Both the position numbers and the translations under genes were made by a program. A DNA stretch of 50,687 nt from a virus, in the IMG/VR virus record IMGVR_UViG_3300026521_000035, positions 1 through 50,687 of that record, one strand, 5' to 3'. The notes below the pieces were generated by a model, which was not told the DNA's origin, did no database searches, and saw only the letters and a list, made by a program, of their open reading frames with translations. Below, one piece after another: positions 1 to 50,687 of the stretch; position 1 is the first letter of the stretch; each line of letters opens with the position of its first letter.

Positions 1-1
1 A

Positions 2-307
2 GCCACACTTGATATAGTTCAAAATGTTAGAGATTATTTTAAAAAGCCCATTATGATACATAGTGCTTGTAGATGTGAGAAGCATAATGCAGAAATAGGA
101 GGAAGTCCTAAAAGTAAACACAAGCCAGATAATCAAGGAATTTGTAGGGCTATTGACTTTGAAGTAGTTGGTGTTGAAGTTGGAGAGGTATATACATACT
201 TAACAAATAAATTTCCCGGCAACTTAGCACTTGGCTTATATGATACTTTTGTACATGTAAATGACGCAGTTACAGAAAAAAGAAGATGGGATTTAAGAAA
301 ATTATAG
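2..307 (+). CDS. Endolysin, M15-type peptidase, 5'-truncated by window edge
   Basis: The reading frame is open from the first bases, so the start lies outside the window; an ATG at 53 is inside the domain. The visible part carries the zinc-peptidase signature of the M15 (D-Ala-D-Ala carboxypeptidase / L-Ala-D-Glu endopeptidase) family: SxH (SKH), then an ID pair nine residues on in AIDFEV, and a second zinc-ligand candidate in VHVND near the C-terminus. Family members cleave cell-wall peptide cross-links, so this is the likely endolysin that releases progeny. It sits at the head of the late gene strip. No signal peptide can be judged because the N-terminus is missing. Family assignment is strong; the exact bond cleaved is inference. 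Confidence 0.82.
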   Translation, partial: ATLDIVQNVRDYFKKPIMIHSACRCEKHNAEIGGSPKSKHKPDNQGICRAIDFEVVGVEVGEVYTYLTNKFPGNLALGLYDTFVHVNDAVTEKRRWDLRKL

Positions 308-357
308 TATAATTTTAAATCCTTATATAGAATTATATTTAACACAAGCATACTTCA

Positions 358-753
358 ATGAATGAAGAACTAAGAAATGTACTAAATGATTTGTTTAGTT
401 TTGATGCTATTGAAGGCAAAAACTGTACAGACAAACAAATTTCTAGTTTAGAGGTAAAAGTTTGTACAAAAATCACTGATGCAGGCAGTAAAGCTGATAG
501 TACTACTTCCATAGTACTATACCATAAAGGTCAAGGTAATAACTTAGTAGATTTATTGGGTGCTGTAACAGCATTTGAACTTTATGGTATAAATTTAGGT
601 ATAATATCAAAACATAATGAAGTATTAAATAGTACTTTACTGATACCTAGTATAGACACTAAAATCATGTTAGGTACATATACAATAAAACTGTACATAG
701 ATTTGTATAGGTTTGTTGACCTATTTAATATAGTTATAGATATAGAATTTTAA
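358..753 (+). CDS. Hypothetical late protein, 131 aa
   Basis: This gene follows the endolysin by 50 bases and ends ten bases before the next gene. No good Shine-Dalgarno precedes the ATG at 358, and a second ATG follows at 361, so the start is uncertain. The product is soluble-looking, with a beta-rich second half dominated by I, L and Y and no membrane segment or Cys cluster. I do not recognise the family. Its position inside the late strip suggests a virion or lysis-accessory protein, which is inference only. Confidence 0.6.
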   Translation: MNEELRNVLNDLFSFDAIEGKNCTDKQISSLEVKVCTKITDAGSKADSTTSIVLYHKGQGNNLVDLLGAVTAFELYGINLGIISKHNEVLNSTLLIPSIDTKIMLGTYTIKLYIDLYRFVDLFNIVIDIEF

Positions 754-763
754 GGAGTTACAG

Positions 764-1606
764 ATGCCTTTAAGCACTAACAAAGAACATACGTATAATG
801 GACTACATTCGGATATAATCAATGTAGGTAGTTTTGAGAAAGATGGTAGTTATCCTTATGTATATAATAATCAACAAAGAAGTATTGTAATAACAAAATT
901 TAATAAAGACTTTGTAGCTACTTATGATAGCTTGATTTCTAGTTATAAAACAGTTGAATACAATAAAGATGATCTAATAGTACCAGTAGTTAAAGATTCT
1001 ATTACATTTATTGATATGGATAAAGTGATAGCTAATAATGATACAAATGTATCTGTTATGTTTGCTATGCCGTTATATAAATCAATATTAGATGGTATAG
1101 ATGTAAACGGTATGATGCTACTAGGTATGCAGTATGATATAGAAGAAACTTATAAATTTAAAACTATAGGTATATATGCAGACTATGGTGTAAAAGGTAC
1201 ACAATACGGTTATAACATATCTATGAAATCCTTACAATATGACCAAGATAGCGATGGTAATACTACTATAACTGAATTAGCTTCTACGTCTAAAACTTTT
1301 ATACCTTATGCGTACGATAAGTCGGCTATAACATTTACTTTTACGATAACCCATAACGATAGTAAAGTACAATATAATTTAGCTACCATAGAAAGAGATG
1401 ATAAAACTGGTAATAAAATGTTTGATCTACATTATGAATTAGATGATGATGATACATCCTTTGATGCTACTAAAGTAGAAAGACTTCTTATAATGAATGA
1501 ATTAAATAAAGTTATAGAATACTCTATTATGAATGCTAAAACATTTGGTAGTGTATTATCATCTGATGAGTTTTATGACCAATCTAAAATACTAGTTAGG
1601 AGATAA
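764..1606 (+). CDS. Hypothetical virion protein, 280 aa
   Basis: The start is supported by AAGGAG nine bases upstream (750-755). The protein is rich in T, Y, D and S, with predicted beta character and no hydrophobic segment, which suits a tail or head-tail component. The last 50 residues turn helical (the stretch around LLIMNELNKVIEYSI). The next gene begins two bases after its stop, so the pair is probably co-translated. In N4-like genomes the genes between the terminase and the portal encode head-tail connector and appendage proteins; assigning this one to that group is inference from position. Confidence 0.65.
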   Translation: MPLSTNKEHTYNGLHSDIINVGSFEKDGSYPYVYNNQQRSIVITKFNKDFVATYDSLISSYKTVEYNKDDLIVPVVKDSITFIDMDKVIANNDTNVSVMFAMPLYKSILDGIDVNGMMLLGMQYDIEETYKFKTIGIYADYGVKGTQYGYNISMKSLQYDQDSDGNTTITELASTSKTFIPYAYDKSAITFTFTITHNDSKVQYNLATIERDDKTGNKMFDLHYELDDDDTSFDATKVERLLIMNELNKVIEYSIMNAKTFGSVLSSDEFYDQSKILVRR

Positions 1607-1608
1607 AT

Positions 1609-2007
1609 ATGATAGATTTAACACAAGTAGAAGCTTTATATGACCTACTATCTAATAAAGCTAAAAATGATTTAGATGAGCAGTTTAACAAACAAAGGAT
1701 AAAAGGTTCTGAATATGCAGCAGCTTATTCCCAACTAATGAATACTATAGTATCTGTATGTGTACAAGCACCTAAAATAGATGCTGATACAGAAACTGGT
1801 AAATCCCAAGTAGAAGTAAACAAAGCCCATGCTAAAATGTTGGAAAGACAGACACAAGGTTTTGATGATAATGTCAATATGAAACTATTTGAATCCCAAA
1901 TAAATGCTTGGGGTATGATGTTCAGCTCTGGTATGTTGGAAGATCAACCAGGAGTTATCAAAAATGATGAGGTAACATCACTATACACTAGTCTTAAAAA
2001 AGATTAG
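1609..2007 (+). CDS. Conserved phage structural-region protein, 132 aa
   Basis: A mostly helical, soluble protein. The central and C-terminal part (RQTQGFDDN, then NAWGMMFSSGMLED, then VTSLYTSL) resembles a small protein commonly found beside tail or portal genes in podoviruses; I recognise the pattern but know no function for it. The gene starts two bases after the previous stop and ends three bases before the next start. A role in the virion or its assembly is likely from context. Confidence 0.65.
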   Translation: MIDLTQVEALYDLLSNKAKNDLDEQFNKQRIKGSEYAAAYSQLMNTIVSVCVQAPKIDADTETGKSQVEVNKAHAKMLERQTQGFDDNVNMKLFESQINAWGMMFSSGMLEDQPGVIKNDEVTSLYTSLKKD

Positions 2008-2010
2008 TAT

Positions 2011-2463
2011 ATGGAAATAGTACAGTTAGGTACTAGGGAAACTAGCAAGTTCCTAGATGTTATAGATACTTTAACTTATAAAGATAAAGATATAGAAGAA
2101 GCTAAACAATATGGTCATCAGTCTATAAAGCAACTGTACTCAGCTGCTAATCATAGATGGGGTGAATATTATCTTATATATGATAATGATAAAATAGTAT
2201 GTACAATCTTATTAGATGCTTATAGTACTTTACACTACTTTGTAACTATAGATCTAACTGCCAGTAATGCTTTATCTTTTGTAAGAACTATAAAGAAACT
2301 AGCTTTATTTAAAATAGAGCAAAGACCTGTATTATTTATACACACTTCACTATATTATGAAGAAGCAATTAAATTTAATAAACTAATAGGGTTCAAACTG
2401 GTAAAACAAGATACTGAAGATATGACTTCTACTTGGTACTTATCTAAATCAAAAGGATACTAA
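2011..2463 (+). CDS. GNAT-fold-like protein, similar in style to podovirus gp13-type internal proteins
   Basis: The 150-residue product has the alternating strand/helix pattern of an acetyltransferase fold: WGEYYLIYDNDKIVCTILLD, then a long helix, and a C-terminal YEEAIKFNKLIGFKLVKQD that looks like the last helix and strand of a GNAT domain. T7-type phages carry a GNAT-like protein near their internal virion proteins, so a structural rather than enzymatic role is possible. The acetyl-CoA-binding Q/R-x-x-G-x-G/A loop is not evident, so catalysis is doubtful. The ATG follows the preceding stop by three bases. Confidence 0.5.
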   Translation: MEIVQLGTRETSKFLDVIDTLTYKDKDIEEAKQYGHQSIKQLYSAANHRWGEYYLIYDNDKIVCTILLDAYSTLHYFVTIDLTASNALSFVRTIKKLALFKIEQRPVLFIHTSLYYEEAIKFNKLIGFKLVKQDTEDMTSTWYLSKSKGY

Positions 2464-2464
2464 T

Positions 2465-4648
2465 ATGGGTGGTGGAGGTAAATCCAGAACATATAGAAAC
2501 TTTAATGTTTCTCCTGTTATTAGTGAAGATAGATTATTTGTAAAATCTTTATTACAACACTGGTCTAGGAATGGACACAATGGATTAGATGCTGTATGGC
2601 AAACAATAAAGACTAAATCCACATTATCTAACTATAAACTCCTAGATAAAGCTATGATGTTAGCTAACACTACTCGATGCGATTCTAGTAGTGAAGGTGT
2701 TAATACGCATGGTATGGATGATAATTTTGCAGGTAAAGTACCATCCTGTGCTTCTAAAACTACTACTATAACAGATTATACCGTAGCTATTGCTATACAA
2801 AAACAAACAGATGAAACTGATGTGCGTATACCTATTGATAGTTATGCTGGCACACAATGTAGGTACAAATTAGAGTGTAATGGTAGAGTCCTTTATTACT
2901 ACGCTAAAGAGTACCTAGGGTTGTTAGCATTTCCAACTAAATGTGATGATGGAGGTGCTGGTAATGGTTACAGTTACGCTCACATAGACGGTTGGTCTAA
3001 AAAACCAACTACATATTGTTTTACTACACTAACAGAACCTATAAGAAAAATAGCTACATACCTTGAAGATGCCTATGAAACTTATGATGAAAATACACAA
3101 TATATTAGTAGAGGCTACTTTGGTTTACCTTATGATGTTACATTTAAAACTTATAAGGTAGGTGATAATAAGTATAAGCCTATAATTAAAAACATAAAGG
3201 TAAGAGAAGAGCCTGTATATAAAATAATAAATGGGTATAAAACTGATAAAATAGATTATGTAAAAGATATATATGAACCCCATTTAAACGTTAGATACGA
3301 TGAAGCTAATGAAGTTTATTTTCTATCTATGATCAATGTTGATGATGGAGATGACATTATAGAGGTAGAAGTTATAGAAGATACGGGTATTTATATAATA
3401 GTTAAATATACGTCTAACGAAAATCCAAGTGGAAAGCTTATAGTACTTAATCATAAAGATATATCTACTGTTGATGAAGCTAAGTACTTTGTACTATCTA
3501 CTATTAAACATAATGGTAATATGGTTAACACTGATAATAAATTTGAACATTTAGTTTTGAAGAATGCAGGATTACCAGAAATACCTGAAGATTTATCTAC
3601 GAATAGCTCTATAAAAACAGTAGCACTTACATTTAGTTCTGAATTAACGCATCCAGTATTTGGTACAACACTAGCAGAGGTGTACGGTTCCATGGGTTTT
3701 CCTAAAAAGGTAACTGTATCTAGTAGGGGGTTGAACATTAGATACTATTGGAAACAAAAGCTTCTATCGGCTGCTGACGGTTTGTTCAATTCAGCTGTGT
3801 ATGGAAATCTAGTAAACTATGTGGAATTTGGCGGTGATAGTAGTGCTTACACTGAAGCTAGAGATAGTATATCATTTAGACTAGAAAATGGTGTATATAG
3901 AACTAGTAGTTCTAACCATATGGCTAATAAGTATATTATACCTCTTGAAGTATTTAAAACTATGAAAGTTAAAGACTTTTATGACTACTTACCGGAGTTT
4001 TATAATATGTTTTTCTATTCTGAAAAAACAGTTAAAAAAGCTTGGTATCAGACATCATTTTTTCAGTTCGTATTAGTGGTAGCGGCAATGGTATCTTTTG
4101 CTACAGGTAATGTTACACTAGGTAAGATCTTTATGGACCTAGCTATAGCTAGTATAGGAACTAGTATATTAATTTCTGCTGGTGTTAATCGATGGATAAC
4201 TCAAGCTATAGTAATGGCTGTCACATGGGGAGCTAATACTATGGTAGAAGGATCTACAACAGCCTCACTTACAGCTAGTGAAGCTGGTAGTGCCTCTGCT
4301 TCATCCCTTAGTTTTAACACTATAGGGAAATATGTAACTAATTATATCAATAATACATCTTACTTAGATATGGCTAGTGACGCACTCTCATTGTACAATA
4401 AGATAGACGCGGAATTACAAAGAAGACAATATGAAGACCTAATGGATGAATTAGATAGTGCCAAGAGCGAATTAGATAAATGGACCAAAAAACTAAATGA
4501 AGCTAAAGGTGATGGTATACAGTTATACTTACCTTTAGATAACTTACAGTCTGGGTTTGATGCTATTTATAATATTAGCTATATGCAACCAGAAATGGTA
4601 TATGCTCCATTTGATTATGATAAAGCTATTTCTGTAGGTATGCTATAA
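2465..4648 (+). CDS. Large virion protein with a C-terminal hydrophobic segment, 727 aa
   Basis: The protein starts with a glycine-rich MGGGGKSR tip. A long mixed alpha/beta region rich in Y, T, D and K follows, and then a hydrophobic block at roughly residues 530-600 that could form two or three membrane-spanning helices (FFQFVLVVAAMVSF; ILISAGVNRWITQAIVMAV). The end is helical and charged, with coiled-coil character around residues 655-685 (LMDELDSAKSELDKW). A hydrophobic stretch in a late protein placed before the portal suggests a tail-tip or ejection protein that inserts into the host membrane, but I do not recognise the family. It starts a few bases after the upstream stop (TAATATG). 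Confidence 0.6.
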   Translation: MGGGGKSRTYRNFNVSPVISEDRLFVKSLLQHWSRNGHNGLDAVWQTIKTKSTLSNYKLLDKAMMLANTTRCDSSSEGVNTHGMDDNFAGKVPSCASKTTTITDYTVAIAIQKQTDETDVRIPIDSYAGTQCRYKLECNGRVLYYYAKEYLGLLAFPTKCDDGGAGNGYSYAHIDGWSKKPTTYCFTTLTEPIRKIATYLEDAYETYDENTQYISRGYFGLPYDVTFKTYKVGDNKYKPIIKNIKVREEPVYKIINGYKTDKIDYVKDIYEPHLNVRYDEANEVYFLSMINVDDGDDIIEVEVIEDTGIYIIVKYTSNENPSGKLIVLNHKDISTVDEAKYFVLSTIKHNGNMVNTDNKFEHLVLKNAGLPEIPEDLSTNSSIKTVALTFSSELTHPVFGTTLAEVYGSMGFPKKVTVSSRGLNIRYYWKQKLLSAADGLFNSAVYGNLVNYVEFGGDSSAYTEARDSISFRLENGVYRTSSSNHMANKYIIPLEVFKTMKVKDFYDYLPEFYNMFFYSEKTVKKAWYQTSFFQFVLVVAAMVSFATGNVTLGKIFMDLAIASIGTSILISAGVNRWITQAIVMAVTWGANTMVEGSTTASLTASEAGSASASSLSFNTIGKYVTNYINNTSYLDMASDALSLYNKIDAELQRRQYEDLMDELDSAKSELDKWTKKLNEAKGDGIQLYLPLDNLQSGFDAIYNISYMQPEMVYAPFDYDKAISVGML

Positions 4649-4676
4649 TTTCAAAAACAAATAAAGGTTATATGAT

Positions 4677-6659
4677 ATGAATGAGAAGAAAGTGTTAGAA
4701 GCATTAAGAACAGATTTAGATGATGCCAGAAAAGTAAAGGATACAGTTGACGTCTACATTAGCAGGATGAGAAATATCTATGAAGGTAGGACAGAGGAGA
4801 AAAAAGAGAGAGGTTCTAACTATATTAGTAGAGAAGCTTTTAAACAGATAGAGTGGGTTAAAGCACAACTAAAAAATCCATTCATATCTAATGACACAAT
4901 AGCTAGACTCAACCCAGACGGTAGAAGTGATAGAGACTTTTCGATACAGACCGAAAAACTTATAAACTTTTATTACACTAAAAAGTTTGATAGGTATAAC
5001 TATACAACTGATGCTTTTTCTGTATTACTTATAGAAGGTACATTAGTTACTAGAACTGGTTGGGATTACTTAGGTGAAGAGACAGAAATAGAAGTACCTA
5101 TAACTGATGTGGATGCAAATGGGCAACCAATAGTTATAGGTAGTACACAAGTAACTAAAGAAATACCTATAATAAACAATCCTACTGCTACAGTAGTTAA
5201 AAATGAAGATATATTTATAGATCCTACAGCTAATGAACAAGATGATATACAGTTTGTTATTCATAGAAGAGAAGTAAGACTAAGCGACCTAAAAAGAAAA
5301 GAGCATATATATAAAAACTTAGATAAAGTAGAAGAGAATAGTAGAGATGGTAACAGTAACTATAGCTATGCAGCTACATATGACCAGAATCTAAACCCTA
5401 ATAACAATGTTAATATAGAAGGTAAAAAAGAAAAGCTATATATGTATGAGTATTGGGGAAATATTGAAGATCCAGAGACAGGTGAAGTTAAACCAATGGT
5501 ATGCTGCTGGATAGGAGATGTTATTATTAGATTAGATGATAACCCATATAATGATCAAAAGATACCTTACATAGTAACTCAATGTATTAAAGAGCCTTTT
5601 AGTATATGGGGTAAAAGCTATGTAGAGTTACTTGAAAATCATCAAAAAGTTATGACAGGTATAACTAGAGGTATATTGGATGATATAGCCCAATCTAATA
5701 GTAAACAGCTTGGTATACAAAAAGGAAACTTAGATCCTGTAAATCTCAAAAAATATATCAATAATGAAGTATTTGAATTTAATTTATCTCCTAATGCTTT
5801 TTATCAAGGGCAGTATAATAGGATACCAAGTGAAGTGTTTAAGACATTACAAGATTTTCAAGCCGATGCACAAGTAACTACTGGTGTAGTACCATTTCAA
5901 GGTGGGCAAGGTACTCAATCTATTTATGGCAGCCAAGCAGGTAAAGCTGGTCAAATGAATAGTATGATGCTAAGAGAACTAGATATGGTTATTAATATAG
6001 CCGATAACCTAATAAAACCTATGCTTAGAAAATGGGTAGAATACATATACGATTTACTAGAACCAGAAGAGATAGAAGAAATAACAGAAATGCCTTATGT
6101 TGAACCCCCAAAAGGTATAGACAAAGCATTTTACAAAGATTTTACTATAGATATATCTACCCAACAAACAGATGAAGTAAAAGCTTCAGAGTTAGCTTTC
6201 TTATTACAGACACTTGGTAATAATATGCCATTTGAGATGACACAACTATTAATGAGTGAAATAGCTAGATTAAAGAAAATGCCAGACTTAGCTGCATCTG
6301 TAAAAGGATATCAACCTCAACCAGATCCTTTTGAGCAACAAATGAAGCAGTTAGAGTTACAGAAATTACAACTAGAATTACAACTTATGGGACAAGAAGC
6401 ACAAGCAGAGGTTAGTCTTAAAACTGCTAAAGCTAAAGAAGCTGGTGCTAAAGCGGATGCAGTTACTCAAGGTAGTATTAATACTAAGTATGGTGTTGAT
6501 TTTAATCAAAAAATACAAGAGTTAAATGCTAAACATCAAATGGAATTAGAAAAACTAAGGGAGCAAGCTAGGTTAAAGGCCCAAGGAACTTTACCTAACA
6601 ATATAGGTATTCCTAAACAAGATCAAAAGCCTATGCCACAAGATAACTTGACAGTATAG
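4677..6659 (+). CDS. Portal protein, N4 gp59 / P22-type
   Basis: The portal is the dodecameric ring at one capsid vertex through which DNA is packaged and ejected. At 660 residues it fits large podovirus portals. The core shows the expected NPTATVVKNEDIFIDPTAN segment around residues 168-187, a typical landmark of this portal group, followed by a wing and stem region (PFSIWGKSYVELLENHQK; ITRGILDDIAQSN). The last 100 residues are a Q/L/A/K-rich coiled coil, like the portal barrel. The start is chosen for AAAGG nine bases upstream. It precedes the scaffold and capsid genes, as in N4. Confidence 0.85.
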   Translation: MNEKKVLEALRTDLDDARKVKDTVDVYISRMRNIYEGRTEEKKERGSNYISREAFKQIEWVKAQLKNPFISNDTIARLNPDGRSDRDFSIQTEKLINFYYTKKFDRYNYTTDAFSVLLIEGTLVTRTGWDYLGEETEIEVPITDVDANGQPIVIGSTQVTKEIPIINNPTATVVKNEDIFIDPTANEQDDIQFVIHRREVRLSDLKRKEHIYKNLDKVEENSRDGNSNYSYAATYDQNLNPNNNVNIEGKKEKLYMYEYWGNIEDPETGEVKPMVCCWIGDVIIRLDDNPYNDQKIPYIVTQCIKEPFSIWGKSYVELLENHQKVMTGITRGILDDIAQSNSKQLGIQKGNLDPVNLKKYINNEVFEFNLSPNAFYQGQYNRIPSEVFKTLQDFQADAQVTTGVVPFQGGQGTQSIYGSQAGKAGQMNSMMLRELDMVINIADNLIKPMLRKWVEYIYDLLEPEEIEEITEMPYVEPPKGIDKAFYKDFTIDISTQQTDEVKASELAFLLQTLGNNMPFEMTQLLMSEIARLKKMPDLAASVKGYQPQPDPFEQQMKQLELQKLQLELQLMGQEAQAEVSLKTAKAKEAGAKADAVTQGSINTKYGVDFNQKIQELNAKHQMELEKLREQARLKAQGTLPNNIGIPKQDQKPMPQDNLTV

Positions 6660-6706
6660 AGTTATTATTGTAAAATTCACACATACTTTAAGAAAAAGGA
6701 TTAAAA

Positions 6707-7000
6707 ATGGAAGATATGAACTTAAACGGTTTCGTAAATGGCGTTAAAGAAGAAGAGATTGCTTTAATGATTGAAGAAGCGAATGAATTACATTTAGCTG
6801 CTGTAAGATTAAATGAAAATGAGGATTTTCAAAAAATCTATAAATACTATACGGAAACTAAAGTGTTAGATGAGTCAATGAAAGCTAGTTTAGTTCCAGA
6901 GAGAAGACCTGAACTATTTGAAGCAGTTATAAATAGCATTGCATTTAAAACATTTTTTGAAGAGTTACTAGGTAGAGAGTTACAAAGCATAGAGCAATAG
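6707..7000 (+). CDS. Small acidic helical protein between portal and scaffold, 97 aa
   Basis: Preceded by AAAAGGA seven bases before the ATG. The product is almost entirely helical and acidic (for example EEEIALMIEEANELH), with no Cys or membrane segment. The position between portal and scaffold equals that of N4 gp58, whose role is unclear to me. Possibly an assembly cofactor or head-completion protein. The 46-base gap before it contains no obvious promoter. Confidence 0.6.
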   Translation: MEDMNLNGFVNGVKEEEIALMIEEANELHLAAVRLNENEDFQKIYKYYTETKVLDESMKASLVPERRPELFEAVINSIAFKTFFEELLGRELQSIEQ

Positions 7001-7013
7001 TAAGGATTGAACT

Positions 7014-8069
7014 ATGGATTTAGATAAACTTAGCAATGTAGATACATCAGAGTTAGACACCTCTGATGATTTAGATGATGGAGTATATGAGGAAATTGGT
7101 AATGGCAATACAGATGGAGATGACGATAGTCTTGATGATAAGCTTGATGACATTTTCGATGATAATGACGAAAATGAAGAAATAGACAATGATAGTGATG
7201 ACGACGATGATACATTAGATGATGAGGATAGTGACCAAGGTAATAACACTGACGAGGATTCTGGTATAGTTGTTAATGATACTACTGATGCTGATTCTGA
7301 TGATTCTACTATGTTAATTGACTTAGGTGATAGCAAAGTAGAAGTAAAAGATACAGATGAGTTACAAGCTATTACAAAGACTGCTTTAAAGGGCGATAAA
7401 AGATATAAGCAGTATAAAGATGATATAGCTGTACTTGAAGGTATCAAAGAAGAGGGGTTATCTACTGAAGATTTATACTTATTAGTTGAAGCTAAAAAAG
7501 GTAACAAACAAGCATTAGCTAAGTTACTAAAGGATAGCGGTGTTGATCCGTTAGACTTAGATAATGATGAAGATGTAGAAAACTATAAGCCTAGTGAGTA
7601 TAAAGTAGATCCTAACTATGTTGAGACTAAAGCTATTATATCTGAGTTGCAAAAAGATGAAACTGTTTATAATCAATTTGAAAATCTGTTAATGAAAGAC
7701 TTTGATGATGAAGCTAGAAGAAAGGCATTCAATGATCCATCTATGCTAGAATTCATAGGTGAAACAGTTAAAGCTGGTATATTTGAGCAGTTAGCTCCAA
7801 AATACATGAAGAATAAGTTACTAGGTAAAGGTAATGCTTTAGAAGCTTACATAGCTGCTTATGATGAATTTGCCAAAGAAGCTGCTAGTAAAGTACAAAA
7901 AGCTACTAGCAAAGTTCAAACAGATAGTAAGGCTAAGGCTACTAAACGCAAAAAAGCTAGTGAAGGTTCTAGGAAAAAAGTTAGTACTAAACCTAAAACT
8001 AAAAGTGTTGATGATATGACAGACACAGAGTTTGAAGAGTATTATAGACAAAAAGTAGGAGACTTTTAA
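7014..8069 (+). CDS. Capsid scaffolding protein, acidic
   Basis: The 351-residue protein opens with about 100 residues dominated by D, S, N and E, turns helical in the middle and ends in a lysine-rich, basic tail (residues about 290-330) with a final EFEEYYRQKVGDF. An acidic N-terminus, a helical body and a basic C-terminal end that can dock onto capsid subunits are hallmarks of phage scaffolds. Position directly before the major capsid gene agrees (N4 gp57 slot). The biased composition creates a spurious serine-rich frame on the other strand. Function is inferred from composition and place, not from a conserved motif. Confidence 0.7.
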   Translation: MDLDKLSNVDTSELDTSDDLDDGVYEEIGNGNTDGDDDSLDDKLDDIFDDNDENEEIDNDSDDDDDTLDDEDSDQGNNTDEDSGIVVNDTTDADSDDSTMLIDLGDSKVEVKDTDELQAITKTALKGDKRYKQYKDDIAVLEGIKEEGLSTEDLYLLVEAKKGNKQALAKLLKDSGVDPLDLDNDEDVENYKPSEYKVDPNYVETKAIISELQKDETVYNQFENLLMKDFDDEARRKAFNDPSMLEFIGETVKAGIFEQLAPKYMKNKLLGKGNALEAYIAAYDEFAKEAASKVQKATSKVQTDSKAKATKRKKASEGSRKKVSTKPKTKSVDDMTDTEFEEYYRQKVGDF

Positions 8070-8077
8070 GAGTTCTC

Positions 8078-8102
8078 CTACCTCCGAAATGAGGGTAAAC
8101 TA
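8078..8102 (+). promoter_or_regulatory. Leader element upstream of the capsid gene, matching the one upstream of the SSB gene
   Basis: A short hairpin with CCTC and GAGG arms around the loop CGAAAT is followed directly by GTAAACTA. The same string, CTCCGAAATGAGG then RTAAACTA, occurs in sense orientation before the SSB gene at 30651-30675 on the minus strand. Both copies lie about 65-95 bases before the ATG of what should be two of the most abundant phage proteins. It may be a promoter, an RNA processing site or a 5' mRNA stabiliser; the sequence cannot decide. Confidence 0.55.
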
Positions 8103-8111
8103 ATGAATTGA

Positions 8112-8139
8112 TATACAAGATACTTAGATGTCTTGTGTA
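8112..8139 (+). promoter_or_regulatory. Second leader hairpin before the capsid ribosome binding site
   Basis: Nine base pairs (one G-U) form between 8112-8120 and 8131-8139 around a ten-base loop. It lies between the conserved leader element and the strong capsid ribosome binding site AAAGGAG at 8155-8161. The SSB leader also has a second hairpin in the equivalent place (30600-30620), although the stem sequences differ, so the tandem arrangement rather than the second stem's sequence is conserved. Confidence 0.45.
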
Positions 8140-8166
8140 CAAATTTATTATTCCAAAGGAGCCAAG

Positions 8167-9381
8167 ATGGCTGTATATGTATATAACTCTGGAAATTCTA
8201 CACAAGGTACTCAAGTACAGAATTTCTATAGTAGAATTGCAAGAAGAAAATTAGATCAAGTGTTTAACTTTTCTAAATTCGCTAATGCAAGAGAGATGAT
8301 GTCTCAGGGTAATGGTGAAACATTTAAAGTAAGTACTTACTTTTGGTCTATCCATAGAGAAGTAGTAGATGCTAACGGTAATTATACTGGCGTTAAAGGT
8401 GGTTATATCACTGAAAGAGATATGGCTGAAGTTACTCAACGTCTTACGAATATGAACCTTACAGATGAGGGTGTAGTAGATAAAACTGCTATCTTCCAAC
8501 TTGGTACATTCCGTAAAGTTACTTTCCAAACTCAAATGAAAAAATACGCTGGTATTGTGGAACTTACTGAGGATGTCGAAAGATATTCTGAGGATTCAGT
8601 TCGTGCTTTAACTGTTGAAGATGTTACTATGCAAATGAATGATGCGTATAACTCATTAATGCTTAGAGATATTCTTAACTCTACATTTAAAGTATATGGT
8701 GGTGATGCTACTGCTCGTGATGAAGTTGGTGGGGATGACGATACTAAGTCTAGAAACTATACTCTAACAGAATCCTTAGCTGTAAAAGTTTTTGGCAAAC
8801 TAACTGCTAATAAAGCTAAACCTATGGGTAAAGTAATTGCTGGTCAAAACAGAATTGGTACTAAACCTATCCCACAAGCTTTCTATATCATAGTTGGTCA
8901 TGATATGTACACTGCACTTATCAATAAAGATCTATTCCCTGATTTCCAATCAGCAGAAGAGTATCCTAACCCAGAAAATATCTTACGTATGGAAGGTATT
9001 GAAGAAATTGGTAGACTTGGTCGCTTCCGTATTTGTTACTCTGAAACTATGACTAACTACAAAGCACAAGGTCACAAAGTTTCTGATAAAGGTAATGGAG
9101 AAGGTGCTGATCCATCTGATTACTGTCATTCAGATAAAAATGCTGATGGAGATTATTGTTACAATGTTTATCCTGCTGTTGTAATGGCACAAGACGCTGT
9201 ATCTACTGTAGGTTTACAAGGTAATACTAAACATATGATCTATACTCGTTTCCCTGATGTTATAGACAATGGAAACCCTATTGGTGAACGTGGTTATATT
9301 GCATTTAAATTCAGATATGCATCAGTAATTACTAGACCAGAGCATATGGCAGTCCTAGAAGTGACAACTCCTATTGCATAA
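8167..9381 (+). CDS. Major capsid protein, N4-gp56 family
   Basis: A 404-residue protein that forms the icosahedral shell. The N-terminal half follows the N4-gp56 family pattern: YSRIARRKLDQVFNFSKFA, the glycine-rich loop QGNGETFKVSTY, then EGVVDKTAIFQLGTFRKVTF and the spine helix ELTEDVERYSED. The C-terminal part carries GRFRICYSETM, YPAVVMAQDAVSTVGLQG and an IGERGYIAFKFRYASVI strand. The start is set at 8167, not an in-frame ATG at 8128, because AAAGGAG lies five bases before 8167 and the family starts with MA. Codon use includes more C-ending codons than its neighbours, fitting high expression. A strong terminator-like stem follows. Confidence 0.9.
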   Translation: MAVYVYNSGNSTQGTQVQNFYSRIARRKLDQVFNFSKFANAREMMSQGNGETFKVSTYFWSIHREVVDANGNYTGVKGGYITERDMAEVTQRLTNMNLTDEGVVDKTAIFQLGTFRKVTFQTQMKKYAGIVELTEDVERYSEDSVRALTVEDVTMQMNDAYNSLMLRDILNSTFKVYGGDATARDEVGGDDDTKSRNYTLTESLAVKVFGKLTANKAKPMGKVIAGQNRIGTKPIPQAFYIIVGHDMYTALINKDLFPDFQSAEEYPNPENILRMEGIEEIGRLGRFRICYSETMTNYKAQGHKVSDKGNGEGADPSDYCHSDKNADGDYCYNVYPAVVMAQDAVSTVGLQGNTKHMIYTRFPDVIDNGNPIGERGYIAFKFRYASVITRPEHMAVLEVTTPIA

Positions 9382-9392
9382 CCTCTATTAAA

Positions 9393-9417
9393 TACTAGAA
9401 GGATTTACCTTCTAGTA
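9393..9417 (+). terminator. Hairpin after the capsid gene
   Basis: A perfect ten-base-pair inverted repeat (TACTAGAAGG with CCTTCTAGTA) around the loop ATTTA begins 12 bases after the capsid stop. It is followed by CCTCTTT rather than a clean T run, so it may terminate only partly or protect the capsid mRNA 3' end. Confidence 0.6.
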
Positions 9418-9478
9418 CCTCTTTACAAATAACTCATAATTTAGCTATACTTACACAAATTAAATAAAAGGATTATAG

Positions 9479-9901
9479 ATGGAGTTAAAAGACTTAACAT
9501 TCCAACAGCTAAGAGGTGAATGTAAAAAAAGAGGTATAGCATTTGATAATAAAGATACAAAAGCTATCTTATTAGATAAACTAACTGATAAGTCTATATC
9601 AGAAGTAGATAGAGTATCTAAGTTAGATACTGTTAGAGATAGAATGTCTGTTATGGAAGAAGTTATTGTTACTAAACTTAATCCTGAAGATACTAGAACT
9701 GAAGTTCTTATTACTATCATGAATGCTACAGGCGACTATAGTTATCCAGTTATATTTGGTCAAAAAATGAAGATACCAAAACCAATCATTAAACATATTG
9801 AAAATATGGAGTATCAAGCGTGGAAACGTGTAACTCATCCTACATTAGGTCAACAAGATGTACCATATATGACTAAGGCGTATAGCGTAAGTAAAGTATA
9901 A
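9479..9901 (+). CDS. Post-capsid protein with SAP-like N-terminus, 140 aa
   Basis: The N-terminal 35 residues (LKDLTFQQLRGECKKRGIAF then KAILLDKL) form the two-helix pattern of SAP/HeH nucleic-acid-binding motifs. The rest is a compact domain of unknown type. It begins after AAAAGG and ends 10 bases before the next start. In N4 the slot after the capsid gene holds gp55, a small protein of unclear role; equivalence is by position. It could bind DNA near the portal vertex or inside the head, which is inference. Confidence 0.6.
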   Translation: MELKDLTFQQLRGECKKRGIAFDNKDTKAILLDKLTDKSISEVDRVSKLDTVRDRMSVMEEVIVTKLNPEDTRTEVLITIMNATGDYSYPVIFGQKMKIPKPIIKHIENMEYQAWKRVTHPTLGQQDVPYMTKAYSVSKV

Positions 9902-9911
9902 AGGAGAAGCT

Positions 9912-10451
9912 ATGTCAACAATACCTAATTTTACTATAGGTAGTATGCCAAAAATACCGCAATTACAACCAAATATTACTAACCAAGCTGCAGTAGCTAA
10001 TGGTGAATTTGGTAATAATATACCTGATTTTATAAAGGCTAATAATGTACCTGATTTTTCTAAGATAGGCAGTTCAGCAGAACTACTTAAAGATCCAAAA
10101 GCTTTGGCTTGGTTAAATGATCCAGCTAACGCAGAAACAGTAGGTAAACTATCTGAACAAGGCGCTTTTGATCATCTAAACAAAGATGGTGATTTTAAAA
10201 CAGATAAATCTTGGTTCTCTGGAAATAAAGATATGATAAATACAGGTATATCTATAGGTAAATTAGGTTTAGGTATAGCCGACTACTTATCAAGAGCAGA
10301 GTATAATTCAGCTCAAACAAAATTAGCTAAAGCTAATACAACTGCTGTTAGGCAAAATACAGAACAAGCCAAAAAAGAATTTAATAGATTAAATAAGTTA
10401 CGCAAACACCTAACATCTTCGTACGCTTCTTCCAAACCTGCTATAGCTTAA
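9912..10451 (+). CDS. Hypothetical virion protein, 179 aa
   Basis: Preceded by AAGGAG six bases upstream. The first 60 residues are low-complexity, rich in N, P, I and A; the C-terminal 70 residues are a long helix (AEYNSAQTKLAKANTTAVRQ and on to KKEFNRLNKLRKH) with one small hydrophobic patch (GISIGKLGLGIADYL). The helix with a short amphipathic, membrane-like patch resembles small ejection proteins, but the family is not recognised. Confidence 0.6.
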   Translation: MSTIPNFTIGSMPKIPQLQPNITNQAAVANGEFGNNIPDFIKANNVPDFSKIGSSAELLKDPKALAWLNDPANAETVGKLSEQGAFDHLNKDGDFKTDKSWFSGNKDMINTGISIGKLGLGIADYLSRAEYNSAQTKLAKANTTAVRQNTEQAKKEFNRLNKLRKHLTSSYASSKPAIA

Positions 10452-10509
10452 TTGAATAATAATCCCTATTTAGTTATAATTCTACCAATAAATAATAGAA
10501 GGAACTAAT

Positions 10510-12525
10510 ATGGGATTATCATTAGCTCAAACCGTTAAAACTGGTGGAACTACAAACTTTATTAAACAAGACACTAGTTTTATGGACACCCTACAACAAG
10601 ACTTAGATAAAAAAATAGATTTACAAAACAAAAAGAATGCACTAAAAGGACAGATGTACTTAGATAGTCAATTATCTACTATTGAAAATGATCCTAATTT
10701 ATCAGCAGAAGAAAAGAAAAATAAATTAAGTTCAGTATACGATAACATGGTAGGGGAGTATAAAGCATCAGGCGATATTGGTACAGCACAATCATTACTA
10801 TTAACTAAACATAAAGCTTTAGATGCTATGTATAGTAAAGCTATGGATAAGCAAAACATGATGGTATCATTAGGTGTATTAGATAATAGTCAATATGCTA
10901 CTAAACAAGAACAACTAAAAGCTGCTGAAGCTTATACAAAGTCTCTTAGTAAACCAGAAGATGTAGCTAAATTCTATAAAACCTTTAATGAAATGTCTAC
11001 TACTGATAGAGAGAAATATGAGTTACAGCAATCGGTTAGTAAATTAGTTATTCCTGATATCCAAAAAATAGTTTCCACTAAAACCTCGTTTCATAGTAAG
11101 CGAGAGATGTTAGGTGATTTAAGAGCTAAATACAAAGCTAAAGGGGATCTAGATAAAGTAGCAGCTATAGATAACTATGTTAAAACTAATCCTGAATGGT
11201 TACACGAAACTAAAGAAAATGATTTAGGTTTAGCAGCTAGGATAGACTATAAGTACAAAAGCAGACTACAAGGGGAAAAAGCCTCTGCTGATTTTTCTAA
11301 TACTACAATGCAACATCAATATAAAATGGAAGAAATAGTTGCTCAAAGCAAAGCTAATAAAGGTGCTAAGATATATTCCCCAGAGGAGCTTATGACAAAT
11401 AGTAACAGTAGTACAGATACTAATACAAAAGGATCTAATGTTGTAGTCAATAAACAAGACATAGAAGGTAATAAAAAGAAAAGAGAAATAGAACAAAATA
11501 CTTTAATGAAGTTACGTAAAACTTATCTAAGTGATAAGTATGCTCCTACCATAACTGAGACAGCTACTAGAAAAGTTAGGGGTAGAACCATGATGGATTC
11601 TAACAGAGTAAAACTAAATCCTAACGCTAAAATAAATCCTATTATTAGAAATATAGCTAAAAAATATGGTATTAATTTAACACCTAACAGTGGTTGGCTT
11701 AATAAAGATGATGTCAATACTCTTATTACTGAGTATAAAAAAGTAAAACAAGATAGTACTGGTAAATATAATAAGTACGTATTTGGTAAATCTACACCAA
11801 AATACTTACAAGCGTCTTTTAAAGAGCAAGGATTATCACCTTCTATGAGTAAAGATAAAAATATAAAACCTATTAATGCTAATTTTACAGAGGTAGATAA
11901 AATACTAGATAAAAGTTTATCCCCTTATAAAGGTAAGACTTTTACTAAAACAGAAATGAACAGCATAAAAAAAGTATCTAAAACACTAGTTAGTCCTAAA
12001 CTCATAAAAGCTATTAAAACATCTGAAAAAGAGATAGTAAAAACTTATGGTAAAGGCACTCCAGCTTATACAAATGCAATGAATACTCTTTATGGTACTG
12101 TGCATAAAAAGTATGATAAACTATATGGTTATGATTTTGTAGATAAAGCTATAGCACCTACCGTACATAAATCTGTAGCATCTGAGGAGATAGCAGATAC
12201 TATGAAAGCTAATGGTATTAAAAGTGATAAAAAAGGTTTCTATATCACTACAACTAGTGTTAATAATAGTAGTTTAAAAACAATGGATAATTATGTTAAA
12301 ACTATGATGCCACAAAACTTCTCAGTACTATACTATAAAAAAGGCCTAGGTACAAAAGATAGAATGGAACTCTATAAAGAATTTATAGAGAGCTTACATA
12401 CAGATGGTACATTTGATGAGGAAAACTCAATAGAGGGTAATAAATTTTACCTAACAAAAGAATCGCGTAAAACTATTAATAATAAGTTTGGTGCTTTCAT
12501 GAGAAAAAAAGGTTATAACAAGTAA
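10510..12525 (+). CDS. Internal virion protein candidate, 671 aa
   Basis: A long helical, lysine-rich soluble protein without Cys clusters or membrane segments. The start is backed by AGAAGGAA eight bases upstream. It is the first of three large proteins in the order 671, 1320 and 2063 residues that ends with the virion RNA polymerase; N4 has the same arrangement (gp52, gp51, gp50). Those N4 proteins are packaged inside the head and ejected, so the same fate is likely here. No enzymatic motif is seen. Confidence 0.65.
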   Translation: MGLSLAQTVKTGGTTNFIKQDTSFMDTLQQDLDKKIDLQNKKNALKGQMYLDSQLSTIENDPNLSAEEKKNKLSSVYDNMVGEYKASGDIGTAQSLLLTKHKALDAMYSKAMDKQNMMVSLGVLDNSQYATKQEQLKAAEAYTKSLSKPEDVAKFYKTFNEMSTTDREKYELQQSVSKLVIPDIQKIVSTKTSFHSKREMLGDLRAKYKAKGDLDKVAAIDNYVKTNPEWLHETKENDLGLAARIDYKYKSRLQGEKASADFSNTTMQHQYKMEEIVAQSKANKGAKIYSPEELMTNSNSSTDTNTKGSNVVVNKQDIEGNKKKREIEQNTLMKLRKTYLSDKYAPTITETATRKVRGRTMMDSNRVKLNPNAKINPIIRNIAKKYGINLTPNSGWLNKDDVNTLITEYKKVKQDSTGKYNKYVFGKSTPKYLQASFKEQGLSPSMSKDKNIKPINANFTEVDKILDKSLSPYKGKTFTKTEMNSIKKVSKTLVSPKLIKAIKTSEKEIVKTYGKGTPAYTNAMNTLYGTVHKKYDKLYGYDFVDKAIAPTVHKSVASEEIADTMKANGIKSDKKGFYITTTSVNNSSLKTMDNYVKTMMPQNFSVLYYKKGLGTKDRMELYKEFIESLHTDGTFDEENSIEGNKFYLTKESRKTINNKFGAFMRKKGYNK

Positions 12526-12535
12526 AGGATAAATT

Positions 12536-15500
12536 ATGGGAAATTTGATGGATTATATGAATACTGTGTATAAAGATAGTACACCTACTGAAGTTGCTGA
12601 TGTAGCAAAAGTAGAAAAGTTTACAGGTAAAGATACCTTATCGGATTATGCTGATACTTTATTTAATACAGAAGCACAATTAAATAAGTTTGATGATCCT
12701 AACAAAGCAGAGGTAGAGTTAGGTAGTAACTTAGTAGCTAAAAAAGATAAAGACGGTAATATACTATTTGATAGTCGTAATACAGATAATGATAATTACA
12801 TTGGGGAATCAGAAACTGAGAAGCTAAATAGTAACCCATACAGTTTTTACTCTAATAAAAAAGCTTTTAATACTATAAATACCTATAAAGCTAATCTAGT
12901 TAATGAGATAGATAAGGTAACTTCTACTAAAGCTGGGATGGAAGCTAATGGTCAAGATACTACAGAAATTGATAATCAATTAAATATACTCAATAAACAG
13001 TTATCTAATCCATCTAAATTTTATTCCCAAACACTAGCATCTGATTTAACTGATATGGGATACAATGGCTTTACAGATCCTAAAGATATTTATAATTTTG
13101 CTAAGCAGAAAATTTATAATGAAGAAGATAGATATGCAGGTTATACTTCTAATTTAGCTAAAACATTCATTTCCAGAGCTAAAGCACTAGGTGCTGAAAT
13201 AGTGTCTGCCCCTGTAAAAGCTATTGGTTTTGGTTTTGACTCTATAGCGAAAGCTACTGGAATTGTAGATGACACTACTGATAGTCCTATATATGATATG
13301 TTAATGGACTTTGCTAATAACAGTGATTATTACACAGGTGTAGATAACTATTATGAACAAGAAGGTGCTGAAACAGTTAGTAGTGCTATAGATAGTTTAT
13401 TTAAAGGTAATGTAAAAGATTTTGCATATAAACTATCTACGGTAAAAGGTAAAGCTTTAGGGCAATGGTTAGCCAGATCATTACCAGATATGGCATTATT
13501 TATGTTAACTGATGGGACTAGTTCTTTAGTAAGCCATGGAGCAGTAGCTCTAATGGGGTTAGGTAACGCTAACGTAATTATAGATGGATGGGAAAATAAA
13601 ACAGGTAGAAAGATGTCAGCTGACCAAGAAGCTATGACATATCTTTTAGGTGTTGCTAATTCCTATATCCAAAAAGGTGGTGTAGAAGTACTATTTGATG
13701 GAGCTAAAGCTTCCCTGATAGCTAATGGTAAAGAGATATTAGATATTGGTAATGCTATGACTAAAGACTCTATAATTACTACGGCTTTTCTGAAGACTGC
13801 ACAAGCTACAGGTAAATTAGGTGTTGGTGCTGTAACTGAAGCTATACCAGAAGGTATAGATGGAATGTTCTCAACAGTAGCATCTAACTATGGTATTGAA
13901 AGTAAAGATGTTAATGTCCTTATTGGTAACCATTCTAAAGAAATAGCAACACAAGCTGTTATAGGAGGTATAATGGGTGCATCCCTTAGATCTCCGGATA
14001 CTGCTTTTACTTTTGCTAACCAGATGATTAAAGCTTCTGGCGTAAAACTAGCTAAAAACGCTATTGAAAAAGGTTCTAAGCTCTTAACACCTCAAGATAT
14101 ATTAGATATACAGAAAAAAGGTGAGAAATACAAATATAATATAGAAGCTGCTAAAAAGTTCAGAGACCACGTAGAAGATAAAATTAATAACGGAGAGTAT
14201 AAAACTATACAAGATATACTAGATGATCCTGTATTAGATACTGATTATACTCAAGATATACTAAATGAAGCTAGAGATAGAATTAATGGTGCTGAAGAGA
14301 TTATATCTGATATAGGTAAAGCTGAAAGCATTGAAGACCTATATGCTGTTGCGACTAGTGGTGATACAGTTGGTTTAGTATCAGATATAGCTAATGGTGA
14401 TAAAATAGAAACACCAAATGGTTATACTGGTAATTTAGATGGTAAAGAAAAACCTGAAGGACATTACCATAATATACTACGAAAAGCATTAGATAGTATT
14501 TTAGGTGATCATGAAAACAGAGTAACTATACTTGAAAAATCTAAAACTGTAGATGCTATAAATAAATTAGATCCAACTGTAGTTAATGGGATAAAAGAAG
14601 GTAGAAAGAAAGCTTATAAAGAACTATCTGACGAAGATAAAGCTAGTATGTCAGAAGAAGATTATGTAAACAAGTCTGAATTATCTAAAGAAGACAAATC
14701 ATATGTAAGCTTACCCAATAAAACTAAATTAAGAGATAACTCTCCTGAAGCTTTACAAGATGTTAAAGAGGCTTTAAAAGAAAATATCAGAGATAGATAT
14801 TTAGATGATAGTCCTGAAGCTACTACTAAGCTATTAAACCTAGTGAGAGCAAAACTGAACCAAGCAGTTGCAGAAGCTAAGATTACACATGGTGCTTTTA
14901 ACACTAAAGAATACACATTAAAAGTTCTTGGTAATGTAGGTAAAAAAGCATTAGAATTAGCCCCTAAAGATGTACAAGAACAATTAGATAAACTAAAAAG
15001 AATGTTAGTAGAAGAAGGTAAAACAGTAGAGGAAGCTATTAAAAAATTACCGTCATCTGCAATTAGAGGAGTATTGTGGGATTTATTATCCGGTAAAACT
15101 ACTGATAAAGTAAAAGATGGTATTAGTCAATTTTCAGATGAGCAAGTAAAACAATTAGATTCTTATTTAGTTAACAATGGTTTTGATAAAGCGCATAACT
15201 TCTTAGTAGAGGTTAAAGAAGCTAGAATAAAGGTAAAACAGGAATGGGCTGATTTTAATGAGCAAGATGACTACTTTGTTAGTAGAAAAGATAAACTAAT
15301 GAAATGGATAGACTCATTAAATCTTGATGAAGTGGAAGGTGGTAGTGAAGCATTAAGCCATATCAGAGCTGCTTATGAACAAGCTAAGATGAGAAAATTC
15401 TTATCACATAAACGAGTACAAGGAATGTTAAAAGCTCTTGTATCTCTTTATAATGATAGAGAAAAGAATATCAAAAGTATAGAACAATTACTCGAAAATG

Positions 15501-16498
15501 CTCAAAGTAAATTAGAAGACCTAAGTGATAAAGCCGATAACTATATAGAAAATATAGATAAAAATACAGTAAAAGCTGAAATAAAAAAACAAGAAGAAGT
15601 AGTACTATACTATAAAGACTTGTTGAACAGTTATAATAATTTAGATGAACTAAATAGTAAAATAGATGAGTTATTAACTAAAGATTATGATACAGGGTAT
15701 TTTAAAAAAGGTGGAAAAGGGTATGCAACACTTGAGTATATAATAGCCCATTCTCCTTATAGCGTATTAAGTTTACCGCCAGAACTAAGTTCTCTATTCC
15801 TATCTAACAGTAAAGTAGGTGATGGTGTTAATGCTAAACTTGAAATAAGTGAAGATGTACAGAAATCTTTAAGTAATTTGAGAACTACTATTGCTACATT
15901 AAGTGAAAGTAACCCAAAACTAGCACAAGAACTTAAAAATAAAATGAATATTGGTGGTAGTCATTACAATATACGTACTATACTTACTGGTTTAGGTTAT
16001 GATAATGTAGGCTTAGGCAAGGAAGTAACAGAGGTAGATAAATTAGTAACTAAAGTAAATACTGTATATGCTAATAGCTATGATAAAGATATAAATGGAA
16101 ATCCTTATCCAAATGATCTTGATCCTCAAAATAGATACCTTTATGACTTACATATATTCAATAGTATAACAGAACAAGATACTTATAATAATGCTTATAA
16201 GGTATTGAAAGATAGAAGAGGTATAGCTACTAAAGATGTTAGTAATGAGCATGAAAAGAATTTACTATCATTAAGTCTATTTGCTCCTATAGAACAATTA
16301 CATACACTAGAACAAGATGTAAACAAAGTTAAGACTGTTACAGAATTAACTCTTGAAGGTTCTGACCTAACTATTGAAGATAGTGCTACAACAGTTGGGG
16401 ATTTTAAAAAATTACAAGATACTATAAATACTATGTTCAAATCAGAGAACCCTAAAGAAGCTTTAGATAAACTTATAAAAACATTTGAAGGTTGTTAG
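12536..16498 (+). CDS. Large internal virion (ejection) protein, 1320 aa
   Basis: The N-terminal 200 residues are helical and charged. Residues about 290-490 are a small-residue-rich, moderately hydrophobic block (MALFMLTDGTSSLVSHGAVA; AVIGGIMGASLRSPDTAF) with the phrase TEAIPEGIDGMFSTVASNYG, a pattern I associate with phage internal virion and polyvalent proteins. The remainder is long helical, coiled-coil-like sequence. The gene ends two bases before the RNA polymerase start, in a different frame. It may supply functions that in N4 lie in the N-terminal domain of the much longer vRNAP, which is inference. Confidence 0.65.
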   Translation: MGNLMDYMNTVYKDSTPTEVADVAKVEKFTGKDTLSDYADTLFNTEAQLNKFDDPNKAEVELGSNLVAKKDKDGNILFDSRNTDNDNYIGESETEKLNSNPYSFYSNKKAFNTINTYKANLVNEIDKVTSTKAGMEANGQDTTEIDNQLNILNKQLSNPSKFYSQTLASDLTDMGYNGFTDPKDIYNFAKQKIYNEEDRYAGYTSNLAKTFISRAKALGAEIVSAPVKAIGFGFDSIAKATGIVDDTTDSPIYDMLMDFANNSDYYTGVDNYYEQEGAETVSSAIDSLFKGNVKDFAYKLSTVKGKALGQWLARSLPDMALFMLTDGTSSLVSHGAVALMGLGNANVIIDGWENKTGRKMSADQEAMTYLLGVANSYIQKGGVEVLFDGAKASLIANGKEILDIGNAMTKDSIITTAFLKTAQATGKLGVGAVTEAIPEGIDGMFSTVASNYGIESKDVNVLIGNHSKEIATQAVIGGIMGASLRSPDTAFTFANQMIKASGVKLAKNAIEKGSKLLTPQDILDIQKKGEKYKYNIEAAKKFRDHVEDKINNGEYKTIQDILDDPVLDTDYTQDILNEARDRINGAEEIISDIGKAESIEDLYAVATSGDTVGLVSDIANGDKIETPNGYTGNLDGKEKPEGHYHNILRKALDSILGDHENRVTILEKSKTVDAINKLDPTVVNGIKEGRKKAYKELSDEDKASMSEEDYVNKSELSKEDKSYVSLPNKTKLRDNSPEALQDVKEALKENIRDRYLDDSPEATTKLLNLVRAKLNQAVAEAKITHGAFNTKEYTLKVLGNVGKKALELAPKDVQEQLDKLKRMLVEEGKTVEEAIKKLPSSAIRGVLWDLLSGKTTDKVKDGISQFSDEQVKQLDSYLVNNGFDKAHNFLVEVKEARIKVKQEWADFNEQDDYFVSRKDKLMKWIDSLNLDEVEGGSEALSHIRAAYEQAKMRKFLSHKRVQGMLKALVSLYNDREKNIKSIEQLLENAQSKLEDLSDKADNYIENIDKNTVKAEIKKQEEVVLYYKDLLNSYNNLDELNSKIDELLTKDYDTGYFKKGGKGYATLEYIIAHSPYSVLSLPPELSSLFLSNSKVGDGVNAKLEISEDVQKSLSNLRTTIATLSESNPKLAQELKNKMNIGGSHYNIRTILTGLGYDNVGLGKEVTEVDKLVTKVNTVYANSYDKDINGNPYPNDLDPQNRYLYDLHIFNSITEQDTYNNAYKVLKDRRGIATKDVSNEHEKNLLSLSLFAPIEQLHTLEQDVNKVKTVTELTLEGSDLTIEDSATTVGDFKKLQDTINTMFKSENPKEALDKLIKTFEGC

Positions 16499-16500
16499 AT

Positions 16501-19500
16501 ATGAAATGTAATTTACTTAGTGCGGTTAGTAATATAATAACTATAAATAAAGACAGTAATCCTATCCAACAGGTTACTGATCTTGACCCAAAAGATTATC
16601 AGAATTTTAAAGCAGAGAGTTGGAAAATACCAGCAGAAAGTATAATAAATTTATTAAAAGGTAAAATGGATATAGATAATAGTTTATTACCGAAAGGTAA
16701 AAAATATAAACTTAATAATGCTATAAATCTATATCATTCAGACTTAACACCAGAATTTAGTAAAGCCATAGAAAATAAAAACTATACTAAACCCTATTTG
16801 TTAGCTTTAAATGAACTTATAAGTAGTCAGAAAAGTGAGTATGACAAATCTAATAGTGTAACAAACCTAAGTGATGATGATAAGAAATCTATTATGTCTA
16901 TTAAAGACGATCAAATGCAAGTGAACTTATCTAGGAGTGCTGAGGTTATAGGTAGACAATTTTTTATATCTAATGGTAAAGTGTTAGCTACTAAAGTTGT
17001 AATAAGTGAAGATCCTATAACTAAAAAACCAATATATTCTACAGTAGATAGTGTTACAATATCTAATATGCACTATAAAGTAGGTATGTCCATATTAAAA
17101 AGTATGGAACAAGATGGTTTTGTAAATATAGAAGAGGAAGGTACTGTTATAAATGATGTAATAGATAGAACAGAAAATTTAACTAATTCCAGTAGAGATT
17201 GGAGTAAACCTACTAGAAAAGCTATTACTGCTACACTAAACTTAGATAAGATAACATTTAATGAAATATCTGATAAAGAAATAAAAGCTTTAAAAACAGG
17301 TAAAACTAACTACACAACTATACATAAATTAGTTACTGGTATAAGAGCATTATCTCAAGTTATTTTACCAGTACATGAGACTAAACCTACACATACAGTA
17401 ATGAATAGAAAAGAACTAAAAAAGAGAGATGCTTTCTATACTACTGATTCAACCGATAAAGCTAGAGAGTATGTACATGAAAGTGAAGTAGTAATAAATA
17501 AGTACTTTATGGATGTATTAAAGCATATAAAAAGTATATACGATGAAAGTAACGATGAAACTGAATTTATGAGATTATTAAACGAAAAAGGTTTTGATTA
17601 TGAGACTTTGGTTCATATGTTCGGTATTCAAGGTATGGAAGGTAAGCATGAAGATAGAGAAGTATCTATAATAGGTCAAAATTTATCTAAGAAAACTCCT
17701 TTGTTTGAGTTAGTAGCTAACTTAGATTTATTTTATGATGAACAAGGTAATTTAAAAAGTGTACACAATATATACAATATAACTAAGAATAGTAGACTAG
17801 GTATGCTTAATAGTGTTGGTAATAGCCAATCTTCTGTATTTATAAGACATTTATTCACATCTAAAGGCGAAACATTAAATCTAACTAATAAACTAGAAAT
17901 GGCTAAAATAGCAGAAGATTTGGCATCATCTATAAAAAACTTTAAAATAAAAAATGCTAAAGGTAAGTTAATAGAACTAACAAAAGATGATGTATCTGAA
18001 TTTATTGCTAATCCATCTGGTGATAATAAGTTAACTAAACTAGTTGATATGTTTGATAAGCTATTCAAGTCTGATACTATAAATATAGAACAACAAAAAG
18101 CTTTTCTAACTAATGTACAGAATGAAGGTAGAGCTAAGTCTTCAGAAGTTGTAGAAGTACTATCTGCCTTGTCTGACATAAGAGAAGCTACTAATGAAGG
18201 TAGAACAGAAGTTATTACACAATATTCTACTAAACCAGATGGTACAGCATCAGGTGTTACTTTTCAATTTTTACAATCAATGGGCTACGCTAAAACATCA
18301 GATGACAAACTACTTAAAACATTAGGTAGGTTAGGTATGATAACTGGTAACAGTATCAATACTGATGAAACTTTAAAAGATGTATATAATATAACATCTA
18401 ATTTTGTTAAAAGTTTAATTGCTACAAGCAAAGAAGAGGAAGATATAGATGAGGATTCTATAATACCAAGTGCTTTAACAGAGGATAATAAAAAGAAAGC
18501 TGAGAATTTAAAACAAGCATTAATACAAGTATTTCATGACAATATAAGAGACATGGTTAAAGATCCAACTATGGTTATTAACTATAATCAAAAAAGAGCT
18601 GGAGCATTATCCACTATGGCTGATAGCATAGTTGATAAGATATTAGATAATATAGATGAAAGTATGCCTTATATTAGATCTCTTGGTATATATGAAGAAA
18701 CTACTACCGATACTAACATAAAAAAAGATACTGAGCTTAAAACTAAAATAAAAAACAAACTTATCAAAGATAAAAACTCAGTAGTTAATACTTTATTTGA
18801 TACAGTAACTAAAGAAGTATCTCCTATGGTTAGTAAGAGAATAGATTTACTTACTAAATTGTTCAATAAACTACAAACATTACAAGAAGGTAAATTGTTA
18901 AAGATATTACCTGCTATGGCTGTATTAGATAGTATAGGTACAAAAGATACTAGAAAACATGGTATGCCTTTAACTAAGACTATGAATATACTAAGAAAAA
19001 CAGATGATGGTAATGTAGTTAATACTATGGAGGAAGTAAATAATCTAAATACTCTTGTAGTTAGTGTTATCCACTCAATGGACTGGGCTACTATGGCAAT
19101 AGCTATAAATAATGCTATGCAAGTATATTATGAAACATATGGAGAAAGGTATAAAGGAGCTTTAATTCCTGTTCATGATGAATTGGTAGCATCACCAAAG
19201 TTTAATACTATATTTGAAAAAGAATATACTAAAGCAATGGCTGAAGTTGTATATAAATACTCTCCCGAAGAACAGTTAGCTAATCAAATAGAGTTAATAG
19301 GTAATTTAGATGAAGAGGGTAAAAATTTAATTAGAGAAGCTAGAGAAGCTACTGAAACTAAAAAAAGTAATATGGATACATATAAAATAAATGTAAAACC
19401 TGGTGTATTATTTGGTAGTAATGATAGTGAAGTAGAAGTAAACGTAGAAAATAAAACAACTGATGTAGATGGTAATGTATTAACTGAATTATCTAAAAAA

Positions 19501-22500
19501 TCTAAAACAGTAAAAGCTTTTATAGATTTAGGTAAAACTATATTTAATACTAACAAAGAAGATAGATATGATGATAAAACACAAAAAGTATATATAGACT
19601 TTAAAGGTAATAATGGCAATCTAGAAGAGAGAGTAGAACATGAAATAACTCATTACTTTACTACTGAGTATTTAGTTAAGCATTATAATGATGTATTTAA
19701 TACTGAGGTAAACAATGAAGAAGTTAATAGAATACGAAGTCTATATGCTACTATAGATAAATTATCCAACAGAAAAAATGAATTAGATAAAAAATCTAAC
19801 TTATTTAAATTGTTAGATAATTGGTCTGGTAATAAAGAAAATAACTATAGAATGTTAGCAGAGTTCTTATCAGAGTTTAATTCCAGTAAAACTTTTAAAG
19901 AAGATGTAAAAAGTATATCAGATACAAAAGAACTAAAACCATTAATTCGTTTAGTTGAATATATAACTAAATCAGTAAAACATTTTATTGCTTCTCTGGA
20001 AGGTAAACAAGTTGATCTAGTTATAGATTATAATTCAGTAAGTGATGTTATAGATGATATAATAAATACATCTATAGAAGGTAAAACTGGTAGAATTACT
20101 AGTAGTAAAAAAAGATATAAAGGATATACAGAAGATTTAGAAAATGCTTTTGATGATACTACACTATTTTATGATAAATATGAACCTTATACAGTAGAAA
20201 GGTTAGCTACAAAGGTATCAACTAATATAAATGATACTATGAAGAAATTAGTTACCGATAAAGCTATAAAACTAACTTCTAAAGGTATTGATAAAATAGA
20301 TAGTGTTTTATACAGAAAAATGCCTAAGTATGCTAAAGCTAAAGATTATGTAGTAGATATATATAATAGTAACGAGCATATACAACAATTGATGCACACT
20401 ATGAAGGTAGATAATTTCTCTAAAGCAGGTAGGTTAGTTAAAAATAAAGTTTTAAGAATGATAACTAATATAAAAGAAGAAGCTACAAAGAGAGAAAGTA
20501 TGATAGTAAGTGAATATAATAAACTTACTAGAACTTACAGCAAAAAAGATAAAGAAGCTGTATATGAGTTAATACAAGGTTTACCTTTACACAGAGTATT
20601 TTTATCTCCTGTTGAATTATCTACAAAAGAAGATATTGATAATAGAATTTTGGAGTTAGAGCATAAATTAGGTAAAAGAGTTAATAAAGAAGTAGTAGAT
20701 ACAGTAGCATATTTAAAAGATGGTAAACTAAGAGCTAATACTATTTATAGCATAGAAAAAACTTATGGTTATACAAAAGAAGCTAAAGAAGTAGAAGAGT
20801 TAGTAGCATTAAAAGCTATTACAGGTAACGGACACTTAGATGCTTTTATAAAACTAAACAAACATAAAGAGTTATTAAATTTTATAAAAGATAATGTATT
20901 AGCTAGAAATACTTTATTATCTGATATTGATAACAATGCACCTATACATAAAAACCAAGATGTATTAGACGGTAACTTTAGATTTAAAACTGTAAGTATA
21001 GATGATATAGATCATTACTCTTATGATGAAAATCATGGATGGAAGATATTAAAAACACCAACTAAAGATACGTTTGGTATTGTATATAGAGAAGTAATTG
21101 ATGAAGAATTTACTGATAATGCTGGTGTAACTGAAGACTATAGAAATGAAGGTATACCTTATCAAGCACAAGATGACTTTACTGATAACATATTAAATAA
21201 TAGAATACTACTAACTAAAGAACAGAAAGAGAAAGTAGGAATAGTAAAAGATGCTGGTACACTACTAGCTAATAGTGTAAATCATTTGTATAAGATAAAA
21301 GAAACTAGAGCTATTAGATCAATACTAGTAGCAGATGGTATTAGATATAAATTAGATGGTACTAATGAGGGTTATAACAAAGTAATAGATATGATAACTA
21401 ATGAAACTTTAGATCATCCATGGTTCTTAGCTAACACAGACGATAAAGCACTTAGATATGAAGATTTACCAAAAGAAATAAAAGCTAAATATAAACCTAT
21501 AAAAACAAGACTTAGTAAAGACGGTAAATTTAATGAAAAAGTATGGTTAGTTAGAAAGGATATGGAACACTGGTTAGTAGGACAACATGCACATTCATTC
21601 TTTAGTAACTCTAAATTACAAATGACATCTAAGTGGTTAAAAAACTTTATATCAATGTGGAAAATAGGAGCAGTCATAACTAATCCTAAAAAACTAATGT
21701 TAGATACAGTGTCAAATAACATACAGTTAGGTATCATGGGAGTACCACTTAGTTTTTCCACTAAAGTACAAGCAGATGTAGTTAAGGATTATAATAAATT
21801 TATAGAAATAAGAAATCTAATAACTAAATACGAAATGTTAAAACTATCATACCCTGATAATAAAGATATTTATAATAGTAAGATAAGAGTATTACAGAAT
21901 AGGCTAAAAGGTAATTTAGTTGCTGAAGGTAGTGATTTAGGGTTTATAAATTCATTATCATCTGATATTGTAAATCAAAGTAACCATACGGTAAAAGGGT
22001 TAAGTAGGGATATAAAAGAAGTATTAGATTGGTTTACTAAAGATAAAAAAGGTAATCCTAATAAACTAAGTAAAATACTAGAGGTTGCTTCTATCGCAGG
22101 TTATGATGGTCCAGCTATACTGAACAAATTTGGTAAAAAACTGCTAGAATTGAAACTATCACCTAAAGAGATGGATAACTACATAGTAAAACTAAGTAAT
22201 AATCTAAAAGATATAAAAGATAGTAAAGATGCTACTGCTAAATTAGAGCAATTATTACTTACACCTAGTAATGAACTAGTAAAATTAGGAACTACAGTAA
22301 ATGATATAACTGATTTAACATTTAGAATGGCTTTATATAAACATTTAATAAGGAATGGGGTTAGTAAAGATGAGGCAGAGATAACAGCTATAGAAGCTAC
22401 AGCAGATTATAAAGAAGAGTTACCATTGCTTTGGAAAACATTAAGTAGATATAATATAGTCAAATTTCCAGCATTTAATCTAAGATCATTAAGACCTATA

Positions 22501-22689
22501 TTACTGATGTTAAGAAGAAGGGGTGTTAGTAGTATTGGTGAAATGTCCCTGCATGAAGAATTGAATTTAGGACAGTATGAGAGTGTATTAGATAGTATGG
22601 CTAGAAAAGTAGAACATCCTATGTCACTATTAGATAGTCCATTAGAGGCAGTAGGTATTGATAGCCTTATACCAGTCCATATGTGGTAG
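16501..22689 (+). CDS. Virion RNA polymerase (N4 vRNAP-like) with an HExxH domain, 2062-2063 aa
   Basis: A single-subunit, T7-superfamily RNA polymerase core is readable at residues about 420-930. ITKNSRLGMLNSVGNSQ near residue 432 matches the TxxGR element. PDGTASGVTF is motif A (Asp580). RDMVKDPTMVINYN is motif B with exact R-x3-K-x7-Y spacing (R683, K687, Y695). VIHSMDW precedes PVHDELVAS, motif C (Asp893). In N4 the homologous enzyme is packaged, injected and transcribes early genes. Downstream, VEHEITHYF (1047-1051) with Glu1121 in MLAEFLSEF looks like a zinc metallopeptidase. The C-terminal 900 residues are helical and unassigned. ATG 16501 is preferred to the in-frame TTG at 16492. The protein is much shorter than the roughly 3500-residue N4 vRNAP and lacks a long N-terminal domain. 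Confidence 0.85.
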   Translation: MKCNLLSAVSNIITINKDSNPIQQVTDLDPKDYQNFKAESWKIPAESIINLLKGKMDIDNSLLPKGKKYKLNNAINLYHSDLTPEFSKAIENKNYTKPYLLALNELISSQKSEYDKSNSVTNLSDDDKKSIMSIKDDQMQVNLSRSAEVIGRQFFISNGKVLATKVVISEDPITKKPIYSTVDSVTISNMHYKVGMSILKSMEQDGFVNIEEEGTVINDVIDRTENLTNSSRDWSKPTRKAITATLNLDKITFNEISDKEIKALKTGKTNYTTIHKLVTGIRALSQVILPVHETKPTHTVMNRKELKKRDAFYTTDSTDKAREYVHESEVVINKYFMDVLKHIKSIYDESNDETEFMRLLNEKGFDYETLVHMFGIQGMEGKHEDREVSIIGQNLSKKTPLFELVANLDLFYDEQGNLKSVHNIYNITKNSRLGMLNSVGNSQSSVFIRHLFTSKGETLNLTNKLEMAKIAEDLASSIKNFKIKNAKGKLIELTKDDVSEFIANPSGDNKLTKLVDMFDKLFKSDTINIEQQKAFLTNVQNEGRAKSSEVVEVLSALSDIREATNEGRTEVITQYSTKPDGTASGVTFQFLQSMGYAKTSDDKLLKTLGRLGMITGNSINTDETLKDVYNITSNFVKSLIATSKEEEDIDEDSIIPSALTEDNKKKAENLKQALIQVFHDNIRDMVKDPTMVINYNQKRAGALSTMADSIVDKILDNIDESMPYIRSLGIYEETTTDTNIKKDTELKTKIKNKLIKDKNSVVNTLFDTVTKEVSPMVSKRIDLLTKLFNKLQTLQEGKLLKILPAMAVLDSIGTKDTRKHGMPLTKTMNILRKTDDGNVVNTMEEVNNLNTLVVSVIHSMDWATMAIAINNAMQVYYETYGERYKGALIPVHDELVASPKFNTIFEKEYTKAMAEVVYKYSPEEQLANQIELIGNLDEEGKNLIREAREATETKKSNMDTYKINVKPGVLFGSNDSEVEVNVENKTTDVDGNVLTELSKKSKTVKAFIDLGKTIFNTNKEDRYDDKTQKVYIDFKGNNGNLEERVEHEITHYFTTEYLVKHYNDVFNTEVNNEEVNRIRSLYATIDKLSNRKNELDKKSNLFKLLDNWSGNKENNYRMLAEFLSEFNSSKTFKEDVKSISDTKELKPLIRLVEYITKSVKHFIASLEGKQVDLVIDYNSVSDVIDDIINTSIEGKTGRITSSKKRYKGYTEDLENAFDDTTLFYDKYEPYTVERLATKVSTNINDTMKKLVTDKAIKLTSKGIDKIDSVLYRKMPKYAKAKDYVVDIYNSNEHIQQLMHTMKVDNFSKAGRLVKNKVLRMITNIKEEATKRESMIVSEYNKLTRTYSKKDKEAVYELIQGLPLHRVFLSPVELSTKEDIDNRILELEHKLGKRVNKEVVDTVAYLKDGKLRANTIYSIEKTYGYTKEAKEVEELVALKAITGNGHLDAFIKLNKHKELLNFIKDNVLARNTLLSDIDNNAPIHKNQDVLDGNFRFKTVSIDDIDHYSYDENHGWKILKTPTKDTFGIVYREVIDEEFTDNAGVTEDYRNEGIPYQAQDDFTDNILNNRILLTKEQKEKVGIVKDAGTLLANSVNHLYKIKETRAIRSILVADGIRYKLDGTNEGYNKVIDMITNETLDHPWFLANTDDKALRYEDLPKEIKAKYKPIKTRLSKDGKFNEKVWLVRKDMEHWLVGQHAHSFFSNSKLQMTSKWLKNFISMWKIGAVITNPKKLMLDTVSNNIQLGIMGVPLSFSTKVQADVVKDYNKFIEIRNLITKYEMLKLSYPDNKDIYNSKIRVLQNRLKGNLVAEGSDLGFINSLSSDIVNQSNHTVKGLSRDIKEVLDWFTKDKKGNPNKLSKILEVASIAGYDGPAILNKFGKKLLELKLSPKEMDNYIVKLSNNLKDIKDSKDATAKLEQLLLTPSNELVKLGTTVNDITDLTFRMALYKHLIRNGVSKDEAEITAIEATADYKEELPLLWKTLSRYNIVKFPAFNLRSLRPILLMLRRRGVSSIGEMSLHEELNLGQYESVLDSMARKVEHPMSLLDSPLEAVGIDSLIPVHMW

Positions 22690-22708
22690 TAAGGAATTAA
22701 TCCTTACT
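22688..22708. terminator. Inverted repeat between the converging gene modules
   Basis: AGTAAGGA and TCCTTACT form a perfect eight-base-pair stem around ATTAA. It overlaps the stop of the + strand polymerase gene and the 3' end of the last minus-strand gene, so it can act on transcripts arriving from either side. No long T run follows, so strength is uncertain. Confidence 0.5.
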
Positions 22709-22852
22709 TACTTCTGTAAAGTATGTATGAAGTACTATGATTACTGATACTATTAATAAAAATGGTATCATTATCCAAGCTAAGTACATACCACTTATAA
22801 CTATACCAGCTATTAATGAGCCAAATATAAAAGTTTTTATCAAAGCTTTCAT
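22697..22852 (-). CDS. Small two-helix membrane protein, 51 aa
   Basis: The ATG overlaps the stop of the upstream MazG-like gene as TAATG, a translational-coupling arrangement. The product has two hydrophobic helices: FIFGSLIAGIVISGMYLAWI and, after a proline, FLLIVSVIIVLHTYF. A short charged tail, TEVSKD, follows. A holin or other small inner-membrane lysis or takeover protein is possible, but nothing specific identifies it. It is the last gene of the minus-strand module. Confidence 0.6.
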   Translation of the reverse strand: MKALIKTFIFGSLIAGIVISGMYLAWIMIPFLLIVSVIIVLHTYFTEVSKD

Positions 22853-23211
22853 TACTTACCTTTTAGTTTACAAGTAGAATAATCTACCGGCTGTTGTACG
22901 AAATTAGGATCTTTCTTCCATTTTTCATCAGACCAATCTCTTGAAGCTTGTTCTGGATCTTGTGGTCTTTCATTAATATGCTTAGCTACTTTTTTCATAA
23001 CTAAATCTAAATCATAACCATTCAAAGCTAGTTCATTAGCACTTAAAACTATAACATCTGCTATAGCATCTATTAACTCGTTAGTATCTCCTGATTTTAG
23101 AGCTTCTACATACTCTTGTAGTTCCTCTTCTATAGTAGTTACAAACTTACCAGAAGGTTTTAAAATCCTTCTATCTTGTCTAAATTTAGTTAAACTATCT
23201 TTCCATTTCAT
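22852..23211 (-). CDS. MazG-like all-alpha nucleotide pyrophosphohydrolase, 119 aa
   Basis: The protein shows the metal-binding helices of the MazG/dUTPase superfamily: EEELQEYVEAL (residues 28-38) and NELIDAIADVIV (44-55), giving the ExxE plus ExxxD pattern. Family enzymes hydrolyse (d)NTPs or ppGpp-like nucleotides to monophosphates; the phage use is probably cleaning or rebalancing nucleotide pools, in line with the neighbouring reductase genes. AAAGGA precedes the ATG by six bases. The C-terminus is unusual in being tryptophan- and proline-containing (DWSDEKWKKDPNF). Confidence 0.75.
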   Translation of the reverse strand: MKWKDSLTKFRQDRRILKPSGKFVTTIEEELQEYVEALKSGDTNELIDAIADVIVLSANELALNGYDLDLVMKKVAKHINERPQDPEQASRDWSDEKWKKDPNFVQQPVDYSTCKLKGK

Positions 23212-23220
23212 TTATTTCCT

Positions 23221-23397
23221 TTAACCAAAGTCAGGATTATCTGATAACCCCTGTTGTATCTCATAAGCTACTTTATTCTTTATAGTTTTACTTTCCAGTA
23301 ACTCCTCTAGTTTAGCAATAGCTTTAGTCCTAACATCAAAAGGAGCATCACTTACTTTATACTCCTCTATTTTTCTTTTTATCTGTTCTACAGTCAT
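23221..23397 (-). CDS. Small helical protein, 58 aa
   Basis: A short gene with a strong ribosome binding site, AAAGGAG. Its ATG overlaps the stop of the upstream 43-residue gene as TGATG. The product is charged and helical (TVEQIKRKIEEYKV; AKLEELLESKTIKNK) and ends in DNPDFG. I do not recognise it. The tight overlaps on both sides support its being a real gene. Confidence 0.55.
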   Translation of the reverse strand: MTVEQIKRKIEEYKVSDAPFDVRTKAIAKLEELLESKTIKNKVAYEIQQGLSDNPDFG

Positions 23398-23528
23398 CAA
23401 TACTCCTTTATTATAGGAGGATCATAAACGTTATGTTTGCTGTTTTTATCATCTAAATACCACTTAGTTTGCAATACAGCATTCCATAAAACCCCAAACA
23501 TAACTATAGTTTCTATAACTAGTTCCAT
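23397..23528 (-). CDS. Small membrane-anchored protein, 43 aa
   Basis: The ATG overlaps the stop of the DUF3310 gene as TAATG and the stop overlaps the next ATG, so it is sandwiched in a coupled operon. The N-terminal 21 residues (ELVIETIVMFGVLWNAVLQ) form one hydrophobic helix, followed by a polar tail. Function is unknown. Confidence 0.5.
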   Translation of the reverse strand: MELVIETIVMFGVLWNAVLQTKWYLDDKNSKHNVYDPPIIKEY

Positions 23529-23950
23529 TAGTAATTATCCTTCAAATTATCTTTTTCATACTCGTCAATAAGAGTATTTACATACCACTTTAACTTTTCT
23601 AGATCTTCTAAACCATTTTTCTTTTTAAATCTAAGTAAGTATTTAAGACAATTACCCTCTATAAAACCTAAGTTATTAGCTCTAATAATATCAATAGGTT
23701 GTATAGCAAAGGACTCATAATGAGATCCTCCTACTTGTTTTCTGTGGATCTTATCATTATTATCACAAGAGTTCTCTAACATTAATAATAACTGTTTAAG
23801 CTCTACTGCTCTAAAAGTTAACTGCATATAATACTTATCGTTACTTAGACTATGTTCTGCTGGTAGGTTTGCTACCCTCTCTAGTTCAGACTCTACTTCA
23901 GCTAAATCCTTTTTTACATCATCTTTATTAAATTTACTTCCAGTGGTCAT
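23528..23950 (-). CDS. DUF3310 family protein, 140 aa
   Basis: The C-terminal half contains the family's characteristic string: VGGSHYES, then IQPIDIIRANNLGFIEGN, LKYLLRFKKKNGLEDLEKL and KWYVNTLI. DUF3310 proteins are common in phages, often beside nucleotide metabolism genes, and have been called nucleotide-kinase-like without firm proof. The N-terminal 65 residues are a charged helical addition. The start lies inside the end of nrdB (17-base overlap) behind a G-rich ribosome binding site. Confidence 0.8.
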   Translation of the reverse strand: MTTGSKFNKDDVKKDLAEVESELERVANLPAEHSLSNDKYYMQLTFRAVELKQLLLMLENSCDNNDKIHRKQVGGSHYESFAIQPIDIIRANNLGFIEGNCLKYLLRFKKKNGLEDLEKLKWYVNTLIDEYEKDNLKDNY

Positions 23951-24953
23951 ATTTTATATCCCCCCAATCACCTTCAACTTGTTTAGAATACTCTGAAACA
24001 ACTCCCGAAAAGAAATCTGATAACACTACACCTAATATGTCATCCATAAATGGTATAGGGTTCTTAGTGATATTATAGTTACGTTTCATACCAAGCTCAT
24101 TTAAAGCGTTATCCGCCATATATTCAACGTAGTCTTTAAATACCTGTTTATCTTCTACATGAGGAGGGTTAAGGTAATCTATAAGAACTTTCTCATAAGC
24201 TACTATTTCCCTAGCTGCTCCATAAATGTCTGCTTTTAGGTCATCATCCCATATGTCTTGATTCTCTTCTATAAAGGTACGAAATAACCAAGCATTACCT
24301 TGTAGGTGTTCATACTCCTCACGGATGCTATAAATTACTATGTCACACAAGCCAGGATACTTACCTAATTTCTGAAATACCATTAGTGCTGCAAATTGGG
24401 CAAATAAAGATACGCCCTCAGTGTATGCTGCGTATACACCTAACATACGAGCTATATCTCTACGGTAGACTGAATCCACTTCTATATTAGATAAGTCCAT
24501 AGCTTTGTAATCTTCATACTTCTTAACTATAGCCTTATCTATGTACTCTAGTTTATTACGCATAACTGGTATATCTAAGAAATCTGAGTATATACTTACA
24601 GGTAATCCTATAGTTTCTGTAAACAGACTATAGTTATCTATATGAATATACTCTCTAGCATTAAAACTAGATAACATAGCCTTAACTTCCATAGGTTTGA
24701 ATATACGAAGCATAGTAGCATATCCACGACCAACCTGAATTTCGTTAGTAGTGAACAACATCATAATCTTTTTGATATACTCTTTCTCTTCAGGTGAAGC
24801 TTTCTGATAGTCTTTTACATCCTGTGATAAACTAATCTCATCTGATGTCCAATGCTTAGCTTCTTGAGATTTAAAATAATCCCAAGCCTTTTGGTACTTA
24901 AACGTACTACCTGTTTTAAAGACGGGAAGACCTGTCTCTTTAATTAAACTCAT
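23934..24953 (-). CDS. nrdB: Ribonucleoside-diphosphate reductase beta subunit, class I
   Basis: This subunit houses the di-metal/tyrosyl radical that starts reduction of ribonucleotides to deoxyribonucleotides by the alpha subunit. At 339 residues it has normal length. Ligand residues are visible: Glu71 (TTNEIQVG), Glu101 and His104 (REYIH), Glu180 (YTEGVSLF), Glu214 and His217 (EYEHLQG). Tyr108 (IDNYS) sits at the radical position, four residues after His104. The C-terminal GDIKYDHWK would be the tail that docks into NrdA. The ATG overlaps the upstream stop as ATGA, with AAAGGA before it. Confidence 0.93.
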   Translation of the reverse strand: MSLIKETGLPVFKTGSTFKYQKAWDYFKSQEAKHWTSDEISLSQDVKDYQKASPEEKEYIKKIMMLFTTNEIQVGRGYATMLRIFKPMEVKAMLSSFNAREYIHIDNYSLFTETIGLPVSIYSDFLDIPVMRNKLEYIDKAIVKKYEDYKAMDLSNIEVDSVYRRDIARMLGVYAAYTEGVSLFAQFAALMVFQKLGKYPGLCDIVIYSIREEYEHLQGNAWLFRTFIEENQDIWDDDLKADIYGAAREIVAYEKVLIDYLNPPHVEDKQVFKDYVEYMADNALNELGMKRNYNITKNPIPFMDDILGVVLSDFFSGVVSEYSKQVEGDWGDIKYDHWK

Positions 24954-25381
24954 TTCTCTGTCCTTTCATTATCTATAAATACTTTTTTAAGTAATTCACT
25001 CTGTGTTATTTTTACTAGTAAATAGGTATCTATTACAATTACAGTGTATTTATTTGTGTTCCTATATCTACTGTCTATTAATTCATTTTTATAATGGTCT
25101 GCTTCATATATATTTAAAAATGATCTTTCGTAGTTTACTATATGATTATCTCGTAAATCAATAACTATTACTGTAAATATAGGAAATCTACATCTATAAT
25201 CTTCATATAAAGCTACAGTTTGAAAACCTCTTCCCCACATACCATATGTCTTTATTAGAGTATTTTTACAATCCTCTACAGTATAAGTAGTAGTATTTTG
25301 ATTCTTATTATTTATTTTGTATAAAAAGTATAATAAAGGTATACATATTAATATATAAATTACTACATTTTCTGAACTCAT
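24950..25381 (-). CDS. Membrane-anchored hypothetical protein, 143 aa
   Basis: An in-frame ATG exists further upstream (25444), but the start at 25381 is preferred. It overlaps the previous stop as ATGA, has GGAGA upstream, and gives a protein starting MSSENVVIYILICIPLLYFLY, a clean N-terminal membrane anchor. The rest is a soluble domain of about 110 residues with beta strands (FTVIVIDLRDN; KYTVIVIDTYLLVKI). The family is not recognised. It lies between nrdA and nrdB, but nothing shows a direct role in nucleotide reduction. Confidence 0.55.
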   Translation of the reverse strand: MSSENVVIYILICIPLLYFLYKINNKNQNTTTYTVEDCKNTLIKTYGMWGRGFQTVALYEDYRCRFPIFTVIVIDLRDNHIVNYERSFLNIYEADHYKNELIDSRYRNTNKYTVIVIDTYLLVKITQSELLKKVFIDNERTEK

Positions 25382-25737
25382 TCTATTTCTCCGAGACTCT
25401 CTAACTCTAATTGCCTTATGGATATATCTGACATATTTCCCCAATCTGCTATAAATATCTCTCTACGTAACTTAGTTTCTGCTTTTTTCATAGGTTCAAT
25501 AAAGTCTTCTTTAAAGTCATTAAAATATGACTTTAAAGTATAGAAGTTACCATCAGCAAATGGATCAGTACCTTTATTATCTATATCTTCAAAATATAGG
25601 AAGTTACCGTCTGTGGTTATTGACAAAGGCGTATCAACTATATTTAGTAGTGCGTTTTCTTGATTATCCTGAATAAACTTATGTATTGTGTACCATACAG
25701 GTTCTGCTGTTATTTTTATTTCTTTAATTAAACTCAT
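25378..25737 (-). CDS. Hypothetical protein, 119 aa
   Basis: Strong AGGAGG precedes the ATG, directly after the nrdA stop. The protein is acidic, with helices and no motif I recognise; FDNFKED-type acidic segments and the C-terminal RQLELESLGEIE are typical of small phage proteins. Its first codons (MSLIKE) and the bases around the start are identical over 19 bases to those of nrdB, which suggests a copied translation-initiation region. Confidence 0.55.
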   Translation of the reverse strand: MSLIKEIKITAEPVWYTIHKFIQDNQENALLNIVDTPLSITTDGNFLYFEDIDNKGTDPFADGNFYTLKSYFNDFKEDFIEPMKKAETKLRREIFIADWGNMSDISIRQLELESLGEIE

Positions 25738-25747
25738 TTAATGCCTC

Positions 25748-26839
25748 CTAACAACAAGACGGACAACTGTCGGATAGAAGGTCCGCCTCTTTAGTTTCTA
25801 TTTTCTTTCTGCCGTCTGATGATGTTGAAGCTCTACTACCTGCCGTACTTCTTAGATAGTATAAAGACTTTAAGTTCTTTTTCCAAGCTAAGATATGTAA
25901 ATCGGATATAGTTTGTACATTACTATTAGCTGGTATAAACAGATTAACAGATTGACCTTGGTCAATAAACTCTTGTCTATCACTAGCTTGTTGTATAACA
26001 TGTCTCTGATCTATCTCAAAAGCTGTTTTAAATACATCTTTAGTATAGTCATCCATCCATTCTAAATGTTGTACAGAACCTTCATGTTTTTGTATTGAAG
26101 CCCATTGTCCATCTATCCAATATTGTTTTTCTGGTACAGTTGTATGTGGTAATGCTTTATCATAGATTTCTTTATCGTAATAGTCATTTACTGCTCTACC
26201 CAAATATTTATTCTTAATGGGAAAACTACCTTGTTTAACTTTCTTAGTATAACTATTAGTGATGATAGGTTCTATACCACTAGATGTAACATTACATAAA
26301 CTAGATATACTCATAGTTGGGGCTACAGCCATAGTAGTTATATTTCTTCTATGTGTGCCCAGTTCTTTAGATATAGGACATCTAGCTGATTTAGGTAATG
26401 AAGCTTGGTATTCATCTATAGTTTCTCGTATAAACTTAAATGCTTGTTTATTTATACCTACAGCCATAGGACTCTCAAATGGTATATGTTTTCTTTGTAG
26501 ATAACTATGATACCCCATAACACCTATTCCGATACTACGTTCATACATAGCTGAACGTCTAGCATTTTCAAAACCTTCTCTACCATTAGTTTTATCTATA
26601 AAGTCTTGTAGTACATTATCTAAGAAATCGTTAATATCTATAATGAATTGTTTATTGTCTTTCCATTCATCATAATATTCTACATTTGCAGAAGCTAAAC
26701 AACATACTGCTGTATAGTTTGTATCTGTATGTAGATAGATTTCTGTACAGATATTACTAGATGTAATATCCCAACCTTTAAGATAATATTCTTCAGCTTT
26801 TTGCCTATTAACATTATCTATAAAGAATAGGAATGGTTC
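25748..26839 (-). CDS. nrdA: Ribonucleotide reductase alpha subunit, exon 2 (C-terminal 363 residues)
   Basis: The coding sequence extends upstream of the first ATG at 26548 to the intron boundary at 26839. It begins EPFLFFIDNVNR and reaches the catalytic NICTEI motif (Asn266, Cys268 and Glu270 of the spliced protein), as in class I NrdA. Near the C-terminus KSLYYLR gives the tyrosine pair of the radical path, and the final CPSCC is the redox-active tail that accepts electrons from thioredoxin or glutaredoxin. Splicing to exon 1 (27948-28658) predicts about 600 residues. The ORF stops one gene before the 119-residue protein, ten bases away. Confidence 0.9.
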   Translation of the reverse strand, partial: EPFLFFIDNVNRQKAEEYYLKGWDITSSNICTEIYLHTDTNYTAVCCLASANVEYYDEWKDNKQFIIDINDFLDNVLQDFIDKTNGREGFENARRSAMYERSIGIGVMGYHSYLQRKHIPFESPMAVGINKQAFKFIRETIDEYQASLPKSARCPISKELGTHRRNITTMAVAPTMSISSLCNVTSSGIEPIITNSYTKKVKQGSFPIKNKYLGRAVNDYYDKEIYDKALPHTTVPEKQYWIDGQWASIQKHEGSVQHLEWMDDYTKDVFKTAFEIDQRHVIQQASDRQEFIDQGQSVNLFIPANSNVQTISDLHILAWKKNLKSLYYLRSTAGSRASTSSDGRKKIETKEADLLSDSCPSCC

Positions 26840-27947
26840 CGTTGTATTCTACATAAGCCGCAACACTCATGTACGTTCTCAGTAGTACTTGTTAGTACTA
26901 CATGAACTGCTTATACTTTCGTATAAGACTAGACTATATCTTCACCTACAGCTTTACCTGTTTAGGTGTTGTGTATTTCCACTACCATCAGCTTGTAGTG
27001 TACTCCCTCTCGGGATAGTCGTTGAACTGAATTACAGTTATTTGTACGATTTAAAATTAACTACTCTACGAATAGTTTCCTTATGAACATTGAATTTTTC
27101 AGCAAGTACTTTTATACCTAAAGCACTGTAGTTGTTTCTTATATATTCAATGTCTTCTAGTAAGAATTTGCTATTTCCATGATTTATACCACGTGGTACG
27201 CATTCTGAGGTTATTAGTCCTGTTTTCCAAGCATGTTCGTTATTTTCTTTATTACTGCACCACTCTAAATTAGTATAATGATTATTAGTCTTATCTCCAT
27301 CTATATGATTAACTTGTGGTAAGTTAAACGGGTTTGGGTGATAAGCCATACATACCAATCTGTGTGTAGCTAAGTTTTTGACAAGCCTACCAGAACCATC
27401 ATCTGCATACTTAGTTACAGCAGTTTGTCTATATCCTTTGGTCTTTTTGAGGTTACTCATAACCTTTCTGCTATCTAAAGATATAATATACCCTTCTTTT
27501 GCTGCACCGTACTTAAACGGGCTATTTAGAGGTATTATTTTTATACCTGAAGGCAAAGGTAATTTACTGTATATGTCTTTTAGATTCCTAGTTATTTTAT
27601 TTAGTATACTCATTGGTATATTATAATTATCTACAAAGTAACTCTTAGGATGTATATATAACTCTGTAACTACTTTATGTAGTAATTCATCACTTATTTT
27701 AAATCTTTTTTGTTCTAATGCTTGATGTATATCATCTATACCTTCTAACATTAATCTTTTCTGTAATTCTAGCTGCTGATTGTCCATTGCATACCCCTTA
27801 TATATTTTTTATAAGTGTATTATATCGTCTCTATTATTAAACGTTCATTAAAGGTTACCCCTTAATTGTAGTTAGACACGCTTTAGGATGTTCCAGCAAT
27901 TAACACAATATACATTATACATTTCTGTATAACTGGGCAATTTGTTC
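26840..27947 (-). mobile_element. Group I intron in nrdA, T4 td-like, with HNH endonuclease gene
   Basis: The core is recognisable on the minus strand. CAACGACTA and AAGATATAGTC would pair as P7, and CTATCCCGAGAGGGAG is the P8-like hairpin. An upstream AATTGCTGGAA is the start of the P3/P4 region, and extra hairpins follow P7 as in subgroup IA2. The 5' exon ends in GGGGGT; its last GGGU pairs with GCCC in the intron, giving the U-G pair that marks the 5' splice site. The intron ends in G before GAACCATTC. The splice keeps NrdA in frame. Boundaries are predicted from pairing and protein continuity. Confidence 0.85.
27038..27787 (-). CDS. HNH homing endonuclease inside the nrdA intron, 249 aa
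   Basis: A homing endonuclease cuts intron-less alleles so that the intron spreads by repair. The HNH motif lies in THRLVCMAYHPNPF (142-155), QVNHIDGDKTNN (158-169) and YTNLEWCSNKENNEHA (171-186). The C-terminal HGNSKFLLEDIEYIRNNY with HKETIRRVVNFKSYK is a NUMOD-like DNA-binding helix-turn-helix. The N-terminal 90 residues are an unassigned helical region. The ORF lies in a peripheral loop of the intron, between the P3/P4 strand and P7. AAGGGG precedes its ATG. Confidence 0.88.
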   Translation of the reverse strand: MDNQQLELQKRLMLEGIDDIHQALEQKRFKISDELLHKVVTELYIHPKSYFVDNYNIPMSILNKITRNLKDIYSKLPLPSGIKIIPLNSPFKYGAAKEGYIISLDSRKVMSNLKKTKGYRQTAVTKYADDGSGRLVKNLATHRLVCMAYHPNPFNLPQVNHIDGDKTNNHYTNLEWCSNKENNEHAWKTGLITSECVPRGINHGNSKFLLEDIEYIRNNYSALGIKVLAEKFNVHKETIRRVVNFKSYK

Positions 27948-28658
27948 ACCCCCAATAGTAGTACGCATTTCTAGTAATTTAGTCCATATCTCTTTAGCAT
28001 CTATAGTAGTTACCACTTCATTACTAACAGGACTTCTTAGGTCATACACACTATCCATTATTACACATTGCATAAATAAGTCATCTATAACTACACCATG
28101 ATGTAGTTCAGGAGCTCTTCTAGATTGATCTCCCATAGGTGAACGTAAATCTATAAATTCTAATATCTCAGGATGCCATACAGGAAGATAAGATGCTGAT
28201 GCACCTCTTCTAGTACCACCTTGTGATATAGCTTTAGATAATTCCTCATCTACATTCATAAAAGGTATAACACCACTAGAATGACCACCTTTAGATATAG
28301 AAGCACCTAATTCTCTAACATCAGACCAATCTCTGCCTACTCCACCACCTTCAGAGGATAACCAAGAATATTCATTCCAAGAATCAAATATATCTTTACG
28401 ATTATCTCCTACTTTCTGTACATAACAGCTAATAGGTAATCCTCTGTCAGTACCCCCATTAGATGAAATAGGAGTAGATGGATGCCAATAGTAATTTCTT
28501 AGGTACTCTTTTAACCTAATCTTATGTTCTTCATTATTAGCATAAGCACCACATATTCTTTCTAACCAACCTTCATAGTTCTCATTTTTTAGAAAGTAAG
28601 TATCTTTATATAATGCTTTACTAAATTCTGGGAGATTTTCCCAACCTCTTTGTTCCAT
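27948..28658 (-). CDS. nrdA: Ribonucleotide reductase alpha subunit, exon 1 (N-terminal 237 residues)
   Basis: Exon 1 starts at an ATG overlapping the thyX stop (TAATG). It holds STPISSNGG and GLPISCYV, where Cys78 is the first cysteine of the active-site disulphide pair, then SSEGGGVGRDWSDVR, SGVIPFMNVDEE, QGGTRRGASASYLP and HHGVVIDDLFM. There is no N-terminal ATP-cone, so the usual dATP feedback site is missing. The true exon ends at 27948 within TTIGG; reading on into the intron gives eight foreign residues (ending LYRNV) before a stop. Spliced NrdA would be about 600 residues, short for class I enzymes. Confidence 0.9.
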
Positions 28659-29458
28659 TATCTTTCCTTTACATACTTAATTAATTCGTTGACAAAGTTT
28701 CGTGTTTCTAGCTGTGTGTGGGGGTCTTTACCTCTTTGGTTATAAAAATGTTCCCAACTGTTAGGGTTAAGAGTATTAAAACCTATTGTGAATGGTCTAA
28801 TTTTTAGCATATCTACACCACGATTGTAAATTTCTTTTCGTTTTACACCTGCTTTTTTCATAAGATCTATTAAATCATTTGGTGTGCTGTTCGGGACAAT
28901 ATGATTCCATTGAGGCTGTGCATTTATCTCTAAGTCACTATCTATGAATGCCATATCTTCTAAATACTTTTTTACCCCATCAGGCATAAAATATCCATAA
29001 TCCACATCACTATATCTCGCACTATGTGATAAGAACTGTACTTGACTATGCGTTCTGATTTGTTGATATACAAAATAAGGGACTCTTGCTGTGAATACTT
29101 TGTAGTGTGTAAAATCTACATACTGTAAAGCAGCATCTAATCCTATACCGAGATTTAAAAGCTCTCTTAGATTTGTGTGATATAAATTTGTTTTCTTCTC
29201 TATAAGCCCAAATGATTGTATAAAATCGTTATATACCATAGTAGGTGTTATTGTATCTTTGTTCATAATACACGGAACAAAAGTAAATACAGATGATGGA
29301 TTATCACCATAACTCTCCTTCATAAGCCTCTCTGTAAGAGAATGCGGGTTTTTAATATCCTTATCTCTTACCACTTGGCATATATCCGCTAAATATCTAT
29401 CAAGTTCCTCTCTTGTGTTTTCTTGCATAGGTTTTATTTCTACAATATCGTAGCTCAT
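28658..29458 (-). CDS. thyX: Flavin-dependent thymidylate synthase
   Basis: ThyX makes dTMP from dUMP using FAD, NADPH and methylene-tetrahydrofolate. The central segment YQQIRTHSQ, then FLSHSARYS corresponds to the ThyX motif region (RHRxxSxNexSxRY), one residue longer and with THS instead of RHR, so the signature is divergent. The C-terminal WEHFYNQRGKDPHTQLETR matches the family's second substrate-binding region. At 266 residues it has normal length. It lies directly upstream of nrdA and overlaps it by one base, fitting a dNTP-supply operon. Confidence 0.78.
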   Translation of the reverse strand: MSYDIVEIKPMQENTREELDRYLADICQVVRDKDIKNPHSLTERLMKESYGDNPSSVFTFVPCIMNKDTITPTMVYNDFIQSFGLIEKKTNLYHTNLRELLNLGIGLDAALQYVDFTHYKVFTARVPYFVYQQIRTHSQVQFLSHSARYSDVDYGYFMPDGVKKYLEDMAFIDSDLEINAQPQWNHIVPNSTPNDLIDLMKKAGVKRKEIYNRGVDMLKIRPFTIGFNTLNPNSWEHFYNQRGKDPHTQLETRNFVNELIKYVKER

Positions 29459-29459
29459 C

Positions 29460-29648
29460 TTAATACCCTTGTTTATCTGCTTCTATAAGAACTTTTCTTA
29501 TTTCTGGTTTACCAACAGCTAAAGTTAGCTTTCTGATACGTTTACTACAAGCTTTAGTAGGTTTATTCTCATAAGCCTCTACTTCTGTTGCTAGTTGCTT
29601 AGCATCTTTAATTAGTTTTGTGATTGTCTCTTTTACTGCTTCTTTCAC
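29460..29648 (-). CDS. Small basic helical (histone H1-like) protein, 62 aa
   Basis: A longer frame from an ATG at 29708 would run through the 3' half of the tRNA gene, and its first residues (TVTGSIPVVF) are just tRNA sequence. I therefore choose the in-frame GTG at 29648, which has AAAGG seven bases upstream. The product is helical and lysine-rich: AVKETITKLIKDAKQLAT, then KPTKACSKRIRKLTLAVGK and VLIEADKQGY. This resembles small Hc1-like phage proteins, so nucleic-acid binding is plausible. Confidence 0.6.
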   Translation of the reverse strand: MKEAVKETITKLIKDAKQLATEVEAYENKPTKACSKRIRKLTLAVGKPEIRKVLIEADKQGY

Positions 29649-29674
29649 ATGTTTTCCTTTATACTTAAAATTGA

Positions 29675-29749
29675 TGAACACTACTGGGATCGAACCAGTA
29701 ACCGTCACTCTTAAAAGGAGGACAGCTCTACCTGTTAAGCTAAGTGTTC
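29675..29749 (-). tRNA. tRNA-Lys (UUU anticodon) with an atypical anticodon stem
   Basis: The acceptor arms GAACACT and AGTGTTC pair perfectly (7 bp). The D arm is GCTT/GAGC with a GG-containing loop. The T arm is ACTGG/CCAGT around TTCGATC. The anticodon loop CTTTTAA places U33 correctly and gives anticodon UUU, reading AAA and AAG lysine codons, which are very frequent here. The discriminator is A; no CCA is encoded. The anticodon arm is odd: GTCCTC against GAGTGAC makes six pairs only if one U is bulged, and a standard five-pair stem would contain a C-U mismatch. Confidence 0.85.
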
Positions 29750-29754
29750 GTATG

Positions 29755-29777
29755 TGTAGATGTTAAGGGCACCTACA
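29755..29777 (-). other. Hairpin just upstream of the tRNA
   Basis: On the minus strand TGTAGGTG and CATCTACA form eight pairs (one G-U) around the loop CCCTTAA, ending six bases before the tRNA 5' end. It could guide tRNA 5' processing or terminate SSB transcripts. The surrounding 29750-29890 stretch otherwise shows no gene. Confidence 0.4.
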
Positions 29778-29890
29778 AACCTACTTCTTATTTCTGGTAG
29801 AAGCCAAACCAAAGAAAAATTATAGCAATAACATAGGTAAGATAACTCTATTTACCATACTGAGTTTACAGTAACCTAGTATTAAAACCT

Positions 29891-30556
29891 CTATTTAGCT
29901 CCAAATTTCTTTTTACCAAAAGAAGGTTTAGCAGTTGTAGTTGTACTACTTCCAGCAGTCCCTTTAGGTCTTTCAGCTTTAATCCACTCTTCTACCTGTT
30001 CGGATGTTACACCATCTTTATATTTTACATTATCAAAGTATTTAGTAGATTTTTCTAAAGACACACCTACTTCAGTTTCATTTACAATTTCTTCAACAGA
30101 AGCACCATCAGCTCTATAGAAACCTTTAATTACTTTCTTTTCAGTAATATTTCCATTATAAGCACCATATTCCATTTGTACCCACATTTTAACTTCTAAG
30201 TCAGCAAACTGCTCTAATACCGCTACATCTTTATCCGCACCATCTTTACCAATAGGCAGTACTGCTTCAATAGGATCTTCTACTACATCTATATCTGCAA
30301 TAACACATAGTTTATTGAACACTTTAGCACTAAATGCTTCACTACCATCATTGTTTTGTAATCTTAGTTGTCCATAGATTGTTTGTTTTTGTCCATTATA
30401 ATCTATATAGAAGTTAACAGTAGGAGCACCAAATTCATTTACATCTACAATAGGAGCTAATATAGTTACATCATATAAACCTGATTTATTTATGTAGTTA
30501 CTTGCGCCTTTTTCCTCAATATCTTTACTCTCTTTACTTACTTTGAAAAAACTCAT
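29891..30556 (-). CDS. Single-stranded DNA-binding protein candidate, 221 aa
   Basis: The sequence begins MSFFKVS and contains a beta-rich, OB-fold-like body with SGLYDVTILAPIVDVNEFG, VNFYIDYNGQKQTIYGQL, KLCVIADIDV, LEVKMWVQMEYG and KKVIKGFYR, matching the style of SSBs from N4-like phages. It would cover ssDNA in replication; in N4 the SSB also activates late transcription by the host polymerase. The last 20 residues (TTTTAKPSFGKKKFGAK) are basic, whereas most SSBs end in an acidic protein-docking tip. The long leader carries the element shared with the capsid gene. Confidence 0.65.
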   Translation of the reverse strand: MSFFKVSKESKDIEEKGASNYINKSGLYDVTILAPIVDVNEFGAPTVNFYIDYNGQKQTIYGQLRLQNNDGSEAFSAKVFNKLCVIADIDVVEDPIEAVLPIGKDGADKDVAVLEQFADLEVKMWVQMEYGAYNGNITEKKVIKGFYRADGASVEEIVNETEVGVSLEKSTKYFDNVKYKDGVTSEQVEEWIKAERPKGTAGSSTTTTAKPSFGKKKFGAK

Positions 30557-30599
30557 TTTTATTCCTTATTTTGTTTTTAGTTTATGTTTTTGGCTTTAT

Positions 30600-30620
30600 A
30601 GATGTCGGGTTTAAACATCT
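30600..30620 (-). promoter_or_regulatory. Second leader hairpin of the SSB gene
   Basis: AGATGT and ACATCT form a six-base-pair stem around a nine-base loop, about 45 bases before the SSB ATG and downstream of the conserved leader element. It parallels the second hairpin in the capsid leader at 8112-8139, although the sequences differ. Confidence 0.4.
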
Positions 30621-30650
30621 CCCACTTTCTGGTACGTACTTCTACTTATA

Positions 30651-30675
30651 GTTTATCCTCATTTCGGAGTAGGGT
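30651..30675 (-). promoter_or_regulatory. Leader element upstream of the SSB gene, matching the capsid leader
   Basis: On the minus strand CCCTACTCCGAAATGAGG is followed by ATAAACTA. It repeats the capsid-gene element with one base missing and one G-to-A change. Stem arms CTC and GAG flank the loop CGAAAT. It sits about 95 bases before the SSB start. Sense orientation ahead of two presumably abundant gene products argues for a shared regulatory role. Confidence 0.55.
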
Positions 30676-30708
30676 TGAAATAATACCTGAGTATTATAAA
30701 ACTAATCT

Positions 30709-31335
30709 TTAATATATGTTTTTATCTTTTAACTCTTTAACTCTTTTAGAGTTATCTATCCAATTAATTGTAGGTAGTCCTTTATAGGATTTATCCCATA
30801 TAAACCAAGCGTACATAATAGCATTACTAGCTTTAGAGTATTCTCCGTTTTTATACATAGGTTGTCTATTAGAGAATAGTAATACTTCTTTAAGGCACCT
30901 AGTAGTATTAAAGAAATTGTATCTAGCTGTACTCTCTAGAAAAGTAATCTTTAAGAACATAGCTACACCTTTATTAGCTATTTTTAAAGATTTTTCTACA
31001 AAAGGCATCAATAAATCTTTACTATAGGGAGGATTGGTTATAACCCAATCGATCTCTTGTTCTATGTCTTCTTTTAAGAAATCTACGTCTGTAACCACAT
31101 CTTTGTTGCCATAGTCATATAAATCTGACATGTATAAAGTACAATTAGGTAACTTGTCCTTTACTACTTTACCTATATGCCCTTTACCTGCTGCTGGTTC
31201 ATATACAACTATACCATCTTTAAAACCATAGTTATCAAATAAGCTTTCTGTACTTGCTGTTGGTGTAGGATAAAAGTCTGTTTCACTTCTATCACTTATA
31301 CCTTTACCACCCGTTATTAATGATACACCTGCCAT
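30709..31335 (-). CDS. DNA methyltransferase, adenine-specific type, 208 aa
   Basis: DFYPTPTASTE near residue 20, the SAM-binding motif I VYEPAAGKGHIG (44-55) and the catalytic motif IV TNPPY (100-104) mark an N6-adenine methyltransferase of the phage NPPY group. MYSDLYDYG-like residues about 68-75 supply the acidic ribose contact. It would methylate phage or host DNA, perhaps to escape restriction. No restriction endonuclease gene is adjacent, so it is an orphan. Strong AAAGGAG precedes the ATG. Confidence 0.82.
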   Translation of the reverse strand: MAGVSLITGGKGISDRSETDFYPTPTASTESLFDNYGFKDGIVVYEPAAGKGHIGKVVKDKLPNCTLYMSDLYDYGNKDVVTDVDFLKEDIEQEIDWVITNPPYSKDLLMPFVEKSLKIANKGVAMFLKITFLESTARYNFFNTTRCLKEVLLFSNRQPMYKNGEYSKASNAIMYAWFIWDKSYKGLPTINWIDNSKRVKELKDKNIY

Positions 31336-31344
31336 GTATCTCCT

Positions 31345-31671
31345 TTATATTTTAACCCAATCTTGTCCTCTATATACTAGAACTATTGGTTTTTTATATT
31401 CTACTTCGATTTCCATAATACCACTTCTTACTATTATATCTTCAGTAATACCCTTTATCCATGACATTATTTCATCTATATCTTCATAGTCTCTTAGATC
31501 ACCATATATCATTAATGTAGCTAATACCATTCCAGTATCAACTATGTTATAGTGATATTCTAGTGGTCCTTCACTACCAGATGGTATAGAATAGTTATTT
31601 ATTTTAGGTAAATCTCCATAGTCTATACCATCTATTCTTATACTGCAATTTACATGAGTCCATACACTCAT
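31345..31671 (-). CDS. Hypothetical protein, 108 aa
   Basis: The ATG overlaps the stop of the Sak4-like gene as ATGA, so translation is probably coupled. The product alternates strands and helices (WTHVNCSIRIDG; TGMVLATLMIYGDLRDY; IMEIEVEYKKPIVLVYRG), suggesting a small alpha/beta sandwich. I do not recognise the family. Coupling to a recombination ATPase suggests, but does not prove, a partner role. Confidence 0.55.
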   Translation of the reverse strand: MSVWTHVNCSIRIDGIDYGDLPKINNYSIPSGSEGPLEYHYNIVDTGMVLATLMIYGDLRDYEDIDEIMSWIKGITEDIIVRSGIMEIEVEYKKPIVLVYRGQDWVKI

Positions 31672-32333
31672 AATACGAACTCTTCACTATCCGTATTTAG
31701 AGCTTCTAGCATTTCTATATGCTCATTTATATCATAAGTAGATACATCTTGTGATTCTTCTATATCTAATATAGACCTACATGGAAATTTAGATGTTTTA
31801 TGGTGTATTGTTCTTTTATTGCCTTTTACCTCTATATAAGCAGCATTATCAAGTACACTCAACCATGCTCCAGTTTTCCCAAAACTACCAGAACAAGGTA
31901 TTCTAAATTTAGCTGTATCAGCATCATATAACACGTGTCCTGTCATAACTATATTTATACCAGCGGGTATAATCTCTTCTTCAAAGAAAGCGTTTAAAGC
32001 TAATATATCTTTAGATAGATTACTATATACATTAAATCCTGTATATTTATCATTACAATACTTATCTATACTATTAGTTAGATGTGTAATACTATCTATA
32101 ACTATAGTTCTAGGTAATTTACCATAACGTTCTTGGTACTTTTCTACCTTTTCATGTAGAGTATCTATAAAGTGTTCTAACCCTTCATACTTAGCATACC
32201 TATAATGTGCTACCTTACCAGTAAAAGCTTTATTATCTGTTGATACAACTAAAGCATCTTTTATATTACTTATGATTGTAGTCTTACCACTATTTTCTAA
32301 TGCGAAGATACCTAATTTAATTCCATTACTCAT
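31668..32333 (-). CDS. Sak4-like RecA-fold ATPase, 221 aa
   Basis: The Walker A motif ALENSGKTT (residues 11-19) and Walker B RTIVIDSIT in a compact RecA fold match the AAA_24/Sak4 group of phage proteins. These bind ssDNA and anneal strands with the help of a phage SSB. The N-terminal KLGIFALENSGKTT, the central DKYCNDKYTGFNVYSNLSKD and the later NIVMTGHVLYD are typical. Neighbouring nuclease, SSB and methyltransferase genes fit a recombination/repair cassette. A plain P-loop helper ATPase cannot be excluded. Confidence 0.72.
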   Translation of the reverse strand: MSNGIKLGIFALENSGKTTIISNIKDALVVSTDNKAFTGKVAHYRYAKYEGLEHFIDTLHEKVEKYQERYGKLPRTIVIDSITHLTNSIDKYCNDKYTGFNVYSNLSKDILALNAFFEEEIIPAGINIVMTGHVLYDADTAKFRIPCSGSFGKTGAWLSVLDNAAYIEVKGNKRTIHHKTSKFPCRSILDIEESQDVSTYDINEHIEMLEALNTDSEEFVL

Positions 32334-32342
32334 TTATTCTCC

Positions 32343-32564
32343 TTATATTGCATTTATGTCTTTTAAACAACCTAAAGCTAGATTAATAGCATCTAAATCA
32401 CTCAAGTACTCTACCTCTGTATTAGTTATGTAATCCCGTAAACTATGTAAATGTTCTTTTATCTCATTATTTAATAAATAATCCAAAAAATCCTCATCAC
32501 TTAGCTTATCTTCTTCCCATAACTCCCAGTTAGTTTTGATAGTATCTTCTACTACATCATCCAT
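32343..32564 (-). CDS. Small acidic protein, 73 aa
   Basis: Preceded by GAGGAGG and ending nine bases before the Sak4-like gene. The product is strongly acidic and helical (TNWELWEEDKLSDEDFLDYL; EYLSDLDAINLALGCL). Its charge and size resemble DNA mimics or inhibitors, but no signature is visible and the role is unknown. Confidence 0.5.
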   Translation of the reverse strand: MDDVVEDTIKTNWELWEEDKLSDEDFLDYLLNNEIKEHLHSLRDYITNTEVEYLSDLDAINLALGCLKDINAI

Positions 32565-32744
32565 TATTCCTCCTCTTTTTCTAATTTTATTTCTTGAGGA
32601 TTATAAAATACGTTAATCGTCAAAGTATACAAGACGCAATGAACGAAGTGAATAAGTCTTTATACTTTGTAAGAGTATAAGTATTTTATATATCCGAAAG
32701 AATAGAGCTTTAGCTCGTACTAAGCCAAGTGCTAACTTCTATCA
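32565..32744. other. Intergenic stretch with two hairpins
   Basis: No gene is seen. TTATACT and AGTATAA (32660-32666 with 32674-32680) form seven pairs around TTGTAAG. GAGCT and AGCTC (32705-32716) form a tight five-pair stem. Both are close downstream of the minus-strand gene ending at 32745, so they may end its transcript; no long T run follows. Confidence 0.35.
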
Positions 32745-33128
32745 CTACTTCTTACCAAAAGGACTACTCTTAGCTTTATTTTCTGCTTTAGCCATCAGTC
32801 TTTCAGAAGCAGTCATAGTCAACTTCTTTGTGCTAGACTTGTCATTTTTCATAGCTGTAATTTTAGATTTTAGCATTACATAGTATAAATCTAGTTCCTT
32901 ATCATCAATAGTTACTTTAGCTGTAGCTTTATTATTCGTACCTTTCTTTGTACCATAGTAGGCTACAAATTGAGATGAGTTCTTTAGTTGTTGGATGTAC
33001 CCTCCAGTGAAATCACTACAAGTTTTACCTTCTGGTGCTATTTCCTCTATAATGTCATCTAATATCATTACTACTTCCTCCTGTGTTAAACTTAATACGT
33101 TTGTATCAAATGCTTCTATTATTTGCAT
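32745..33128 (-). CDS. Hypothetical basic-tailed protein, 127 aa
   Basis: The N-terminal half is acidic and helical (LTQEEVVMILDDIIEEIAPEG), the middle a small beta domain, and the C-terminal third lysine-rich, ending SSPFGKK. That ending resembles the SSB end (PSFGKKKFGAK), suggesting that both tails may contact DNA or a common partner. The stretch upstream (33129-33403) contains the repeat cluster. The family is not recognised. Confidence 0.5.
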   Translation of the reverse strand: MQIIEAFDTNVLSLTQEEVVMILDDIIEEIAPEGKTCSDFTGGYIQQLKNSSQFVAYYGTKKGTNNKATAKVTIDDKELDLYYVMLKSKITAMKNDKSSTKKLTMTASERLMAKAENKAKSSPFGKK

Positions 33129-33165
33129 ACTAATACTCCTTACGTTATTTACTTTATTAAATATT

Positions 33166-33275
33166 CTTAATACTATTAAGATTTCTAATTATATCTTAAT
33201 ACTCTTAATAAAATGTTAAATTCCTTAAGAGTATTAAATATTATAAATACAGTTAATAGTATTACTAGTATTAAG
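33166..33275. repeat. Cluster of CTTAATACT repeats; candidate replication origin or control site
   Basis: Five related copies lie within 110 bases: CTTAATACTATTAAG (33166-33180, itself a perfect palindrome), CTTAATACTCTTAAT (33195-33209), its complement TTAAGAGTATTAA (33225-33237), TTAATAGTATTA (33253-33264) and AGTATTAAG (33267-33275). Spacing between the first four starts is 28-30 bases. The 275-base gene-free stretch 33129-33403 is extremely AT-rich and sits among replication genes. Iterated short repeats in an AT-rich patch are typical of origins; a regulator-binding array is the alternative. AT richness makes chance matches more likely. Confidence 0.45.
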
Positions 33276-33363
33276 TTTTATGTAAAATATTAATAATCTT
33301 AACTTTGTATCTAATATCTATTATCTACACCTAAACCTCTCATCTATTTCTCTACCTACACCC

Positions 33364-33383
33364 ATCTCTCCCCAAAGGGAGAT
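33364..33383. terminator. Hairpin 3' of the nuclease gene
   Basis: ATCTCTC and GGGAGAT pair (seven pairs, one G-U) around CCCAAA. On the minus strand it lies 20 bases after the stop of the RecB-like nuclease gene, so it could end that transcript, though no T run follows. On the + strand it is followed by AAACTGAT, vaguely like the shared leader elements, but in antisense orientation. Confidence 0.4.
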
Positions 33384-33403
33384 AAACTGATATGTCCATT
33401 AAA

Positions 33404-34225
33404 TTATTTTTGTTTTAATTCCATAGATTTAAAAACTATATGTAGATACTCTGGATGTTCTTTAACTAGTTTAATACTATCTATCATAAGCTGTAATGTA
33501 TCATCTAGCATATCCCAATCATCTTGTGTTATTTGATGGTATAAAGGAGTAAAAGTACTAACATAGTCTTTCATAAGTTTCCCTGTTTTCTCACTAATTC
33601 TACCAACATTATGTCTAGTTATGTAACCTATACATATTCTATCTATATTATAACCATTAGCATTAGCCATTTTAGCATAAGCTAGACTTTGTATTAAATA
33701 ACCAAAGTTAATCTCTTTAGGAGCAGATAGACTACTAGTAGTTTTCCAGTCATATACAGTACCTGATACTATATTACCATTTAGATCTTTACAACTAAGT
33801 ATATAGTCTGCTGTTCCTTTTAGCCAATAACCTTTTTCTAGTTCTAGTTTCATAGGTACTTCACTATGACCACCTATTAAGTTTAGATTGTTAAGACTAT
33901 CTACAGTTGACATAATCATAGGTTTATAGTTACCTAATATAATATCAGTATCTAGATCATCTATCTCTTTATACATCTCATCTATATACTCTTCTACCTT
34001 AGTATTAAAAGTATCTTTATCTTCTTGTGAATCTAGATTACCTTTTAGGTATTGTTCTAATCCACCGTGAACCACAGAACCAAGCACACTACCTGTTGAG
34101 CCTTTAAAACCTTCTTCACCTAAGATATGTTCTTCTGCCCATAGCTTAGGATAGTTAAAGAATTTACCTATACTAGATGGAGATATACCAAATCCATCTA
34201 CTTCTATATCATTATAGCTGAACAT
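33404..34225 (-). CDS. RecB/Cas4-like PD-(D/E)xK nuclease, 273 aa
   Basis: Catalytic landmarks are in the right order. His53 is in GSVVHGGLEQYL. Asp140 is in LKGTADYI. Asp159 and Lys161 are in VYDWKTTS. The downstream YLIQSLAYA gives QxxxY (Gln179, Tyr183). This set defines the RecB-family exonuclease domain, which processes DNA ends. There is no iron-sulphur cysteine cluster, unlike Cas4. The gene starts inside the end of the 81-residue gene (14-base overlap) and acts in the same neighbourhood as the Sak4-like ATPase and SSB. Confidence 0.82.
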   Translation of the reverse strand: MFSYNDIEVDGFGISPSSIGKFFNYPKLWAEEHILGEEGFKGSTGSVLGSVVHGGLEQYLKGNLDSQEDKDTFNTKVEEYIDEMYKEIDDLDTDIILGNYKPMIMSTVDSLNNLNLIGGHSEVPMKLELEKGYWLKGTADYILSCKDLNGNIVSGTVYDWKTTSSLSAPKEINFGYLIQSLAYAKMANANGYNIDRICIGYITRHNVGRISEKTGKLMKDYVSTFTPLYHQITQDDWDMLDDTLQLMIDSIKLVKEHPEYLHIVFKSMELKQK

Positions 34226-34457
34226 TATATTTACCTTCTTCTATACCTTTTCTTATACCTTTTACGCTTTTAACACCTAACCATCTGCATAGATACTTAG
34301 TTGTATTTTTACTAAAGTCCCAATCTTTAAACAAATATATACAATCATCATTGCCCCATAAAGCTATTACACTTTCGTAACTAGTAAGTATAATACCATC
34401 AGGTACTCTTATAGAGAAGTGATTTTCACCTAGCTTTGTTACTTCATATTTAAACAT
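34212..34457 (-). CDS. Small hypothetical protein, 81 aa
   Basis: A compact alpha/beta protein (FKYEVTKLGENHFSIRVPDG; TSYESVIALWG; TTKYLCRWLGVKSVKG) of a type often seen as small conserved proteins in phage replication clusters. I know no function. It follows the 105-residue gene with no gap and overlaps the nuclease start. Confidence 0.5.
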   Translation of the reverse strand: MFKYEVTKLGENHFSIRVPDGIILTSYESVIALWGNDDCIYLFKDWDFSKNTTKYLCRWLGVKSVKGIRKGIEEGKYNVQL

Positions 34458-34775
34458 TTAACATCCTCTTGTTTCATTATATCTTTCTTCTAGATAATCA
34501 TCTAAACCTATAGAATCCGTTATCTGTAACTCTACTCTATCCATACCCCAATAACCTTCTATAAGTAAGTTATCGTTGTAAGAATTAGTAGTAATATAAA
34601 TATTAGGACCTCCCAAAGCTACTGCTATACTACCATAGTTATATCTTAGTTGATCATCTACAGTGTAAGTAATGTCATAACTATCACTAACTAAATCAAA
34701 AGCATTTACACCCTCTTCTATAGATTTAACTATATTTTTACACCCTCTTTCTAAGTTCTTTTTACTATCTTCCAT
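34458..34775 (-). CDS. Hypothetical protein, 105 aa
   Basis: The N-terminal helix is followed by a beta domain containing the memorable VALGGPNIYITT and LIEGYWGMDRVEL segments and a C-terminal LDDYLEERYNE helix. Similar small proteins occur in many phages, but their role is unknown to me. The start overlaps the DNA polymerase stop by eleven bases, so it is translated from the polymerase transcript. Confidence 0.55.
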   Translation of the reverse strand: MEDSKKNLERGCKNIVKSIEEGVNAFDLVSDSYDITYTVDDQLRYNYGSIAVALGGPNIYITTNSYNDNLLIEGYWGMDRVELQITDSIGLDDYLEERYNETRGC

Positions 34776-35657
34776 CTAGTAACTCCTTTATTTCCTCTTC
34801 CGTAGCACCGTTAGGTAACTCTACTAATTCAGCCCAGTTATCACCATATTCACCAGCACAACCTAATGATATTCTCTGGTTTTCGATGAAAGGTTTACTC
34901 ATAATATCTATGATATTATCGTTTAACCATTTAATTATTTTTACATCTTTTCTTATATTAAAGTAAATAGCGTCATATATAGTAGAAACAACTCTTACAT
35001 CATCTTCATAACCATTTTCTTCTATCCTTAGATTTATTTCATTAATAGCTATTAAAGTTAATATACTCCAAAATTGACAATAACTGTTATTTAATGTTCT
35101 TATATCATTATCATAGTTATCACTATATAATCTACAACCTAAACCAAGATGAAGATAACCTTTATTTCTTACAGATGGTTCTATTTTTTCGTCTCTGTAA
35201 GCTTTTAGACCACTATAAAGTTCATGATAATTATTATAAATTTCTTCAGTTACTTTACCACCTTTGTGGTAGTCAGCCATACCAAGATAAGCTAACTTAA
35301 ATGTTACAGCCTTAGATTTAGATCTAGTTTTATCGTATTTTTCTTTAGCATCTAAAAGTATTTTTATTCTTTCATCTATATTTTCTGTAGCATAAAAAGC
35401 TTCTTTTACTTCTTTTAATTCAGGATAACCATAGTGAATAGCATTATACATATGTGAATCATACCCGTATTCAAATATAGCAGATTTAGCATCATCATTA
35501 GTTATATTACAGATGACTCTATCTTCAAGTTGGTCATAATCATAGGCACCTACAATAAAACCTTCAGGAGCCTTAAAACACTTTTTTAGTGGTTTACTAA
35601 ATATAGAACCAGAACTGGGAAAGTTCAACATATTTGGATTGTTACTAGTTGGACGAA
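34765..35657 (-). CDS. Family A DNA polymerase, exon 2 (palm and fingers)
   Basis: The coding sequence extends upstream of the first ATG (35631) to the intron boundary, adding FRPTSNNPN before MLNFP. That restores the conserved RxxSxxPNxxNxP substrate-binding element. Motif A is YDYDQLEDR (Asp331 and Glu336 of the spliced protein). Motif B is RSKSKAVTFKLAYLG. Motif C is STIYDAIYF, with the catalytic Asp present but the usual His-Asp-Glu changed to Tyr-Asp-Ala. Spliced to exon 1, the polymerase has about 588 residues and no exonuclease domain. Confidence 0.9.
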
Positions 35658-36918
35658 CGTTATGTTCAATCCACAGTCGTTAATTGTGGATCTGAGTCTA
35701 TTACGACTCAACTCATACTTTCATATGAGACCAGACTATATCAACATCTTCAACTTTACTTGTTAAGATGGGAACCGTTTCCACTCACTTGAGTGTACTC
35801 CCTCTCGGGATAGTCGTTGCACGTTCCTCTATTAGAGGCTTCGCTCAGGATTGCCCACAGCATTATCTGTTTGGGGTTCCCCTGAATTAGATTCCTTTCG
35901 ACGTAGAATTTCTTCTACGAAGCACTTTGTTGGTTTTTCAATTAAAGTTGTCATTAATTCGGTATAGCCACCTTTATTAATAAGGCGGTCTCCTTTGTAC
36001 CGTAAACTTTTATAATGACGAAAAAATTGATACTCAAAGAAATAAGCATCTGCTAAGGTATTAAATTCTATAGACCATATAAGTTCTATGTTATTACCTA
36101 ATTCGTACATTCTTCTTTTAATATCTCTGTAAGTTACTCCGAATTTAAACATTTGTATATCAGGTAAATATACAAAGTATACTTTACCTTTAGCGTCTGT
36201 TCTAGTAGTTCGCATCTTCCACGCATTTAAGTCGTTATTGCAATGTGGGCATAAGTGTACAGATTCCTTACTTACTATACTATGTAGCGTTTTAGTAAAT
36301 TCTCCATGTTGTTTACAGTATAAAGTTATTTTATCATTTACAGATTCAACTTCATTCTTTACTGATACGACTGAAAACTGTGGAAACCTATCTGCTAATA
36401 TTCGTAAATAGTAATTTATACTTTTTTGATTTTTTGTTTTATTAACTTCTTCTGCACATTTAGGACATCCCCCATTAGCGGAATGTCCTTTTATATGAGT
36501 GTACTTTTTTACTAAGAACCTGGTTGGTGTTATCCAATGACTTATCTTATGTTTACTACAAATCACTTCTACTTTAGTAGTAGGAGATATATAGCTAACT
36601 TTCGATAAGTCATACTTATCACCGAACTTTTCTTTAGCTTTTACAAAAAATCGTTGTTTTGCCTTTTCATGTCTTATACACTTATTACAGTATTTATCAT
36701 CCTTATAGTTAGACTTAGGTAAAGTGACTGTATTACCACAATTACCACATATAAAGTCTACATAAGGACGAGTCCTACTCTTACTACCGTTTTTCTCCGG
36801 TTTACTTACTCTATATTCTTTAATTACTTTGTTTAAATTACCCATTTATCTACCATCCTATCATTTTTGTATTCTCATCAAATGGTAGTATATAAATAGT
36901 TAAACCCAACTTAAATTA
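35658..36918 (-). mobile_element. Group I intron in the DNA polymerase gene, with GIY-YIG endonuclease
   Basis: The intron core on the minus strand shows AACGACTA with TGATATAGTC (P7) and CTATCCCGAGAGGGAG (P8). It also has P3-P6 elements GGGGAACCCC and GGGCAATCCTGAGCGAAGCC, as in td-like introns. The 3' end is G before TTCGTCCAACTAG. The 5' site lies at TAAATCAT: splicing after the final T gives GAKSFRPTS, while the visible P1 pairing TAAAT/GTTTA would favour a cut three bases earlier (GAKFRPTS). Both keep frame; the first fits family A alignments better. Length is about 1260 bases. Confidence 0.85.
35832..36845 (-). CDS. GIY-YIG homing endonuclease with zinc-finger-like repeats, 337 aa
   Basis: The N-terminal part holds several Cys pairs (CGNC, CNKC, CPKC, CPHC) and two modules of the type found in phage homing endonucleases: KAKEKFGDKYDLSKVSY with VICSKH, and a second with ITLYCKQHGEF. 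The C-terminal part, VYFVYLPDIQMFKFGVTYRD and then IKRRMYEL, is a GIY-YIG nuclease core with Arg in the first helix. The last 25 or so residues are encoded by intron core sequence (P3-P6), so the protein end and the ribozyme share bases. It promotes spread of the intron into intron-less polymerase alleles. Confidence 0.82.
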   Translation of the reverse strand: MGNLNKVIKEYRVSKPEKNGSKSRTRPYVDFICGNCGNTVTLPKSNYKDDKYCNKCIRHEKAKQRFFVKAKEKFGDKYDLSKVSYISPTTKVEVICSKHKISHWITPTRFLVKKYTHIKGHSANGGCPKCAEEVNKTKNQKSINYYLRILADRFPQFSVVSVKNEVESVNDKITLYCKQHGEFTKTLHSIVSKESVHLCPHCNNDLNAWKMRTTRTDAKGKVYFVYLPDIQMFKFGVTYRDIKRRMYELGNNIELIWSIEFNTLADAYFFEYQFFRHYKSLRYKGDRLINKGGYTELMTTLIEKPTKCFVEEILRRKESNSGEPQTDNAVGNPERSL

Positions 36919-37792
36919 ATGATTTAGCCCCAAATAATTTAATATTACTGTGCAATACTCCATCTACTGTATAAGCATCAAATGCTTCAATGAACGTCCC
37001 TTTAACTATAGCACTAAAACTATGGTCTATAAACGCTTGTAGTATATCTTTAAACTCTTCATCTGTAGTAACAGCTAATACTTGCTCTATATTAGTTCTA
37101 GACCATTGAGGTTGTCCTCCATCTGTTAAGCTTATAGGTTCTATACCCATAAACTCAAAAAACTCTATTTTTTGTTTTGAACTGCCTGGATTAAATGGAG
37201 GTACTATATCTTCAAACTTAGCATTAGACACAGCATCTTCTCTTACCTTGTTCCATAACCTAGCTTTCTCTTTAGCTAATAACTCCATATATTTAGATAC
37301 ATTAGCTTTCTTATCTATAACTAATCTAATAAAATTATCATCTAAATACTCATTATAAGTTTTTAAATCTTTAACTGACCATTTATCTTTTTTATCATTA
37401 GATCTACCAATCTCATCTAAATAAGTATTTACTATGAAAGTCCTTTCTTGTACAGCCCATTTACATTCTTTTAGGTAGTAAGTATAATCTCTACAAGATT
37501 TAAGCTTTTCAGCTTTAAACTCTTCATACTTAGTTTTATATTGTTCTTGTTGAAACTTCTGTATAATAGAGTTATTAGCTAATGTAGTCTCTACTTTATC
37601 TAATACATCTATTAATGTATTCCTTAGTTCTTCTACAGCATCTTGATCTATATATAGACCTTGGTCCATCAGTTTTATCATATCAGGTATAAGTTTAGAT
37701 ACCACATTATGGTAAAAAAAACTAGGTGATTCTTCTTTAAGGCTTGGGGGTTCAATCGGAAGTAGATCTCTCCAAATTCTTATGTTGTTCAT
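36919..37792 (-). CDS. Family A DNA polymerase, exon 1 (thumb region)
   Basis: The first 291 residues contain the helical thumb and, near the end, FNPGSSKQKIEFF, the polymerase I-like NxxSxxQ element, then GGQPQWSRTNIEQVL and GVLHSNIKLFGAKS. The last four residues join exon 2 at the conserved GAKS-FR-PTSNNPN stretch. There is no 5' or 3'-5' exonuclease domain before it; the exonuclease is a separate gene at 38507. The frame stops soon after the exon boundary if unspliced. It begins behind the 145-residue gene in a tight operon. Confidence 0.88.
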
Positions 37793-37798
37793 AATTAA

Positions 37799-38236
37799 CT
37801 ATATCTCCTCTATTTTATACCCATCTATAAAACTTGTGTTACCGAGCCCGTAGGGTATACTTAAACTACAATTATTTATTAGCACATTGTCATCAAAAAG
37901 CTGCAAACTTTCTTTTCGTACATTGTAATTAAACTGCTCAGAATCATAATAAATATAATGGTCTTCTATAAATGGTTCTAGTTCTTTGGCGTAACTTAAA
38001 CCAGTTAGTTTTTCCCACATATCTATGTTATCATCCCATTCCACATCGTCATCATCTAAGTATTGAAATGGTATAAATCTATCTTTATACACTAAGTGTT
38101 GCTGGTAGTTGCCACCTCCTACATAGTCGTGCATCATACCACTGAATTTCCTATCTACGAAGTATCCTATAATGAAAAATCTAATAGAATCATCTTCTTT
38201 ATTTTTAACTATATAGTAACTGGGTTTTAGTGTCAT
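37799..38236 (-). CDS. Hypothetical protein, 145 aa
   Basis: It lies between the exonuclease and the polymerase genes, overlapping its upstream neighbour by four bases. The product is acidic and tyrosine-rich with beta-strand character (SYYIVKNKEDDSIRFFIIGY; EWDDNIDMWEKLTGLSY). Position suggests a replication accessory, but no motif is recognised. Confidence 0.5.
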   Translation of the reverse strand: MTLKPSYYIVKNKEDDSIRFFIIGYFVDRKFSGMMHDYVGGGNYQQHLVYKDRFIPFQYLDDDDVEWDDNIDMWEKLTGLSYAKELEPFIEDHYIYYDSEQFNYNVRKESLQLFDDNVLINNCSLSIPYGLGNTSFIDGYKIEEI

Positions 38237-38514
38237 GATAATTCCTTTGGGTTTGTCTTATATGTATAATTTACTATTAAAACATCATATCTATCACTTC
38301 TATGCCTAGTACGATACACACTATAATATCCAGTGTTTACTATCATTTGTTCTATGTAATCTTGAGTGTAAGAACCAATCATATGTCTACCTAAGTAGAT
38401 TTCTATTGGATAACTCTTAGTTTTACTTAGTTTAAGGATAGCTTCATCTATGTACCTCTGATTAAGTAAGTCTTCAGTGTCTTTAGTTGCTGGATCTATA
38501 ATCTTATTATTCAT
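38233..38514 (-). CDS. Small hypothetical protein, 93 aa
   Basis: The start overlaps the exonuclease stop by eight bases and its end overlaps the next gene. The sequence is basic and mixed (YIDEAILKLSKTKSYPIEIY; MIGSYTQDYIEQMIVNTGYY; YDVLIVNYTYKT). Nothing in it is recognised. Confidence 0.5.
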   Translation of the reverse strand: MNNKIIDPATKDTEDLLNQRYIDEAILKLSKTKSYPIEIYLGRHMIGSYTQDYIEQMIVNTGYYSVYRTRHRSDRYDVLIVNYTYKTNPKELS

Positions 38515-39166
38515 CTTCTTTCTCCATTTCTTTTAATAGTTCCCATGCTTTGTACGTAGCACACCCATCAATCGCTGAATATCTAAGAAACTTCCTATCT
38601 TTAAGATCTTCATTATCATATCCATCTATAAGACACCATTCTGGATGATAATACTCACCCATCAAATGTTTTAATCCTGTATTAGCTTTCCATACTTCTA
38701 CATGATTCAAAAAACATTTAGCAAATAACTGACCATCGTCATAGTCTCTCACCATCTTTCTTGTTTTAACATAGATTAATTTCATATCAAATAGAGCATT
38801 CCAAAAGATAAAACGTTTATCCACATTTACTACCCAATTTAACATAACCTTTTCCATCTGCTCATTAGATATGATTATAACTATTGATTTACTTTCAGAT
38901 AAACCTATAATCATATGAGTAGTTCTAGTTATAGAAGGAAAACTAAGTCCGCTACTGTTAGACACTAGTTTGCATAGTCTTTCATCTTCTCTGGTTAAGT
39001 TGTTTTCTTTTAATAAGGCTTTAGCTTCTTTAATTTCTTCATTGTTCCAGTGAGACCTAGTTTCAAAATCTAACGCTATCTCATACTGTTCTATACTATT
39101 TAAAGCTTTTAAAGCACTATAAGTAGTTGTATATACTTCATAGTCTACTTTGATAAAGTCATTCAT
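38507..39166 (-). CDS. 3'-5' exonuclease, DnaQ/DNA polymerase I proofreading type, 219 aa
   Basis: Three exonuclease motifs are present: ExoI IALDFETRS (Asp and Glu metal ligands), ExoII FWNALFDMKLI (Asn and Asp) and ExoIII LRYSAIDGCATYKAW (Tyr and Asp). In most family A phage polymerases this domain is fused to the polymerase; here it is a separate gene with two small genes between. It probably supplies proofreading in trans. The start is behind a suitable ribosome binding site after the 151-residue gene. Confidence 0.82.
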   Translation of the reverse strand: MNDFIKVDYEVYTTTYSALKALNSIEQYEIALDFETRSHWNNEEIKEAKALLKENNLTREDERLCKLVSNSSGLSFPSITRTTHMIIGLSESKSIVIIISNEQMEKVMLNWVVNVDKRFIFWNALFDMKLIYVKTRKMVRDYDDGQLFAKCFLNHVEVWKANTGLKHLMGEYYHPEWCLIDGYDNEDLKDRKFLRYSAIDGCATYKAWELLKEMEKEDE

Positions 39167-39167
39167 T

Positions 39168-39623
39168 TTATTCCTTTATATCTAACACTTTAATTAAATC
39201 TCTTAACCAATACGCACTAAACTTTATTGATACTTCTTTCGTATTTACGAAATAGATAGTAACCATAGGATTATCTTTATCACCTAAATCTATAGTTATA
39301 AGTATACGTAATGACACTGTGTATTTATTTTTAATTTCTTTACTATTAAATTTAGTTTTGTATCCTTCAAACGTAAATTTATTACTTACTTTTGGTAGGA
39401 TATTATGTAACTTACGTATCTCTTTAACAGTAAGTTCTCCAACTGCTACAAAATGTCCATCATCTTCTGCGCATAGATAAATCTTATTATTATGCTCTAC
39501 TAAAGCATGTACACCATAAAACTGTCTAGGTCTACCATCATAAGTGGTAGTACCAATAGTTGTACGTTGTTTATTACCAAACATTTCATCATCTGCTTGT
39601 ATAATATCTAGTTTAGTTTTCAT
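39168..39623 (-). CDS. Hypothetical protein, 151 aa
   Basis: A beta-rich soluble protein (TTYDGRPRQFYGVHALVEHN; KIYLCAEDDGHFVAVGELT; KYTVSLRILITIDLG) ending in a helix, YWLRDLIKVLDIKE. It is followed one base later by the exonuclease gene. No family is recognised. It could be an accessory to replication by position. Confidence 0.5.
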   Translation of the reverse strand: MKTKLDIIQADDEMFGNKQRTTIGTTTYDGRPRQFYGVHALVEHNNKIYLCAEDDGHFVAVGELTVKEIRKLHNILPKVSNKFTFEGYKTKFNSKEIKNKYTVSLRILITIDLGDKDNPMVTIYFVNTKEVSIKFSAYWLRDLIKVLDIKE

Positions 39624-39625
39624 AA

Positions 39626-40201
39626 TTAACTCAATCTAATATATAATTCATCATCTACTATACTAGCATTAGCCCATCTATCCCATTTTGGGATATCTTT
39701 ACCTTTAACTAATTTATACTTATTATCGCTATGTTTGTTTATATAAGTAATAACAGTAACTTCTCTTAGATTTCTTTTCATAGCAAATTGAGATAATTTA
39801 CAATTACTTCTAACTTTTTCACTTGCATACTCATCTAAATCTAATCTATCTTGTTTAGCTAATCTGGATTTATACTTGGGTTTACAAACCTCATCATTTG
39901 CTAGTATTTTAGTTATATCACTATTAGGTAAAGGTTTACATCTTTTACCTAATCTACTCTCCTCTTTAACAGCTTTATGTTTATCTAGTTGTTCTTTAAG
40001 ATGGTTAGGAACTTCTGGTGTATTATTAGATCCAGTATACAATTCATAGTAATGCATAGCTCTATCTTCTACTTCTTGTAGCTTACATTCAAGATCTTCT
40101 ATCTTATCTGATAGTAACAATACATCAGCTTGTTTTACATTTTCATTGTTGATATAAGCTAAAGCCATTTCACCTTTTAATGTAATTTCTATTTCATTCA
40201 T
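39626..40201 (-). CDS. Coiled-coil/basic hypothetical protein, 191 aa
   Basis: The N-terminal 60 residues include a coiled coil (LLSDKIEDLECKLQEVEDRA). The middle and C-terminal parts are basic with many K and R and a possible DNA-binding helical region (SQFAMKRNLREVTVITYINK). I do not recognise it. A DNA- or RNA-binding role is possible. Confidence 0.5.
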   Translation of the reverse strand: MNEIEITLKGEMALAYINNENVKQADVLLLSDKIEDLECKLQEVEDRAMHYYELYTGSNNTPEVPNHLKEQLDKHKAVKEESRLGKRCKPLPNSDITKILANDEVCKPKYKSRLAKQDRLDLDEYASEKVRSNCKLSQFAMKRNLREVTVITYINKHSDNKYKLVKGKDIPKWDRWANASIVDDELYIRLS

Positions 40202-40202
40202 T

Positions 40203-40541
40203 TTAAAATCCTTTTAATTCATCCATCGGAAAATAATCAGTATCTATTTCTGCTATCATATATAAACCTACTTCAGCACAATCTCCACACTCTGTAGTTG
40301 CGTTATCTTCACCAATTGTTAGTAAAGCTCTATTCTGTTCATCGTCGTTTATAAAGTCTTCTATAGCATCCACATCTTTGTGTCCTTGATACCATTTTAA
40401 CCAACTAGCGTAAGCGTATGTGAACTCATTATCAGAATACATACTAAAACAATCATCTATATCTTGTTCTTTTAGTATCATTACGAGTCCGTCTTTATCT
40501 TTATTTTTAACTTTTATATATACATCACTTCTATAACCCAT
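40203..40541 (-). CDS. Conserved phage protein with MGYRSDV start, 112 aa
   Basis: The opening MGYRSDVYIKVK is a signature I associate with a widespread small phage protein family of unknown function. The body is acidic (DEQNRALLTIGEDNATTECG) and has a WLKWYQGHKDVDAIEDFI segment typical of that family. It lies one base before the downstream 191-residue gene. Confidence 0.6.
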   Translation of the reverse strand: MGYRSDVYIKVKNKDKDGLVMILKEQDIDDCFSMYSDNEFTYAYASWLKWYQGHKDVDAIEDFINDDEQNRALLTIGEDNATTECGDCAEVGLYMIAEIDTDYFPMDELKGF

Positions 40542-40549
40542 ATTATTTC

Positions 40550-40993
40550 CTATATTAAGTTATCACGGAAAAATCTACCTAAGATATTCTTGTTAAAACA
40601 ATCTTCTCTTTCTATGGCCTCTTCCATAAATAAGCATTTAGCTTCCATATATGTAAGTTCTCTTTTAGTTTTACACAACATAAGTATTCTTTTACCTATC
40701 AATACAGCCTCTTTTGGTATATCCTTAGAACTACTTTCATACTTTAACCAATTTGATTCTTTTGATACAATATCAAAATACTCTCTTTTACCTTTAACAT
40801 TTTTACCTATACGCTTAGAATTAGGTCTCTGAGTACCGTTTTTTAAAGCAGGTAAGGTTTTATATGAGTAGAAAGATTTTTGCCCATAATAGTGATATAT
40901 AAAATCTTTATAGCTATAATCTAATTCATATACAAAACCATAATAACCTTTTGGTACTTCTGTTATTTCCTTACCTTTATATACCCATTTCAT
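40550..40993 (-). CDS. Putative phage endonuclease-like protein, GIY-YIG type, 147 aa
   Basis: The order GFVYELDYSYKDFIYHYYGQK, then a basic stretch, KESNWLKYESSS, and a C-terminal ILMLCKTKRELTYMEAKCLF with DCFNKNILGRFF, follows a family of small phage proteins annotated as putative DNA endonucleases (GFVY then YIGKK then SDWxxYxSS). The usual Ile-Gly-Lys of the GIY-YIG core is altered to YYGQK, so activity is uncertain. A freestanding homing-type nuclease is the best guess. Confidence 0.5.
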   Translation of the reverse strand: MKWVYKGKEITEVPKGYYGFVYELDYSYKDFIYHYYGQKSFYSYKTLPALKNGTQRPNSKRIGKNVKGKREYFDIVSKESNWLKYESSSKDIPKEAVLIGKRILMLCKTKRELTYMEAKCLFMEEAIEREDCFNKNILGRFFRDNLI

Positions 40994-41286
40994 TTTCTTA
41001 CCCAGTAAGCTAATTCATTATATAAAGCCTTAGCTATATCAAGATTTTCATTACCTAATAAATAAGCTATTTCATTACAATTATCAAAAGTAATAAATTC
41101 AGAAATATCTATTGGTTGCAATAGCCCAACATAGATAGTATTTTCTAAAATATCTCTAAGTAACTCTGTTTGCTCATCCTTATCAAGTAAATTTAAATAG
41201 TTTTCATCTTCTAAACACCATTTAGCTCTTTCTGCTTCACTACGTTGCATAGCAGTATCATAATCTTCCTCTACTGTACTACTCAT
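40990..41286 (-). CDS. Small acidic protein, 98 aa
   Basis: An acidic helical protein (EEDYDTAMQRSEAERAKW; DKDEQTELLRDILENTI; NENLDIAKALYNELAYW) with coupled overlaps on both sides. It looks like a small regulatory or inhibitor protein; no family is recognised. Confidence 0.45.
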   Translation of the reverse strand: MSSTVEEDYDTAMQRSEAERAKWCLEDENYLNLLDKDEQTELLRDILENTIYVGLLQPIDISEFITFDNCNEIAYLLGNENLDIAKALYNELAYWVRK

Positions 41287-41708
41287 ATTTTTCCTTTTTT
41301 AATTAATTCAAATAACTCTTTTTCTGTTATTTTAGTGAATAAGTCTGCTATCTTATAGCTATTTCTAGATATATCTACATCTGTATTATTCATTTGATGT
41401 AACTCTAAAAATCTTATAACACTATCTCTAAGTTTGCCTCCAAAGTAATTAACTAGTAACTTTTCATCGTTAAAGAATAAAGTCTCTATAACTATAGTAG
41501 GCTCTATTTTAGATTCTTTATCACTATTAAGTACTTTTAGAAATACTTTATTAGATAGATCAGCTTGCCATTGTAAACCAGTAGCTAAACCTTTAGATAG
41601 TACTCTTTGAGTTTTATTATTAGGTTTATAATCAATCTGGCTTACAAGAAATCCTATAAAAGAGCCAATAATAACAGCTCTTGTAGTTTGTCTTTTACTT
41701 AAAACCAT
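41283..41708 (-). CDS. Hypothetical protein with N-terminal hydrophobic helix, 141 aa
   Basis: The start overlaps the end of the primase gene by ten bases. Residues 10-24 (TRAVIIGSFIGFLVS) form a hydrophobic helix that could be a weak membrane anchor. The rest is soluble and helical. Function is unknown; it is translated from the primase transcript. Confidence 0.45.
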   Translation of the reverse strand: MVLSKRQTTRAVIIGSFIGFLVSQIDYKPNNKTQRVLSKGLATGLQWQADLSNKVFLKVLNSDKESKIEPTIVIETLFFNDEKLLVNYFGGKLRDSVIRFLELHQMNNTDVDISRNSYKIADLFTKITEKELFELIKKGKI

Positions 41709-43876
41709 CTTCTTACCTGGCTTCTTAAAGTATTTTCCATTCTTTGTTCATCCATCGGATCTTCAAAATAGCTATTTATCTCATCTAACAAATCCGATAT
41801 GTACTTTTCGTCTGCCCCTAAGTCATAAGCATATTTAGCTGCTCTGATCATATTACGACTGGCAGATCCATATTCTGATTCAAAGGCAAATTGGAATGTG
41901 GTAAAAGGATTATCTAACAAATCTTTTTGTTGCTTACTAGATAATTGTGTAGGTTTAGTTTTACTATTAGATTTATCTATAGCTTTAAGAATTAAATCTC
42001 TAGGGTATAATGGTTCAGCATCAGTAACCGATAATACATCTCTATCTGCGTAACTAAAGAATATCTGACTTTTAGGTAAAACATCAACTGTTAAACCTAA
42101 CTCATCTCCTAACTCTTTTTGGAAGTTTCTCCAAACTAAACTATCTAAATCTACTATACTAGATAACTCTATAAGAACTCTGAATTTAAAAGCATTAGCT
42201 TTATCGCTAGTTCTGGCTATATGATGATTTATATCACTAAGTAATAGATGACACTCTTCATCTGTAATCTTACTATCATCTATATCTAATACTACAAATT
42301 GACATCCACCTATAACATTATCAGCACTTCTGACACCATCTTTAAACCTAAAAGGACTATAAGCAAAATCATCTTGTAATAAACCTTCTAATTCATTAAA
42401 ACTCGTTTCAAAGTATTCATAACCTGAAGCACATTGTTTAGCTCTATCTTGTTTAGAACCTTCTACACTAAGATAAGATACTCCCATAGTTTCTACTTTG
42501 ATAACTTCTTCATAACATATACCATCTTGACAGGCAGTATATATACCAGATTTATCATAAGCACTAGCTAATCTAACTAACTCTTCTACTTTTCCTTTTG
42601 TACCACTACCAGTAATATACTGTAACTTTTTTAGTTCATGTAAATTTAAGAAGCTTTTACCATCTTCAGCTATGTATCTCATATACTCACACATAAGTTC
42701 ATAGTCTTCTTTAATTAACTCTTTTTCAAAGTTCATTAAATCGTCACTAAACACTTCAATAGTGTTTATAGCATCAACATAATTCTTTTCAGTAATTTCC
42801 TCATTACCTTCTAAGATAGCGTAGTTACCACTTAGTTTAAGTGCCTTCCATTGCATGTGTCTTCTAGCTAGTCGATTGATAGGGTATAAAGCTTTCATAT
42901 CGTCTGATTCAAAAGAATTATACTCTTTATATACATCAAATAATGCTTGAGCTTCTTGATTTATAGTTAATGGTTCTTGTGTAGTATTTTCAATTATCTC
43001 AATTGCTATATCTTCCATAGTAGATTGAGCTTTTAAAGTACACTCTCTTTCATTAGCTCTGTACTTAGTTAACTCTTCCACACTATTAAAATTAGGTTTA
43101 ATAGGCTTTTCAGGACTAAAACTAAATATAGATCTTCTAGCTAATTGAGTATTAAAAACCAGTTTAAACTTGTTCTTAATAGCACCTTCATAAAGTATAC
43201 CGTCCTGAGAACCAAACCATAAAGCATTTATAGGTAAACCTTTTATACTATCAGTTTGGTTTTCAGCACTTTTTATAATCTTAGCAGGTATGTTACCTAA
43301 ATCGTAAGCAACAGATATAGTCTTAATAATATCTATTAAATTACCATTAGATTGTAATTCTGAACCTATCTCTGACACATTTGTAGCACCTGCACCTAAA
43401 TCTCCACTAGCTAGTTCTGCGAAGTGAGTAATTAAACCTTCTACTGTACCAATACCAGCTTGCAAATCTCTAGGTTTTATATAATAAGATAGCCAATCCT
43501 CTTTTGTTTTACCATCTAATATAGCTTTTCTTTCAGCTATAGCTTTAGCATTGTCTTTACGATACTGTTCTATCATTTCATAAGCTGGTTTAAGCGCTTT
43601 TCTAACCATATTTACACTAGAATCTTTACTGACGCCTGAACCTGCTAGTGCAAAAACTATGGCATTACAAGGAACTATTGTACCATCAAATAGTTTAATA
43701 TTCTTTCTCATGTGGGATGTAAGTGTTATCAACTCACTCAAAGCTATAGATAATTTTAATCTATATGGTACTTCTCCTGATATAGTATCAAGAGCAGTAT
43801 TTACAATAGGATGTATCCCTCCATTAAATACACCCTTACTTTCTAAATGTTTATATAACATCTCTTTTGTTGTCAT
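41699..43876 (-). CDS. Primase-helicase-like protein: DUF3987-type N-terminus and AEP primase C-terminus, 725 aa
   Basis: The start at 43876 (MTTKEML) is preferred to an in-frame ATG at 43906 because AAAAGGA lies seven bases upstream. The N-terminus (FNGGIHPIVNTALDTISGEV; ALAGSGVSKDSS) has the layout of DUF3987/primase-helicase proteins, but the P-loop reads GSGVSKDS instead of GxxxxGK(S/T). The C-terminal domain has archaeo-eukaryotic primase motifs: VVLDIDDS (residues 528-535), an ARTSDKANAFKFRVLIEL strand pair and SQIFFSYADRD. N4-like phages carry related replication proteins. It probably makes primers and may unwind or load onto DNA; helicase activity is uncertain. Confidence 0.7.
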   Translation of the reverse strand: MTTKEMLYKHLESKGVFNGGIHPIVNTALDTISGEVPYRLKLSIALSELITLTSHMRKNIKLFDGTIVPCNAIVFALAGSGVSKDSSVNMVRKALKPAYEMIEQYRKDNAKAIAERKAILDGKTKEDWLSYYIKPRDLQAGIGTVEGLITHFAELASGDLGAGATNVSEIGSELQSNGNLIDIIKTISVAYDLGNIPAKIIKSAENQTDSIKGLPINALWFGSQDGILYEGAIKNKFKLVFNTQLARRSIFSFSPEKPIKPNFNSVEELTKYRANERECTLKAQSTMEDIAIEIIENTTQEPLTINQEAQALFDVYKEYNSFESDDMKALYPINRLARRHMQWKALKLSGNYAILEGNEEITEKNYVDAINTIEVFSDDLMNFEKELIKEDYELMCEYMRYIAEDGKSFLNLHELKKLQYITGSGTKGKVEELVRLASAYDKSGIYTACQDGICYEEVIKVETMGVSYLSVEGSKQDRAKQCASGYEYFETSFNELEGLLQDDFAYSPFRFKDGVRSADNVIGGCQFVVLDIDDSKITDEECHLLLSDINHHIARTSDKANAFKFRVLIELSSIVDLDSLVWRNFQKELGDELGLTVDVLPKSQIFFSYADRDVLSVTDAEPLYPRDLILKAIDKSNSKTKPTQLSSKQQKDLLDNPFTTFQFAFESEYGSASRNMIRAAKYAYDLGADEKYISDLLDEINSYFEDPMDEQRMENTLRSQVRRWF

Positions 43877-44144
43877 CAATTTTCCTTTTAAATTTATTAC
43901 AGCCAAAATTAGAATATACTTTCATATATGTACTCATTTTACCCTCAGGATCAACCATTATATCTATATCATTATTACTACACGTATAATCTAAGGATGA
44001 ATAAAATTTACAATTTTCACAAGTCATGTTTTCAAAACTATTATAAATTTCATTTACTAGGTTCTCTACATTTCCAAGACCCATAACAGCACTTTTTGTG
44101 CTTTTCTCTCTAAGTGTATTTATCACTTCGCTTCTATTTAACAT
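43851..44144 (-). CDS. Small Cys-containing protein, possible zinc finger, 97 aa
   Basis: The N-terminal 35 residues are helical. The C-terminal part has four cysteines in CENCKFY, YTCSN and GCNKF, a likely zinc-binding site. It overlaps the primase start by 26 bases and begins two bases after the upstream stop. A nucleic-acid-binding or regulatory role is plausible but unproven. Confidence 0.5.
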   Translation of the reverse strand: MLNRSEVINTLREKSTKSAVMGLGNVENLVNEIYNSFENMTCENCKFYSSLDYTCSNNDIDIMVDPEGKMSTYMKVYSNFGCNKFKRKIDDNKRDVI

Positions 44145-44146
44145 TT

Positions 44147-44962
44147 CTATCTCCTAGAACATTTTTGTATTTCTGTAAATAGTTCTATCTCGTTTAAATC
44201 ATCACCTAAATTTATAGTGTTAGATAAATCCATAGCATTTCCATAACTATCTGATAAATCATCTTCATATAGATCTCCTAATAAAGCAAAAGTAAACTTT
44301 CTAAGTAATCTATCATTTACTACACTACTCATAGTTTCTATAGTTTTTTTATCTCTATGACTAAATAAAGGTATAGACATAAACATATCTTTATCTCTAT
44401 TTTTAGTAGGACCATTATCTGCAAATACAAGTGTTACTTTTATAAAGATATGTTGTCTTTCTAGCTCTTCAATAGTAGCTAGTAATTTAACACAGTTTTC
44501 TATAACTTTATCATTAGTTACACAGTAAGGATAACTAATACTAATATATAGTTCATAGAAATGGTTTATATATCTATGGGATGGTGTAAGTACACATTCT
44601 GGATCACCTTCTACATATTTACCGACATCTATTGTTAAACCTTCTGTAGCATACTTGTATCTATCGTAGATTTCATCAGTAATAAGACCTCTTTTAAGTA
44701 GGTTTTTTCTTACTAGATTTCTAATATACTCTACATCAGTATTACCTAATTGAGGTTTGCCTCTTAACAACTCTTCTAGGGCTTGTTTATAGCTTATACC
44801 ACAGTTACCATCTTCTCTTTGTGTAACTGATTTAACATACTGTTTAAAGTGTATTAGATTACGAAATTCTACATTATCTAACTTATCTTTAAATTTACCT
44901 CTCCATTCTCTAGGGAATGTATCCTTTAATGGTTTATTTAATTTCATATTTAACTTACTCAT
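44147..44962 (-). CDS. vWA-like partner of the AAA+ ATPase, 271 aa
   Basis: N4-like phages pair a MoxR-type ATPase (gp24) with a vWA-domain protein (gp25) immediately downstream, and this gene holds that place, starting one base after the ATPase stop. The middle (HFYELYISISYPYC, helix VIENCVKLLATIEELERQ, strand FIKVTLVFAD) follows the vWA beta-alpha-beta order, but the DxSxS metal site is replaced by SISYPY, so metal binding is probably lost. Assignment rests on position and fold pattern, so it is tentative. Confidence 0.5.
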   Translation of the reverse strand: MSKLNMKLNKPLKDTFPREWRGKFKDKLDNVEFRNLIHFKQYVKSVTQREDGNCGISYKQALEELLRGKPQLGNTDVEYIRNLVRKNLLKRGLITDEIYDRYKYATEGLTIDVGKYVEGDPECVLTPSHRYINHFYELYISISYPYCVTNDKVIENCVKLLATIEELERQHIFIKVTLVFADNGPTKNRDKDMFMSIPLFSHRDKKTIETMSSVVNDRLLRKFTFALLGDLYEDDLSDSYGNAMDLSNTINLGDDLNEIELFTEIQKCSRR

Positions 44963-45730
44963 TTATAACTCCTCTTGTGTTATATACTCCCATAAATCAT
45001 CTATACTGTTTACTGAGTCTTTAGTTGGTTTATTTTGTAGGTCTATTATGTAATCATTATACATACTACCGGCTACTGTATCATTTAATAATACATGTTC
45101 ATACCCACTACCTAGACCTATATCTATTCTTTTTTTAAATCTAATAGCATCTCTCATAGATAATCTTCTAGATATATTACACTTATCTAAGATATTATTT
45201 AATACTTTAATAGTGTTAGCTACTTCTTCCCCTACTATAGCTTTCTCTAGCTCTGAATCTATATCTATAGTTACTACATCAAATCTATCCAGTGTAGCTT
45301 CATCTAATTGGTTTCTGCCTACATATCTACTATTTCCCTCTATAGGATTAGCTGTAGCACATAATCTAAAATCTTTATGTACTTCTACTATTTTATCTGG
45401 AAATGCTATATAACCATTCTCTAATGTATTTAAACATAAAAGAGTATTAGGGTCAGCAGCGTCTATTTCAGATAAGTCTACTAAACCCCCAAACTCTACA
45501 GCTTTTCTGAACTGTGATGGTATATAGTTACCATTAATAGCTATGAAACCTAACAAATTAGATACTGTAGTTTGTCTGGTCATAGGAACACTATAAAAAT
45601 CTAAATTAAGAGCCTCTGCTACTTGCTTTATAACCGTAGACTTACCGCTAGAGGCTGGTCCTACACATAAAACATTTATACCAGCTTCTACAAGAGTTTT
45701 AACTTCTCCAAATTTAGAATGATGTTTCAT
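44963..45730 (-). CDS. AAA+ ATPase, MoxR/CobS-like, 255 aa
   Basis: Walker A GPASSGKST is at residues 24-32. The Walker B equivalent is GGLVDLSEIDAADP (81-94), where the usual DE pair reads SE with Asp earlier. Sensor 1 is CATANP (124-129), and the arginine finger is in TLDRFD (146-151). Family members remodel partner proteins. The following vWA-like gene and the N4 gp24/gp25 pair make a matched module. AAA+ ATPases of this type are not yet assigned a firm role in phage growth. Confidence 0.8.
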   Translation of the reverse strand: MKHHSKFGEVKTLVEAGINVLCVGPASSGKSTVIKQVAEALNLDFYSVPMTRQTTVSNLLGFIAINGNYIPSQFRKAVEFGGLVDLSEIDAADPNTLLCLNTLENGYIAFPDKIVEVHKDFRLCATANPIEGNSRYVGRNQLDEATLDRFDVVTIDIDSELEKAIVGEEVANTIKVLNNILDKCNISRRLSMRDAIRFKKRIDIGLGSGYEHVLLNDTVAGSMYNDYIIDLQNKPTKDSVNSIDDLWEYITQEEL

Positions 45731-46328
45731 CTTTATTTTCCTCTTCTTTTTTATATACTACATTATAAGTATTATAACCTGCTAAAATTCCACCTTCGAT
45801 ACAGGAAATAAGTTTATATCTATCAGGCACTACTATTGCTGGTAAACTATTATCAAATTTTAAATCTATAAGACTAAAATCTTTTAGTATTTTTTTTAAA
45901 AATACTATTCTATATATTAAGTCATCTGAGTCGTCAAGTGTTAATATACCAGCAATTATCATGTCTGGTTTATTTCCAGTGTATGCAGTATACAAATCAT
46001 ACCTACCAATATAGTAATTGTTACTATATATAGTACAAATGTACATTACAACAATAATATCTATATTAGATAATGCTGTATCACTATCACAGAATGTAGT
46101 GTATAGTTTTATATTGTTAAATACTTCTTCTGTTATTTGGTTAATTGCTAAATACTGAGTTAAGTTATCAATAAAGGTTAATCTATCTCTATCATAGTCT
46201 TTAGATAGTGCTAAGAACAAGGTCATAACATCCCTTTCTTCTGTAACTACCTTTTTTACTAATTCTAATAACTTTTCTGGTATTGGTTTTTCTTTTATAA
46301 ACTTAAATGGATTAGGTTTTTTAGTCAT
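45714..46328 (-). CDS. Hypothetical protein, 204 aa
   Basis: It overlaps the AAA+ gene start by 17 bases. The protein is helical with several hydrophobic patches (IDIIVVMYICTIYSNNYYIG; VPDRYKLISCIEGGIL) and a lysine/glutamate tail, but no clear membrane topology or known motif. Translation coupling suggests a link to the AAA+ module. Confidence 0.5.
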   Translation of the reverse strand: MTKKPNPFKFIKEKPIPEKLLELVKKVVTEERDVMTLFLALSKDYDRDRLTFIDNLTQYLAINQITEEVFNNIKLYTTFCDSDTALSNIDIIVVMYICTIYSNNYYIGRYDLYTAYTGNKPDMIIAGILTLDDSDDLIYRIVFLKKILKDFSLIDLKFDNSLPAIVVPDRYKLISCIEGGILAGYNTYNVVYKKEEENKDETSF

Positions 46329-46372
46329 TTATTTTCCTTTTTAGTTAAATTTACAGGGATAAACCCTGTATT

Positions 46373-46720
46373 TTATAGGTATTCTGATTCTACAGTTTTA
46401 TGTAGATTACAAAGAATTGGATCTGTAGCAATTAATGTTTCAATTACTTTATCTAACACAAAACCTTCAAATTCTTGACAATGTCTTTTAGCTTCAACAA
46501 CAATTTCTCTAATTTTGTATTGAGCTAATACTGCTTTACTTACAGGTAATAGTGTAGATACTAAGAATGCACCATCTACTGTGTCTACTATAGGTTCAGT
46601 AATCTCCATATGTGTATTACCGTACTCTGTTCTTGCTCTACCCACTATGGCTATAGTCTCTTCAAGTATTCTTTGTGTTTGTGTGTTTACGTCTGCTTGT
46701 GTAATTTCTGTTAATCTCAT
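46373..46720 (-). CDS. Hypothetical helical protein, 115 aa
   Basis: Preceded by AAAGGA seven bases before the ATG. The product is helical with a central hydrophobic patch (VSTLLPVSKAVLAQYKIREI) and a C-terminal ATDPILCNLHKTVESEY. The family is unrecognised. It lies directly downstream of a strong hairpin-plus-T-run, so its expression may depend on read-through. Confidence 0.5.
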   Translation of the reverse strand: MRLTEITQADVNTQTQRILEETIAIVGRARTEYGNTHMEITEPIVDTVDGAFLVSTLLPVSKAVLAQYKIREIVVEAKRHCQEFEGFVLDKVIETLIATDPILCNLHKTVESEYL

Positions 46721-46737
46721 AACAAAATCCTTTAATT

Positions 46738-46772
46738 AAAAAATTTATTTATATAGGTAGCTTAACCTATAT
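46738..46772 (-). terminator. Hairpin and T run just before the 115-residue gene
   Basis: On the minus strand ATATAGGT and ACCTATAT form a perfect eight-base-pair stem around TAAGCT, followed after seven bases by six Ts. This is intrinsic-terminator-like and lies only about 20 bases before the ATG at 46720, so it may attenuate that gene. Confidence 0.5.
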
Positions 46773-46906
46773 CATTCACATTACTGTGGAGAGCTTGCAT
46801 CTCTAAGATTTTCTAGAAAATCCTGAAACTACTAGTTTTTGTTTTTGAAACTCTCGGCACCATCTAGTCTTAGTCGTCCAAAACTAGTATAAAACATCGA
46901 CTCCAT
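46773..46906 (-). ncRNA. Structured gene-free segment, candidate small RNA
   Basis: The segment contains no convincing gene. TACTAGTTTT and AAAACTAGTA (46830-46839 and 46880-46889) make a perfect ten-base-pair stem enclosing 40 bases. A 16-base perfect palindrome, GATTTTCTAGAAAATC, lies at 46807-46822. It is bounded by terminator-like hairpins at 46907-46928 and 46738-46772. That arrangement suits a discrete small RNA on the minus strand, but regulatory leader DNA is equally possible. Confidence 0.35.
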
Positions 46907-46928
46907 AGAACCTTCCTAAGAAGGCTCT
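46907..46928 (-). terminator. Hairpin at the end of the winged-helix ORF
   Basis: On the minus strand AGAGCCTTC and GAAGGTTCT pair over nine positions (one G-U) around TTAG, starting at the stop codon of the winged-helix ORF. No T run follows directly. Confidence 0.45.
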
Positions 46929-47196
46929 AGGAATCTTGTTTACTTACTTGTTCAGCTACTATAGTGTTCCATTCTCGTTGTAATTCCTCTGCATTACTTC
47001 TAAAGGGTATATACATATAAGGATTTAACCTATACATTTTATCTCTAGTCTTACATAGTAAATTTACTTTAACCAATTTTTTTATTAGATTACTAATCTT
47101 TTGTCTGGTTACGCCAAAATGGTCTGCGATAACAGATGCACTTAGTTTATGTTCTACTTGCTTATATGTAAATTTATCACGAATATAAACAATAAT
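46927..47196 (-). CDS. Winged-helix (RepL-like) ORF without a normal start codon, about 89 aa
   Basis: Translation in the helicase frame directly after the helicase stop gives LSASVIADHFGVTRQKISNL, a clear helix-turn-helix. KKLVKVNLLCKTRDKMYRLN and PYMYIPFRSNAEELQREW follow. The whole resembles winged-helix replication or regulatory proteins of the RepL type, although the N-terminal part of such proteins is missing. No ATG, GTG or TTG occurs in frame before the domain; the given start is an ATT at 47196. Options are an ATT start, read-through of the helicase TAA, or an N-terminally truncated relic. Confidence 0.45.
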   Translation of the reverse strand: MIVYIRDKFTYKQVEHKLSASVIADHFGVTRQKISNLIKKLVKVNLLCKTRDKMYRLNPYMYIPFRSNAEELQREWNTIVAEQVSKQDS

Positions 47197-47208
47197 AGAA
47201 AAACCTAA

Positions 47209-48588
47209 TTACGCAAACTTACAGTTAATTAGTTGGTGTTTACTACGACTGATTCCAACATATGCCACTCTAAGTATAGTTACATCTTCCATATCTTCTG
47301 CCCCACCTTTAGTTATGATTTTATTTACAGCTGTATTTAAATCATCTTCTATATACACCGTATCAAACTCAGTGCCTTTAAGACTAAAAGCTGTACCTAC
47401 AGTGATACTCTTACCTGCTTTATGTTTCTTAGCTTCTTTTAGTACATCCCAGATATTTATCTTTTTAGTTCTAAAGTTATTTAATAACTTAATAGTGTTT
47501 TTTATTTCTTCGTCTTCTACATTATCCATTAGATATGTATAGAATGTAGGGTAACCACTCATAGTATAGTTTCTAAACTCTTTCTCTAAAAATCTGTACT
47601 TTTTATGATACACCTCTTTACCACTAGCTGCTGTTATCAAAGCTAAAGGACAAGCAAATATATCTTTTATAGGCCTAGTTAAGGTATAACCTTTACCTTC
47701 TTTATGAAGTTCGGCTATTCTCTCTACTATTTTAGCATTAGTTAGAGTTATATAAGCCATAGTATTATATGTAGGTTCTCTATCAAACCCTACAAAATGA
47801 AAATTACTATCTAAATGAGTTCTCATAAAGTTTTGTACTTTATTTGCTATTTCTGTACTACATCTGAATGATCTAGTTAAGTGTAGTAGCTTTACATTAC
47901 TCAGTTCTTCAAAACCATTAGCTAAATCCATAAATCTATATATAGCTTGATGTGTTTCACCTAATCCTAGTTTCTTAGAAGAATTTATAAGTTTGAATAT
48001 CTCTAAAGCTACTTCTGTTGTATCTTGTATCTCATCCAGTATAACTAAGTCATAATTTAGTTCAATTAAACCTTGATCTAGCAGTAAATGTAGATATTTA
48101 AGCAGAAAGTTAAATGTTACAGGTATTTTATCTTCTATCATCAGATTTATATACTTCATAGCTATATTAACCAATAGTTCTTTCCCTAATAGTTCTGTAA
48201 GATAATCTTCCATATCAGTACTATTAGATCTAAAGAAATTATCAATAGCATTTAAGATAGATGCTTTAACTTGGTAAGGTAAATCTTCTTCTATACAAGT
48301 ATAAGTTAAATCTTCTATACCTTTTTTAGGTTTGATATAAGATAAAGCTAAACTATGTAAGGTTCTACATTCTATGTTGGTAGGAAACTTATCTTTAGCC
48401 TCTTCTACTATCTTCTTATTGAAAGCATAATATAACCCTTTCTTAGGTTTAAGTTCTGCTACTACTAATAATGATGAGCTGGTCTTGGTGCACCCTGCAT
48501 GAGCCTCTACTAATACTATCTGACCATTAAGATCAGATTTCATAGTATCTACAACTAGTTGTTGTTCCTCGGTAGGAGAGTATTTCAT
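47209..48588 (-). CDS. Superfamily 1 DNA helicase, UvrD/FBH1-like, 459 aa
   Basis: Helicase motifs are in order: Q-motif-like TEEQQLVVD, Walker A EAHAGCTKTSS (residues 28-38), Ia-like CRTLHSLAL, Walker B LVILDEIQDTT (181-191), motif III GLGETHQAIYRF, motif IV HLTRSFRCSTEI, V VGTAFSLKGTEFDTVYIEDD and VI RVAYVGISRSK. Walker A has Thr where AGxGKT usually has Gly, which may weaken ATP binding. At 459 residues it is a compact helicase. It probably acts in replication or recombination; the winged-helix ORF follows in the same frame. Confidence 0.82.
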   Translation of the reverse strand: MKYSPTEEQQLVVDTMKSDLNGQIVLVEAHAGCTKTSSSLLVVAELKPKKGLYYAFNKKIVEEAKDKFPTNIECRTLHSLALSYIKPKKGIEDLTYTCIEEDLPYQVKASILNAIDNFFRSNSTDMEDYLTELLGKELLVNIAMKYINLMIEDKIPVTFNFLLKYLHLLLDQGLIELNYDLVILDEIQDTTEVALEIFKLINSSKKLGLGETHQAIYRFMDLANGFEELSNVKLLHLTRSFRCSTEIANKVQNFMRTHLDSNFHFVGFDREPTYNTMAYITLTNAKIVERIAELHKEGKGYTLTRPIKDIFACPLALITAASGKEVYHKKYRFLEKEFRNYTMSGYPTFYTYLMDNVEDEEIKNTIKLLNNFRTKKINIWDVLKEAKKHKAGKSITVGTAFSLKGTEFDTVYIEDDLNTAVNKIITKGGAEDMEDVTILRVAYVGISRSKHQLINCKFA

Positions 48589-48824
48589 TATAATTCCTTA
48601 CATATTTCGTCAAACTCTATAATATGACCATAACTATTCATAGCTTTAATTATATCATCTATAGCTTGTTTAGCTACATCAAATGCAGAAGATTCTAATA
48701 CTAATCTTTCAAAAGCATAGTCATAATCTTCTATTAACCTTTTTTCTTCATAAGCTTCTTGTCTTTGTCCATTAAGCATATCTTGTCGACATTCTTCCAT
48801 TAACTCTTTATCTATTATTGACAT
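48588..48824 (-). CDS. Small acidic helical protein, 78 aa
   Basis: A helical, charged protein (KELMEECRQDMLNGQRQEAY; VAKQAIDDIIKAMNSYG) whose stop overlaps the helicase start as TAATG-type coupling. No family is recognised. Possibly a helicase accessory by position. Confidence 0.5.
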   Translation of the reverse strand: MSIIDKELMEECRQDMLNGQRQEAYEEKRLIEDYDYAFERLVLESSAFDVAKQAIDDIIKAMNSYGHIIEFDEICKEL

Positions 48825-48830
48825 TTTTAT

Positions 48831-49226
48831 TTACCATCCTATAACTCTTTTATGATGCCTAAAAAATTTAAACATTTTCCATACTCTCATAGGTATTTTA
48901 TAAACTAGTAAGCTATGTTGATCTAAGTCAAAGAATAAAGTCTTATTCATAACTCCTACCCAATTTAATGGTGTGTAGCCATATCTTTTAGATAACATTA
49001 TAGCTATAAAGTATTCATTATATCCGCTATCTAATAGTTCGTAATACCTCTTTATAGTTTCATTATAAACTTTTCTTCTAAACTCTTGTCTACGAAGTAA
49101 AGCCTTATCATCTACATAAAGTCTACTTCCTTTTTTTACTATATGAGGATTATTTGTAAAATTATGTGTATGTATAGTTTTTATACTTACATCGTATAAT
49201 TCACTAAATTCCTTTGCTAATATCAT
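48831..49226 (-). CDS. Putative helix-turn-helix protein, 131 aa
   Basis: The N-terminal ILAKEFSELYDVSIKTIHTH looks like a short helix-turn-helix, and the middle repeats such a pattern (MLSKRYGYTPLNWVGVMNK). The C-terminal end is basic (RVWKMFKFFRHHKRVIGW). A DNA-binding regulator is plausible. Preceding genes run on the same strand with short gaps. Confidence 0.45.
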   Translation of the reverse strand: MILAKEFSELYDVSIKTIHTHNFTNNPHIVKKGSRLYVDDKALLRRQEFRRKVYNETIKRYYELLDSGYNEYFIAIMLSKRYGYTPLNWVGVMNKTLFFDLDQHSLLVYKIPMRVWKMFKFFRHHKRVIGW

Positions 49227-49236
49227 AATGTATCCT

Positions 49237-49479
49237 TTAGATGTATCTATCTAATCTAGGTTTAGACTTTACCTCTGTAGCTAATATTTCAGCTTTTAGA
49301 TTGCTATTTTCTGTCTCTAATCTAGTAGTTTTTTTAACTAATCCTTTTATCTCTTCCTGGTGTGTTAAAATGTTACCTCTTAAAAGTAGTAAATCTTCTA
49401 TTTTTACTTCTAATATTCTTACACCATCATAGTCAGCTAAATTAATAGCTTTTAAAAGGGTATCAACCTCTTTTACCAT
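49237..49479 (-). CDS. Coiled-coil protein, 80 aa
   Basis: Long helical sequence with heptad spacing (EIKGLVKKTTRLETENSNLK). It starts inside the end of the upstream gene (17-base overlap) and precedes the helix-turn-helix gene by ten bases. Unknown role; dimerisation is likely from the coiled coil. Confidence 0.45.
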   Translation of the reverse strand: MVKEVDTLLKAINLADYDGVRILEVKIEDLLLLRGNILTHQEEIKGLVKKTTRLETENSNLKAEILATEVKSKPRLDRYI

Positions 49480-49762
49480 TTTTAATTCCTTTACTGTATG
49501 TTACCAACTTAGGTGTTTTAAGAGTTAATCCCTCCCTATACGCTGTTATTCCATATTTATACTTCTTAGCGAAGAAATATGCTATATGCTCTTGTTTACT
49601 TCTATCAAAACCTTTTGAGTTCATCCATAGGTGATCTCTAAAAGGAATCCAGATACCATCCACTAGTAATTCTATACTAACTAGTAGTATTAAATCTTTT
49701 TGTATAGCATCATTTTTAGTAAAACGAGCTATTTTTCCTCTATACTTATCTATATTATCCAT
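49463..49762 (-). CDS. Hypothetical basic protein, 99 aa
   Basis: A basic protein with a conserved-looking ELLVDGIWIPFRDHLWMNSKG core and SKQEHIAYFFAKKYKY. The pattern of many aromatic and basic residues suggests nucleic-acid or protein interaction, but no family is recognised. AAAGGG precedes the ATG by several bases. Confidence 0.45.
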   Translation of the reverse strand: MDNIDKYRGKIARFTKNDAIQKDLILLVSIELLVDGIWIPFRDHLWMNSKGFDRSKQEHIAYFFAKKYKYGITAYREGLTLKTPKLVTYSKGIKNGKRG

Positions 49763-49778
49763 ATAGTCCCTTTCTTAT

Positions 49779-49862
49779 TTAGATTTGACTCAATATATAA
49801 CTTACTATTGCAAGTATAAACATACCATTAGCCATTACATTTTCTTGTTTTATTTTTGTCAT
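49779..49862 (-). CDS. Tiny membrane peptide, 27 aa
   Basis: A perfect AAAAGGAG lies upstream of an ATG at 49862 whose frame gives 27 residues with one hydrophobic helix (GMFILAIVSYILSQI). It begins inside the end of the lytic transglycosylase gene in another frame. The strong ribosome binding site is the main support; a role in lysis would fit the neighbour. Confidence 0.45.
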   Translation of the reverse strand: MTKIKQENVMANGMFILAIVSYILSQI

Positions 49863-50309
49863 TTAAGAACTCCTTTTTATATCTCATAACTTTGTTAAAG
49901 TATTTATAGTTTTTCTTGCCTCCGTTATATCTACTTATAGCCTGAAAATAACCATATCTATGTAGGTAGTAATGAAATAATCTAATAGTTAATACTATAG
50001 ATAATTCACTATCCTTTACAAGTTTAGTTTTTAAAGCTCTAATAGGTACTTTAACTAACTTAGATACTAATTTATCCTTAGTAGCTAAATATCTAAGAGT
50101 ACTTATTTGGAGTTGTGTAATACCTAATGATTTACCATCATCTCCTACTACACTTACACCACAAGTACTTTCAGTCATAGCTATACCTACTATAGTAGAT
50201 GGATATTTAGTATATTTTTAGCTATATCATATACCCTTTTACAGTTATCAGGTAAGGCATATAAGTTAGATACCAACAGGATTAGAATAAGAAGTCTTCT
50301 GCTATACAT
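49828..50309 (-). pseudogene. Lytic transglycosylase (SLT-like) with frameshift, or programmed frameshift
   Basis: The downstream frame (ATG 50178) reads TESTCGVSVVGDDGKSLGIT, then QLQISTLRYL and YFQAISRYNGGKKNYKYF, the SLT fold with its catalytic Glu in TES, Gln in QLQ and YNGG. That frame starts at the catalytic Glu, which is too late. Upstream, another frame from ATG 50309 encodes a signal peptide, YSRRLLILILLVSNLYA, then LPDNCKRVYDIAK, and ends at 50190. Adding one A to the five-A run (50215-50219 on the + strand) joins them as DIAKKYTKYPSTIVGIAMTES, a normal SLT N-terminus. Thus one base is missing, or the ribosome slips. Confidence 0.65.
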
Positions 50310-50485
50310 AGCAGTAAATCTTCTTTGCTATTGAAATGCTCAAATGAACCTTCATAGCATTCTTGGAGGGAAGCTAAAGCTAATTGATAAGCTTTATTGT
50401 TCTCTAAAAAATAGCTAAGTTCATTTTCTATACGAAGATCATGGGTCCCTTCAAGCTCTTCATCTAAGTAGTCTATTGTTGTCAT
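50282..50485 (-). CDS. Small acidic protein, 67 aa
   Basis: Preceded by AAAGGA and an ATG. An acidic helical protein (TIDYLDEELEGTHDLRIENE; FENNKAYQLALASLQECYEG) ending LLLCIAEDFLF. The frame overlaps the start of the transglycosylase gene (50309). Unknown function. Confidence 0.5.
   Translation of the reverse strand: MTTIDYLDEELEGTHDLRIENELSYFLENNKAYQLALASLQECYEGSFEHFNSKEDLLLCIAEDFLF

Positions 50486-50687
<202 letters not shown>

Follow-up and report, generated by a model that had tools for sequence, protein, structure and literature searches.

A virion RNA polymerase of the N4 type encoded in two adjoining genes, with cysteines only at their junction

The virion RNA polymerase (vRNAP) of phage N4, gp50, is a single chain of 3500 residues, in which an N-terminal domain (NTD, residues 1-906) is followed by the RNA polymerase domain (RNAP, 998-2103) and by the two CTD subdomains, C1 (2124-2375) and C2 (2376-3500) (PMC12633501). 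In the model of N4 ejection, the NTD comes after gp51, and a linker then keeps the RNAP anchored to the membrane; the passage of the 3500-residue protein through a tail channel of about 35 Å is an open question (PMC12633501). The absence of cysteine from the N4 vRNAP and some of its relatives was known before (PMC2784036, PMC4837373), and a passage in PMC2784036 that cites Kazmierczak 2002 ties it to host entry. In a reference set, the vRNAP length, NTD included, ranges from 2842 to 3820 residues in one chain (PMC10654107). The vRNAPs of Alteromonas phages R22Y (gp36) and V19 (gp29) have 2083 and 2082 residues; the former is named a Schitoviridae virion RNA polymerase in sections of PMC11705849 that mention neither a split nor cysteine.

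The DNA stretch that we analysed (the window, 50,687 bases) is a complete IMG/VR virus record, which is classified as linear and a probable fragment; it probably lacks the early-gene end of the genome. Its gene at 16501-22689 (Table 1) opens at an ATG with GAAGG upstream, a better start than the possible TTG at 16492, and encodes 2062 residues, in line with the approximately 2060 given by a first-pass annotation of this DNA. Sequence comparisons confirmed the product as an N4-type (Schitoviridae) vRNAP. Among 50,697 phage records searched by tblastn, its only relatives were the R22Y and V19 proteins, which match 91% of it at 24% identity (R22Y, E=1e-100; V19, E=2e-94). The phrog_2206 profile 'virion RNA polymerase' matched the window at 21640-22005 (E=3.9e-8) and also the V19 polymerase core (E=1.4e-19). 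A profile of the window, V19 and R22Y proteins aligned by hhalign with a profile of 10 full-length fused vRNAPs (99.9%, E=1e-31). This alignment put TxxGR and motifs A and B in register; the HSxD element and motif C aligned only in a low-scoring additional profile alignment. The C-terminal region (C2) matched the vRNAP CTD profile (E=1.3e-23, 99.6%), and the C1 region aligned to it separately (E=3e-5), including the HExxH motif, which reads HEITH here and HELVH in N4. The match to V19 and R22Y, the fused-vRNAP profile alignment and the phrog_2206 match together place the motifs beyond chance. The genomic context agrees with the N4 vRNAP slot to which the gene had first been assigned, because gp52-like, gp51-like and vRNAP genes follow one another as in N4. 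The window portal matches 617 records, of which the named ones are schitoviruses.

Table 1. Positions of the vRNAP genes, their neighbours and their sequence elements in the window
Feature	Position	Strand	Basis
gp52-like ejection protein, 179 aa, 0 Cys	9912..10451	+	position; phmmer to G001 counterpart, E=8e-6
gp51-like ejection protein, 671 aa, 0 Cys	10510..12525	+	mainly position; weak similarity to G003 counterpart
vRNAP NTD as its own gene, 1320 aa	12536..16498	+	similarity to G001 and G003 NTDs; position
Cys1320 (TGT), last residue and sole Cys of NTD protein	16493..16495	+	
vRNAP RNAP+C1+C2 gene, 2062 aa	16501..22689	+	tblastn, motifs, phrog_2206, hhalign
Cys3 (TGT), sole Cys of RNAP protein	16507..16509	+	
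Single-subunit RNAP domain core, residues 130-980	16888..19440	+	hhalign E=1e-31, motif register
TKNSR (TxxGR motif), R432 in ATG numbering	17794	+	
Motif A, D580 in DGTASG	18238	+	
Motif B, R683-x3-K687-x7-Y695-N	18547-18588	+	
HSxD element (HSMD), H858-S-x-D861	from 19072	+	
Motif C (VHDE), H892-D893-E	from 19174	+	
HEITH, HExxH (zincin-like) motif of C1, residue 1047	19639..19653	+	matches N4 C1 in PMC12633501
C2 subdomain of vRNAP CTD, start approximate	20200..22686	+	hhalign E=1.3e-23, phrog_2206

Several searches were less informative. The PDB yielded no RNA polymerase match to the RNAP protein by sequence or profile, the profile search returning chance matches only, and phmmer and Pfam searches with this protein alone gave nothing informative. 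Exact-peptide scans of viral contigs with vRNAP peptides of P0001, R22Y and G001 found no additional relatives, and one scan over genome contigs found no match. An AlphaFold2 model of the polymerase core, with four distant relatives as input, reached a pLDDT of 38; the RNAP match therefore rests on the profile alignment.

All catalytic motifs of a single-subunit RNAP (TxxGR, A, B and C) are present in order in the window protein, and every motif that the first-pass annotation had quoted, including the HSxD element ahead of motif C, was found in its place. The window protein has in common with T7 RNA polymerase DGxxSG as motif A, R-x3-K-x7-Y as motif B, the HSxD element and HD in motif C; unlike the window protein, the T7 enzyme has 883 residues, is no virion protein, carries Y-G and HDS, and has no C1 or C2. 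The Y-N of motif B and the H-D-E of motif C had been singled out as unusual. These residues are indeed present, but they are clade variants within ordinary family variation, since V19 and R22Y carry Y-D and H-D-D, LIT1, VBP47 and PG11 carry H-D-A, and N4 carries F-D-G. In PolA, motif C takes the form VHDE, and the longer VHDELV is PolA-like, which could make the protein a relative of the family-A DNA polymerases and not an RNA polymerase. We rejected this identity, the chance of which is negligible: in the profile alignment to vRNAP, motif A (DGTASG) and TxxGR are in register, Pfam gives no DNA_pol_A match in the protein, and a separate DNA_pol_A gene lies at 34765-35631. Window residue 311 pairs with N4 residue 1317 in the profile alignment, so residue 1 corresponds to about N4 1007, where the linker between NTD and RNAP ends (PMC12633501). 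The RNAP domain begins around residue 1 and not near residue 420, as had been proposed, and the polymerase itself lacks no part, because the TxxGR Arg is residue 432 here and 424 in N4 mini-vRNAP.

The preceding gene, already recorded in the first-pass annotation as one of 1320 residues, encodes a protein similar to the NTD that the IMG/VR contig G001 encodes on its own and to the NTD part of the fused vRNAP in the IMG/VR contig G003, and it lies between the gp51-like and RNAP genes, as do its counterparts in V19, R22Y, G001 and G009. The Smith-Waterman score of the window NTD was 261 against the G001 NTD (97.7 ± 13.9 for shuffled sequences, z=11.8, 0/300) and 170 against the G003 NTD (85.7 ± 11.6 shuffled, z=7.3, 0/300); the G003 vRNAP gene leaves the contig end past the polymerase core and is evidence for the NTD-RNAP fusion only. 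The match to the G001 NTD was missed by phmmer and was recovered by blastp, hhalign and the shuffle test. Direct similarity to the N4 NTD was weak (z about 4), and a direct profile comparison with N4-type NTDs was not significant; the link runs through G001 and G003. The NTD and RNAP-CTD proteins add up to 1320 + 2062 = 3382 residues, versus 3500 in N4. Because of this total, and because RNAP, C1 and C2 are all present, we consider the vRNAP to be split and not reduced. A "reduced or domain-split" enzyme had been suggested at first; the second alternative holds, with the NTD at 12536-16498 and RNAP+C1+C2 at 16501-22689, and the first does not. As separate genes for 1320 and 2062 residues, the window vRNAP stands outside the single-chain range of 2842-3820 residues.

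The anatomy is that of an N4-type vRNAP, and it departs from the fused members examined in two respects, the single chain and the lack of Cys. The window shares with N4 gp50 the order NTD/RNAP/C1 (HExxH)/C2, the single-subunit RNAP motifs, the slot after gp52 and gp51, and freedom from Cys everywhere outside the window's junction, whereas gp50 is a single chain with motif C F-D-G, motif B Y-G and 0 Cys. The window vRNAP is not Cys-free: each piece has one Cys, and both are at the junction, where the RNAP ATG follows 2 nt past the NTD stop in frame +2 relative to the NTD. Of 53 same-strand neighbouring gene pairs in the window, only the NTD-RNAP pair has this terminal-Cys pattern. With R22Y and V19, the window shares the motif style (Y-D/N, H-D-D/E), a gene of its own in place of the NTD, which in R22Y encodes about 1008 residues, and the junctional Cys pair, but the portal, capsid and NTD genes of these two phages are of a different lineage. 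The first-pass annotation, although supported in part, had overlooked the junction Cys, the recurrence of the split in relatives and the mosaicism of the genome, described below.

The split between NTD and RNAP is common to the window, V19, R22Y and G001, and a split between RNAP and CTD occurs in Alteromonas phages AD45-P1 and AD45-P4 and in the IMG/VR contig L062. The vRNAPs of AD45-P1 to P4 and L062 thus resemble that of the window in being split with a junctional Cys pair and differ from it in the site of the split. In AD45-P1 (L022:30624-42348) and AD45-P4 (L071), two adjoining ORFs are parted at RNAP|CTD with such a pair. The G009 vRNAP is in three pieces of 1393, 1472 and 868 residues; its locus (L055:865-12099) comprises an NTD gene, an RNAP gene with a C1-like region without HExxH, and a C2 gene. 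The last G009 piece begins near window residue 1220-1238 (E=1e-41), beyond the HExxH at 1047, which places the second break at about the C1|C2 boundary. The other schitovirus vRNAPs examined, 17 of 17, are single chains of 3022-4093 residues.

The distribution of Cys follows this division. The fused vRNAPs contain 0 Cys in 58,048 residues (n=17, including A5 from the same host genus), and the split ones contain 17 Cys in 25,617 residues of 15 pieces, 16 of them at the 16 junction ends. A Cys stands on both sides in 8 of 8 split junctions found, which represent three distinct interdomain sites. Upstream pieces have it 0-4 residues before the C-terminus, and downstream pieces have it at residue 3-6: ...FEGC / MKC in the window, ...LRCE / MNC in G001, ...ICGI / MSTC and ...SICKN / MSEC in G009, ...HCKQ / MTIC in AD45 and ...NSC / MITC in L062. 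None of the outer ends of split pieces has a Cys, and the G009 middle piece has one at each end. Under random placement, the probability of Cys at the junction ends is about 3e-38, a value that ignores shared ancestry. The eight junctions are not all independent and the number of fissions is uncertain; on the conservative count of three sites, the Cys placement remains well beyond chance. The gp51/gp52-type ejection proteins checked are Cys-free except for one Cys in V19 gp25. The sole non-junctional Cys in any split piece is residue 2101 of the G001 RNAP protein (L060:16301-16303).

An apparent split could also arise from a sequencing frameshift or from gene calling, or could be bypassed by readthrough or frameshifting to give a full-length chain. 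This view has been put forward for AD45-P1 and pSb-1, the AD45-P1 split being handled as a gene-calling mistake or readthrough (PMC10654107), and the GenBank record of the AD45 vRNAP is labelled 'potential frameshift'. The V19 and G009 junctions are indeed in one frame, and the pSb-1 vRNAP, annotated as three ORFs, has a mid-chain break that resembles a frameshift error. However, the frame changes at the junctions of the window, R22Y, G001, AD45 and L062, which rules out readthrough for these five. Each downstream ORF has an ATG start no more than about 26 nt from the stop of its upstream neighbour, and a Shine-Dalgarno-like sequence is often present; the breaks fall at interdomain boundaries in independent genomes. 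Moreover, the pSb-1 break has no junction Cys, so that the Cys rule tells true splits from errors; by this rule the AD45 split is likely real despite its label. An artefact or a bypassed split is therefore very unlikely. We also considered split inteins and rejected them, as the pieces begin and end directly at start and stop codons.

The paired Cys suggest a mechanism that preserves the continuity of the chain. The NTD and RNAP-CTD pieces would be packaged together in the virion, and the C-terminal Cys of the one and the N-terminal Cys of the other would form an interchain disulfide, which we infer from the sequences, once the virion is outside the reducing cytoplasm. The NTD would engage the gp51/gp52 ejection channel and the inner membrane and pull the unfolded RNAP-CTD through the tail and the periplasm, so that both would travel as one covalent string, like the fused N4 protein. 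The reducing host cytoplasm would then open the disulfide, and the RNAP, freed from the membrane-bound NTD, would transcribe the early genes. Disulfides stabilise the virions of other tailed phages, as in a crassvirus (PMC10172136). The product of 16501-22689 is, quite probably, the polymerase+CTD half of a naturally split vRNAP with its NTD half encoded upstream, the two being ejected together as a disulfide-linked pair. It also appears rather likely that in several marine schitovirus lineages the vRNAP has been cut at NTD|RNAP, RNAP|C1 and C1|C2, and that each split carries a terminal Cys pair serving as a redox-sensitive disulfide staple, which would keep one chain in ejection and be released in the host cytoplasm.

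Alternatively, the split may be true and the pieces may reassociate non-covalently or be ejected independently, in which case the terminal Cys would contact gp51, bind metal with a third partner or be a relic of the lineage; two free Cys could serve otherwise, for example in partner or metal binding. The disulfide is deduced from the sequences, and the RNAP and CTD contacts in N4 are already weak and non-covalent (PMC12633501). Yet Cys flank every junction, at three sites, and occur almost nowhere else; a relic would not reappear at new junctions, and partner binding does not require Cys at both ends. We regard this alternative as unlikely, though appreciable, and prefer the disulfide-linked pair.

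What is new is that each naturally split vRNAP found carries Cys at both sides of the junction and the fused ones carry none; a literature search in an incomplete library found no paper on a vRNAP split with Cys. The survey in PMC10654107 excluded proteins shorter than 2500 residues and required ExDGxxxG, and the window protein, with 2062 residues and KPDGTASG, would be lost from it. The length cut-off and the assumption of a single ORF hid split vRNAPs from surveys. The restriction of Cys to the cut ends argues for chain continuity in ejection, with the domains as separable beads. Since redox conditions can be controlled from outside the phage, split vRNAPs offer a direct experimental handle.

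The window genome is mosaic, with a structural half (1-16498) related to G001 and G003 and a replication half (16501-50687) related to V19 and R22Y. The portal, gp57-like protein and MCP have about 48-69% identity to G001/G003 and 27-37% to V19/R22Y, whereas the primase, helicase and others have 43-55% identity to V19/R22Y and a weak or no match in G001/G003. Portal and MCP trees group the window with G001 and G003 (100/100), and the RNAP tree groups it with V19 and R22Y (100/100), as does the primase tree (87/85); because the RNAP tree has long branches, just the grouping of window, V19 and R22Y was used. The NTD follows the structural lineage, which places the switch, at about 16.5 kb, at the NTD|RNAP gene boundary or close to it. 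A split would let the NTD recombine with structural genes and the RNAP with replication genes, the pattern present in this genome. The same switch, with the left half nearest G001/G003 and the right half nearest V19/R22Y, would be expected if the contig were a metagenomic chimera that joined an NTD and an RNAP from different phages. This is very unlikely. Codon usage and GC3 are nearly equal on both sides and unlike either relative, the codon usage distance being 0.094 between the two halves and 0.25-0.57 to other lineages; in a second contig, G009, a structural module similar to that of the window (MCP 68%) is likewise linked to a CTD of the window/V19 type; and the Cys of the two sides match as a pair across a stop and a start 2 nt apart.

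Other features were observed on the minus strand of the window. The region 25748-28658 contains the C-terminal part of a ribonucleotide reductase large chain, an HNH endonuclease at 27038-27787 and an AD45-similar ORF; the reductase gene is possibly broken by a homing element. At 33404-35631, the C-terminal part of DNA polymerase A occupies a 288-residue ORF, behind which lie several short ORFs. In V19 and AD45, a single DNA polymerase has about 600 residues, and that of the window is possibly split or decayed. A tRNA-Lys (ttt) lies at 29675-29749, and a tRNA-Lys is reported for R22Y too (PMC11705849).
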